Shown here: piece after piece, positions 1 through 64,000 of the stretch | Layout of the letters: every line of letters starts with the position of its first letter | How positions within the stretch are numbered: the first letter of the stretch is position 1 | Assembly (NCBI GenBank): GCA_964036045.1 | Contig: OZ038379.1 | Location: forward strand, 105,850,025 to 105,914,024 | From: Eutreptiella sp. 'Long Island Sound 2002' | Lineage: Eukaryota; Euglenozoa; Euglenophyceae; Eutreptiales; Eutreptiaceae | Direction of reading: 5' to 3' | DNA length: 64,000 nucleotides | Notes under the pieces: model-generated | What the model saw: only the letters and a program-made list of their open reading frames with translations | Database searches by the model: none | What the model was told of the DNA's origin: nothing | Translations under genes and position numbers: made by a program

Positions 1-285
1 GTACTTGATGGTGGGATACCCACTCACCCCTTGCTCTGAGCAAAGGTCCTTCTCCACAGTGCAATCCACATCCCCGACGAAAACCGACTTGTGATCCGCA
101 TACTCCTTGGCAAGCGAATCCCAAGCTGGCTTCATCCTCTTGCAGTGGCCTCACCAAGGAGCCTGGAACTTCACAAACGCGTTCTTGCCACTGTCAAGAA
201 CTTCGCTTGCAAAGTTCGCCTTTGTCAATGACATGGCACAGGCATTGACGAGCAGCGTCACAATAACAAGCCCTCGCAGTAGCAT
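1..285 (-). CDS. Sec-containing PDI/thioredoxin-domain protein, copy 1 (partial)
   Basis: The window begins inside this gene, so the C-terminal half and the 3' UTR are missing. The ATG is at 283-285 and the in-frame TGA (selenocysteine) is at 151-153. Sequence from the signal peptide through the active site and into the DVDC segment is the same as in copy 2. Confidence 0.85.
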
Positions 286-2943
286 GGTCTGAAGAAAGGG
301 GTATCGGTATTGTGGGGCGGTGTTTGCACAAGGTTTTTGTGCAGCTCCACAAGGCATCGTGGTCTGGAACACAAAGCATCTCAGCATCTCACTCAAGGCC
401 CTCCACAGACATGAGTCTTCTGTCTCATGGAACTTTGTATTCGTCGTGTTGGTTCTCGAACCTTGGGCCCTTTGTTTGTTTGTTTGTTCAGTGGCCTATC
501 GGTCCTCGCCGTTGGCCTCCAAGTCCCTCTAGCATGAATAAATAAAAACTGCCTGCATAACCCTGACTGCTTGTGGTCTCGAGACTGGAGATGGACCGTA
601 TCTTGAAAGAGTAGCAATGTAATGAGCCGCAGCTGACGATCTCCAGTGTGTCAAACAATTGGATGGACACCATCCATGCCCAGATACAACACACCCTTGT
701 CTATCAAACAGGTTGTGTGGAGCCCCTCCCCCATTTAGAAATGGAAGCGAAAGGCTGTGTGTTAGTCATGTGGAATCGACAATAGAAAACAAAGCGGGCA
801 GGATGCAATACTACGGACACAGTTGAGTATGGTCTTCGATGTGTGAATGCATTGGAGTGGCTTAGAAATGTCAAAAGTCAAGTGATAGAGCAGAAGGCAA
901 AGCGAAATCGAAAAGGGGGTGTGAATGGACAAGCAATGGGACTGGTGGCAGTATGCACATGCAAATGCATCCATGATGAAATTGAAGCTGCATATGCATA
1001 CTGCCCCACAATATTCTGCTCTCCGATGGGGAAGGGAAAGCCACCACATCTGGGCCAAAGGGTTGTTCACATGCAAAAAAAGACACAGAAGATGACTTCT
1101 CTCAATGGATAGCATCGTGGCCGATGATGTGATGTGCTATACTTGCATCCTATGTTGCCTTGCACGCCTTCGATGCTTGAGGCTGTTGTGCCGTTTTAGA
1201 ACCTTGTGCCATTATTATCTAAACAAAAAAACACAGGCAGACTTGTCCTCTGGGCAGGAACCCACAATACCTGCCAAATTGTTTAATCCACAACCACAAT
1301 GGAAGACGTTGAGCCTTACCATCTCTAGTTGGTCAACTGGTTGTGGAATCACTTTGCTGTTGCGAGTCAGAAAGAAGTCTTGAACGTATGCTGTGACATG
1401 ATGACTTGTTGAAAAGGCGCAGAGAGTCAGACTGGAGACATAGTCAATCTCACTAGCATACTAGCATTGAGGACAGAAGCTGTCTTGGGCTATCAACAAT
1501 CCATTGGTGCACCACATTCCCTTCTGATTTAGTGAATGGCAGCTTTTGGGCCCACATATTGGTGTGAAATGTGGTCATCAATGCTGCCACTGGTATCGTT
1601 GGTTGACAACGAACAGGAACCTAGAGAATAATGCTTTGGTCCAATACCCATGGTGATGTTGCCTCCCCCCCATTTTGCATGGTTGGTATTGCCCCACACT
1701 CAAGAGTGGCAAAAAGCTCCATGGTGCACGGGGCTGGCAGTAGCATCCCCCCCCAGATCCCATGTCAGATGGGGTTCAAATCATCAGAAGCCACATCCCC
1801 CATTGAATGGCCACAATGTCATCCAGAAGGTCAGGCAATCATTAAAAAAACGAAAAGCTAATTTTTGCCAACACCAAAAACCTTTTCAGGGCCTCGGCAA
1901 TGGGACGCACACAGATGAGAGCTCCTCTGCCCTATTCAGCACCTGGCCCTGCTCACTAACCCCTCAACTGCATGATTCCGACCAGAAAATGGTGAGACAA
2001 GGAGGCCTTTCTCGCTTTTTGGTCAGTGCGGTCGGAACAACTTCTCTCAGTCTTCCTTTAAGTGCTTAAGCAGGCCAGTATGCAAGCTTGCCATGTGGCC
2101 ACAAGCGGCATATATCCAGCTGATCACATTCAATGTGTTTCTTAGATCAGGTCGTGTGAAATGATGTGCCGTCGGGATGGGGCATTAATTTTTGTTGTGC
2201 GCTATTGAGCCCCCATCCCCTTTCCCACTCCACTTCCCCAACAAACAGCCACCACAAAAGCGGAATAAAACCGCCAACACTAAAAATCAATCTTGAAAAA
2301 CATACTTGAGAGAAAACCAGGAAGGGCAATTTGGCTTCAAAACAGAGCCCTGCACAGATGCTTCTGCAAAGGGCTTCACAAGCACAAGCAGCAAAGAAAA
2401 AAGCAGTCAGTGACTACCCAGCCACCTTCTGTTGAGTGCCGCAAACCCCTGCGCCCAAGCGGCAGCAAAACATCACTGGTCTGCTTACAACAGGCACTTC
2501 ACACAAGCAGTCGAGAAAAAGAACCTGCACCACTGCACGTATCCTCCTGGTCCAGCCCCTTCCGCATTGCAGTCCCATTGGTATTCACTATGTGGAGGCA
2601 CCAGGCAAGACCGCAGCTGGAGGGGCTCCACTGCATGGCACATGCACAAACGGTTTGCAATAACACTGGCCAGAGCCCGGGCAACGCTCTGCTGCAGTCA
2701 GCAGACTTCTTGTTATTGGACAGGACCGTGCCCACTGTGCCAGCACACACAAAGTGCAGGTTTCGGCGTGTCATGGAGGGCGCACACAGGGCCTACACAT
2801 GACGCTTGCAATACCTCCTTAGCGAAGGGGTGCATCGATTGGCAATTGTTTTTAAGAGAACGGGACCATTCCCTTCCCTTGCACAATCTGTTTGTTGCCT
2901 GCATTGATTACCCTCAGTCTGAGCCCCACACAAACAAATGGAA

Positions 2944-2999
2944 TTCCGGCTGGCCAGAGCGCAGCAATGATGGAATTGCGCTTTATCTGACCGCCTTCA
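2944..2999 (-). promoter_or_regulatory. Candidate SECIS element, copy 2
   Basis: It lies in the 3' UTR, 92-147 nt past the stop. Read on the minus strand it has ATGA, then 12 nt, then an unpaired AA, ending with GGAA. A lower stem pairs GGC and GGTCAG with CTGGCC and GCC (one bulged A). An ATAA bulge follows on the 5' side, then a stem AGCGC/GCGCT and an apical loop. The UGAA/GGAA pair allows the tandem G.A/A.G core of SECIS elements, and AA sits at the expected distance. A helix below the core is not clear. Confidence 0.6.
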
Positions 3000-3090
3000 T
3001 GGAAGGTGCATGGCACTCATTCACAGGCAGCAATCCAGTGCTGCAACCACACCATGCTCAAGAATAGAAACAGACCCCTGCATCAGCTGC

Positions 3091-3651
3091 TCAGTTAAGC
3101 TGTTTCAGGATAGCAATGCGCTGTCCAACAAACTTGGGGTCCTTAACAAACTTGTTGCCCTTCAGCTTCTGGACAGCCTCCAGCTTCTCCTTGCGTTCTT
3201 CAGGGGTCAGCTCCTTCATCTTTTTGATGTACGAGATCTCCTTCTTCGAGCAGTCGGCGAGGGTGTTCACGTCACACCTGGTCTTGTCCAGAGTCTCTGC
3301 AGTGAAACTCTGCAACTCCTCAAGCTCTCGACCACCGTTGTAGTCCTTCTTCTCCCCGTCCACCCAGTACTTGATGGTGGGATACCCACTCACCCCTTGC
3401 TCTGAGCAAAGGTCCTTCTCCACAGTGCAATCCACATCCCCGACGAAAACCGACTTGTGATCCGCATACTCCTTGGCAAGCGAATCCCAAGCTGGCTTCA
3501 TCCTCTTGCAGTGGCCTCACCAAGGAGCCTGGAACTTCACAAACGCGTTCTTGCCACTGTCAAGAACTTCGCTTGCAAAGTTCGCCTTTGTCAATGACAT
3601 GGCACAGGCATTGACGAGCAGCGTCACAATAACAAGCCCTCGCAGTAGCAT
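3091..3651 (-). CDS. Sec-containing PDI/thioredoxin-domain protein, copy 2
   Basis: Reference copy for the array: 186 residues if the internal TGA (3517-3519) is read as selenocysteine. Residues 1-18 form a signal peptide (MLLRGLVIVTLLVNACAM), so the product should enter the secretory pathway. A thioredoxin fold follows (~20-130). Its active site, at residues 42-49, reads APW-U-GHCK; Sec45 takes the place of the first cysteine and Cys48 is the partner. The cis-proline motif GYPT (Pro91) and the DVDC segment are typical of PDI a-domains. The tail (131-186) is Lys/Glu-rich and helical in character, and there is no KDEL-type ending (last residues KQLN). Expected role: thiol-disulfide exchange in the ER, with a selenolate as nucleophile. 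The start was chosen because it gives the signal peptide and directly follows a splice acceptor. The stop is TGA. Sec-containing PDI proteins are known from haptophyte algae. Alternatives: a pseudogene family or a TGA=Cys code, both less likely. Confidence 0.88.
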
Positions 3652-3668
3652 GGTCTGAAGAAAGGGGT
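3652..3668 (-). promoter_or_regulatory. 3' splice acceptor just before the start codon
   Basis: On the minus strand a pyrimidine tract runs into an AG, then ACC and the ATG (CCCCTTTCTTCAG/ACCATG). The same tract is present before every copy, including copy 10, where the DNA only ~50 nt further upstream is different. It could be the acceptor of a leader intron or of spliced-leader trans-splicing. I cannot choose between them from the sequence. The leader upstream contains several ATGs, which splicing here would remove. Confidence 0.5.
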
Positions 3669-6325
3669 ATCGGTATTGTGGGGCGGTGTTTGCACAAGGT
3701 TTTTGTGCAGCTCCACAAGGCATCGTGGTCTGGAACACAAAGCATCTCAGCATCTCACTCAAGGCCCTCCACAGACATGAGTCTTCTGTCTCATGGAACT
3801 TTGTATTCGTCGTGTTGGTTCTCGAACCTTGGGCCCTTTGTTTGTTTGTTTGTTCAGTGGCCTATCGGTCCTCGCCGTTGGCCTCCAAGTCCCTCTAGCA
3901 TGAATAAATAAAAACTGCCTGCATAACCCTGACTGCTTGTGGTCTCGAGACTGGAGATGGACCGTATCTTGAAAGAGTAGCAATGTAATGAGCCGCAGCT
4001 GACGATCTCCAGTGTGTCAAACAATTGGATGGACACCATCCATGCCCAGATACAACACACCCTTGTCTATCAAACAGGTTGTGTGGAGCCCCTCCGCCAT
4101 TTAGAAATGGAAGCGAAAGGCTGTGTGTTAGTCATGTGGAATCGACAATAGAAAACAAAGCGGGCAGGATGCAATACTACGGACACAGTTGAGTATGGTC
4201 TTCGATGTGTGAATGCATTGGAGTGGCTTAGAAATGTCAAAAGTCAAGTGATAGACCAGAAGGCAAAGCGAAATCGAAAAGGGGGTGTGAATGGACAAGC
4301 AATGGGACTGGTGGCAGTATGCACATGCAAATGCATCCATGATGAAATTGAGGCTGCATATGCATACTGCCCCACAATATTCTGCTCTCCGATGGGAAGG
4401 GAAAGCCACCACATCTGGGCCAAAGGGTTGTTCACATGCAAAAAAAGACACAGAAGATGACTTCTCTCAATGGATAGCATCGTGGCCGATGATGTGATGT
4501 GCTATACTTGCATCCTATGTTGCCTTGCACGCCTTCAATGCTTGAGGCTGTTGTGCCGTTTTAGAACCTTGTGCCATTATTATCCAAACAAAAAAACACA
4601 GGCAGACTTGTCCTCTGGGCAGGAACCCACAATACCTGCCAAATTGTTTAATCCACAACCACAATGGAAGACGTTGAGCCTTACCATCTCTAGTTGGTCA
4701 ACTGGTTGTGGAATCACTTTGCTGTTGCGAGTCAGAAAGAAGTCTTGAACGTATGCTGTGACATGATGACTTGTTGAAAAGGCGCAGAGAGTCAGACTGG
4801 AGACATAGTCAATCTCACTAGCGTATTAGCATTGAGGACAGAAGCTGTCTTGGGCTATCAACAATCCATTGGTGCACCACATTCCCTTCTGATTTAGTGA
4901 ATGGCAGCTTTTGGGCCCACATATTGGTGTGAAATGTGGTCATCAATGCTGCCACTGGTATCGTTGGTTGACAACGAACAGGAACCCAGAGAATAATGCT
5001 TTGGTCCAATACCCATGGTGATGTTGCCTCCCCCCCATTTTGCATGGTTGGTATTGCCCCACACTCAAGAGTGGCAAAAAGCTCCATGGTGCACGGGGCT
5101 GGCAGTAGCATCCCCCCCCAGATCCCCATGTCAGATGGGGTTCAAATCATCAGAAGCCACATAACCCATTGAATGGCCACAATGTCATCCAGAAGGTCAG
5201 GCAATCATTAAAAAAACGAAAAGCTAATTTTTGCCAACACCAAAAACCTTTTCAGGGCCTCGGCAATGGGACGCACACAGATGAGAGCTCCTCTGCCCTA
5301 TTCAGCACCTGGCCCTGCTCACTAACCCCTCAACTGCATGATTCCGACCAGAAAATGGTGAGACAAGGAGGCCTTTCTCGCTTTTTGGTCAGTGCGGTCG
5401 GAACAACTTCTCTCAGTCTTCCTTTAAGTGCTTAAGCAGGCCAGTATGCAAGCTTGCCATGTGGCCACAAGCGGCATATATCCAGCTGATCACATTTAAT
5501 GTGTTTCTGAGATCAGGTCGTGTGAAATGATGTGCCGTCGGGATGGGGCATTAATTTTTGTTGTGCGCTATTGAGCCCCCATCCCCTTTCCCACTCCACT
5601 TCCCCAACAAACAGCCACCACAAAAGCGGAATAAAACCGCCAACACTAAAAATCAATCTTGAAAAACATACTTGAGAGAAAACCAGGAAGGGCAATTTGG
5701 CTTCAAAACAGAGCCCTGCACAGATGCTTATGCAAAGGGCTTCACAAGCACAAGCAGCAAAGAAAAAAGCAGTCAGTGACTACCCAGCCACCTTCTGTTG
5801 AGTGCCGCAAACCCCTGCTTTCGAACACCCTTCTCTCAAGCGGCAGCAAAACATCACTGGTCTGCTTACAACAGGCACTTCACACAAGCAGTCAAGAAAA
5901 AGAACCTGCACCACTGCACGTATCCTCCTGGTCCAGCCCCTTCCGCATTGCAGTCCCATTGGTATTCACTATGTGGAGGCACCAGGCAAGACCGCAGCTG
6001 GAGGGGCTCCACTGCATGGCACATGCACAAACGGTTTGCAATAATACTGGCCAGAGCCCGGGCAACGCTCTGCTGCAGTCAGCAGACTTCTTGTTATTGG
6101 ACAGGACCGCGCCCACTGTGCCAGCACACACAAAGTGCAGGTTTCGGCGTGTCATGGAGGGTGCACACAGGGCCTACAAATGACGCTTGCAACACCTCCT
6201 TAGCGAAGGGGTGCATCGATTGGCAATTGTTTTTAAAAGAACGGGGACCATTCCCTTCCCTTGCACAATCTGTTTGTTGCCTGCATTGATTACCCTCAGT
6301 CTGAGCCCCACACAAACAAATGGAA

Positions 6326-6381
6326 TTCCGGCTGGCCAGAGCGCAACAATGATGGAATTGCGCTTTATCTGACTGCCTTCA
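6326..6381 (-). promoter_or_regulatory. Candidate SECIS element, copy 3
   Basis: Same fold as in copy 2. Here the upper stem is a perfect 7 bp (AGCGCAA with TTGCGCT) because one loop-side base differs. One G to A change in the lower stem gives an A-C mismatch. Confidence 0.6.
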
Positions 6382-6472
6382 TGGAAGGTGCATGGCACTC
6401 ATTCACAGGCAGCAATCCAGTGCTGCAACCACACCATGCTCAAGAATAGAAACAGACCCCTGCATCAGCTGC

Positions 6473-7033
6473 TCAGTTAAGCTGTTTCAGGATAGCAATG
6501 CGCTGTCCAACAAACTTGGGGTCCTTAACAAACTTGTTCCCCTTCAGCTTCTGGACAGCCTCCAGCTTCTCCTTGCGTTCTTCAGGGGTCAGCTCCTTCA
6601 TCTTTTTGATGTACGAGATCTCCTTCTTCGAGCAGTCGGCGAGGGTGTTCACGTCACACCTGGTCTTGTCCAGAGTCTCTGCAGTGAAACTCTGCAATTC
6701 CTCAAGCTCTCGACCACCGTTGTAGTCCTTCTTCTCCCCGTCCACCCAGTACTTGATGGTGGGATACCCACTCACCCCTTGCTCTGAGCAAAGGTCCTTC
6801 TCCACAGTGCAATCCACATCCCCGACGAAAACCGACTTGTGATCCGCATACTCCTTGGCAAGCGAATCCCAAGCTGGCTTCATCCTCTTGCAGTGGCCTC
6901 ACCAAGGAGCCTGGAACTTCACAAACGCGTTCTTGCCACTGTCAAGAACTTCGCTTGCAAAGTTCGCCTTTGTCAATGACATGGCACAGGCATTGACGAG
7001 CAGCGTCACAATAACAAGCCCTCGCAGTAGCAT
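6473..7033 (-). CDS. Sec-containing PDI/thioredoxin-domain protein, copy 3
   Basis: Sec TGA at 6899-6901, stop TGA, C-terminus KQLN. The protein equals copy 2. Silent differences include GAA for GAG before LQSF (shared with copies 6 and 7) and GGG for GGC in KGNK. SECIS candidate at 6326-6381. Confidence 0.87.
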
Positions 7034-9708
7034 GGTCTGAAGAAAGGGGTATCGGTATTGTGGGGCGGTGTTTGCACAAGGTTTTTGTGCAGCTCCACAA
7101 GGCATCGTGGTCTGGAACACAAAGCATCTCAGCATCTCACTCAAGGCCCTCCACAGACATGAGTCTTCTGTCTCATGGAACTTTGTATTCGTCGTGTTGG
7201 TTCTCGAACCTTGGGCCCTTTGTTTGTTTGTTTGTTCAGTGGCCTATCGGTCCTCGCCGTTGGCCTCCAAGTCCCTCTAGCATGAATAAATAAAAACTGC
7301 CTGCATAACCCTGACTGCTTGTGGTCTCGAGACTGGAGATGGACCGTATCTTGAAAGAGTAGCAATGTAATGAGCCGCAGCTGACGATCTCCAGTGTGTC
7401 AAACAATTGGATGGACACCATCCATGCCCAGATACAACACACCCTTGTCTATCAAACAGGTTGTGTGGAGCCCCTCCGCCATTTAGAAATGGAAGCGAAA
7501 GGCTGTGTGTTAGTCATGTGGAATGGACAATAGAAAACAAAGCGGGCAGGATGCAATACTACGGACACAGTTGAGTATGGTCTTCGATGTGTGAATGCAT
7601 TGGAGTGGCTTAGAAATGTCAAAAGTCAAGTGATAGAGCAGAAGGCAAAGCGAAATCGAAAAGGGGGTGTGAATGGACAAGCAATGGGACTGGTGGCAGT
7701 ATGCACATGCAAATGCATCCATGATGAAATTGAGGCTGCATATGCATACTGCCCCACAATATTCTGCTCTCCGATGGGGAAGGGAAAGCCACCACATCTG
7801 GGCCAAAGGGTTGTTCACATGCAAAAAAAGACACAGAAGATGACTTCTCTCAATGGATAGCATCGTGGCCGATGATGTGATGTGCTATACTTGCATCCTA
7901 TGTTGCCTTGCACGCCTTCGATGCTTGAGGCTGTTGTGCCGTTTTAGAACCTTGTGCCATTATTATCCAAACAAAAAAACACAGGCAGACTTGTCCTCTG
8001 GGCAGGAACCCACAATACCTGCCAAATTGTTTAATCCACAACCACAATGGAAGACGTTGAGCCTTACCATCTCTAGTTGGTCAACTGGTTGTGGAATCAC
8101 TTTGCTGTTGCGAGTCAGAAAGAAGTCTTGAACGTATGCTGTGACATGATGACTTGTTGAAAAGGCGCAGAGAGTCAGACTGGAGACATAGTCAATCTCA
8201 CTAGCATACTAGCATTGAGGACAGAAGCTGTCTTGGGCTATCAACAATCCATTGGTGCACCACATTCCCTTCTGATTTAGTGAATGGCAGCTTTTGGGCC
8301 CACATATTGGTGTGAAATGTGGTCATCAATGCTGCCACTGGTATCGTTGGTTGACAACGAACAGGAACCCAGAGAATAATGCTTTGGTCCAATACCCATT
8401 GTGATGTTGCCTCCCCCCCATTTTGCATGGTTGGTATTGCCCCACACTCAAGAGTGGCAAAAAGCTCCATGGTGCACGGGGCTGGCAGTAGCATCCCCCC
8501 CCAGATCCCCATGTCAGATGGGGTTCAAATCATCAGAAGCCACATAACCCATTGAATGGCCACAATGTCATCCAGAAGGTCAGGCAATCATTAAAAAAAC
8601 GAAAAGCTAATTTTTGCCAACACCAAAAACCTTTTCAGGGCCTCGGCAATGGGACGCACACAGATGAGAGCTCCTCTGCCCTATTCAGCACCTGGCCCTG
8701 CTCACTAACCCCTCAACTGCATGATTCCGACCAGAAAATGGTGAGACAAGGAGGCCTTTCTCGCTTTTTGGTCAGTGCGGTCGGAACAACTTCTCTCAGT
8801 CTTCCTTTAAGTGCTTAAGCAGGCCAGTATGCAAGCTTGCCATGTGGCCACAAGCGGCATATATCCAGCTGATCACATTCAATGTGTTTCTGAGATCAGG
8901 TCGTGTGAAATGATGTGCCGTCGGGATGGGGCATTAATTTTTGTTGTGCGCTATTGAGCCCCCATCCCCTTTCCCACTCCACTTCCCCAACAAACAGCCA
9001 CCACAAAAGCGGAATAAAACCGCCAACACTAAAAATCAATCTTGAAAAACATACTTGAGAGAAAACCAGGAAGGGCAACTTGGCTTCAAAACAGAGCCCT
9101 GCACAGATGCTTCTGCAAAGGGCTTCACAAGCACAAGCAGCAAAGAAAAAAGCAGTCAGTGACTACCCAGCCACCTTCTGTTGAGTGCCGCAAACCCCTG
9201 CTTTCGAACACCCTTCTCTCAAGCGGCAGCAAAACATCACTGGTCTGCTTACAACAGGCACTTCACACAAGCAGTCAAGAAAAAGAACCTGCACCACTGC
9301 ACGTATCCTCCTGGTCCAGCCCCTTCCGCATTGCAGTCCCATTGGTATTCACTATGTGGAGGCACCAGGCAAGACCGCAGCTGGAGGGGCTCCACTGCAT
9401 GGCACATGCACAAACGGTTTGCAATAATACTGGCCAGAGCCCGGGCAACGCTCTGCTGCAGTCAGCAGACTTCTTGTTATTGGACAGGACCGCGCCCACT
9501 GTGCCAGCACACACAAAGTGCAGGTTTCGGCGTGTCATGGAGGGTGCACACAGGGCCTACACATGACGCTTGCAACACCTCCTTAGCGAAGGGGTGCATC
9601 GATTGGCAATTGTTTTTAAAAGAACGGGGACCATTCCCTTCCCTTGCACAATCTGTTTGTTGCCTGCATTGATTACCCTCAGTCTGAGCCCCACACAAAC
9701 AAATGGAA

Positions 9709-9764
9709 TTCCGGCTGGCCAGAGCGCAACAATGATGGAATTGCGCTTTATCTGACTGCCTTCA
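9709..9764 (-). promoter_or_regulatory. Candidate SECIS element, copy 4
   Basis: Same sequence as copy 3 (perfect 7-bp upper stem, A-C mismatch in the lower stem), same distance from the stop codon. Confidence 0.6.
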
Positions 9765-9855
9765 TGGAAGGTGCATGGCACTCATTCACAGGCAGCAATC
9801 CAGTGCTGCAACCACACCATGCTCAAGAATAGAAACAGACCCCTGCATCAGCTGC

Positions 9856-10416
9856 TCAGTTAAGCTGTTTCAGGATAGCAATGCGCTGTCCAACAAACTT
9901 GGGGTCCTTAACAAACTTGTTCCCCTTCAGCTTCTGGACAGCCTCCAGCTTCTCCTTGCGTTCTTCAGGGGTCAGCTCCTTCATCTTTTTGATGTACGAG
10001 ATCTCCTTCTTCGAGCAGTCGGCGAGGGTGTTCACGTCACACCTGGTCTTGTCCAGAGTCTCTGCAGTGAAACTCTGCAACTCCTCAAGCTCTCGACCAC
10101 CGTTGTAGTCCTTCTTCTCCCCGTCCACCCAGTACTTGATGGTGGGATACCCACTCACCCCTTGCTCTGAGCAAAGGTCCTTCTCCACAGTGCAATCCAC
10201 ATCCCCGACGAAAACCGACTTGTGATCCGCATACTCCTTGGCAAGCGAATCCCAAGCTGGCTTCATCCTCTTGCAGTGGCCTCACCAAGGAGCCTGGAAC
10301 TTCACAAACGCGTTCTTGCCACTGTCAAGAACTTCGCTTGCAAAGTTCGCCTTTGTCAATGACATGGCACAGGCATTGACGAGCAGCGTCACAATAACAA
10401 GCCCTCGCAGTAGCAT
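9856..10416 (-). CDS. Sec-containing PDI/thioredoxin-domain protein, copy 4
   Basis: Sec TGA at 10282-10284, stop TGA, C-terminus KQLN. The protein equals copy 2, with GGG in place of GGC for the Gly of KGNK as a silent change. SECIS candidate at 9709-9764. Confidence 0.87.
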
Positions 10417-13091
10417 GGTCTGAAGAAAGGGGTATCGGTATTGTGGGGCGGTGTTTGCACAAGGTTTTTGTGCAGCTCCACAAGGCATCGTGGTCTGGAA
10501 CACAAAGCATCTCAGCATCTCACTCAAGGCCCTCCACAGACATGAGTCTTCTGTCTCATGGAACTTTGTATTCGTCGTGTTGGTTCTCGAACCTTGGGCC
10601 CTTTGTTTGTTTGTTTGTTCAGTGGCCTATCGGTCCTCGCCGTTGGCCTCCAAGTCCCTCTAGCATGAATAAATAAAAACTGCCTGCATAACCCTGACTG
10701 CTTGTGGTCTCGAGACTGGAGATGGACCGTATCTTGAAAGAGTAGCAATGTAATGAGCCGCAGCTGACGATCTCCAGTGTGTCAAACAATTGGATGGACA
10801 CCATCCATGCCCAGATACAACACACCCTTGTCTATCAAACAGGTTGTGTGGAGCCCCTCCGCCATTTAGAAATGGAAGCGAAAGGCTGTGTGTTAGTCAT
10901 GTGGAATGGACAATAGAAAACAAAGCGGGCAGGATGCAATACTACGGACACAGTTGAGTATGGTCTTCGATGTGTGAATGCATTGGAGTGGCTTAGAAAT
11001 GTCAAAAGTCAAGTGATAGACCAGAAGGCAAAGCGAAATCGAAAAGGGGGTGTGAATGGACAAGCAATGGGACTGGTGGCAGTATGCACATGCAAATGCA
11101 TCCATGATGAAATTGAGGCTGCATATGCATACTGCCCCACAATATTCTGCTCTCCGATGGGGAAGGGAAAGCCACCACATCTGGGCCAAAGGGTTGTTCA
11201 CATGCAAAAAAAGACACAGAAGATGACTTCTCTCAATGGATAGCATCGTGGCCGATGATGTGATGTGCTATACTTGCATCCTATGTTGCCTTGCACGCCT
11301 TCGATGCTTGAGGCTGTTGTGCCGTTTTAGAACCTTGTGCCATTATTATCCAAACAAAAAAACACAGGCAGACTTGTCCTCTGGGCAGGAACCCACAATA
11401 CCTGCCAAATTGTTTAATCCACAACCACAATGGAAGACGTTGAGCCTTACCATCTCTAGTTGGTCAACTGGTTGTGGAATCACTTTGCTGTTGCGAGTCA
11501 GAAAGAAGTCTTGAACGTATGCTGTGACATGATGACTTGTTGAAAAGGCGCAGAGAGTCAGACTGGAGACATAGTCAATCTCACTAGCATACTAGCATTG
11601 AGGACAGAAGCTGTCTTGGGCTATCAACAATCCATTGGTGCACCACATTCCCTTCTGATTTAGTGAATGGCAGCTTTTGGGCCCACATATTGGTGTGAAA
11701 TGTGGTCATCAATGCTGCCACTGGTATCGTTGGTTGACAACGAACAGGAACCCAGAGAATAATGCTTTGGTCCAATACCCATTGTGATGTTGCCTCCCCC
11801 CCATTTTGCATGGTTGGTATTGCCCCACACTCAAGAGTGGCAAAAAGCTCCATGGTGCACGGGGCTGGCAGTAGCATCCCCCCCCAGATCCCCATGTCGG
11901 ATGGGGTTCAAATCATCAGAAGCCACATAACCCATTGAATGGCCACAATGTCATCCAGAAGGTCAGGCAATCATTAAAAAAACGAAAAGCTAATTTTTGC
12001 CAACACCAAAAACCTTTTCAGGGCCTCGGCAATGGGACGCACACAGATGAGAGCTCCTCTGCCCTATTCAGCACCTGGCCCTGCTCACTAACCCCTCAAC
12101 TGCATGATTCCGACCAGAAAATGGTGAGACAAGGAGGCCTTTCTCGCTTTTTGGTCAGTGCGGTCGGAACAACTTCTCTCAGTCTTCCTTTAAGTGCTTA
12201 AGCAGGCCAGTATGCAAGCTTGCCATGTGGCCACAAGCGGCATATATCCAGCTGATCACATTCAATGTGTTTCTGAGATCAGGTCGTGTGAAATGATGTG
12301 CCGTCGGGATGGGGCATTAATTTTTGTTGTGCGCTATTGAGCCCCCATCCCCTTTCCCACTCCACTTCCCCAACAAACAGCCACCACAAAAGCGGAATAA
12401 AACCGCCAACACTAAAAATCAATCTTGAAAAACATACTTGAGAGAAAACCAGGAAGGGCAACTTGGCTTCAAAATAGAGCCCTGCACAGATGCTTCTGCA
12501 AAGGGCTTCACAAGCACAAGCAGCAAAGAAAAAAGCAGTCAGTGACTACCCAGCCACCTTCTGTTGAGTGCCGCAAACCCCTGCTTTCGAACACCCTTCT
12601 CTCAAGCGGCAGCAAAACATCACTGGTCTGCTTACAACAGGCACTTCACACAAGCAGTCAAGAAAAAGAACCTGCACCACTGCACGTATCCTCCTGGTCC
12701 AGCCCCTTCCGCATTGCAGTCCCATTGGTATTCACTATGTGGAGGCACCAGGCAAGACCGCAGCTGGAGGGGCTCCACTGCATGGCACATGCACAAACGG
12801 TTTGCAATAATACTGGCCAGAGCCCGGGCAACGCTCTGCTGCAGTCAGCAGACTTCTTGTTATTGGACAGGACCGCGCCCACTGTGCCAGCACACACAAA
12901 GTGCAGGTTTCGGCGTGTCATGGAGGGTGCACACAGGGCCTACACATGACGCTTGCAACACCTCCTTAGCGAAGGGGTGCATCGATTGGCAATTGTTTTT
13001 AAAAGAACGGGGACCATTCCCTTCCCTTGCACAATCTGTTTGTTGCCTGCATTGATTACCCTCAGTCTGAGCCCCACACAAACAAATGGAA

Positions 13092-13147
13092 TTCCGGCTG
13101 GCCAGAGCGCAACAATGATGGAATTGCGCTTTATCTGACCGCCTTCA
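13092..13147 (-). promoter_or_regulatory. Candidate SECIS element, copy 5
   Basis: Best-paired version: 7-bp upper stem and lower stem with GGTCAG/CTGGCC fully paired. Confidence 0.62.
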
Positions 13148-13238
13148 TGGAAGGTGCATGGCACTCATTCACAGGCAGCAATCCAGTGCTGCAACCACAC
13201 CATGCTCAAGAATAGAAACAGACCCCTGCATCAGCTGC

Positions 13239-13799
13239 TCAGTTAAGCTGTTTCAGGATAGCAATGCGCTGTCCAACAAACTTGGGGTCCTTAACAAACT
13301 TGTTCCCCTTCAGCTTCTGGACAGCCTCCAGCTTCTCCTTGCGTTCTTCAGGGGTCAGCTCCTTCATCTTTTTGATGTACGAGATCTCCTTCTTCGAGCA
13401 GTCGGCGAGGGTGTTCACGTCACACCTGGTCTTGTCCAGAGTCTCTGCAGTGAAACTCTGCAACTCCTCAAGCTCTCGACCACCGTTGTAGTCCTTCTTC
13501 TCCCCGTCCACCCAGTACTTGATGGTGGGATACCCACTCACCCCTTGCTCTGAGCAAAGGTCCTTCTCCACAGTGCAATCCACATCCCCGACGAAAACCG
13601 ACTTGTGATCCGCATACTCCTTGGCAAGCGAATCCCAAGCTGGCTTCATCCTCTTGCAGTGGCCTCACCAAGGAGCCTGGAACTTCACAAACGCGTTCTT
13701 GCCACTGTCAAGAACTTCGCTTGCAAAGTTCGCCTTTGTCAATGACATGGCACAGGCATTGACGAGCAGCGTCACAATAACAAGCCCTCGCAGTAGCAT
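13239..13799 (-). CDS. Sec-containing PDI/thioredoxin-domain protein, copy 5
   Basis: Sec TGA at 13665-13667, stop TGA, C-terminus KQLN. I see no amino-acid difference from copy 4. SECIS candidate at 13092-13147. Confidence 0.87.
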
Positions 13800-16475
13800 G
13801 GTCTGAAGAAAGGGGTATCGGTATTGTGGGGCGGTGTTTGCACAAGGTTTTTGTGCAGCTCCACAAGGCATCGTGGTCTGGAACACAAAGCATCTCAGCA
13901 TCTCACTCAAGGCCCTCCACAGACATGAGTCTTCTGTCTCATGGAACTTTGTATTCGTCGTGTTGGTTCTCGAACCTTGGGCCCTTTGTTTGTTTGTTTG
14001 TTCAGTGGCCTATCGGTCCTCGCCGTTGGCCTCCAAGTCCCTCTAGCATGAATAAATAAAAACTGCCTGCATAACCCTGACTGCTTGTGGTCTCGAGACT
14101 GGAGATGGACCGTATCTTGAAAAGAGTAGCACTGTAATGAGCCGCAGCTGACGATCTCCAGTGTGTCAAACAATTGGATGGACACCATCCATGCCCAGAT
14201 ACAACACACCCTTGTCTAGCAAACAGGTTGTGTGGAGCCCCTCCGCCATTTAGAAATGGAAGAGACAGGCTGTGTGTTAGTCATGTGGAATGGACAATAG
14301 AAAACAAAGCGGGCAGGATGCAATACTACGGACACAGTTGAGTATGGTCTTCGATGTGTGAATGCATTGGAGTGGCTTAGAAATGTCAAAAGTCAAGTGA
14401 TAGAGCAGAAGGCAAAGCGAAATCGAAAAGGGGGTGTGAATGGACAAGCAATGGGACTGGTGGCAGTATGCACATGCAAATGCATCCATGATGAAATTGA
14501 GGCTGCATATGCATACTGCCCCACAATATTCTGCTCTCCGATGGGGAAGGGAAAGCCACCACATCTGGGCCAAAGGGTTGTTCACATGCAAAAAAAGACA
14601 CAGAAGATGACTTCTCTCAATGGATAGCATCGTGGCCGATGATGTGATGTGCTATACTTGCATCCTATGTTGCGTTGCACGCCTTCGATGCTTGAGGCTG
14701 TTGTGCCGTTTTAGAACCTTGTGCCATTATTATCCAAACAAAAAAACACAAGCAGACTTGTCCTCTGGGCAGGAACCCACAATACCTGCCAAATTGTTTA
14801 ATCCACAACCACAATGGAAGACGTTGAGCCTTACCATCTCTAGTTGGTCAACTGGTTGTAGAATCACTTTGCTGTTGCGAGTCAGAAAGAAGTCTTGAAC
14901 GTATGCTGTGACATGATGACTTGTTGAAAAGGCGCAGAGAGTCAGACTGGAGACATAGTCAATCTCACTAGCGTATTAGCATTGAGGACAGAAGCTGTCT
15001 TGGGCTATCAACAATCCATTGGTGCACCACATTCCCTTCTGATTTAGTGAATGGCAGCTTTTGGGCCCACATATTGGTGTGAAATGTGGTCATCAATGCT
15101 GCCACTGGTATCGTTGGTTGACAACAAACAGGAACCCAGAGAATAATGCTTTGGTCCAATACCCATTGTGATGTTGCCTCCCCCCCATTTTGCATGGTTG
15201 GTATTGCCCCACACTCAAGAGTGGCAAAAAGCTCCATGGTGCACGGGGCTGGCAGTAGCATCCCCCCCCAGATCCCCATGTCAGATGGGGTTCAAATCAT
15301 CAGAAGCCACATCCCCCATTGAATGGCCACAATGTCATCCAGAAGGTCAGGCAATCATTAAAAAAACGAAAAGCTAATTTTTGCCAACACCAAAAACCTT
15401 TTCAGGGCCTCGGCAATGGGACGCACACAGATGAGAGCTCCTCTGCCCTATTCAGCACCTGGCCCTGCTCACTAACCCCTCAACTGCATGATTCCGACCG
15501 GAAAATGGTGAGACAAGGAGGCCTTTCTCGCTTTTTGGTCAGTGCGGTCGGAACAACTTCTCTCAGTCTTCCTTTAAGTGCTTAAGCAGGCCAGTATGCA
15601 AGCTTGCCATGTGGCCACAAGCGGCATATATCCAGCTGATCACATTCAATGTGTTTCTGAGATCAGGTCGTGTGAAATGATGTGCCGTCGGAATGGGGCA
15701 TTAATTTTTGTTGTGCGCTATTGAGCCCCCATCCCCTTTCCCACTCCACTTCCCCAACAAACAGCCACCACAAAAGCGGAATAAAACCGCCAACACTAAA
15801 AATCAATCTTGAAAAACATACTTGAGAGAAAACCAGGAAGGGCAATTTGGCTTCAAAACAGAGCCCTGCACAGATGCTTATGCAAAGGGCTTCACAAGCA
15901 CAAGCAGCAAAGAAAAAAGCAGTCAGTGACTACCCAGCCACCTTCTGTTGAGTGCCGCAAACCCCTGCTTTCGAACACCCTTCTCTCAAGCGGCAGCAAA
16001 ACATCACTGGTCTGCTTACAACAGGCACTTCACACAAGCAGTCAAGAAAAAGAACCTGCACCACTGCACGTATCCTCCTGGTCCAGCCCCTTCCGCATTG
16101 CAGTCCCATTGGTATTCACTATGTGGAGGCACCAGGCAAGACCGCAGCTGGAGGGGCTCCACTGCATGGCACATGCACAAACGGTTTGCAATAATACTGG
16201 CCAGAGCCCGGGCAACGCTCTGCTGCAGTCAGCAGACTTCTTGTTATTGGACAGGACCGCGCCCACTGTGCCAGCACACACAAAGTGCAGGTTTCGGCGT
16301 GTCATGGAGGGTGCACACAGGGCCTACACATGACGCTTGCAACACCTCCTTAGCGAAGGGGTGCATCGATTGGCAATTGTTTTTAAAAGAACGGGGACCA
16401 TTCCCTTCCCTTGCACAATCTGTTTGTTGCCTGCATTGATTACCCTCAGTCTGAGCCCCACACAAACAAATGGAA

Positions 16476-16531
16476 TTCCGGCTGGCCAGAGCGCAACAAT
16501 GATGGAATTGCGCTTTATCTGACCGCCTTCA
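16476..16531 (-). promoter_or_regulatory. Candidate SECIS element, copy 6
   Basis: Identical to copy 5 through the core, AA bulge and both stems. Confidence 0.62.
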
Positions 16532-16622
16532 TGGAAGGTGCATGGCACTCATTCACAGGCAGCAATCCAGTGCTGCAACCACACCATGCTCAAGAATAGA
16601 AACAGACCCCTGCATCAGCTGC

Positions 16623-17183
16623 TCAGTTAAGCTGTTTCAGGATAGCAATGCGCTGTCCAACAAACTTGGGGTCCTTAACAAACTTGTTCCCCTTCAGCTT
16701 CTGGACAGCCTCCAGCTTCTCCTTGCGTTCTTCAGGGGTCAGCTCCTTCATCTTTTTGATGTACGAGATCTCCTTCTTCGAGCAGTCGGCGAGGGTGTTC
16801 ACGTCACACCTGGTCTTGTCCAGAGTCTCTGCAGTGAAACTCTGCAATTCCTCAAGCTCTCGACCACCGTTGTAGTCCTTCTTCTCCCCGTCCACCCAGT
16901 ACTTGATGGTGGGATACCCACTCACCCCTTGCTCTGAGCAAAGGTCCTTCTCCACAGTGCAATCCACATCCCCGACGAAAACCGACTTGTGATCCGCATA
17001 CTCCTTGGCAAGCGAATCCCAAGCTGGCTTCATCCTCTTGCAGTGGCCTCACCAAGGAGCCTGGAACTTCACAAACGCGTTCTTGCCACTGTCAAGAACT
17101 TCGCTTGCAAAGTTCGCCTTTGTCAATGACATGGCACAGGCATTGACGAGCAGCGTCACAATAACAAGCCCTCGCAGTAGCAT
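16623..17183 (-). CDS. Sec-containing PDI/thioredoxin-domain protein, copy 6
   Basis: Sec TGA at 17049-17051, stop TGA, C-terminus KQLN. It shares a 2-nt change in the leader (GTGCC instead of GTGGT near 17258) with copy 7, so these two neighbours are probably recent duplicates. SECIS candidate at 16476-16531. Confidence 0.87.
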
Positions 17184-19859
17184 GGTCTGAAGAAAGGGGT
17201 ATCGGTATTGTGGGGCGGTGTTTGCACAAGGTTTTTGTGCAGCTCCACAAGGCATCGTGCCCTGGAACACAAAGCATCTCAGCATCTCACTCAAGGCCCT
17301 CCACAGACATGAGTCTTCTGTCTCATGGAACTTTGTATTCGTCGTGTTGGTTCTCGAACCTTGGGCCCTTTGTTTGTTTGTTTGTTCAGTGGCCTATCGG
17401 TCCTCGCCGTTGGCCTCCAAGTCCCTCTAGCATGAATAAATAAAAACTGCCTGCATAACCCTGACTGCTTGTGGTCTCGAGACTGGAGATGGACCGTATC
17501 TTGAAAAGAGTAGCACTGTAATGAGCCGCAGCTGACGATCTCCAGTGTGTCAAACAATTGGATGGACACCATCCATGCCCAGATACAACACACCCTTGTC
17601 TAGCAAACAGGTTATGTGGAGCCCCTCCGCCATTTAGAAATGGAAGAGACAGGCTGTGTGTTAGTCATGTGGAATCGACAATAGAAAACAAAGCGGGCAG
17701 GATGCAATACTACGGACACAGTTGAGTATGGTCTTCGATGTGTGAATGCATTGGAGTGGCTTAGAAATGTCAAAAGTCAAGTGATAGACCAGAAGGCAAA
17801 GCGAAATCGAAAAGGGGGCATGAATGGACAAGCAATGGGACTGGTGGCAGTATGCACATGCAAATGCATCCATGATGAAATTGAGGCTGCATATGCATAC
17901 TGCCCCACAATATTCTGCTCTCCGATGGGGAAGGGAAAGCCACCACATCTGGGCCAAAGGGTTGTTCACATGCAAAAAAAGACACAGAAGATGACTTCTC
18001 TCAATGGATAGCATCGTGGCCGATGATGTGATGTGCTATACTTGCATCCTATGTTGCCTTGCACGCCTTCAATGCTTGAGGCTGTTGTGCCGTTTTAGAA
18101 CCTTGTGCCATTATTATCCAAACAAAAAAACACAGGCAGACTTGTCCTCTGGGCAGAAACCCACAATACCTGCCAAATTGTTTAATCCACAACCACAATG
18201 GAAGACGTTAAGCCTTACCATCTCTAGTTGGTCAACTGGTTGTAGAATCACTTTGCTGTTGCGAGTCAGAAAGAAGTCTTGAACTTATGCTGTGACATGA
18301 TGACTTGTTGAAAAGGTGCAGAGAGTCAGACTGGAGACATAGTCAATCTCACTAGCGTATTAGCATTGAGGACAGAAGCTGTCTTGGGCTATCAACAATC
18401 CATTGGTGCACCACATTCCCTTCTGATTTAGTGAATGGCAGCTTTTGGGCCCACATATTGGTGTGAAATGTGGTCATCAATGCTGCCACTGGTATCGTTG
18501 GTTGACAACGAACAGGAACCTAGAGAATAATGCTTTGGTCCAATACCCATTGTGATGTTGCCTCCCCCCCATTTTGCATGGTTGGTATTGCCCCACACTC
18601 AAGAGTGGCAAAAAGCTCCATGGTGCACGGGGCTGGCAGTAGCATCCCCCCCCAGATCCCCATGTCAGATGGGGTTCAAATCATCAGAAGCCACATAACC
18701 CATTGAATGGCCACAATGTCATCCAGAAGATCAGGCAATCATTAAAAAAACGAAAAGCTAATTTTTGCCAACACCAAAAACCTTTTCAGGGCCTCGGCAA
18801 TGGGACGCACACAGGTGAGAGCTCCTCTGCCCTATTCAGCACCTGGCCCTGCTCACTAACCCCTCAACTGCATGATTCCGACCGGAAAATGGTGAGACAA
18901 GGAGGCCTTTCTCGCTTTTTGGTCAGTGCGGTCGGAACAACTTCTCTCAGTCTTCCTTTAAGTGCTTAAGCAGGCCAGTACGCAAGCTTGCCATGTGGCC
19001 ACAAGCGGCATATATCCAGCTGATCACATTCAATGTGTTTCTTAGATCAGGTCGTGTGAAATGATGTGCCGTCGGAATGGGGCATTAATTTTTGTTGTGC
19101 GCTATTGAGCCCCCATCCCCTTTCCCACTCCACTTCCCCAACAAACAGCCACCACAAAAGCGGAATAAAACCGCCAACACTAAAAATCAATCTTGAAAAA
19201 CATACTTGAGAGAAAACCAGGAAGGGCAACTTGGCTTCAAAACAGAGCCCTGCACAGATGCTTATGCAAAGGGCTTCACAAGCACAAGCAGCAAAGAAAA
19301 AAGCAGTCAGTGACTACCCAGCCACCTTCTGTTGAGTGCCGCAAACCCCTGCTTTCGAACACCCTTCTCTCAAGCGGCAGCAAAACATCACTGGTCTGCT
19401 TACAACAGGCACTTCACACAAGCAGTCAAGAAAAAGAACCTGCACCACTGCACGTATCCTCCTGGTCCAGCCCCTTCCGCATTGCAGTCCCATTGGTATT
19501 CACTATGTGGTGGCACCAAGCAAGACCGCAGCTGGAGGGGCTCCACTGCATGGCACATGCACAAACGGTTTGCAATAATACTGGCCAGAGCCCGGGCAAC
19601 GCTCTGCTGCAGTCAGCAGACTTCTTGTTATTGGACAGGACCGCGCCCACTGTGCCAGCACACACAAAGTGCAGGTTTCGGCGTGTCATGGAGGGTGCAC
19701 ACAGGGCCTACACATGACGCTTGCAATACCTCCTTAGCGAAGGGGTGCATCGATTGGCAATTGTTTTTAAAAGAACGGGGACCATTCCCTTCCCTTGCAC
19801 AATCTGTTTGTTGCCTGCATTGATTACCCTCAGTCTGAGCCCCACACAAACAAATGGAA

Positions 19860-19915
19860 TTCCGGCTGGCCAGAGCGCAACAATGATGGAATTGCGCTTT
19901 ATCTGACCGCCTTCA
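19860..19915 (-). promoter_or_regulatory. Candidate SECIS element, copy 7
   Basis: Identical to copy 5 through the core, AA bulge and both stems. Confidence 0.62.
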
Positions 19916-20006
19916 TGGAAGGTGCATGGCACTCATTCACAGGCAGCAATCCAGTGCTGCAACCACACCATGCTCAAGAATAGAAACAGACCCCTGCATC
20001 AGCTGC

Positions 20007-20567
20007 TCAGTTAAGCTGTTTCAGGATAGCAATGCGCTGTCCAACAAACTTGGGGTCCTTAACAAACTTGTTCCCCTTCAGCTTCTGGACAGCCTCCAGC
20101 TTCTCCTTGCGTTCTTCAGGGGTCAGCTCCTTCATCTTTTTGATGTACGAGATCTCCTTCTTCGAGCAGTCGGCGAGGGTGTTCACGTCACACCTGGTCT
20201 TGTCCAGAGTCTCTGCAGTGAAACTCTGCAATTCCTCAAGCTCTCGACCACCGTTGTAGTCCTTCTTCTCCCCGTCCACCCAGTACTTGATGGTGGGATA
20301 CCCACTCACCCCTTGCTCTGAGCAAAGGTCCTTCTCCACAGTGCAATCCACATCCCCGACGAAAACCGACTTGTGATCCGCATACTCCTTGGCAAGCGAA
20401 TCCCAAGCTGGCTTCATCCTCTTGCAGTGGCCTCACCAAGGAGCCTGGAACTTCACAAACGCGTTCTTGCCACTGTCAAGAACTTCGCTTGCAAAGTTCG
20501 CCTTTGTCAATGACATGGCACAGGCATTGACGAGCAGCGTCACAATAACAAGCCCTCGCAGTAGCAT
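20007..20567 (-). CDS. Sec-containing PDI/thioredoxin-domain protein, copy 7
   Basis: Sec TGA at 20433-20435, stop TGA, C-terminus KQLN. This is the last left-subfamily copy before the TIR transposon, which sits in the spacer 1.5 kb upstream of it. SECIS candidate at 19860-19915. Confidence 0.87.
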
Positions 20568-22054
20568 GGTCTGAAGAAAGGGGTATCGGTATTGTGGGGC
20601 GGTGTTTGCACAAGGTTTTTGTGCAGCTCCACAAGGCATCGTGCCCTGGAACACAAAGCATCTCAGCATCTCACTCAAGGCCCTCCACAGACATGAGTCT
20701 TCTGTCTCATGGAACTTTGTATTCGTCGTGTTGGTTCTCGAACCTTGGGCCCTTTGTTTGTTTGTTTGTTCAGTGGCCTATCGGTCCTCGCCGTTGGCCT
20801 CCAAGTCCCTCTAGCATGAATAAATAAAAACTGCCTGCATAACCCTGACTGCTTGTGGTCTCGAGACTGGAGATGGACCGTATCTTGAAAGAGTAGCACT
20901 GTAATGAGCCGCAGCTGACGATCTCCAGTGTGTCAAACAATTGGATGGACACCATCCATGCCCAGATACAACACACCCTTGTCTATCAAACAGGTTGTGT
21001 GGAGCCCCTCCGCCATTTAGAAATGGAAGAGAAAGGCTGTGTGTTAGTCATGTGGAATCGACAATAGAAAACAAAGCGGGCAGGATGCAATACTACGGAC
21101 ACAGTTGAGTATGGTCTTCGATGTGTGAATGCATTGGAGTGGCTTAGAAATGTCAAAAGTCAAGTGATAGAGCAGAAGGCAAAGCGAAATCGAAAAGGGG
21201 GTGTGAATGGACAAGCAATGGGACTGGTGGCAGTATGCACATGCAAATGCATCCATGATGAAATTGAGGCTGCATATGCATACTGCCCCACAATATTCTG
21301 CTCTCCGATGGGGAAGGGAAAGCCACCACATCTGGGCCAAAGGGTTGTTCACATGCAAAAAAAGACACAGAAGATGACTTCTCTCAATGGATAGCATCGT
21401 GGCCGATGATGTGATGTGCTATACTTGCATCCTATGTTGCCTTGCACGCCTTCAATGCTTGAGGCTGTTGTGCCGTTTTAGAACCTTGTGCCATTATTAT
21501 CCAAACAAAAAAACACAGGCAGACTTGTCCTATGGGCAGGAACCCACAATACCTGCCAAATTGTTTAATCCACAACCACAATGGAAGACGTTAAGCCTTA
21601 CCATCTCTAGTTGGTCAACTGGTTGTAGAATCACTTTGCTGTTGCGAGTCAGAAAGAAGTTTTGAACGTATGCTGTGACATGATGACTTGTTGAAAAGGC
21701 GCAGAGAGTCAGACTGGAGACATAGTCAAGCTCACTAGCGTATTAGCATTGAGGACAGAAGCTGTCTTGGGCTATCAACAATCCATTGGTGCACCACATT
21801 CCCTTCTGATTTAGTGAATGGCAGCTTTTGGGCCCACATATTGGTGTGAAATGTGGTCATCAATGCTGCCACTGGTATCGTTGGTTGACAACGAACAGGA
21901 ACCCAGAGAATAATGCTTTGGTCCAATACCCATTGTGATGTTGCCTCCCCCCCATTTTGCATGGTTGGTATTGCCCCACACTCAAGAGTGGCAAAAAGCA
22001 TGGTGCACGGGGCCGGCAGTAGCATCCCCCCCCAGATCCCCATGTCAGATGGGG

Positions 22055-22063
22055 TTCAAATCA
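22055..22063. repeat. Left target-site duplication of TIR transposon
   Basis: TTCAAATCA, matching the empty site in other units. Confidence 0.75.
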
Positions 22064-22085
22064 GGGCATTTGGTGAAACCTAGTA
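22064..22085 (+). repeat. Left terminal inverted repeat
   Basis: Begins GGGCATTTGG and ends GTGAAACCTAGTA; pairs with 27290-27311. Confidence 0.75.
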
Positions 22086-22464
22086 TGCACGTAGCAAAAC
22101 CTAGTAAAATGTAGCAAAACCTAGTAAAATTTTTTTTTAAAAAAAAATTTTTTACTAGGTAAAAAAAGAAAATATTTCCAAATTTTTTCCCTTACTAGGT
22201 TACTAGGTAGTGACAAATTTGGACTTGAATTTGAACAAAAAACACCAAGTTTATGGGGGGGGGGGGGGTCAACGGTAGGTGGTATTTATGTTTAAGGGCA
22301 TGGTGCCCCCTGGTCTATTCCAGGCCACTTGTGTAAGTGGCGCGCCACCCGGGCCAAACCGTGTATTGCAAGGTCAGAAAAAATTAAATGAGGCTCAAGA
22401 AAAGAAGGAGCTTTTATATCATAAATATATATATATACATATATGAGGTGCACACATGTGTGCT

Positions 22465-23106
22465 TTATATGAAGTCGCAAAACACGCGCTTGTAGATGAG
22501 GTCCGACTTCTTATCTTTGTAGGTGGGTTGTGCACAGGGAGGGTTGTGCTTGCACATGTTGCGAATCACGCCCGTGGTCTTTTCTTCCAACTCTTTGATT
22601 AGCTTTTTGTCATACTCCAATTTCCCAGAGGCATCTTTGGGGTAATGCTCTGGAACAAAAAATTCTTCACCACGGATCACCACCTTTGGACGGACCTCAT
22701 CTACAGAACGCGGCTTGTCAACCACAAGCCGGTCACCCAAGGCGAATGCCAACACAATGCATGCGAGTGTGGCAGTAAATTGCACTCTCCATTTGCGCAA
22801 GGCCACACATATCTCCGTGGAACAGAAACCGGAAGCATGCAGGGCACACTGATAAACTCCACATTCAGGGCACGTGATGTGAGTTGTGTCGTCGCAAAAA
22901 AAGCACGACGAACGGCTGGGTGAACAATAGGGCGTAGCATACATCCGTGCCAAGGCCCAACTGGGTGTGGTCTCAATAGGGGGGGCATGCGGAGAACTGG
23001 GATAGGGCAAAGCTGCCTGTGCAATCTCACGCAACAACCACAATCTGTCTTGTGGAAGTTGGATGCTACCGTTGACAACACGCCTAGACAAAAGGCAATG
23101 TAGCAT
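22465..23106 (-). CDS. Unrecognised Cys-rich ORF inside the transposon
   Basis: An open frame of ~213 codons from the first ATG; the same frame is open further to 23205. Two distinct parts are visible. The middle holds a zinc-ribbon-like cluster (CFFC, seven residues, CPEC, then further Cys and His). It recalls the C-terminal Cys-rich domains of some transposases, but I cannot assign a family. After it a hydrophobic stretch (TATLACIVLAFALG) looks like a signal peptide or membrane segment, followed by ~95 charged residues with three Cys near the end. The two parts may be different exons or captured gene fragments joined in one frame. It ends at TAA near an AT microsatellite (22421-22445). The function is unknown. 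Confidence 0.35.
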   Translation of the reverse strand: MLHCLLSRRVVNGSIQLPQDRLWLLREIAQAALPYPSSPHAPPIETTPSWALARMYATPYCSPSRSSCFFCDDTTHITCPECGVYQCALHASGFCSTEICVALRKWRVQFTATLACIVLAFALGDRLVVDKPRSVDEVRPKVVIRGEEFFVPEHYPKDASGKLEYDKKLIKELEEKTTGVIRNMCKHNPPCAQPTYKDKKSDLIYKRVFCDFI

Positions 23107-23249
23107 CAGAAGGCAGGCAGGATGGCAGCTCACACCGTCGTCCTGATGTAGGAAGGTGGAGTAGAGGGGGGCTATAGCAAAAGCTACACTGCCGAACTCA
23201 CCCAAAAACTTGTCCCACCTCTTCTGCGCCCTTGCCTTAATGCCTTCTT

Positions 23250-26200
23250 GTGGGCAAATTGGCTACCTCACCCCTGCCGTATCGGGGAGCCCCACCGCTT
23301 CAGAGCGGGGGGCAAAATCAGAAGTGGCCCACAAGTGGGCAAACTGGCTACCTCACCCCTGCCGTATCGGGGAGCCCCACCGCTGCAGAGCGGGGGGCAA
23401 AATCAGAAGTGGCCCACAAGTGGGCAAACTGGCTACCTCACCCCTGCCGTATCGGAGATCCCCACCGCTTCAGAGCGGGGGGCAAAATCAGAAGTGGCCC
23501 ACAAGTGGGCAAAGTGGCTACCTCACCCCTTCCGTATCGGGGAGCCCCACCGCTGCAGAGCGGGGGGCAAAATCAGAAGTGGCCCACTAGTGGGCAAATT
23601 GGCTACCTCACCCCTGCCGTATCGGGGATCCCCACCGCTGCAGAGCGGGGGGCAAACTCAGAAGTGGCCCACAAGTGGGCAAAGTGGCTACCTCACCCCT
23701 GCCGTATCGGGGAGCCCCACCGCTGCAGAGCGGGGGGCAAAATCAGAAGCGGCCCACTAGTGGGCAAACTGGCTACCTCACCCCTGCCGTATCGGGAATC
23801 CCCACCGCTGCAGAGCGGGGGGCAAAATCAGAAGCGGCCCACTAGTGGGCAAACTAGCTACCTCACCCCTGCCGTATCGGGGATCCCCACCGCTGCAGAG
23901 CGGGGGGCAAAATCAGAAGTGGCCCACAAGTGGGCAAACTGGCTACCTCACCCCTGCCGTATCGGGGATCCCCACCGCTGCAGAGCGGGGGGCAAAATCA
24001 GAAGTGGCCCACAAGTGGGCAAACTGGCTACCTCACCCCTGCCGTATCGGGAATCCCCACCGCTGCAGAGCGGGGGGCAAAATCAGAAGTGGCCCACAAG
24101 TGGGCAAACTGGCTACCTCACCCCTGCCGTATCGGGGAGCCCCACCGCTGCAGAGCGGGGGGCAAAATCAGAAGTGGCCCACAAGTGGGCAAACTGGCTA
24201 CCTCACCCCTGCCGTATCGGAGATCCCCACCGCTTCAGAGCGGGGGGCAAAATCAGAAGTGGCCCACAAGTGGGCAAAGTGGCTACCTCACCCCTTCCGT
24301 ATCGGGGAGCCCCACCGCTGCAGAGCGGGGGGCAAAATCAGAAGTGGCCCACTAGTGGGCAAATTGGCTACCTCACCCCTGCCGTATCGGGGATCCCCAC
24401 CGCTGCAGAGCGGGGGGCAAACTCAGAAGTGGCCCACAAGTGGGCAAAGTGGCTACCTCACCCCTGCCGTATCGGGGAGCCCCACCGCTGCAGAGCGGGG
24501 GGCAAAATCAGAAGCGGCCCACTAGTGGGCAAACTGGCTACCTCACCCCTGCCGTATCGGGAATCCCCACCGCTGCAGAGCGGGGGGCAAAATCAGAAGC
24601 GGCCCACTAGTGGGCAAACTAGCTACCTCACCCCTGCCGTATCGGGGATCCCCACCGCTGCAGAGCGGGGGGCAAAATCAGAAGTGGCCCACAAGTGGGC
24701 AAACTGGCTACCTCACCCCTGCCGTATCGGGGATCCCCACCGCTGCAGAGCGGGGGGCAAAATCAGAAGTGGCCCACAAGTGGGCAAACTGGCTACCTCA
24801 CCCCTGCCGTATCGGGAATCCCCACCGCTGCAGAGCGGGGGGCAAAATCAGAAGTGGCCCACTAGTGGGCAAACTGGCTACCTCACCCCTGCCGTATCGG
24901 GGATCCCCACCGCTGCAGAGCGGGGGGCAAAATCAGAAGTGGCCCACAAGTGGGCAAATTGGCTACCTCACCCCTGCCGTATTGGGGATCCCCACCGCTG
25001 CAGAGCGGGGGGCAAAATCAGAAGTGGCCCACAAGTAGGCAAACTGGCTACCTCACCCCTGCCGTATCGGGGATCCCCACCGCTGCAGAGCGGGGGGCAA
25101 AATCAGAAGTGGCCCACAAGTGGGCAAACTGGCTACCTCACCCCTGCCGTATCGGGGATCCCCACCGCTGCAGAGCGGGGGGCAAAATCAGAAGTGGCCC
25201 ACAAGTGGGCAAATTGGCTACCTCACCCCTGCCGTATCGGGGATCCCCACCGCTGCAGAGCGGGGGGCAGAATCAGAAGTGGCCCACAAGTGGGCAAATT
25301 GGCTACCTCACCCCTGCCGTATCGGGGATCCCCACCGCTGCAGAGCGGGGGGCAGAATCAGAAGCGGCCCACTAGTGGGCAAACTAGCTACCTCACCCCT
25401 GCCGTATCGGGGATCCCCACCGCTTCAGAGCGGGGGGCAAAATCAGAAGTGGCCCACAAGTGGGCAAACTGGCTACCTCACCCTTGCCGTATCGGGGATC
25501 CCCACCGCTGCAGAGCGGGGGGCAAAATCAGAAGTGGCCCACAAGTGGGCAAATTGGCTACCTCACCCCTGCCGTATCGGGGAGCCCCACCGCTGCAGAG
25601 CGGGGGGCAGAATCAGAAGTGGCCCACAAGTGGGCAAATTGGCTACCTCACCCCTGCCGTATCGGGGATCCCCACCGCTGCAGAGCGGGGGGCAAAATCA
25701 GAAGTGGCCCACAAGTGGGCAAACTGGCTACCTCACCCCTGCCGTATCGGGGATCCCCACCGCTTCAGAGCGGAGGGCAAAATCAGAAGTGGCCCACAAG
25801 TGGGCAAACTGGCTACCTCACCCCTGCCGTATCGGGAATCCCCACCGCTACAGAGCGGGGGGCAAAATCAGAAGCGGCCCACAAGTGGGCAAATTGGCTA
25901 CCTCACCCCTGCCGTATCGGGGAGCCCCACCGCTGCAGAGCGGGGGGCAAAATCAGAAGTGGCCCACAAGTGGGCAAACTGGCTACCTCACCCCTGCCGT
26001 ATCGGGGAGCCCCACCGCTTCAGAGCGGGGGGCAAAATCAGAAGTGGCCCACAAGTGGGCAAATTGGCTACCTCACCCCTGCCGTATCGGGGATCCCCAC
26101 CGCTGCAGAGCGGGGGGCAAAATCAGAAGTGGCCCACAAGTGGGCAAACTGGCTACCTCACCCTTGCCGTATCGGGGATCCCCACCGCTGCAGAGCGGGG

Positions 26201-27093
26201 GGCAAAATCAGAAGTGGCCCACAAGTGGGCAAATTGGCTACCTCACCCCTGCCGTATCGGGGAGCCCCACCGCTGCAGAGCGGGGGGCAGAATCAGAAGT
26301 GGCCCACAAGTGGGCAAATTGGCTACCTCACCCCTGCCGTATCGGGGATCCCCACCGCTGCAGAGCGGGGGGCAAAATCAGAAGTGGCCCACAAGTGGGC
26401 AAACTGGCTACCTCACCCCTGCCGTATCGGGGATCCCCACCGCTTCAGAGCGGAGGGCAAAATCAGAAGTGGCCCACAAGTGGGCAAACTGGCTACCTCA
26501 CCCCTGCCGTATCGGGAATCCCCACCGCTACAGAGCGGGGGGCAAAATCAGAAGCGGCCCACAAGTGGGCAAATTGGCTACCTCACCCCTGCCGTATCGG
26601 GGAGCCCCACCGCTGCAGAGCGGGGGGCAAAATCAGAAGTGGCCCACAAGTGGGCAAACTGGCTACCTCACCCCTGCCGTATCGGGGAGCCCCACCGCTT
26701 CAGAGCGGGGGGCAAAATCAGAAGTGGCCCACAAGTGGGCAAATTGGCTACCTCACCCCTGCCGTATCGGGGAGCCCCACCGCTTCAGAGCGGGGGGCAA
26801 AATCAGAAGTGGCCCACTTGTGGGCAAGGTGGCTACTTAACCCCTGCCGTATCGGGGAGCCCCACCGCTGCAGAGCGGGGGGCAAAATCAGAAGTGGCCC
26901 ACAAGTGGGCAAACTAGCTACCTCACCCCTGCCGTATCGGGGATCCCCACCGCTTCAGAGCGGGGGGCAAAATCAGAAGTGGCCCACAAGTGGGCAAACT
27001 GGCTACCTCACCCCTGCCGTATCGGGGAGCCCCTCCGCTTCAGAGCGGGGAGCAGAATCAGAAGTGGCCCACAAGTGGGCAAGGTGGCTACCC
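23250..27093 (+). repeat. 85-bp satellite array, 45 units, inside transposon
   Basis: Units begin GTGGGCAAA and end GGCCCACAA, and differ at a few variable sites (GGAGCC/GGGATC/GGAATC, CACAAG/CACTAG, GCTGCAG/GCTTCAG). Each unit contains a stem-forming stretch (CCGCT GCAG AGCGG, extended by flanking C and G runs), and its two ends are complementary (GTGGGC and GCCCAC). Because 85 is not a multiple of 3 and no frame has a stop, long plus-strand ORFs (up to 1196 codons) arise in the array. Higher-order copying is visible: the rare variant GGAGATCC occurs at ~23455 and ~24220 (9 units apart), and CGGAGGGC at ~25771 and ~26451 (8 units apart). Confidence 0.97.
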
Positions 27094-27289
27094 AGTAACC
27101 TAGTTAAAAAAAAATTTTGTTTTCACTAGGTTCTGAAACCTAGTAAAAACAAAAACTTTTTTTTACTAGGTTTTGAAACCTAGTAAAAAAAAAACTTTTT
27201 TTTTTAATAGGTTCCCAATACCTAGTAAAAAAACCTGTTACCTAGTAAACTGTTACCTGGTAAAAGAAAATTTTTAAAAAAATTTTTTT

Positions 27290-27311
27290 TACTAGGTTTC
27301 ACTACAGACCC
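27290..27311 (-). repeat. Right terminal inverted repeat
   Basis: On the minus strand it begins GGGTCTGTAG and ends GTGAAACCTAGTA, with 4 mismatches to the left repeat. Confidence 0.75.
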
Positions 27312-27320
27312 TTCAAATAA
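27312..27320. repeat. Right target-site duplication of TIR transposon
   Basis: TTCAAATAA, one mismatch to the left copy. Unit sequence resumes directly after it. Confidence 0.75.
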
Positions 27321-28494
27321 TCAGAAGTAACATCCCCTATTGAATGGCCACAATGTCATCCAGAAGGTCAGGCAATCATTAAAAAAACGAAAAGCTAATT
27401 TTTGCCAACACCAAAAACCTTTTCAGGGCCTCGGCAATGGAACACACACAGATGAGAGCTCCTCTGCCCTATTCAGCACCTGGCCCTGCTCACTAACCCC
27501 TCAACTGCATGATTCAGACCGGAAAATGGTGAGACAAGGAGGCCTTTCTCGCTTTTTGGTCAGTGCGGTCGGAACAACTTCTCTCAGTCTTCCTTTAAGT
27601 GCTTAAGCAGGCCAGTATGCAAGCTTGCCATGTGGCCACAAGCGGCATATATCCAGCTGATCACATTCAATGTGTTTCTTAGATCAGGTCGTGTGAAATG
27701 ATGTGCCGTCGGAATGGGGCATTAATTTTTGTTGTGCGCTATTGAGCCCCCATCCCCTTTCCCACTCCACTTCCCCAACAAACAGCCACCACAAAAGCGG
27801 AATAAAACCGCCAACACTAAAAATCAATCTTGAAAAACATACTTGAGAGAAAACCAGGAAGGGCAATTTGGCTTCAAAACAGAGCCCTGCACAGATGCTT
27901 ATGCAAAGGGCTTCACAAGCACAAGCAGCAAAGAAAAAAGCAGTCAGTGACTACCCAGCCACCTTCTGTTGAGTGCCGCAAACCCCTGCGCTCAAGCGGC
28001 AGCAAAACATCACTGGTCTGCTTACAACAGGCACTTCACACAAGCAGTCAAGAAAAAGAACCTGCACCACTGCACGTATCCTCCTGGTCCAGCCCCTTCC
28101 GCATTGCAGTCCCATTGGTATTCACTATGTGGAGGCACCAGGCAAGACCGCAGCTGGAGGGGCTCCACTGCATGGCACATGCACAAACGGTTTGCAATAA
28201 TACTGGCCAGAGCCCGGGCAACGCTCTGCTGCAGTCAGCAGACTTCTTGTTATTGGACAGGACCGCGCCCACTGTGCCAGCACACACAAAGTGCAGGTTT
28301 CGGCGTGTCATGGAGGGTGCACACAGGGCCTACACATGACGCTTGCAACACCTCCTTAGCGAAGGGGTGCATCGATTGGGTGCATCGATTGGCAATTGTT
28401 TTTAAAAGAACGGGGTCCATTCCCTTCCCTTGCACAATCTGTTTGTTGCCTGCATTGATTACCCTCAGTCTGAGCCCCACACAAACAAATGGAA

Positions 28495-28550
28495 TTCCGG
28501 CTGGCCAGAGCGCAACAATGATGGAATTGCGCTTTATCTGACCGCCTTCA
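28495..28550 (-). promoter_or_regulatory. Candidate SECIS element, copy 8
   Basis: Identical to copy 5 although the gene belongs to the TAA-stop subfamily, so the element is conserved across both groups. Confidence 0.62.
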
Positions 28551-28641
28551 TGGAAGGTGCATGGCACTCATTCACAGGCAGCAATCCAGTGCTGCAATCA
28601 CACCATGCTCAAGAATCGAAACAGACCCCTGCATCAGCTGC

Positions 28642-29202
28642 TTAGTCAAGCTGTTTCAGGATAGCAATGCGCTGTCCAACAAACTTGGGGTCCTTAACAA
28701 ACTTGTTCCCCTTCAGCTTCTGGACAGCCTCCAGCTTCTCCTTGCGTTCTTCAGGGGTCAGCTCCTTCATCTTTTTGATGTACGAGATCTCCTTCTTCGA
28801 GCAGTCGGCGAGGGTGTTCATGTCACACCTGGTCTTGTCCAGAGTCTCTGCAGTGAAACTCTGCAACTCCTCAAGCTCTCGACCACCGTTGTAGTCCTTC
28901 TTCTCCCCGTCCACCCAGTACTTGATGGTGGGATACCCACTCACCCCTTGCTCTGAGCAAAGGTCCTTCTCCACAGTGCAATCCACATCCCCGACGAAAA
29001 CCGACTTGTGATCCGCATACTCCTTGGCAAGCGAATCCCAAGCTGGCTTCATCCTCTTGCAGTGGCCTCACCAAGGAGCCTGGAACTTCACAAACGCGTT
29101 CTTGCCACTGTCAAGAACTTCGCTTGCAAAGTTCGCCTTTGTCAATGACATGGCACAGGCATTGACGAGCAGCGTCACAATAACAAGCCCTCGCAGTAGC
29201 AT
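28642..29202 (-). CDS. Sec-containing PDI/thioredoxin-domain protein, copy 8
   Basis: Sec TGA at 29068-29070. The stop is TAA and the last residue is Asp (KQLD), unlike copies 2-7. One replacement is present: Val to Met in the segment DxNTLADC of the tail. SECIS candidate at 28495-28550. It lies between the TIR transposon (in the spacer downstream) and the gag-pol retroelement (in the spacer upstream). Confidence 0.87.
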
Positions 29203-30820
29203 GGTCTGAAGAAAGGGGTATCGGTATTGTGGGGCGGTGTTTGCACAAGGTTTTTGTGCAGCTCCACAAGGCATCGTGGTCTGGAACACAAAGCATCTCA
29301 GCATCTCACTCAAGGCCCTCCACAGACATGAGTCTTCTGTCTCATGGAACTTTGTATTCGTCGTGTTGGTTCTCGAACCTTGGGCCCTTTGTTTGTTTGT
29401 TTGTTCAGTGGCCTATCGGTCCTCGCCGTTGGCCTCCAAGTCCCTCTAGCATGAATAAATAAAAACTGCCTGCATAACCCTGACTGCTTGTGGTCTCGAG
29501 ACTGGAGATGGACCGTATCTTGAAAGAGTAGCAATGTAATGAGCCGCAGCTGACGATCTCCAGTGTGTCAAACAATTGGATGGACACCATCCATGCCCAG
29601 ATACAACACACCCTTGTCTAGCAAACAGGTTATGTGGAGCCCCTCCCCCATTTAGAAATGGAACAGACAGGCTGTGTGTTAGTCATGTGGAAACGACAAT
29701 AGAAAACAAAGCGGGCAGGATGCAATACTACGGACACAGTTGAGTATGGTCTTCGATGTGTGAATGCATTGGAGTGGCTTAGAAATGTCAAAAGTCAAGT
29801 GATAGACCAGAAGGCAAAGCGAAACCGAAAAGGGGGTGTGAATGGACAAGCAATGGGACTGGTGGCAGTATGCACATGCAAATGCATCCATGATGAAATT
29901 GAGGCTGCATATGCATACTGCCCCACAATATTCTGCTCTCCGATGGGGAAGGGAAAGCCACCACATCTGGGCCAAAGGGTTGTTCACATGCAAAAAAAGA
30001 CACAGAAGATGACTTCTCAATGGATAGCATCGTGGCCGATGATGTGATGTGCTATACTTGCATCCTATGTTGCCTTGCACGCCTTCAATGCTTGAGGCTG
30101 TTGTGCCGTTTTAGAACCTTGTGCCATTATTATCCAAACAAAAAAACACAAGCAGACTTGTCCTCTGGGCAGGAACCCACAATACCTGCCAAATTGTTTA
30201 ATCCACAACCACAATGGAAGACGTTGAGCCTTACCATCTCTAGTTGGTCAACTGGTTGTGGAATCACTTTGCTGTTGCGAGTCAGAAAGAAGTCTTGAAC
30301 GTATGCTGTGACATGATGACTTGTTGAAAAGGCGCAGAGAGTCAGACTGGAGACATAGTCAATCTCACTAGCGTATTAGCATTGAGGACAGAAGCTGTCT
30401 TGGGCTATCAACAATCCATTGGTGCACCACATTCCCTTCTGATTTAGTGAATGGCAGCTTTTGGGCCCACATATTGGTGTGAAATGTGGTCATCAATGCT
30501 GCCACTGGTATCGTTGGTTGACAACGAACAGGAACCTAGAGAATAATGCTTTGGTCCAATACCCATTGTGATGTTGCCTCCCCCCCATTTTGCATGGTTG
30601 ATATTGCCCCACACTCAAGAGTGGCAAAAAGATCCATGGTGCACGGGGCTGGCAGTAGCATCCCCCCCAGATCCCATGTCAGATAGGGTTGAAGTGATTC
30701 CTACCTCTCCTCCCTTGCAGGCACTGCACTAATGTAGTCTTGTCGCACAATGCAAAGTCGGGGTCGGTGTAGCATGGCCCCTTCCTAGCAATCTCCCCCT
30801 TCCCCCCCTCCTCCCCTCAC

Positions 30821-32731
30821 TCATCCCCCTGTAGCCGCCCATCGCATGGGAACCAGCTGCGGCTTGTTCTGAGCCTTCGCCACCAGGCAGGTAGCCCATG
30901 TCTGTGCATGCATTACAGTATGATTCTGGAACTCAAAAATTCTGGACGGGTGATCCGTTGGATTCATTTTTGACCGGACGTAGCTCAAGCGCATTTGCAG
31001 TCTTCCCCACCTAAGGACGTGTCCCAGCCTTCTTAGTGCCCTGCCCCTCCACGGGTTTCCTACCGCTCCAGTCATTCTGATTGTGGACCATATTGCAGCC
31101 AAATTGTCAGCTTCAACGTGAATTGTTGGCAGTTTCATGTGTGCTGCCAGTTTTACTGCATTGACAATCGCCATCAGCTCCGCTGTCTGTTGAGAGTTTA
31201 CCCAATGGGGGAGGATGGCAATGCGACAGCCCAGGCTTGGCCCCCATGTCGCCGCCACATACCCGTATCTGAACTTCGCTGCATCCGCATACCATGTGTG
31301 GTGTGGGTCAATACACTCTGGCGCCCACCACGGGGCAACACTGACTGCCAGCGCCTCGCACAGGGACCGTAGCACTCTCGGAGGGGTGTATGGCGCGCAT
31401 GGGGGTCCCCAAATCGGCCAGGCCATGGGCCCTTGGAGAAAAGGAAGTGCCTGTCTGCCTGGAGTTGCCGCCCACAGCGTTTTTCCTATGACTCTTCTGA
31501 GGTGTTCCTCTATGTATGTGCAGCATGCCAGATGGAGCCAACCCTTCAGAGTTTGGGCTATGTAGGTATGTGTCTGCTGCATGGAAAAATCGCGGCCATC
31601 TATTTTCTTGCCCAGCCATGCAATGCACGAAATTGGCTCAAGTACAGACTTTGGGGACACAACCCACCCTACCTCCTACAAGTCGCGGGCCACTTCAGCT
31701 GTGTCATGTCTCAGGATATCAATGGAGACCGACGGCAAGAGGACGTCATCTAAATATTGGATTAAAATAACCTGATCTGGGTGCTTCAGGGACAGGTATC
31801 TGGCAAGCGTCCCTATGGCAACGATCGGGCTAAAAGCCCACCCAAAAGGCAAAGAGGGAACAAAATAAGACATCCCGTTCACTCAGAACCGGATTGATCT
31901 TCGAAACTCGTTTGGGACCTTGCAAGCCCAATACATATTAGAGATGTCGAGTTTAGTAAAGAATAGTTTCAGATGTGCAGTCTTAGATACAGAGAACAAA
32001 TTTCCAAGCTGGGACAGGGATGGGAGTTTGAAGGGGATGGGTTTTATGAGCGCAGGGTTCGGCGCCCTTGGGTCAGCAATGAGCGCCCCTTTCAGGGCGT
32101 TCGTGCTCTTAGCGAAAGCTCTGAACGTGGACGGTCCTCCCTCGGCATCTGGGACTAGTAGCCCATCGTCGCACATCCTCGATGCCAACGCCGCCAGGCC
32201 TGCATCCTTAGTGTCACCTTGGTCGGGCAGGTTAGCCAACACCAACGGCAGTGCACTCGGGACATGTTTATTCCAGATATCCATGGGGATGGGCACTTCC
32301 CCCGCCAGCCCCAGCCCCTTCGCCCCGATGGCCGGGTCTAGTGGGCCGGGTGGCCATGGGGTACCATCATAGGGGTCATAGTCCTCCTCATCAAGGTCCT
32401 CATGGGCTAGGGCCTGGAGGATAGCAATAATATCATTGATCACTGCTCTCACATCTCTCATTCTGCCCCATGACCTGTTGATTGTCATCATGGCGCAGTC
32501 CCGCAACAATCCAGCAATCGTCCCCGCCTGTTGCCTGAAGCCACTGCTCAGGGCTGTCTTCTTTATCTGTTTCCGTAGTCTCTTCGTCTGTGGTCCCAGC
32601 CTGCCCTCGACTTGCAAACATCTGCATGTGTCTTGGTACCGGGTGCTTGTATTTTCCTTGCCTTGTAGGCGCACAGAGGTCATAACCATTGTGTGGGTCC
32701 CCGTCTTTCCCGGGCATCTTAGTTTGCACAA
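30821..32731 (-). pseudogene. Reverse transcriptase-RNase H with two in-frame stops
   Basis: One frame of ~636 codons interrupted only by TGA at 31883-31885 and TAG at 31673-31675. RT motifs appear in order: FFTKLDISNMYW, LPFGWAFSP, and the catalytic YLDDVLL; then a connection region with SPKSVLEP. RNase H follows, with TWYADAA, ELMAI, EADNLAA and the closing NPTDHPSR giving its acidic residues. It copied RNA to DNA when active. The two nonsense codons in an otherwise intact frame indicate recent loss. The true stop is TGA at 30821. Between 30690 and 30820 nothing further is recognised. Confidence 0.75.
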
Positions 32732-33088
32732 GCTGTACCTTAACGTCCGGGTAGGGGGTCTCCCCTGATGGCTGGTGGGCTCATTTCTCGGTTAGGAATA
32801 GCCTCCGCTTTGACTTCTCTCCCCGCTGGTGTTGCCCGCCCCCCCTCTTTTGGCTCGAGTCCGGGCTTGGGGGGGTGGTGTCCACCTCACAGTCGATGGG
32901 GCTGTTTCTTTGCGGTGTGGACGTGCTGTGGGCTGGTGCTCCATCCTCCTTACTTGTCGCCGTGTCCAGGCACCGCTCCGCCACTGTCTCGAGTCTCATC
33001 TACTCCATCCCCCCCGCCCTCTCCAGTCTCCTGCCCCACCTCCCCACTGCTCTCTCAGGGGGCTGGGGGGGGGAGTTGCAAGTGGCTC

Positions 33089-33778
33089 TCAATTATCGCT
33101 GATATCTTCTTCCATTGCCCTTTCCGTCTCCCCATGGGCGGTTGGCACAGTGGCTGTGTCCCCTCCCGCCGGCTCTCTCCAAACTGCCTCATCTCCTACG
33201 TCGTCTGTGGGCAGTGACCCGTCCGATGAGGATTCTGATGATGATGACAGCTCAGCAAGCTCTTTCCCTAGTTCTTTTCCTTTCTGAGCTTTGCCTGCCC
33301 CTGAGGGGGGGGGGGGGGGGCTCGGAGCCAACTTTATTGGCCCTGCCTCGCGGGTCCAGGGATCGTCGGGCCACAGTTCCTTTGTGCGGACTGATACCCC
33401 TCCCATGTCCCTTCCTGGGAAGCCAGAGAAGGATTCAGGGTATGGGAGGGAGAGGAATTCTGGGACTGACCAGGACTGTGGGCACTTTGCATAGTGTCTA
33501 GCTTGCTTTTCTGTCCTCCATCGTCCCCAGTCTGCCAGCTTTGGTATGGTACCCCCTAGGAGTTTCAAGGTTGCCGCCCCCATGTGCCCAAGGGGATGCC
33601 ATGTGATGGTGCCTCCCGGGGAGTGCTGCAGGCATTCGGCCAGCACCTTTCGAAGCTCGTCCCTCCCCCCGGGCATGATAGGGTATTCCATGGGGGTGTT
33701 GGGGTGGCGTAGTCCGGCCACCTTCTCCATCCCTCCAGGTACGCTTACAGGGGGTCCTGCACCCACTCCTTTTCTCAT
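33089..33778 (-). pseudogene. Linker ORF between Gag and Pol
   Basis: 229 open codons in the same frame as the zinc knuckle and the RT. Composition changes from ordinary to proline-rich (around 33300-33320, a C run), then Ser/Glu/Asp-rich. No protease motif (DTG/DSG) is recognised. From 33088 down to 32732 I see only low-complexity C/T-rich DNA with no supported gene. Confidence 0.4.
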
Positions 33779-34083
33779 TTTTCATCGAAGAACTGGATCC
33801 ATCCTGGGGTGGATATTCCCTCCCGTGACACGCTTTCTGAATCTCCTGCCCGCAAGCGGCATACAATGGCGCATATTGCCAAGAAATATACCTTGGGCCA
33901 TGCCCAGTGTATCCTCGCCCGTCCCAGGTACTCGATACTACTGACACATACACTCGTTCATTGGCATTTTGTGCGGTGATGCTGGCGATTCAAGGATTGT
34001 AGCCAATGCATTGGTTTAACAACAAGGGGGGGTAGTTCCAACTTTTCGAGGAGCCGTAAACTGGCCAGCAATATGGCCGCGGA

Positions 34084-34440
34084 TTACCTGCCTCGTTTTC
34101 TGCTTGCGACGACGTACATGCTGTCGTTGAGAGTGTCCGCCACTGTGGCCGACCTGTCATTTCGTTTGACAAACTGTTTGAGGGCACACAAGCATGTTTT
34201 TCTGGATCCTCCCGCCACTGCTATGGCCGCCAGCTGGAGGTGTCCGTCAGTCCAGTCATCAGCCATGATTTGGTAAAATGTCCGCACCACTGCCCTCAAC
34301 TCGTACATTCGCATGGCCCCCGAAGGTTGGCTCCCTCCCCCGGGTTTCCGTATTGCTGTCCAAATTGGGCTCCCAGCTCCTTGTAGATGTTGGCCATGTG
34401 TTGTTGTGCCGCGACCTGCCCGAAAGGGGGTATGGGACAC
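34084..34440 (-). pseudogene. Gag-region ORF of the retroelement
   Basis: About 118 codons in another frame, overlapping the end of the zinc-knuckle ORF. It ends in a basic stretch (ASRKRGR). Its second half (ADDWTDGHLQLAAIAVAG) looks like coherent protein, so it is probably part of the same polyprotein after a frame change. No domain is recognised. Confidence 0.35.
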
Positions 34441-35058
34441 TGCTGTCCCATTGCCTGCCCCCCCCCCCCCCCACTCCCATTTGGAATCCTTGCTGTGCCG
34501 GCCCCGCTCCCGCTTGCATCGGGTTCATTTGGGGCATGGCCACTCCGTGGTGTCCCTGTCCTGTCGTCTGTGGGGCCGTCTGTCCGTTCATCGGGCAAAA
34601 ATGATCCCAGTGCATTCCTCTGCAGTACTGGCAGGGGGCTGGTGGGGGCCCTTGCATATCAGAAGCTACCCCTTTCTGTGAGACAAACATTTGTGTTTGG
34701 CTGACCATTTGGACTCTTCCGCCTCTCCTCGCTCCACCCATTTGGCAATTTGACGCCCAGTGGCCAGGTTAACTGCACTTGAAACAGTTTCCGGGGGGTT
34801 GGTGGGCGACCGTTAGCATACCCTGGCCAGGTTGCTGTCCCTGGGGGCACTGCTCTCCCCCCCCCCTTGGTTCCCGTGTGGTGCAACCAGGTTTCTTCGC
34901 TGCCGCCTGGCTCTCAATTCTTCATTTACGACGATCCAGATCAGTGGGGCCAAGTCGTGCTGCATCCAGTTATCCTGCTTGTTCTGGAAGTCACGTAGCC
35001 CGACCAGGTGGTTGGACATGCATGCGTACGGCAACTGTTCCCCCATGATGTGGTTCAA
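34259..35058 (-). pseudogene. Gag-like ORF with broken zinc knuckle
   Basis: The N-terminal part (35058-34813) reads in one frame. A run of G/C at ~34857 then shifts the frame. In the second frame a CCHC knuckle appears near 34770 (C-x2-C-x4-H-x4-C: CFKC, then PGHWASNC), but a TAA stop falls inside it, right after CFKCS. A second Cys/His cluster, CQYCRGMHWDHFC, lies near 34600-34640, followed by a Gly/Gln/Pro-rich tail ending at TGA (34259). Nucleic-acid binding of a Gag protein is the likely original role. Confidence 0.6.
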
Positions 35059-36184
35059 TCATTCGACAAATAGCCCCGGCCAACACCAAAAACCTTTTCA
35101 GGGCCTCGGCAATGGAACGCACACAGATGAGAGCTCCTCTGCCCTATTCAGCACCTGGCCCTGCTCACTAACCCCTCAACTGCATGATTCAGACCGGAAA
35201 ATGGTGAGACAAGGAGGCCTTTCTCGCTTTTTGGTCAGTGCGGTCAGAGCAACTTCTCTCAGTCTTCCTTTAAGTGCTTAAGCAGGCCAGTACGCAAGCT
35301 TGCCATGTGGCCACAAGCGGCATATATCCAGCTGATCACATTCAATGTGTTTCTGAGATCAGGTCGTGTGAAATGATGTGCCGTCAGGATGGGGCATTAA
35401 TTTTTGTTGTGCGCTATTGAGCCCCCATCCCCTTTCCCACTCCACTTCCCCAACAAACAGCCACCACAAAAGCGGAATAAAACCGCCAACACTAAAAATC
35501 AATCTTGAAAAACATACTTGAGAGAAAACCAGGAAGGGCAACTTGGCTTCAAAACAGAGCCCTGCACAGATGCTTATGCAAAGGGCTTCACAAGCACAAG
35601 CAGCAAAGAAAAAAGCAGTCAGTGACTACCCAGCCACCTTCTGTTGAGTGCCGCAAACCCCTGCTTTCGAACACCCTTCTCTCAAGCGGCAGCAAAACAT
35701 CACTGGTCTGCTTACAACAGGCACTTCACACAAGCAGTCAAGAAAAAGAACCTGCACCACTGCACGTATCCTCCTGGTCCAGCCCCTTCCGCATTGCAGT
35801 CCCATTGGTATTCACTATGTGGTGGCACCAGGCAAGACCGCAGCTGGAGGGGCTCCACTGCATGGCACATGCACAAACGGTTTGCAATAATACTGGCCAG
35901 AGCCCGGGCAACGCTCTGCTGCAGTCAGCAGACTTCTTGTTATTGGACAGGACCGCGCCCACTGTGCCAGCACACACAAAGTGCAGGTTTCGGCGTGTCA
36001 TGGAGGGTGCACACAGGGCCTACACATGACGCTTGCAACACCTCCTTAGCGAAGGGGTGCATCGCTTGGGTGCATCGATTGGCAATTGTTTTTAAAAGAA
36101 CGGGGTCCATTCCCTTCCCTTGCACAATCTGTTTGTTGCCTGCATTGATTACCCTCAGTCTGAGCCCCACACAAACAAATGGAA

Positions 36185-36240
36185 TTCCGGCTGGCCAGAG
36201 CGCAACAATGATGGAATTGCGCTTTATCTGACCGCCTTCA
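36185..36240 (-). promoter_or_regulatory. Candidate SECIS element, copy 9
   Basis: Identical to copy 5; TAA-stop subfamily. Confidence 0.62.
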
Positions 36241-36331
36241 TGGAAGGTGCATGGCACTCATTCACAGGCAGCAATCCAGTGCTGCAACCACACCATGCTC
36301 AAGAATCGAAACAGACCCCTGCATCAGCTGC

Positions 36332-36892
36332 TTAGTCAAGCTGTTTCAGGATAGCAATGCGCTGTCCAACAAACTTGGGGTCCTTAACAAACTTGTTGCC
36401 CTTCAGCTTCTGGACAGCCTCCAGCTTCTCCTTGCGTTCTTCAGGGGTCAGCTCCTTCATCTTTTTGATGTACGAGATCTCCTTCTTCGAGCAGTCGGCG
36501 AGGGTGTTCACGTCACACCTGGTCTTATCCAGAGTCTCTGCAGTGAAACTCTGCAACTCCTCAAGCTCTCGACCACCGTTGTAGTCCTTCTTCTCCCCGT
36601 CCACCCAGTACTTGATGGTGGGATACCCACTCACCCCTTGCTCTGAGCAAAGGTCCTTCTCCACAGTGCAATCCACATCCCCGACGAAAACCGACTTGTG
36701 ATCCGCATACTCCTTGGCAAGCGAATCCCAAGCTGGCTTCATCCTCTTGCAGTGGCCTCACCAAGGAGCCTGGAACTTCACAAACGCGTTCTTGCCACTG
36801 TCAAGAACTTCGCTTGCAAAGTTCGCCTTTGTCAATGACATGGCACAGGCATTGACGAGCAGCGTCACAATAACAAGCCCTCGCAGTAGCAT
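36332..36892 (-). CDS. Sec-containing PDI/thioredoxin-domain protein, copy 9
   Basis: Sec TGA at 36758-36760, stop TAA, C-terminus KQLD. It carries a private silent change in the Leu-Asp-Lys stretch and shares the GGC codon of KGNK with copy 2. The far upstream spacer (37790-38394) is diverged and partly replaced. SECIS candidate at 36185-36240. Confidence 0.87.
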
Positions 36893-37936
36893 GGTCTGAA
36901 GAAAGGGATATCGGTATTGTGGGGCGGTGTTTGCACAAGGTTTTTGTGCAGCTCCACAAGGCATCGTGGTCTGGAACACAAAGCATCTCAGCATCTCACT
37001 CAAGGCCCTCCACAGACATGAGTCTTCTGTCTCATGGACCTTTGTATCCTCTTGTTGGTTCTCGAACCTTGGGCCCTTTGTTTGTTTGTTTGTTCAGTGG
37101 CCTATCGGTCCTCGCCGTTGGCCTCCAAGTCCCTCTAGCATGAATAAATAAAAACTGCCTGCATAACCCTGACTGCTTGTGGTCTCGAGACTGGAGATGG
37201 ACCGTATCTTGAAAGAGTAGCAATGTAATGAGCCGCAGCTGACGATCTCCAGTGTGTCAAACAATTGGATGGACACCATCCATGCCCAGATACAACACAC
37301 CCTTGTCTAGCAAACAGGTTATGTGAAGCCCCTCCGCCATTTAGAAATGGAACAGACAGGCTGTGTGTTAGTCATGTGGAAACGACAATAGAAAACAAAG
37401 CGGGCAGGATGCAATACTACGGACACAGTTGAGTATGGTCTTCGATGTGTGAATGCATTGGAGTGGCTTAGAAATGTCAAAAGTCAAGTGATAGAGCAGA
37501 AGGCAAAGCGAAATCGAAAAGGGGGTGTGAATGGACAAGCAATGGGACTGGTGGCAGTATGCACATGCAAATGCATCCATGATGAAATTGAGGCTGCATA
37601 TGCATACTGCCCCACAATATTCTGCTCTCCGATGGGGAAGGGAAAGCCACCACATCTGGGCCAAAGGGTTGTTCACATGCAAAAAAAGACACAGAAGATG
37701 ACTTCTCAATGGATAGCATCGTGGCCGATGATGTGATGTGCTATACTTGCATCCTATGTTGCCTTGCACGCCTTCGATGCTTGAAGCTGTTGTGCCTGCC
37801 CTAGTTGGCAGAGGTTTGAGATCCTTGTGCCATTATAATCCCACCAAAAAAACACAGACAGACTTGTCCTCTGGGCAGCCACAATACCTGCCAAATTCTT
37901 TAATTCAGAACCACAATGGAAGACGCTGAGCCTTAC

Positions 37937-38394
37937 GGCGGTGGTAGCGAAAGGCGAGGGTAGCCGTGCCGGTGTTGACTGTTGACGGTGCTGGCTGTGG
38001 GCTTGGCTCACCTGCCCTTTGCCCACTTAGGATGTTGCAGGGCCTCCTTGTTTTCCCTTGCCCCCTTGCTGGGGATGTCTCTCGATGTGCCCACGCCCTT
38101 GTCCTGCACGAATGCTGGCTCCTTTTCCCCAGCTCAGCCATTCATCGATATAAGGGGCTGGTTTGTGGGCCCCACAGGGCTGCCTGGTCTCCATGACCTC
38201 CTCATAGGTAGGAGGTGCCTCCACATGCTCTGGCCTTTGGACCGGTTGGCTGTGACTTGCTTGTGGCGGTGGGGTCGGCTGTCCCCTTGTTTCTTCTTGC
38301 CGCAGTGCTTCGGCTAACGCCTTGGGAGTGAGGTGCTTCACCACCTAGCGGATGATCCAATCCAATGCGAAAGGACGGAGGGTGGCAGGCTGGA
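37937..38394. other. GC-rich foreign segment replacing ~0.5 kb of unit spacer
   Basis: Unit sequence breaks off after GAGCCTTAC at 37936 and returns with the ATTAAAAAAACG motif at 38394. The intervening DNA matches nothing in the other units. The unit sequence just before it (37790-37936) is also diverged. The segment carries one proline-rich minus-strand ORF, listed separately. Confidence 0.7.
38027..38344 (-). CDS. Pro-rich ORF with PPxY-type motif, possible Gag fragment
   Basis: 105 codons from a GTG directly after an in-frame TAG; no ATG near the start, so a 5' piece is probably missing. It contains EAPPTYEEV, a PPxY-like late-domain motif found in retroviral and retroelement Gag proteins (and in unrelated WW-binding proteins), in a Pro/Gln-rich context. 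Its position inside a segment that replaced array DNA suggests retroelement debris. Assignment is tentative. Confidence 0.3.
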   Translation of the reverse strand: MVKHLTPKALAEALRQEETRGQPTPPPQASHSQPVQRPEHVEAPPTYEEVMETRQPCGAHKPAPYIDEWLSWGKGASIRAGQGRGHIERHPQQGGKGKQGGPATS

Positions 38395-39512
38395 TTAAAA
38401 AAACGAAAAGCTAATTTTTGCCAACACCAAAAACCTTTTCAGGGCCTCGGCAATGGAACGCACACAGATGAGAGCTCCTCTGCCCTATTCAGCACCTGGC
38501 CCTGCTCACTAACCCCTTAACTGCATGATTCCGGCCGGAAAATGGTGAGACAAGGAGGCCTTTCTCGCTTTTTGGTCAGTGCGGTCGGAACAACTTCTCT
38601 CAGTCTTCCTTTAAGTGCTTAAGCAGGCCAGTATGCAAGCTTGCCATGTGGCCACAAGCGGCATATATCCAGCTGATCACATTCAATGTGTTTCTGAGAT
38701 CAGGTCGTGTGAAATGATGTGCCGTCAGGATGGGGCATTAATTTTTGTTGTGCGCTATTGAGCCCCCATCCCCTTTCCCACTCCACTTCCCCAACAAACA
38801 GCCACCACAAAAGCGGAATAAAACCGCCAACACTAAAAATCAATCTTGAAAAACATACTTGAGAGAAAACCAGGAAGGGCAACTTGGCTTCAAAACAGAG
38901 CCCTGCACAGATGCTTATGCAAAGGGCTTCACAAGCACAAGCAGCAAAGAAAAAAGCAGTCAGTGACTACCCAGCCACCTTCTGTTGAGTGCCGCAAACC
39001 CCTGCTTTCGAACACCCTTCTCTCAAGCGGCAGCAAAACATCACTGGTCTGCTTACAACAGGCACTTCACACAAGCAGTCAAGAAAAAGAACCTGCACCA
39101 CTGCACGTATCCTCCTGGTCCAGCCCCTTCCGCATTGCAGTCCCATTGGTATTCACTATGTGGTGGCACCAGGCAAGACCGCAGCTGGAGGGGCTCCACT
39201 GCATGGCACATGCACAAACGGTTTGCAATAATACTGGCCAGAGCCCGGGCAACGCTCTGCTGCAGTCAGCAGACTTCTTGTTATTGGACAGGACCGCGCC
39301 CACTGTGCCAGCACACACAAAGTGCAGGTTTCGGCGTGTCATGGAGGGTGCACACAGGGCCTACACATGACGCTTGCAACACCTCCTTAGCGAAGGGGTG
39401 CATCGATTGGCAATTGTTTTTAAAAGAACGGGGTCCATTCCCTTCCCTTGCACAATCTGTTTGTTGCCTGCATTGATTACCCTCAGTCTGAGCCCCACAC
39501 AAACAAATGGAA

Positions 39513-39568
39513 TTCCGGCTGGCCAGAGCGCAACAATGATGGAATTGCGCTTTATCTGACCGCCTTCA
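39513..39568 (-). promoter_or_regulatory. Candidate SECIS element, copy 10
   Basis: Identical to copy 5 within the element. A base change lies just outside it (GGCGC for GGTGC near 39575). Confidence 0.62.
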
Positions 39569-39659
39569 TGGAAGGCGCATGGCACTCATTCACAGGCAGC
39601 AATCCAGTGCTGCAACCACACCATGCTCAAGAATAGAAACAGACCCCTGCATCAGCTGC

Positions 39660-40220
39660 TTAGTCAAGCTGTTTCAGGATAGCAATGCGCTGTCCAACAA
39701 ACTTGGGGTCCTTAACAAACTTGTTCCCCTTCAGCTTCTGGACAGCCTCCAGCTTCTCCTTGCGTTCTTCAGGGGTCAGCTCCTTCATCTTTTTGATGTA
39801 CGAGATCTCCTTCTTCGAGCAGTCGGCGAGGGTGTTCACGTCACACCTGGTCTTGTCCAGAGTCTCTGCAGTGAAACTCTGCAACTCCTCAAGCTCTCGA
39901 CCACCGTTGTAGTCCTTCTTCTCCCCGTCCACCCAGTACTTGATGGTGGGATACCCACTCACCCCTTGCTCTGAGCAAAGGTCCTTCTCCACAGTGCAAT
40001 CCACATCCCCGACGAAAACCGACTTGTGATCCGCATACTCCTTGGCAAGCGAATCCCAAGCTGGCTTCATCCTCTTGCAGTGGCCTCACCAAGGAGCCTG
40101 GAACTTCACAAACGCGTTCTTGCCACTGTCAAGAACTTCGCTCGCAAAGTTCGCCTTTGTCAATGACATGGCACAGGCATTGACGAGCAGCGTCACAACA
40201 ACAAGCCCTCGCAGTAGCAT
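39660..40220 (-). CDS. Sec-containing PDI/thioredoxin-domain protein, copy 10 (array end)
   Basis: Sec TGA at 40086-40088, stop TAA, C-terminus KQLD. One conservative change lies in the signal peptide (Ile to Val, giving RGLVVVTLL). Only 52 nt of leader match the other copies; from 40273 upstream the DNA is unrelated. This copy must therefore use a different promoter and 5' leader, or be silent. SECIS candidate at 39513-39568. Confidence 0.85.
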
Positions 40221-40272
40221 GGTCTGAAGAAAGGGGTATCGGTATTGTGGGGCGGTGTTTGCACAAGGTTTT

Positions 40273-42353
40273 GGTGTGCCTCCAGGCCCTAAAATGCAGA
40301 TGACCTCTTGAATATGATATTCCCCTTGCATGTACATGTAGACATACAAACGGGTGGTTTGGAACAATGAATATACAGTGCTGGAACCAATCCCAGCATC
40401 CCCCCCCCCCCCCCTGCCTCTACCTTCTGCCTCTCTGCTTCTCTGTAGCCTTGGCGACCCACACCCTCGAGCGCATCGAGCTGGATAACTGTGTGCAATG
40501 GACGCAGAGTTCCACTGCCTGCTGCAACCTTACCAAGGCCATCACACGGCTGTACCCTGGTGCACACACTTTTGCGGATGGTCGCCGCATCACCTTTTGG
40601 CAGGCGGAACGCCGCCGACACCACTACGTGGGACATGCTTCCAGGCATATTGTCCAGTTCTGCCCACCGGTATTGCCACACTTTGTGGGGATGGCACATC
40701 GCTACTACTGACTGAAATCAGTTTCGATGGTAAGAGTGTACGCCATTCTCAGTGCAGGACCACACTGTGCGGTTGCTACAAATGCCCTTGTGTGGTGTCG
40801 GCGGATGGGCAATGTTCCTTTTCTCAACATGAGCTGGGCACAGAGGTGTGGTGTGCAGACAACACTGAAGACATCAGCTTCCAGCAAGATGTGCATCAGT
40901 GCCGTGAAATGGTTCCTACTGGGTGCAAACGGCAACAGGTAAGCTGATGGATGTCGCCCTGGCCTTGCGTTTGAATTGTTGGGGGGGGGGGGGGGCGAGG
41001 GGGGGCGGGGCAGGGGGCAATGGAGGCCCCAAGACTGGGGGGGCGGGGAGGCCATTGGCCGGGCATTAAAAAAAATCCAGTGTCAAAAGCCAAACCTTTT
41101 CTTGGGGGATCAAAAATGATTGAAGAAACTGCCCATTGAGTACGAGGCACATGATGACTTTTCTCAGTCCCATGATTCAGGCTGATACCGATTGTGTTTT
41201 TTTTTTTTTGCACTGTGGCACCACACGAGTGCTCTTAGCGCAGCGGTGCATGTGGTGCAAGCTTTGGGTATGCCCAGGAATTACCAGCAACCATCCAGAA
41301 GCATCTAGGAAGGTTTTGTGTTGTTGTATGGACTTTTTGGGAGTGTGCTTCTTGGGATGATTCACCGGTGGTTTGCCCCTGATACTTCGCACGCTGTGCA
41401 CATGGTGCGCATGCAACGCAACAACTCCCCCTACCACCAAAAGTTGATGCCAATCTAATCACCTTTCACTTTTGGACACCACAATTGGACTGGTTGACTT
41501 TGGAATCGGCGTTCTTTCCTGAATTTCAATGTGGGATCTACCAATGCACCACACACCTGAATATGCCCCCCAGTTGCGAACATTACACCAAAGTATTGCT
41601 ACCTCAAACAAAAACTTCCTGCAAAAGATATTCAGCTCACAAACTGCTTGGTCATTTTTGAAAGGGTGTGATCAACCACATCCTCACTTTATGACCCTTT
41701 TGCCCCCCCCCACTCCACTTTCCAGAAGCTTACACAGAAGACCTATGCATGTGCACAGGTGTGCAGGGATTTGTACAGGTACAGCAGAATTGGTGGCAAA
41801 TGTACGCCTGAATGCTTCACCATAAATTGATGCCCTACTGTTCCACTGGATGCCCCAAGGCATGAGGTCCTTGCACCCCCCAAGCTGCCAGTATGGTGCA
41901 CATGACCCATGGTGAAAGCACAAAGTGTATCGCCGGGGACTCACAGAATCCCACAATTGCGAAAAGATTTGTTTTAGGCTGTTGTGGCAGATGAGCGCAT
42001 CTTTTACAGAAAGCGTCCTACAAATACTGCCGTAACCTTCCTCCACATCGCTGATGAGACAATTTGGGCTTTGGCTATGTGAAGCCACATATGTCAATGA
42101 TGGGACTGTAGTGAGCCCAATCCATCCTTTACCCTTCCACCTGAGCGAGCGCACACACAGTGGTGTACACAAAGGTCCGTGCCATTTGTGCTGCCACAAG
42201 CCCAATGTCCACCCTGCAAATCTAGGTCTGGATCAGGATCTGTCCCCAGTTCTAGCCCGAGGATGTAAATTATGTTGGTGTCATCCTGGCTGCCATTGTG
42301 GTGCCAAACCATCAGTCAGCCAAGGACCTGAGTGGGCACAAGCAGCACAGCAC
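40273..42353. other. Unique DNA beyond the array, no firm gene
   Basis: Begins at the array breakpoint. Contains a C run (40399-40414), G runs (40981-41044) and T runs (41200-41210), and one possible exon, listed separately. A 173-codon minus-strand frame at 41684-42205 starts without ATG and resembles no family I know. Confidence 0.5.
40449..40711 (+). CDS. Possible terminal exon of an unrecognised gene
   Basis: A long pyrimidine tract (40399-40448) ends in CTCTGTAG, a good 3' splice site. Directly after it a frame runs ~87 codons to TGA (LATHTLERIELDN at the start, HFVGMAHRYY at the end) and includes ordinary protein-like composition with three Cys. A donor-like CAG/GTAAGC occurs at 40936-40944, but in a different frame. 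The opposite strand is also open here, so orientation is uncertain. Confidence 0.25.
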
Positions 42354-42612
42354 GCCTTTTTTTTTAAACTCGTGACCGAAATTTCACCAAGTGTCCATCG
42401 AGAGTACACAAAGCAGGTCATGGGTCAGTGACAGGGCCAGTTTCGGGTGTGGGTTAGGTATGACCTACCTACCAAGCCGGCTGCGGTGGGGTGGCGGGAG
42501 GAACAAGTCGTGCGCCTTGCCACACTCCTGTTGCCCCGATTGCACGTGTGTGTACCTCCTCCTGAACCTCTCGGGGGAGTTACAATCCGGTCAAAACAAT
42601 GCACAGCACAAC
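42354..42612 (-). mobile_element. 5'-truncated LINE copy with 12-bp target-site duplication
   Basis: This ~250-bp stretch is a diverged copy of 61443-61690, the 3' end of the LINE near the right edge. It ends on the minus strand in GAGTTT plus a poly(A) run (T run at 42357-42365 on the plus strand). It is flanked by GCAGCACAGCAC at 42342-42353 and again at 42613-42624. Poly(A) end, 5' truncation and target duplication are the signature of target-primed reverse transcription. The two 3' ends differ by many substitutions, so insertion was not recent or came from another subfamily. Confidence 0.75.
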
Positions 42613-42772
42613 GCAGCACAGCACTCCACAAATTTTCAATTCGCGAAGACTTGGGTGACTGTCACGAATAATTTTTTACTCCGTCCGTTTCACTCACTTT
42701 GGGTAAATTTTGCTCACCAATCCTGATGGGTTGCTGGTGCTGCCACAGGTAGCTGCAGTGTATGGCTGTCAG

Positions 42773-43285
42773 GGATACGGAGTGCCACGCTTGTGGCCTC
42801 TTGAGTTCGGGATACAGAAACCCATGCCTCGGTGTGGCCCCTTGAGTTGGAGATGCGGATTCCCACGCTTCGGTGTGGCCCCTTGAGTTGGGGATACTGA
42901 CTCCCACGCTTTTGGTTGGCCCATTGAGTTGGAGATACGGACTGCCACGCTTTTGTGTGGCCCCTTGAGGTGGGGATATGCACTCCCACGCTTCGGTGTG
43001 GCCCCTTGCGTTTGGAACACGGACTCCCACGCTTCCATGTGGCTGCTTGAGTTGGGGATATGGATTCCCACGCTTTTGCGTGGCCCACGCTCCGCTGTGT
43101 CCCTTTGAGTTGAGGATACCGAGTCCCACGCTTCGGTGTGGCCCCTTGAGTTGGGCATACGAAGTCCCACACTTTTGCGTGGCCCCTCAAGTTGGGGATA
43201 CCGACTCCCACACTTTTGCGTGGCCCCTTGAGTTGGGGATACGGACTCCCACGCTTTTGCATGGCCCTTGAGTTGGGGATACAGC
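42773..43285. repeat. 41-bp tandem repeat, ~12 units
   Basis: Unit pattern: GAGTTGGGGATAC, GGACTCCCACGCTT, then TGTGTGGCCCCTT, with divergence between units and one partial unit near 43090. The minus strand stays open in all frames, giving ORFs of 133-182 codons with the theme GHTEAWES. These are by-products of a repeat whose length is not a multiple of 3. Confidence 0.85.
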
Positions 43286-43510
43286 AGGGGGAGGGCGGAA
43301 GAAAAATTCCCCCAAGTTAGGGTTAGAAAATTTTTTTCAACCGCGACAGTTCTCCCCCCCCAACCCCGTAAACAAAAATTTCTACCCGCGGGGGACTTTT
43401 TCTACCCTAACCCCCCATTGTCCCCACTGGGCCCACAGAACCCCCCCCAAACCCCCCCCCCTGTTGCCCCCCCCCCCCCCCCCCCCCGGCCCCCCCATCC
43501 CCACCCCACC
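43286..43510. other. C-rich homopolymer region
   Basis: Runs of 7-22 C with short interruptions (43352-43510). No gene seen. Run lengths are likely unreliable in any assembly. Confidence 0.7.
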
Positions 43511-44756
43511 CCCCTTGCTCCGCCGCCTCCACAGAATCTCTATGGAGGTTGCCCCGGCTACCATGGCCAGGCGTGGCCAATCACATGCCCCTGATCCCGG
43601 GGCCGACTCACGGAGCGCCGGGTTCCAAGCACACGAGCACCAACTGTCGGATCGGTTGTTCACATATATATGTACAGCAGCACATCTATCTTTTGACACC
43701 ATCGCTCTCTCAAAGAGAAGAGACTACGGCCCCGGCTCAATGTGCAAACGCGTAGAAGGGAATTGCACCCTTCGGCACTGCGTCGCACTCGGTACTTGCA
43801 CGCACCACGCTTGTGACTTGCATCCTGCACACACTACACTTGTTTTTGTTGAATGCCTGTCTTCAGCGCCATGCGAAGATGCCGTCTGGTGGTTGCAGCA
43901 GCCTTGGTTGTTGGCACAGGTGCTGGACTTGAGCTTTTCACGGTGATTCACAAGTGCAGAATACCGAGGGGCCTGCAGAAAAGTGGCATGCACAACACAC
44001 CTGTTTTTTGCCTGTCTTCAGCGCCATCCACAGATGCGCTGCCCATGATGCGGCCATTCTCAACTTGAGGGTGAGGGTCTTGGTGTTGCTCCACAAAATC
44101 TTGATACCTACAGAAAAGCGGCAAGCAAAACACACCTGCTTTTTGCCTGTCTTCAGCGCCATCCACAAATGCGCTGCCCATGAGGCGGCCATTCTCAACT
44201 TGAGGGTCAGGGTCTTCTTGTTGCTCCACAAAATCTTAATACCTGCAAAAAAGTGGCATGCACAACACACCTATGCCGTGGCGCCAACACACCTGTTTTT
44301 TTGAATGCTTGTCTTCAGCGCCATGTCTTGCCGCAGTAGCATCCGCTTTTCTTGTGAATTCTGCCTGTGTGTTGCTCCGCAAAGTCTGGATACCAGCAGA
44401 AAAATCGCATGCACAACACACCTGTTTTTTGCCTGTCTTCGGCGCCATCCACATATGCACTGGCCACATCCTGTTTGTTGCCTCGCCCACTGGCAGATGA
44501 GCTTGGGCACTCCTTCGCGCACATCCTTCGTCCACAAAATCTTGATACCTGCAGACAGCTTCCGGAGCGCACTTTGCACTACACAAGCAAACATGGACGA
44601 TATGCACGACAAGCACCCCACCCCTCCCCCCTGCTCCGCCACCTCCACAAAAAATGCAGTGAATTCCTGTGAAGGCTGCCCGGCTACCATGGCCACGTGT
44701 GGCCAATCACATGCCCCCGATCGCGGGGCAAACTCACGGAGCGCCGGGTTCCCAAC
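43511..44756. repeat. Duplicated ~115-bp block and 135-bp tandem repeats
   Basis: A block around 43511-43626 (with ACCATGGCCAGGCGTGGCC and CGGAGCGCCGGGTTCC) recurs, diverged, at ~44622-44756. Between them a 135-bp unit containing CCTGTCTTCAGCGCCAT and CTCCACAAAATCTTGATACC repeats: two copies exactly 135 bp apart (44011 and 44146), with degenerate copies near 43855, 44309 and 44430. As 135 is a multiple of 3, the minus strand keeps one frame across units (theme MALKTGKKQVC), but no protein family is recognised. Confidence 0.7.
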
Positions 44757-46132
44757 CCCCCAGCCCGCCGCCATTCCCCCTGCCCCCTTCCCTCTGGCCC
44801 CTCTGTCCACCATCTTCTCCACCCTCCGTCGTTGGCGGCGGGCCTGCCCCCTCCCTCCCGTCTTGCCCCCCTCCCTCTCGTCCCTGTATCCCCCCTCTTC
44901 GCTGTTGCCTCCCCTTCTCGATGCCACCCATCTCGCCTCCCTTCCTCCCTGTTGTGGGTCACGGTCACGGTCACTTGGCCTGTTTGCCTCCCTGTCTGTA
45001 CCTTGTCCAGGTGAGCCAGCCCTGTCCTGTGCAGTAGTTGGTCAAAGTGCACAGGCGCATTGTTCTCCTCCTCCCTCCTCCCTTTCCACCTCAGGTCAGC
45101 TCCTGATCCGTGTGGCTGCCAGGGTAAGGCCCACGGGGTCCTCCGCGCATCGCCGGTGTGGCGCCCTTGCATCGCGTATGCATCACCCTTGCATCGCCCC
45201 TGCCAACTTCCATCTGCTCCCTTCTTCCTCCGTTTCCCCTTCTTTTGCTTCTTTGGCTCCCATGCCCCCTGCAGTTCTCATCTGCACCCATGTCCTCCCC
45301 CTCTTGGTCCTGCTGCCACAACAATGGAACCACCCCATGGCGCACGTCGCTTCCCCAACATTGGCCGTGGTTCCACCACCACACACCGTCGGGCCTGCCA
45401 CCTCCACCAGAGTGTGCGCGCAGTGGAGGCAGATGTCGGTGTGGGGGTCTGCGCGGTCTTGCCCCCCCAAACCAGACAATGGCGGGCTTCACGAACCAAC
45501 GCCAGATCCAGGCCGCACGCCACAGAGCAGTCACCATTGCCGTGGTGCGCTGGCCACTGTCCCGGTCCTCCATCTCGGTCCCCTTTTCTCATCTGTCTGC
45601 TCTTTGCTTATCTTTTTCCTCATCTTCCTCTTCAGCACTTTCTTCTTTTCTGCGCAGGTTCCTGTTCCTCCTCTTCTTCTTCCTCCTCTTCTTCTTCCTC
45701 CTCTTCTTCTTCCTACGCTTCTTCCTCCTTTCTCTTGCGTGCCTTGCTTGCCTGCTTGGTCTCTTGCGTCCTTGGTCGCCCAGGCGCCCGCATGCCGGCG
45801 ACCGCGTCACTCTCGGTCTCCGTGACGATCAGCACCAGCCACCACGTCTTCGCCACCGGCTTCTCCTTGCGGGTCTTGCTCCTGCTCCACTACCGACTTG
45901 GGTGCGCCAAGCCCTGCAACTCCTGCGCTCGCGAGGTATTGCAGCACCTCAACTCTATGTCCGGGGCGCCGGGCATCAGCACCGGTTCAGGGCCGGCTGC
46001 CACGCTCCTCATCACGTCGGGGGCCCGTCCACTGCACCTCGACACAGCCGCCACCATTGCCTCGTTGCTCAGCGCTGTGTACCCGCACGGCCGCAGTCCT
46101 TCTTGCAGGGTGGTCTCCGCGGTGCTGACGAG
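44757..46132. other. C/T-rich low-complexity DNA, no firm gene
   Basis: Open on the plus strand for up to 506 codons because C/T-rich DNA lacks stops; the products are Ser/Pro/Leu-rich without motifs. 45660-45730 is a CTT/CCT microsatellite that would read as poly-Glu/Lys on the minus strand. The minus frame of the next ORF continues through here with further TAG stops. Confidence 0.5.
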
Positions 46133-47191
46133 CTAGCGGCGCTTGGGGATGTACTTGCCCCATCTCTTCGACGGCGGCTGCACCTTGATCTGGCTCCATC
46201 CCTGCAGCCATTCTAGCGTGGAACGCTGTTCTTCCCGGCGCTGCTCCGTCATGGACTTGTCCTTGTCGAAGAGGTCGCCGGGTTCGGGAATCTTCCAGTC
46301 GTTCGTGGGCTTGTATACGAACGTGCTGGCGGCTTTGACCGCTAGGTACGAGCAGTTCTGCTTCTGGGCCACCTTCTGCGGCCAGGGCTCCTACACGGCA
46401 TGCACAATGAATGCGGCTCGCTGGAAGCCGACTACCAGGTCCTGTGCCGGCTGCAGGTGCAGCGGATCCACAACCCACGTCTCCTCGCCCTCCCGGTCCA
46501 CAGCCACCACAAACGAGTGGCGGCCGGGCCGGGAGGGGCGGAGGGGTCCTTCATCGCGGGGGCTGTGGTATGCCACCGGAAAATCGGGCATGTGGCCGGT
46601 GCGCCCTGCAGGCCGCCAATGCACGCGCTTCATGGCCCCTTGCTGCTTCTGCAGCGACCGCCTCCTTTCCACATACTTGGCCAGGGCGGTGTTGGAACTT
46701 TGCAGCCGCCTGTTCCTCTGCGCGCCCGAGGGAACGCGCACGTTGGCGGCCCGGTCGACCCACCTTGTGGCCAGCATCACCGCTTGCTCCTGTTCTGATT
46801 CCCAGATCCGTGTCATCCACTGCATCTCATCCTCCGCTGCTTGCCTCTTGTACCGGCGCTTCAGGCCTTCGAAGAGCTTCTTGTCCTCTACCTTTTTTGC
46901 TTCCCTCTCTCTCTGCTCCTTCTCTCTCTCTCTATCTGTCTTCGTACGGCGTCTTGTTGTGGGTCTGGCCTGTATGTTCGTACTCGGCTGGCAATTGTGT
47001 CTGACTCCTCCGACTCCACCGGACTGTCTGTGTCCGAGTCCGCCACGAGTGGTTGGCCCACAGATGAGCGGGGCGCCTTGTTCATGGCGGTTTCCTCCCT
47101 CCGCGCCCCTGGTAGGGGTCATGGTCAGGATTGTGTATAAAGTCTGATGTCTGATGTCTGATAAGGGATGTTGTGTGTGCGGTCTGTCCAA
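46133..47191 (-). pseudogene. Charged unrecognised ORF interrupted by a TAG
   Basis: One frame of ~350 codons, open from 47191 to 46133 except for TAG at 46391-46393. The N-terminal third is Arg/Lys/Glu-rich (RRTKTDREREKEQ region, coiled-coil-like). The middle has protein-like sequence (SFVVAVDREGEETWVVDPL), and the same frame resumes after the TAG (SYLAVKAASTFVYKP) before ending in a basic tail (PSKRWGKYIPKRR). Below 46133 the frame is open again between two more TAG codons. It may be a decayed retroelement or host gene; no domain is recognised. Confidence 0.4.
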
Positions 47192-47449
47192 GAAGATGTC
47201 TGATATTCTTATCTACTGGAGGTGGGTCTAGGGGTCTAATGCCCAGAGGAAATTGGGAGAAACTATGCCTAAATCTAAATCAACCCCCCCCCCAAATGAA
47301 AAAAACAAAAAGGGAGGACACAATTGAAAAATCATTGGGGAACCACCTTGGACAATCAGAAACATGGCAATACAAAAGTAAAAAGGACTTTGAACACCAA
47401 AATGGGAAAATGGGGAAAATGTGTGAGCAAGGAAAGTGGCAAACAAAAA
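47192..47449. other. A-rich spacer before the 10-bp minisatellite
   Basis: A-rich with a C9 run near 47285. No gene seen. Confidence 0.6.
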
Positions 47450-50400
47450 GGTGCCCATAGGCCCCCATAGGCCCCCATGGGCCCCCAAAGGTGCCCATAG
47501 GTCCCCAAAGGTGCCAATAGGTCCCCATAGGGCCCCATAGGCCCCCATAGGCCCCCAAAGGTGCCCATGGGTCCCCAGAGGTGCCCATAGGTCCCCAAAG
47601 GTCCCCCTAGATGCCAATGAGTCCCCATCGGCCCCCATAGGTCCCCATAAGTCCCCAAAGGTGCCCATAGGTCCCCAAAGGTCCCCACACGCCCCCATAG
47701 GCCTCCACAAGCCCCCATAGGTCCCCATAGGTCCCCATAGGCCCCCATAGGCCCCAATAGGCCCCCATAGACCCCCAAAGGTGCCCATAGGCCCCCATAG
47801 GCCCCAATAGGTCCCCATAGACCCCCAAAGGTGCCCAAAGATGCCCATAGGTCCTCAAAGGTGCCAATAGGCCCCCATAGGCCCTCATAGGCCCCCATAG
47901 GCGCCCACAGGCCCCCAAAGGTCCCCATAGGCCCCCATAGGTCCCCAATGGTGCCAATAGGCGCCCGGCGGTCCCCATAGACCCCCATAGGCCCCCATAG
48001 GCCCCAATAGGCCCCCATAGGCCCCCAAAAGGTGCCCATAGGCCCCCATAGGCCCCAATAGGTCCCCATAAACCCCCAAAGGTCCCCATAGGCCCCCATA
48101 GGCCCCCACAGGCCCCCATAGGTCCCCCTAGATGCCGATGAGTCCCCATCGGCCCCCATCCCCATAGGTGCCCATAGGTCCCCAAAGGTGCCCATAGGTC
48201 CCCAAAGGTGCCCAAAGGTCCCCATAGGTCGCCAAAGGTCCCCGTAGAACCCCATGGGCCCCCATAGGCCCCCATAGAACCCCATAGGCCCCCATAGAAC
48301 CCCATAGGTCCCCATAGACCCCCATAGGCCCCCAAAGGTCCCCATAGGCCCCCATAGGTCCCCAAAGGCCCCCATAGGCCCCCAAAGGTCCCCAAAGGCC
48401 CCCATAGGTCCCCATAGGTCCCCATAGGTCCCCATAGGTCCCCATAGGTCCCCATAGGTCCCCATTGGTCCGCAAAGACCCCCATAGGCCCCCATAGGTC
48501 CCAATGGCCCCCACAGGCCCCCAAAGGTCCCCACAAGCCCCCATAGGTCCCCATAGGTCCCCATAGGTCCCCATTGGTCCGCATAGACCCCCATAGGCCG
48601 CCATAGGCCCGCATAGGTCCCCACAAGCCCCCACAGGTCCCCATAGGTCCCCATATGCCCCCATAGGTCCCCATAGGCCCCCATAGGCCCCCAAAGGTCC
48701 CCATAGGCCCCCATAGGCACCCAAAGGTCCCCATAGGCCCCCATAGGTCCCCATAGGCCCCCAAAGGTCCCCATAGGCCCCCAAAGGTCCCCATAGGCCC
48801 CTATACATCCCCATAGGCCCCCATAGGCCCACATAGGCGCCCCTTGGCCCCCATAGGTCCCCATAGGTCCCCATAGGTCCCCATTGGTCCGCATAGACCC
48901 CCATAGGCCGCCATAGGCCCGCATAGGTCCCCACAAGCCCCCACAAGTCCCCATAGGTCCCCATATGCCCCCATAGGTCCCCATAGGCCCCCATAGGCCC
49001 CCAAAGGTCCCCATAGGCCCCCATAGGCCCCCAAAGGTCCCCATAGGCCCCCATAGGTCCCCATAGGCCCCCAAAGGTCCCCATAGGCCCCCAAAGGTCC
49101 CCATAGGCCCCTATACATCCCCATAGGCCCCCATAGGCCCCCATAGGCGCCCCTTGGCCCCCATAGGTCCCCAAAGGTGCCAATAGGCCCCCATAGGTCC
49201 CCATAGGCCCCCATAGGCCCCGAAAGGTCCCCATAGGCCCCCAAGGGTCCCCATAGGCCCCCATAGGTCCCCATAGGCCCCCATAGGCCCCCATTGTCCC
49301 CAAAGGTGCCAATAGGCCCCCATAGTTCCCCATAGACCCCCATAGGCCGCCATAGGCCCCCATAGGCCCCCATAGGCCCCCATAGGCCCCCATAGGTCCC
49401 CATAGGTCCCCATAGGTCCCCACGTGCCCCCATAGGCCCCCAAAGGTCCCCATAGGCCCCCAAAAGTCCCCATAGGCCCCTATAGGTCCCCATAGGCCGC
49501 CATAGGCCCCCATAGGTCCCCATAGGTCCCCATAGACCCCCAAAGGTCCCCATAGGCCCCCATTGGTCCCCATAGGCCCCCATAGGTCCCCATAGGCCTC
49601 CAAAGGTCCCCATAGGCCCCCAAAGGTCCCCATAGGCCCCTATAGATCCCCATAGGCCGCCATAGGCCCCCATAGAGCCCCATAGGCCCCCATAGGCCCC
49701 CATAGGCCCCCATAGGCCCCCATAGGCCCCCAAAGGTCCCCATAGGCCCCCAAAGGTCCCCATAGGCCCCTATAGATCCCCATAGGCCCCCATAGGCCCC
49801 CATAGGCCCCCCTTGGCCCCCATAGGCCACCATAGATCCCCATAGGCCGCCATAGGCCCCCATAGGTCCCCATAGAGCCCCATAGGCCCCCATAGGCCCC
49901 CATAGGCCCCCATAGGCCCCCATAGGCCCCCATAGGCCCCCAAAGGTCCCCATAGGCCCCTATAGATCCCCATAGGCCCCCATAGGCCCCCAAAGGCCCC
50001 CCTTGGCCCCCATAGGCCACCATAGGCCGCCATAGGCCCCCATAGGCCCCCATAGGCCCCCATAGGTCCCCATAGGCCCCCATAGGTCCCCATAGGTCCC
50101 CACGTGCCCCCATAGGCCCCAGATAGGCCCCCAAAGGTCCCCATAGGCCCCCATAGAGCCCCATAGGCCCCCATAGGCCCCCAAAGGTCCCCATAGGCCC
50201 CCAAAGGTCCCCATAGGCCCCTATAGGTCCCCATAGGCCCCCATAGGCCCCCATAGGCCCCCATTGGCCCCCATAGGTCCCCATAGGTCCCCAAAGGTGC
50301 CAATAGGCCCCCATAGGTCCCCATAGACCCCCATAGGCCACCATAGGTCCCCATAGACCCCCATAGGCCCCTATAGGTCCCCATAGGCCCCCATAGGCCC

Positions 50401-50592
50401 CCATAGGCCCCCACTGGCCCCCATAGGTCCCCATAGGTCCCCAAAGGTGCCAAAAGGCCCCCATAGGTCCCCATAGGCCCCCATAGGTCCCCATAGGCCC
50501 CCATAGGTCCCCAAAGGTCGCCAAAGGTCCCCATAGGTCCCCATAGGCCCCCATAGGCCCCCATAGGCCCCCAAAGGTCCCCATAGGCCCCG
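47450..50592. repeat. 10-bp minisatellite, ~310 units
   Basis: Unit GG(C/T)CCCCATA with variants (GGTGCCCATA, GGCCCCCAAA, GGTCCCCAAA). On the minus strand there is a run of 4-5 G every 10 nt over 3.1 kb, a strong setting for G-quadruplex formation. All minus frames are open, producing repeated decapeptides (theme YGGLWGPMGA) in ORFs up to 582 codons. These follow from the repeat and are not evidence for a gene. Longer internal duplications exist, for example ~48540-48790 and ~48850-49110. Confidence 0.95.
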
Positions 50593-53500
50593 GATGGGGT
50601 TCCGTCAAATATTTGGGGGCTGTACACCCCAAAAATATTTCACGGATGTGGTTCCGTGAAATATTTTGGGGGTGTACAGCCCCCAAATATTTGACGGATG
50701 GGGTTCCGTCAAATATTTGGGGGGTCTACACCCCCAAAATATTTCACGGAACCACATCCGTGAAATATTTTGGGGGTGTAGACCCCCAAAATATTTGACG
50801 GATGAGGTTCCGTCAAATATTTGGGGGCTGTAGACCCCCAAAATATTTGACGGATGGGGTTCCGTCAAATATTTGGGGGCTGTACACCCCCAAAATATTT
50901 GACGGATGGGGTTCCGTCAAATATTTGGGGGGTCTACACCCCCAAAATATTTGACGGATGGGGTTCCGTCAAATATTTGGGGGCTGTACACCCCCAAAAT
51001 ATTTGACGGATGGGGTTCCGTCAAATATTTGGGGGGTCTACACCCCCAAAATATTTGACGGAAGGGGTTCCGTCAAATATTTGGGGGCTGTACACCCCCA
51101 AAATATTTGACGGATGGGGTTCCGTCAAATATTTGGGGGCTGTACACCCCCAAAATATTTGACGGATGGGGTTCCGTCAAATATTTGGGGGCTGTACACC
51201 CCAAAAATATTTGACGGATGGGGTTCCGTCAAATATTTGGGGGCCCTACACCCCCAAAATATTTCACGGAACCACATCCGTGAAATATTTTGGGGGTGTA
51301 GACCCCCAAAATATTTGACGGATGGGGTTCCGTCAAATATTTGGGGGCTGTACACCCCCAAAATATTTGACGGATGGGGTTCCGTCAAATATTTGGGGGG
51401 TCTACACCCCTAAAATATTTGACGGATGGGGTTCCGTCAAATATTTGGGGGGTCTGCACCCCCAAAATATTTGACGGAAGGGGTTCCGTCAAATATTTGG
51501 GGGGTCTACACCCCCAAAATATTTGACGGAAGGGGTTCCGTCAAATATTTGGGGGCTGTACACCCCCAAAATATTTGACGGATGGGGTTCCGTCAAATAT
51601 TTGGGGGCTGTACACCCCCAAAATATTTGACAGATGGGGTTCCGTCAAATATTTGGGGGGTCTACACCCCCAAAATATTTGACGGATGGGGTTCCGTCAA
51701 ATATTTGGGGGCTGTACACCCCCAAATTATTTGACGGATGGGGTTCCGTCAAATATTTGGGGGGTCTACACCCCCAAAATATTTGACGGAAGGGGTTCCG
51801 TCAAATATTTGGGGGCTGTACACCCCCAAAATATTTGACGGATGGGGTTCCGTCAAATATTTGGGGGCTGTACACCCCCAAAATATTTGACGGATGTGGT
51901 TCCGTCAAATATTTGGGCGCTGCAGACCCCCCAAATATTTGACGGAACCCCTTCCCTCAAATATTTTGGGGGTGTACAGCCCCCAAATATTTGACGGATG
52001 GGGTTCCGTCAAATATTTGGGGGCTGTAGACCCCCAAAATATTTGACGGAAGGGGTTCCGTCAAATATTTGGGGGCTGTACACCCCCAAAATATTTGACG
52101 GAAGGGGTTCCGTCAAATATTTGGGGGCTGTACACCCCCAAAATATTTCACGGATGGGGTTCCGTCAAATATTTGGGGGGTCTACACCCCCAAAATATTT
52201 GACGGATGGGGTTCCGTCAAATATTTGGGGGCTGTAGACCCCCAAAATATTTGACGGATGGGGTTCCGTCAAATATTTGGGGGCTGTACACCCCCAAAAT
52301 ATTTGACGGATGGGGTTCCGTCAAATATTTGGGGGGTCTACACCCCAAAAATATTTGACGGATGGGGTTCCGTCAAATATTTGGGGGCTGTACACCCCCA
52401 AAATATTTGACGGATGGGGTTCCGTCAAATATTTGGGGGGTCTACATCCCCAAAATATTTGACGGATGGGGTATCGTCAAATATTTGGGGGGTCTACACC
52501 CCCAAAATATTTGACGGAAGGGGTTCCGTCAAATATTTGGGGGGTCTACACCCCCAAAATATTTGATGGAAGGGGTTCCGTCAAATATTTGGGGGGTCTA
52601 CACCCCCAAAATATTTCACGGATGGGGTTCCGTCAAATATTTGGGGGCTGTACACCCCAAAAATATTTGACGGATGGGGTTCCGTCAAATATTTGGGGGC
52701 TGTACGCCCCCAAAATATTTCACGGAACCTCATCCGTGAAATATTTTGGGGGTGTAGACCCCCAAAATATTTCACGGATGGGGTTCCGTCAAATATTTGG
52801 GGGCTGTACACCCCCAAAATATTTGACGGATGAGGTTCCGTCAAATATTTGGGGGCTGTAGACCCCCGAAATATTTGACGGATGGGGTTCCGTCAAATAT
52901 TTGGGCGCTGTACACCCCCAAAATATTTGACGGATGGGGTTCCGTCAAATATTTGGGGGCTGTACACCCCAAAAATATTTGACAGATGGGGTTCCGTCGA
53001 ATATTTGGGGGCTGTACACCCCCAAAATATTTGACGGATGGGGTTCCGTCAAATATTTGGGGGGTCTACACCCCCAAAATATTTGACGGATGGGGTTCCG
53101 TCAAATATTTGGGGGCTGTACACCCCGAAAAAATATTTGACGGAAGTGGTTCCGTCAAATATTTGGGGGCTGTACACCCCCAAAATATTTGACGGAAGGG
53201 GTTCCGTCAAATATTTGGGGGCTGTACGACCCCAAATTATTTGAAGGATGGGGTTCCGTCAAATATTTGGGGGCTGTACACCCCCAAAATATTTGACGGA
53301 TGGGGTTCCGTCAAATATTTGGGGGGTCTACACCCCCAAAATATTTGACGGATGGGGTTCCGTCAAATATTTGGGGGCTGTACACCCCCAAAATATTTGA
53401 CGGATGGGGTTCCGTCAAATATTTGGGGGGTCTACACCCCCAAAATATTTCACGGATGGGGTTCCGTCAAATATTTGGGGGGTCTACACCCCCAAAATAT

Positions 53501-56500
53501 TTGACGGATGGGGTTCCGTCAAATATTTGGGGGCTGTACACCCCCAAAATATTTGACGGAAGGGGTTCCGTCAAATATTTGGGGGCTGTACGACCCCAAA
53601 TTATTTGAAGGATGGGGTTCCGTCAAATATTTGGGGGCTGTACACCCCCAAAATATTTGACGGATGGGGTTCCGTCAAATATTTGGGGGGTCTACACCCC
53701 CAAAATATTTGACGGATGGGGTTCCGTCAAATATTTGGGGGCTGTACACCCCCAAAATATTTGACGGATGGGGTTCCGTCAAATATTTGGGGGCTGTAGA
53801 CCCCCAAAATATTTGACGGATGGGGTTCCGTCAAATATTTGGGGGCTGTACACCCCCAAAATATTTGACGGAAGGGGTTCCGTCAAATTTTTGGGGGCTG
53901 TACACCCCCAAAATATTTGACGGATGGGGTTCCGTCAAATATTTGGGGGGTCTACACCCCCAAAATATTTGAGGGATGGGGTTCCGTCAAATATTTGGGG
54001 GCTGTACACCCCCAAAATATTTGACGGATGGGGTTCCGTCAAATATTTGGGGGGTCTACACCCCCAAAATATTTGACGGAAGGGGTTCCGTCAAATATTT
54101 GGGGGGTCTACATCCCCAAAATATTTGACAGAAGGGGTTCCGTCAAATATTTGGGGACGGAAGGGGTTCCGTCAAATATTTGGGGGGTCTACACCCCCAA
54201 AATATTTGACGGAAGGGGTTCCGTCAAATAATTGGGGGGTCTACACCCCCAAAATATTTGACGGATGTGGTTCCGTCAAATATTTGGGGGGTCTACACCC
54301 CCAAAATATTTGACGGATGGGGTTCCGTCAAATATTTGGGGGGTCTACACCCCCAAAATATTTGACGGAACGGGTTCCGTCAAATATTTGGGGGCTGTAC
54401 ACCCCCAAAATATTTGACGGATGGGGTTTCGTCAAATATTTGGGGGCTGTACACCCCCAAAATATTTGACGGATGGGGTTCCGTCAAATATTTGGGGGGT
54501 CTACGCCCCCAAAATATTTCACGGAAGGGGTTCCGTCAAATATTTGGGGGCTGTACACCCCCAAAATATTTGACGGAAGGGGTTCCGTCAAATATTTGGG
54601 GGCTGTACACCCCCAAAATATTTGACGGATGGGGTTCCGTCAAATATTTGGGGGGTGTACAGCCCCCAAATTTTTGACGGATGGGGTTTCATCAAATATT
54701 TGGGGGGTGTACACCCCCAAAATATTTGACGGAAGGGGTTCCGTCAAATATTTGGGGGGTCTACACCCCCAAAATATTTGACGGAAGGGGTTCCGTCAAA
54801 TAATTGGGGGGTCTACACCCCCAAAATATTTGACGGAAGGGGTTCCGTCAAATATTTGGGGGGTCTACACCCCCAAATTTTTGACGGCAGGGGTTCCGTC
54901 AAATATTTGGGGGCTGTACACCCCGAAAATATTTGACGGATGGGGTTCGGTCAAATATTTGGGGGGTCTGCACCCCCAAAAAATTTGACGGATGGGGTTC
55001 CGTCAAATATTTGGGGGCTGTACACCCCTAAAATATTTCACGGAACCACATCCGTGAAATATTTTCGGGGTGTAGACCCCCAAAATATTTGACGGAAGGG
55101 GTTCCGTCAAATATTTGGGGGCTGTACACCCCCAAAATATTTGACGGATGGGGTTCCGTCAAATATTTAGGGGGTCTACAGCCCCCAAATATTTGACGGA
55201 TGGGGTTCCGTCAAATATTTGGGGGGCTGTACACCCCCAAAATATTTGACGGATGGGGTTCCGTCAAATATTTGGGGGCTGTACACCCCCAAAATATTTG
55301 ACGGATGGGGTTCCGTCAAATATTAGGGGGGTCTACAGCCCCCAAATAGTTCACGGATGTAGTTCCGTCAAATATTTGGGGGGTCTACACCCCCCAAAAT
55401 ATTTGACGCATGGGGTTCCGTCAAATATTTGGGGGGTCTACACCCCCAAAATATTTCACGGATGTGGTTCCGTCAAATATTTGGGGGCTGTACATCCCCC
55501 AAATATTTCAAGGATGGGGTTCCGTCAAATATTTGGGGGGTCTACACCCCCCAAATATTTGACGGATGGGGTTCCGTCAAATATTTGGGGGGGTCTACAC
55601 GCCCAAAATATTTCACGGATGGGGTTCCGTCAAATATTTGGGGGCTGTACACCCCCAAAATATTTGACGGATGGGGTTCTGTCAAATATTTGGGGGGTCT
55701 ACAGCCCCGGAATATATCACGGATGTGGTTCCGTCAAATATTTGGGGGCTGTAGACCCCCCAAATATTTGACGGATGTGGTTCCGTCAAATATTTGGGGG
55801 GTCTACACCCCCCAAATATTTCACGGATGTAGTTCCGTCAAATATTTGGGGGGTCTACACCCCCTAAATATTTGACGGATGTGGTTCCGTCAAATATTTG
55901 GGGGGTCTACACCCCCAAAATATTTCACGAATGTGGTTCCGTCAAATATTTGGGGGCTGTACACCCCCAAAATATTTCACGGATGTGGTTCCGTCAAAAA
56001 TTTGGGGGGTCTACAGCCCCCAAATAGTTCACGGATGTGGTTCCGTCAAATATTTGGGGGGTCTACACCCCCCCAAAAATTTCACGGATGTGGTTCCGTC
56101 AAATATTTGGGGGGTCTACACCCCCAAAATGTTTGACGGATGTGGTTCCGTCAAATATTTGGGGGGTCTACACCCCCAAAATATTTCACGGATGTGGTTC
56201 CGTCAAATATTTGGGGGCTGTACACCCCCCAAACATTTCAAGGATGGGGTTCCGTCAAATATTTGGGGGGTCTACAACCCCCAAATATTTCACGGATGGG
56301 GTTCTGTCAAATATTTCGGGGGTCTACACCCCCCCGAAAATTTCTCGGATGTGGTTCCGTCAAATATTTGGGGGCTGTAGACCCCCCAAATATTTGACGG
56401 ATGTGGTTCCGTCAAATATTTGGGGGGTCTACACCCCCCAAATATTTCACGGATGTGGTTCCGTCAAATGTTTGGGGGCTGTAGACCCCCAAAATATTTG

Positions 56501-56547
56501 ACGGATGTGGTTCCGTCAAATATTTGGGGGCTGTAGACCTCCAAAAT

Positions 56548-56650
56548 GAACGCCCCTCGGTTCGTGTTTGACTTGCCTACGCTCTGTTCAGGATCGTACC
56601 TCTTCCTCCAATCCATTCGAGTCAATGGGATCTCCCCTGCTCCATCCCCT
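56548..56650 (-). pseudogene. KS exon fragment inside the 52-bp satellite (copy A)
   Basis: About 34 codons of the same ketosynthase segment as 57347-57424 (GDGAGEIPLTRMDW to GKSNTNRGAF), with Ser to Leu in EIPxTR. It extends ~20 nt further in the 3' direction than the main exon does. Satellite sequence flanks it on both sides. Confidence 0.75.
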
Positions 56651-56941
56651 GAAATATTTGGGGGGTCTACAGCCCCCAAATACTTCACGGATGTGGTTCC
56701 GTCAAATATTTGGGGGGTCCAAACCCCCCAAAAATTTCACGGATGTGGTTCCGTCAAATATTTGGGGGCTGTAGACCCCCCAAATATTTGACGGATGTGG
56801 TTCCGTCAAATATTTGGGGGGTCTACACCCCCCAAATATTTCACGGATGTGGTTCCGTCAAATGTTTGGGGGCTGTAGACCCCCAAAATATTTCACGGAT
56901 GGGGTTCCGTCAAATATTTGGGGGCTGTAGACCCCCAAAAT

Positions 56942-57044
56942 GAACGCCCCTCGGTTCGTGTTTGACTTGCCTACGCTCTGTTCAGGATCGTACCTCTTCC
57001 TCCAATCCATTCGAGTCAATGGGATCTCCCCTGCTCCATCCCCT
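56942..57044 (-). pseudogene. KS exon fragment inside the 52-bp satellite (copy B)
   Basis: Duplicate of copy A, 394 bp away and apparently identical over its length, including the Leu variant. The surrounding satellite units were duplicated with it. Confidence 0.75.
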
Positions 57045-57307
57045 GAAATATTTGGGGGGTCTACAGCCCCCAAATACTTCACGGATGTGGTTCCGTCAAA
57101 TATTTGGGGGGTCCAAACCCCCCAAAAATTTCACGGATGTGGTTCCGTCAAATATTTGGGGGCTGTAGACCCCCAAAATATTTGACGGATGTGGTTCCGT
57201 CAAATATTTGGGGGGTCTACACCCCCAAAATATTTCACGGATGTGGTTCCGTCAAATATTTGGGGGCTGTACACCCCCCAAATATTTCACGGATGGGGTT
57301 CCGTCAA

Positions 57308-57339
<32 letters not shown>

Positions 57340-57341
57340 GT
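57308..57341. repeat. TATG microsatellite at satellite/PKS junction
   Basis: About eight TATG units between the last 52-bp unit and the KS exon. Confidence 0.85.
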
Positions 57342-57344
57342 ATG

Positions 57345-57640
57345 ACTTGCCTACGCTCTGTTCAGGATCGTACCTCTTCCTCCAATCCATTCGAGTCGAT
57401 GGGATCTCCCCTGCTCCATCCCCTCTGTCCTCCAGGAACCGCCAGAACTCCTCAGCGCTGTTGCATCTGCCAGGGAACCGGCAGGCCATCCCCACCATCG
57501 CCATCGGCTGCATCTCCACAGGCATAGCCACTGCCCTCCCCGTATCCTCTCTCCCGAATAGCGTCCTTGCAAGGTGCTGCACCAATGCATCCAAAGTGGG
57601 GTAATCAAACAGGACCGTGTGCCCCAGTGTCATCGCCGGA
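57345..57640 (-). CDS. Type I polyketide synthase exon: ACP end and KS start (partial)
   Basis: The frame starts after a possible acceptor (CCTTAG near 57645). First comes the end of an acyl carrier protein domain (HTVLFDYPTLDALVQHL), then a ~20-residue linker. The start of a beta-ketoacyl synthase follows (MAMVGMACRFPG, NSAEEFWRFLEDRGDG, then RYDPEQSVGK). The ACP-to-KS order is that of a module boundary in a modular or giant type I synthase, which extends polyketide chains from malonyl units. The exon stops at GKS, where a TATG microsatellite and the 52-bp satellite begin. The catalytic Cys-His-His of the KS lie beyond and are not found downstream in this window. Either an intron holds the satellites, or the gene is broken here. 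Confidence 0.75.
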
Positions 57641-58484
57641 ACTAACTAAGGAACGGAGTAACATACCTCCTATTTTGATTTTTTGGGGGTTCGGACCTTG
57701 GTAAGCTGGCGGGAAAGCACTCTACTAGAAAAGAAAAACCTGAAAAAGAAAAACAGGCATACCCTCCCTAACCTCAACTCCACAAGCATGGAAATGACAG
57801 GGTGGGAGGGAGGGAGGGAGGGGAGGGAGGGAGGGAGGGAGGGAGGGAGGCTCTCTTGGGCGGCCGTAGGGGCTGTGTTGTGCTGTGTTGTGCTGTAATA
57901 TGCTGTGCTATGTTGTATGTTGTGCTGTGCTGTGGTGTGCTGTGATGTGCTGTGATGTGCTGTGCTGTGCCGTGCTGTGCTGTGCCGTGCTCGAAACCCA
58001 CTACCCCCCCTCTCCACAGTTCCGGCCCAACCCGATGAACCCCCAGCCACCCACCCCACCAGCAAAACTGACCCGATTAGCTCAGGTGAGGTTGCTTGGC
58101 CCAGACATCAGGATTCTGTTCCCACTTGTCTCCAGTCACATATGAGCCCCCCGATCGGTTTGAGTCAGAGAGATGGGGTGGGGTGGGGTGGGGTGGGGGG
58201 GGGGGGGCACGTACCATCATTGAAGGGGTTGCAAGCACTGGTTGGGTTTCAGACGCTAGGGTCGAGACCACAACCCACTTCTACACCTCAAGGGTGTGGT
58301 GACAATGGGACAAGTCTGATATTGGGGGGGACACGGGGGGGGGGGGGGGGAAGTCTGACACGGGGGGGGGGGGGGGGTGAGAAAGGGTGTTGGGGTGGGG
58401 GGGGGGGGGGGTTGGGGGTGATGGTCCATAAAAGTCTGATGTCTGATGTCTGATAGCCGACTAGGTCGCTATACACAATCCTGG
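57641..58484. repeat. Microsatellite-rich spacer
   Basis: In order: GGGA repeats (57801-57850), a GTGCT-type pentamer run (57868-57991), GGGTG repeats (58170-58207), and G runs of 12-16 (58330-58412). At 58437-58457 three tandem GTCTGAT heptamers occur, as also at 47140-47161. No gene seen. Confidence 0.7.
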
Positions 58485-59463
58485 TCATGGTGTGCTCCAA
58501 AGCTTTTGCGTCGATATTCCGGATCCTTGCGTTGCCTTCTCTCCTGATGGCTGATCCGCGGCATGTCCCTTCTCTGATTGATGTTCCTGAACCTGCGGCT
58601 GGTCCGCAGCATGTCCCTTCTCCGCCTGCTCTGCCTCTGCCGCTGCCTCTGGTGCACTCTCCTGTCCCTGCAGCCATTTCCGTATCGGTATAAATTCGCT
58701 AGTATCCCGGGCCGCGGTCATGGTTCCATGGATGTAATAATACGCAGATGGTGTGTTCGCATTCGTCGCTCGGTCCCTTGATGTCGTGACAGTAAAATGG
58801 ACGGGCTTACCGTCTTTGGTCACCATCCCTGCCGCTTCCACTGCGGCAGTACAGCATGCTTTCCTGTACTCCCTCCTCCACTCCATGTCTTGCCAACTCC
58901 GTCCAACTGGGGCAATTCCACATTTCGTGGGGACACTCCAATCGCTCGCATCCGGTGGTGGTGGGTCGGCTTCCTTGTAGGCTTCCTTTTCAACATCGGT
59001 AAGCTCGGCGATTTCACCGTCTGAGAACTCAGCAGGGTGTCCAGCTGAAGAGGAATCATCGGACTCTGCACCCCACCCAGGAATGGAAACCCGCCTTTGC
59101 AGGCTGCTGTCCTACCTTCTTTTTTGCCTCCCGTGGCGCTTGCAGTTGTGCTTCCTTTGTTCCCGGTGCCTCTGCTGGATGCTTTGGTGCCTTCTGGGGG
59201 GCCTTTGCTTTCTTTGTTGGTGCTGCCTCTGCTGGCTGCTTTGCTGGCTGCTTTGCTGCCTCCTTCGGCGCTTGCGGCTTTGCTTCTTTTGGCGTTGTTG
59301 CCTCTACCAGCTGCTTTGCTGACTCCTTTGGCACTTGCGGCTTTGCCTCCTTTGGCACTGGGGCTGCCTCTTTTGGTGCCTCCTCTTGTGCTGCCTGTGC
59401 TGCTTGAGCTTCAGCCTCCCTTGGTTTCTTGGGTGCCTCTTCCGGTTGCAGCTTGGGGGCCAT
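58485..59463 (-). pseudogene. Ala/Pro/Lys-rich protein joined to an acidic/ordinary domain by a frame change
   Basis: From the ATG at 59463 the first ~130 codons form imperfect repeats of PKEA(K/A)PQ-type segments and end at TGA (59056). A second frame, one nucleotide off and open from about 59060 to 58485, begins acidic (WGAESDDSSSAGHP). It continues with ordinary sequence (GKPVHFTVTTSRDR, SAYYYIHGTM) and ends in a Glu/Ala/Gln-rich tail with a duplicated EKGHAADQP. The shift falls at a G-rich stretch (GGGTGGGG), so one gene with a 1-nt frameshift, or two exons, is likely. No family is recognised. Confidence 0.4.
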
Positions 59464-59502
59464 CCCCTCAACGCCTTGCTTGTCAGCAATACATGTGTCT
59501 GC

Positions 59503-59926
59503 ACAGAAGCAGGCAAAAAGGCCCAAGCGTCCAACTTGTCCCTCACAGTTCTCCCAGTGCCCGTCCCCAATGGTCGCAATTCCTTTTGCAATGGCTGCAG
59601 CGCCCACCGGGGTACACATAATGCCCTCACTTCAACATGAACTCCCCATTACCAGAGCACAACATGTCAAATGCCATCAGTCAGCAGTGCAAGGGTTTTA
59701 ACTCTACCAATTGGATGCCTTGCAAGCAAAAAAAGGCAATAAAACCCCCAAATCGCCGAACTTGTCCATCACCGTCCTCCGATTGCCCGTCCCCAATGGT
59801 CCCAATTCCTTTTGCAGTGGCTGCAACGCCCCTTGGGGTACACATAATGCCCTCCGTTAAATGTGAACTCCCCATTGGCAGAGCACAACACGCCAAATGC
59901 CATCAGTCAGCAGTGCAGGGGTTTTT
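59503..59926. repeat. ~227-bp tandem repeat, pair 1
   Basis: Two copies (59503-59699, incomplete at its left, and 59700-59926). Marks: TTGCAAGCAAAAAA, AATTCCTTTTGCAGTGGC, CATCAGTCAGCAGTGCA. About 85% alike by eye. Confidence 0.8.
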
Positions 59927-60110
59927 TCCTATCTATTCACGTGTGGCACCATCCGCGGTAAGGCTTTTTCCTATCTATTCATGTGTGCCACCATCCGTGG
60001 TAGGCTTTTCCCCTGTCTATTCATGTGTGCCACCGTCCGCAGCAGGCTTTTTCCCTGTCTATTCATGTGTGCCATCATCTGCGGTAACACTTTTTCATGT
60101 CATGGTGGGA
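59927..60110. repeat. ~45-bp tandem repeat, 4 units
   Basis: Unit around CTATTCATGTGTGCCACCATCCGCGGTA with a T/C-rich start. A fifth, isolated copy lies at 60723-60765, just before the second 227-bp pair. Confidence 0.8.
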
Positions 60111-60164
60111 GGGATGGTGGTGTTGAAAAACACCGTTGTGGCACCGTGGCGCCTTGGGGCTCGC

Positions 60165-60714
60165 TCACACGAGGGAGGGGCGAATGATCCCCCGGTCGGC
60201 CCATTGGTAGGCCGACACGCGGGGCGTGGCTGGGGCTGCCGGGGCGACCCCTACCTCGTCGCTGGGCATGCTGCCCAGCATCCGCTCGCCGAACACAGTG
60301 GCGAGGGTCTCCTTCTTCTCCTTCTGCTCTTCCTTCTCCTCTTCCTTCACGTCTTCCTTCTCTTCTTCCTTCTCCTTCTTCTCCTTCTCTTGTCTTTCCT
60401 TCCTTTCGTTCTGCACGTTCTCCTTCTCTTTCCTCTCTCTCTTTTCTTCCTCCGTCATTTCATCCCACGGCGTAATCTTCATCTTACGCACCTTCTCCTT
60501 CACCTTCTTCGCCTTCTCTTTCCTCTCCTTCTTTTTTTTTCTCCGTCATCTCGTCCCACGGCGCAATCTTACCCTTCCGCACCTTCTCCTTCACCTTCTT
60601 CGCCTTCTCTTTCCTCTCCCTCTTTTCCTTCTCCGGCATTTCGTCCCACGGCGTAATCTTTGCTGACAATCTGATGGCAATCTTATTTGACACAAGGAGA
60701 GAGAGAGCCGGCAT
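60165..60714 (-). pseudogene. Lys/Glu-rich repeat protein with an A9 frame change
   Basis: From the ATG at 60714 the protein soon enters ~32-residue repeats, each with ITPWDEM or IAPWDEM followed by an (E/K/R)-rich helix (EKEKRERKEKAKKV). A run of nine A (minus strand, ~60535) shifts the frame, and the repeat theme continues in the second frame to 60165. It closes with a non-repetitive tail (ATVFGERMLGSMP). The pattern suggests a long charged single helix or coiled coil. A homopolymer length error could account for the break. Function unknown. Confidence 0.4.
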
Positions 60715-60776
60715 CCGCAGTAGGCCTTTTCCCTATCCATTCATGTGTGCCACCATCCGCAGTTTCCCCTGTTTTC

Positions 60777-61229
60777 ACTCTACCAACTAGATGCATTGCA
60801 AGCAAAAAATGGCACTAAACCCCCCCCAAAGCGTCCAACTTGTCCCTCACATTTCTCCGGGTGCCTGTCCCCAATGGTCCCAATTCCTTTTGCAGTGGCA
60901 GCGGCACCCCTTGGGGTAAACATAATGCCCTCACTTCAACCCGACCTCCCCATTAGCATAGCACAACATGTCAAATGCCATCAGTCAATAGTGCAGGGGT
61001 TTTCACGCTACCAACTAGATGCGTTGCAAGCAAAAAAAGGCAAGAAACCCCACAAAGCGTCCAACTTGTCCCTCACAGTTCTCCGAGTGCCTGTCCTCAA
61101 TGGTCCCGGTTCCTTTTGCAGTGGCTGTGGCGCCCCGTGGGGTGTACAGAATGGTGTGATACATCCATGAATTACATGTTGGCCGGGACATTCGGTCAAG
61201 TACCATCAGTCAGCAATGCAGGGGTTTTC
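60777..61229. repeat. ~227-bp tandem repeat, pair 2
   Basis: Two further copies (60777-61003 and 61004-61229) of the repeat at 59503-59926. Each is preceded or followed by GTGTGCCACCATCCGCAGT-like sequence, so the two pairs probably arose by duplication of a larger block that also held the 45-bp repeats. Confidence 0.8.
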
Positions 61230-61440
61230 AGTTCTGCCCGACTGGCTGGTGGTGTTGAAAAACACCGTAAAGATCCGCTTCCTCAGGCGTTGCCGAAGAG
61301 AGGGAAATTGGAACGTCTCGCCGAAGTCTAGGGTCGTTGCGGGGGGGCTTGCGCAGGGAGCAATGACCCAAATTGGGGCCTGTGCGGTGGGGGGGCGGAC
61401 TGAGAGGCTCGCTGCTGGGGAGCTTGCGCAGGGAGCAACG
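61230..61440. other. Short spacer with a direct repeat
   Basis: GCTTGCGCAGGGAGCAA occurs twice, near 61349 and 61422. No gene seen. Confidence 0.5.
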
Positions 61441-61667
61441 AACATTTTTTTTTAACTCGTGACCGAAGTTCCACCAGGTGTGCATTGAGAGTACACATAG
61501 CACGTCATGGGTCAGTGACAAGGCCAACTTTGGGTATGGGTTTGGTATGACCTACCCTCACCAAGACGGCTGCGGCGGGCTGGCGGGAGAAACGAGTCCT
61601 GCGCCTTGCCCCACCCCTGTCGCCCCGTTTGCACGGGTATGCGCGTCCTCCCAGACCTCTCGGGGTG

Positions 61668-62480
61668 TTACAATCCAGTCAAGACAATGACATCGCCCAT
61701 GTCCTCCAGCGGGATTTCCATATCCTGGAGATCACTAGGAACCTCCGGCGTCTCTGTCCTCCGTTTCTTGTGTGTCTCGGGTGGGTTCTCGTCCCGCAAG
61801 CGCTTCATGCGTTGTGCGGTGGCCCCTCGGATGTCCCATCGGGGGTCCGACAAAGTCGTCCGCCCTAGGGCCGTAAGGGTCACTGCGTGCACTTGCAACA
61901 TATGCCGCCATTCGGATGCTTCTTCCGCTTGGATGCTGGTGGTCAGCGAAACATGTGTCTGCTCCCAACACGAGGATGCCGCGGAGAGCTTGCGCGACAC
62001 CGTGGACCGCGCCTCGGGGAGCACAGCCGTTCGCCACTGGCGGAAGCGTAGTCGGCGGAAATCCGCCATCCAGGACAAGTGGTAGACCGCCTGTTGCGCT
62101 TCTACGTACCACCGCGCCGTGTGTTCCTTGTAGAGGAAGTACGCTTGCCGGCACAAGTGCTCATGGTGGTGTGCCAAGAAGAGGGACTTCTGTGTGATGG
62201 CTTGCCGGGCGAGTGCCTGCGCCACCTCTTCCAGACAGAGCCGTGCGGCTTGCATTTGGGCGTGTAGCATGACCCGCCTGGCCTGTTCCAAGAAAGGTCC
62301 GGCATGTATTTCACGAGACTCGCGCGGCGGTGAGGCCGGAGCCTGTGCCGGTGGCGGCGACGGTTCTCTGGGCCGTTTGCGCGGCGGTGCTACATGGTGG
62401 TGCCGGGCCATGGCCTCCAAGACCCACATGCGCTCAGCACTGGCGACTGCTTGTGTCAATTGCCACCGAAGTTCCTCCAT
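61668..62480 (-). CDS. Downstream LINE ORF of unknown function
   Basis: The frame is open from 62543, overlapping the ORF2 stop by a GTGA, and the first ATG is at 62480, giving ~270 codons. The product is mostly helical in character and rich in Arg, Gln and Ala. It has two basic clusters like nuclear localisation signals (RKRPREP near residue 33 and KKRRTE near the C-terminus) and an acidic end (EIPLEDMGD). The frame is intact even though ORF2 is broken. An ORF after ORF2 is unusual for LINEs; it could instead be a captured host sequence. Confidence 0.5.
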   Translation of the reverse strand: MEELRWQLTQAVASAERMWVLEAMARHHHVAPPRKRPREPSPPPAQAPASPPRESREIHAGPFLEQARRVMLHAQMQAARLCLEEVAQALARQAITQKSLFLAHHHEHLCRQAYFLYKEHTARWYVEAQQAVYHLSWMADFRRLRFRQWRTAVLPEARSTVSRKLSAASSCWEQTHVSLTTSIQAEEASEWRHMLQVHAVTLTALGRTTLSDPRWDIRGATAQRMKRLRDENPPETHKKRRTETPEVPSDLQDMEIPLEDMGDVIVLTGL

Positions 62481-62539
62481 CGTGGGCGCAGTATCTGTGA
62501 AATGTGGCTCTGATCGCGGCGGGATCAACAAAACACCTC

Positions 62540-64000
62540 TCACGTGGTTCCAAATGTTGCGGTAGGTTTAGCTACCTGCGGCAGGGCCCTAGCAACAGGT
62601 GGGACGATGTGCGTGGGCCGCTTATTGCTGACGAAAGTTGGGGCGTGTTGCAGCTTGTCAACGACCCACGCCTGCAATCGCTGGAATACGTTGAAGTGCC
62701 ATGTGGCAACTACCACCCTCCAGTGCGCCTGGACTGGAAGGAAGGATCGTTGAAGGGAGTGTGGGAACTGCAAGCGGGTGCACATGCGCAGTTCGTCTGC
62801 GGACGCCGTTTGTCGCCACTTGGTTGCCTCCGGTTTCCATGTCTCCCATGCGTCGCTCCAAATGTCCCAAAACCGGGATTCGGAGGGGCATGACAAGAGG
62901 CACTCCTGCACTGCGAGGCCATGGCGCTGTCCACACCGTGGGCACAGCACCGGCCCGGTTTCCCAGGGTGCCCCATACCCCGGCCATCGCAGTGTCCCCC
63001 ACAGCCATGGACCCCACTTATCTCGGTTGACCGCGCGCAAAGGCAGCCATGACGTCCAATGTGCCTCGGGTACCAGCTTCTGGGGGCGTGATTTGATGAT
63101 CCACTTACGGGCAGGGGACGGCATTACATGGCTGTTCAAGAGGATATCCGCGGGCGATGTGCTGCCCAGACCACGGCAAGGGTGCATAGTACTGCCCGCT
63201 CGGGCTGTGAGGTCGGCCAATTCGTTGCCAATCCTGTCGTGATAATCTTGCAAACTATGCGCCTTTTTAGGGTCCCGATGCCCACGTGCCCAACGTACTT
63301 GGATTGCCTTGGTGGAGATAAGCTGGTACGCTGAGTCGTGCAAATCATAGTCGGACGATTGTGGGCTGGGTGGCTTGGAGACGCATCGGGCCGCAGCCCG
63401 GTTGTCAAGCACGATAAACCCCCGGTTGGGCTAGGCACGCCGCGATCCATACGCCATACATTTCAGCCCTATAAATTGTTTGCGGGCCCGGTACTCTCGC
63501 CTGGATGCGCATAGGTCCGTTGACCACCCCTGTGCCAGCACGCCCTCCCAACAGGGTGCCGTCGCTGTACCACGTCGACCCCGTGGGTTGCCCCTGCTGG
63601 TGCCAGGCACGGCCTGATTGCTCAACGTTGGGTTGCACGGGACTAGTGCTGCTCTTGGGACGCAGGGATTGGAGGTACTGGTGGGGTACAAGCGACTCAA
63701 ACCTGCAATCATCGGAGTCCTCATCATCGAAGGGTGACTCGAGGTCATCGTGGGCCCGTTTGGGTGCCTTTCGACCTGTCCATTGGCCGACGCGAGGGAG
63801 GCGCCCCATTTCCATACCAAAGGACAGCAAGATTTTGCGGTACTTCTCCACCATGTGTGGGAGATGACCTCAGTTGGTATAGCTCGTCATAGGCCTGTGT
63901 GGAACTCGCAAGGCCCGTTGGACTAGCTGGATAAGGGCACATAAACCGGCCCAGGATGCGCTGTGGAGGCCCAGTCCCCCTTCCGTGACGTCCGTGTAGA
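62540..64000 (-). pseudogene. LINE ORF2 C-terminal part: RT end, RNase H, zinc cluster
   Basis: RNase H residues appear in order: YSDGT, YRAEMYG, VLDNRAA and GNELADL, a full acidic set. A Cys/His cluster follows (CPRCGQRH, later LLSCP), as in many LINE C-termini. Two defects are seen: an in-frame TGA at 63870-63872, and a frame change at a G5 run near 63426, where four G would restore the reading into FIVLDNRAA. RNase H removes RNA during copying. The defects suggest a dead copy, although the G-run length could be an assembly error. It ends at TGA (62540). Confidence 0.75.

Follow-up and report, generated by a model that had tools for sequence, protein, structure and literature searches.

As listed in Table 1, the window (the whole stretch of DNA analysed here, 64,000 nucleotides at C2:105850025-105914024 of a 2.28-Gb assembly in 2,205 contigs) contains ten copies of a small gene for a protein disulfide isomerase (PDI)-like protein of a Eutreptiella species. 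Nine of the ten copies are whole, and the leftmost one is clipped by the window edge. The sequence-only reading had given the correct position of the copy at 3091-3651 but no strand. The gene lies on the minus strand, and no PDI is found in the translation of the plus strand of this interval. The minus-strand frame is intronless and 186 codons long, and its sole internal stop is a TGA at codon 45 (MLLRGLVIVTLLVNACAMSLTKANF...FQAPW-TGA-GHCKRMKPAW...LKQLN). In its wider context, FVKFQAPW-TGA-GHCKRMKPAW, the TGA takes exactly the place of the first Cys of the PDI motif CGHC. A 20-base pattern of the active site occurs ten times in the window with no mismatch each time, against 0.02 occurrences expected from shuffles.

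It was revealed that the array exceeds the window. Twelve copies follow one another head to tail on the same strand (C2:105,843,015-105,890,244), and a 13th full copy lies outside it on contig C21. Thus, the tenfold tandem described earlier is right for the window and falls short of the real array. There are 16 matches in a DNA search of the genome, namely the 12 full copies on C2, the full copy on C21, a decayed partial copy at C2:30106963, and two more distant ones. The claim that the TGA sits at the catalytic Cys in every copy was borne out in 10 of 10 copies in the window and 13 of 13 full copies in the genome. The spacing of the copies is 3.33-3.38 kb, apart from two intervals that are enlarged to 8.6 and 7.7 kb. 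Eight uninterrupted units measure 3366-3384 bp each (a unit of about 3.38 kb), and seven of them share 98.7-99.6% identity with the unit of c04. The array ends with c12, where the unit homology ceases about 56 bp upstream of the ATG.

Table 1. Putative selenocysteine (Sec)-PDI genes and associated elements in the window
Feature	Position in the window	Strand	Remark
Putative Sec-PDI copy c03, 5′ part of CDS	1..285	-	TGA at codon 45; continues beyond the left edge of the window; C2:105849749-105850309
Putative Sec-PDI copy c04, whole CDS	3091..3651	-	TGA at codon 45; stop TGA
Putative Sec-PDI copy c05	6473..7033	-	stop TGA
Putative Sec-PDI copy c06	9856..10416	-	stop TGA
Putative Sec-PDI copy c07	13239..13799	-	stop TGA
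Putative Sec-PDI copy c08	16623..17183	-	stop TGA
Putative Sec-PDI copy c09	20007..20567	-	stop TGA
Putative Sec-PDI copy c10	28642..29202	-	ends GAC TAA
Putative Sec-PDI copy c11	36332..36892	-	ends GAC TAA
Putative Sec-PDI copy c12	39660..40220	-	ends GAC TAA
SECIS-like core of c04	2944..3000	-	ATGAA-helix-AAA-mini-stem-helix-GGAA; 2926-3013 including basal helix
SECIS-like core of c05	6326..6382	-	one G-to-A in helix II; below score threshold
SECIS-like core of c06	9709..9765	-	same G-to-A as c05; below score threshold
SECIS-like core of c07	13092..13148	-	
SECIS-like core of c08	16476..16532	-	
SECIS-like core of c09	19860..19916	-	
SECIS-like core of c10	28495..28551	-	
SECIS-like core of c11	36185..36241	-	
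SECIS-like core of c12	39513..39569	-	one basal-helix base unlike the other copies
Likely trans-splice acceptor of c04	3655..3667	-	CCCCTTTCTTCAG; 3 nt before the ATG

The expectation of a normal thioredoxin fold after the TGA agrees with the domain matches and with a structure model. The array protein has a single PDI-type thioredoxin domain (Pfam Thioredoxin, E 2.9e-27; NCBIfam pdi_dom above the cut-off). The model, made from a 30-row alignment, has a mean pLDDT of 90 and shows a thioredoxin fold followed by three helices; domains of ERp46 and P5 are among the nearest solved structures in a fold search. An ERp29 C-terminal domain was detected at E <= 0.01 in 11 of the 30 aligned relatives, with no match in the window protein itself. 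The N-terminus looks hydrophobic by eye, as it would in a signal peptide.

What do the relatives have at the TGA position? Among the 120 homologues listed out of 1,145, Cys occupies the site in 87, as had been predicted, and Trp in 13. Another 19 start at a Met (M51) six residues past the site, including a fragment of the window's own gene (P0002), and one does not cover the site. It is likely that the Trp and truncated homologues are what a gene caller makes of a TGA. Given the 19 truncated and 13 Trp entries among the 120, gene callers seem to clip or misread this family, and Sec-PDI enzymes are probably under-reported. The PDI relatives at four viral loci all have Cys at the site. A transcript presumably of the Euglena gracilis type, to judge from its prefix (P0004, EG_transcript_29064), is 64% identical over 99% of the protein and alike in architecture, but it has CGHC where the array protein would have UGHC encoded with TGA. 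P0004 reaches at most 63% against each of nine loci compared (seven places, two of them represented twice). A protein of the dinoflagellate Durusdinium trenchii belongs to the same family with 46% identity and bears the source name 'Protein disulfide-isomerase-like protein EhSep2' (P0057); unlike the array protein, it has Cys at the active site.

I performed a protein search of the genome for further PDI genes. Among the 43 PDI-like matches, the 13 copies and a gene at C1:67749326 each hold exactly one TGA. Of the others, 28 are without a stop and one has a TAG, and some do not span the active site. The C1 gene is a divergent paralogue (45% identical) with an intronless frame of 214 codons and a TGA at the same codon. 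Another paralogue, at C2:171904962, reads SGHC with the Ser codon TCA. A Cys paralogue at C19:4091090 has introns, one of them apparently just before the CGHC codons; none is apparent in the Sec and Ser members.

An element resembling a SECIS was noticed by eye 91 nt past the stop codon of the array gene. It reads ATGAA-GGCGGTCAGAT-AAA-GCGCA...TGCGC-TCTGGCCAGCC-GGAA and is flanked by a basal helix of seven pairs. A home-made descriptor was then written from general knowledge of SECIS elements; it asks for a TGA quartet, an adjoining helix of at least 8 pairs, an AA 10-13 nt further on, and a GA in the 3′ quartet. Since it was written after the candidates of the array gene and the C1 paralogue had both been seen by eye, its scores are partly circular. 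In 700-nt 3′ regions, it gave one match each for the array gene (score 8.5) and the C1 paralogue (9.0), and no match in that of the SGHC paralogue. None of 200 shuffles equalled the real score for either region, while 2 of the 200 for the C1 gene reached 8. Eleven of the 13 copies (10 of 12 in the array and the C21 copy) score 8.5, always at +91, and in the array this is the sole match per 2.8 kb downstream. The remaining two, c05 and c06, fall under the threshold through the single helix change. No SECIS-like match was found at the decayed copy on C2. In a null set of 254,314 bases (with both strands counted and some loci overlapping), the descriptor gave two matches of at least 7 and none of at least 8. 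The SECIS fold of the array element has -25.6 kcal/mol against -27.4 for the minimum-energy fold, a gap of 1.8 with the quartet uncredited; for the C1 element, the minimum-energy fold itself shows the helix and mini-stem. Rfam reported no SECIS at the gathering threshold in the whole window, and none among its matches up to E 10 in window positions 286-3090 or in positions 1100-2330 of the C1 paralogue locus. It is thus the home-made descriptor alone that predicts the SECIS element expected of a Sec-PDI gene. The top matches of an earlier loose scan (energy-ranked hairpins) were dropped, as their helix did not abut the quartet. In the C1 paralogue, a second, degenerate SECIS-like copy (AGTGACGCTGAAACGCAGACAGCTGG...CCAGCCGAA) was seen by eye after the stop codon and ahead of the full-scoring element.

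The genome was also searched for the Sec machinery. There are nine matches to the tRNASec model, four of them over the cut-off. Two are tRNASec(UCA) genes at C3:10893041 and 10896250, which score 72.8 bits against a gathering score of 47. They lie 3.2 kb apart in opposite orientation, are 97% identical over 640 bp, and have the anticodon TCA in ARAGORN. A match on C331 (67.3 bits), for which ARAGORN makes no call, and one over the cut-off on C1042, which is called tRNACys, were not counted. In control genomes, the same model matched in 14 of 14 and exceeded the cut-off in five. Exons of SepSecS were found at C4:87303663-87349606; the same search matches 3 of 14 control genomes. A strong SepSecS match on the 45-kb contig C1663 was left uncounted because it may be foreign. 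With tRNASec and SepSecS both found, the host appears to encode the Sec machinery.

Searches for other selenoprotein families gave no proven second Sec family from SelT/SelW and Sep15/SelM. The SelT/SelW family (PF10262) has seven genome matches; two are interrupted by a TGA and one by a TAG. One candidate, C13:18676475, was rejected as its motif is CTGC and the TGA comes only later, and another, on C563, as no CxxU motif was recognised by eye. Both genome matches to Sep15/SelM (PF08806) are without the part that holds the Sec site. A cytosolic GPX-like protein of E. gracilis is called non-selenocysteine in the accessible text of PMC11275057.

Taken together, the locus would be part of a set of 12 functional tandem genes in a euglenid nuclear genome, each encoding a small PDI of the secretory pathway with Sec at position 45. 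I put the probability of this reading at roughly 90%. Most likely, Sec replaces the catalytic Cys at codon 45, as the sequence-only reading had proposed; the Cys homologues, the SECIS-like element, the tRNASec and SepSecS genes, and the paralogue with the same TGA all speak in favour of it. The TGA might instead be a leaky stop: most translation would end after residue 44, and read-through, with Sec, Arg, Trp, or Cys at the site, would yield small amounts of the complete protein. In many eukaryotes Sec is inserted with low efficiency, and a large array could offset poor read-through. However, two diverged gene types have the TGA precisely at the catalytic residue, and both possess a SECIS-like element; mere leakiness is very improbable.

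Are the copies pseudogenes, with one nonsense mutation inherited from the founder of the array? The copies are nearly identical, so the 13 TGAs represent one inherited state rather than 13 observations, and a decayed copy does exist on C2. The 13 full copies differ at 13 coding columns, of which seven are silent, five change a residue, and one lies in the stop codon. In c01-c09, only two columns vary (336 and 495), and both changes are silent. Thus, the earlier statement that most other changes are silent is true of c01-c09, but across the 13 copies the silent share is just 7 of 13. When eight of the nine regular units were compared (unit 9 was excluded), substitutions were found at 2 of 561 columns of the CDS versus 57 of 2821 columns of the spacer (Fisher P 0.004). 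The coding sequence of the array is under constraint. The smaller number of variable columns in the CDS and the silent changes in c01-c09 argue against an array of pseudogenes. So do the 214-codon frame of the C1 paralogue, which has kept the TGA at only 45% identity, the SECIS-like elements in both gene types, and the Trp or truncation signature of the relatives. A dead array is accordingly given very little weight.

It was found that c01-c09 end with AAC TGA, while c10-c12 and the C21 copy end with GAC TAA. UGA thus appears to be also the terminator in nine array copies. A nuclear code in which TGA means Cys or Trp, selenium not being involved, would open the frame, and Cys would restore CGHC, but it is hardly credible, since only 14 of the 43 PDI-like matches (the C1 paralogue and the 13 copies) hold a TGA in the matched stretch, TGA seems to terminate these nine copies, and the genome has tRNASec(UCA) and SepSecS.

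The history of the family was assessed by a quick tree of 54 rows: all 13 Trp rows, 18 of the 19 truncated rows, 20 of the 87 Cys rows, the window protein, and the two paralogues. The window's own fragment P0002, the row P0064, and the active-site column itself were omitted. The window gene falls in an eight-row clade (SH-aLRT 99). Its companions there are four truncated rows, three of them close, the Ser paralogue, and the Cys rows P0004 and P0005, which group together inside the clade. Since 23 of the 51 inner branches are open, deep ones included, and the Ser paralogue was flagged for its long branch, conclusions were drawn only for the clade that holds the window gene; the whole tree has 14 label changes. 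A Cys pair within Sec, Ser, and truncated rows would fit a replacement of Sec by Cys. The clade as a whole would fit a Sec ancestor from which Cys arose once and Ser once.

How might the genes be expressed? A core sequence of the euglenid spliced leader is printed for Eutreptiella in the available part of PMC3621762, which also reports short 5′ UTRs for Eutreptiella. This core has 3,283 exact matches in the whole genome (1,601 + 1,682), and its reversed control has none, which marks the host as a euglenid and not, like the known Sec-PDI bearers named in the sequence-only reading, a haptophyte. Of these matches, 100 were listed, all on C1, and most of them look scattered. The core copies may include spliced leader RNA genes as well as retrocopies of trans-spliced mRNAs. 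The sequence CCCTTTCTTCAG-ACC precedes the ATG in all nine whole copies of the window and in c03, and it may be a trans-splice acceptor that leaves a 5′ UTR of 3 nt.

In the proposed mechanism, the spliced leader would be added to the pre-mRNAs at the CAG directly before the ATG. The Sec-tRNA would decode UGA45 under the control of the SECIS. The protein would consist of a hydrophobic leader, a thioredoxin domain with U45-G-H-C48, and a C-terminal domain of three helices, and the pair of Sec45 and Cys48 would carry out thiol/disulfide exchange in the endoplasmic reticulum faster than a Cys pair. Euglenids control transcription little, and the array would increase the mRNA dose. The terminator of nine copies would be a second UGA, merely about 91 nt before the SECIS. 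It is conceivable but rather unlikely that this UGA (codon 187) is also read as Sec, which would give two products, one of them longer by the ten residues (AADAGVCFYS) that precede the following stop. If this is true, the array is a natural side-by-side test of the minimum distance between a UGA and a SECIS. The copies ending with UGA and those ending with UAA, at a fixed SECIS distance, make a rule of Sec decoding directly testable.

The enzyme itself has precedents. According to the accessible text of PMC6254913, EhSEP2 of Emiliania huxleyi is a Sec-containing PDI-like protein found by 75Se labelling, and it resembles the predicted array protein in having one thioredoxin domain whose CGHC is replaced by UGHC. 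EhSEP2 is, however, a haptophyte protein for which no array is described in that text, whereas the present protein is predicted from 12 tandem genes of a euglenid. In the available text of PMC7539508, PDI_a is a PDI-like family with a single Sec, present in a Sec, Cys, or other form in all 36 algal genomes, mostly as Cys. With EhSEP2 and PDI_a, this kind of enzyme is already known. The same text describes algal clusters of selenoprotein genes of one family with two, two, and three genes (SELENOW, SELENOU, and PRX), compared with 12 here. It also describes ten GPX genes of E. huxleyi, of which eight form four pairs of high similarity, so selenoprotein genes in several copies are nothing new in themselves. 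The available text of that algal selenoproteome paper contains none of the terms eugleno-, euglena, eutreptiella, and excavat-. Among the titles and abstract beginnings of the papers listed from the open-licence PMC literature, neither a PDI selenoprotein from Euglena or Euglenozoa nor a comparably large tandem array of selenoprotein genes was found. As far as this literature goes, the euglenid host, the 12-copy array, and the copies ending with UGA are new. A Sec-PDI and parts of the Sec machinery would now be placed in a euglenid, and a single selenoprotein gene would be able to reach a dozen tandem copies.

Two units of the array carry an insert. One insert of 5.2 kb (window 22063-27312) contains 45 copies of an 85-bp satellite. 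Its ends are imperfect inverted repeats (AGGGCATTTGGTGAAACCTAGTA / TACTAGGTTTCACTACAGACCCT), and a short target duplication seems to be present. It is apparently a DNA transposon-like element loaded with the satellite. The other insert, of 4.4 kb, lies in another unit (window 30690-35079). It has a minus-strand frame (30824-31660) with only sub-threshold matches, to the C-terminal part of a viral polymerase and to a reverse transcriptase-like domain (RVT_3). Further along, at 47454-57311 of the window, about 314 copies of a 10-bp minisatellite run directly into arrays of a 52-bp satellite with palindrome-like units.
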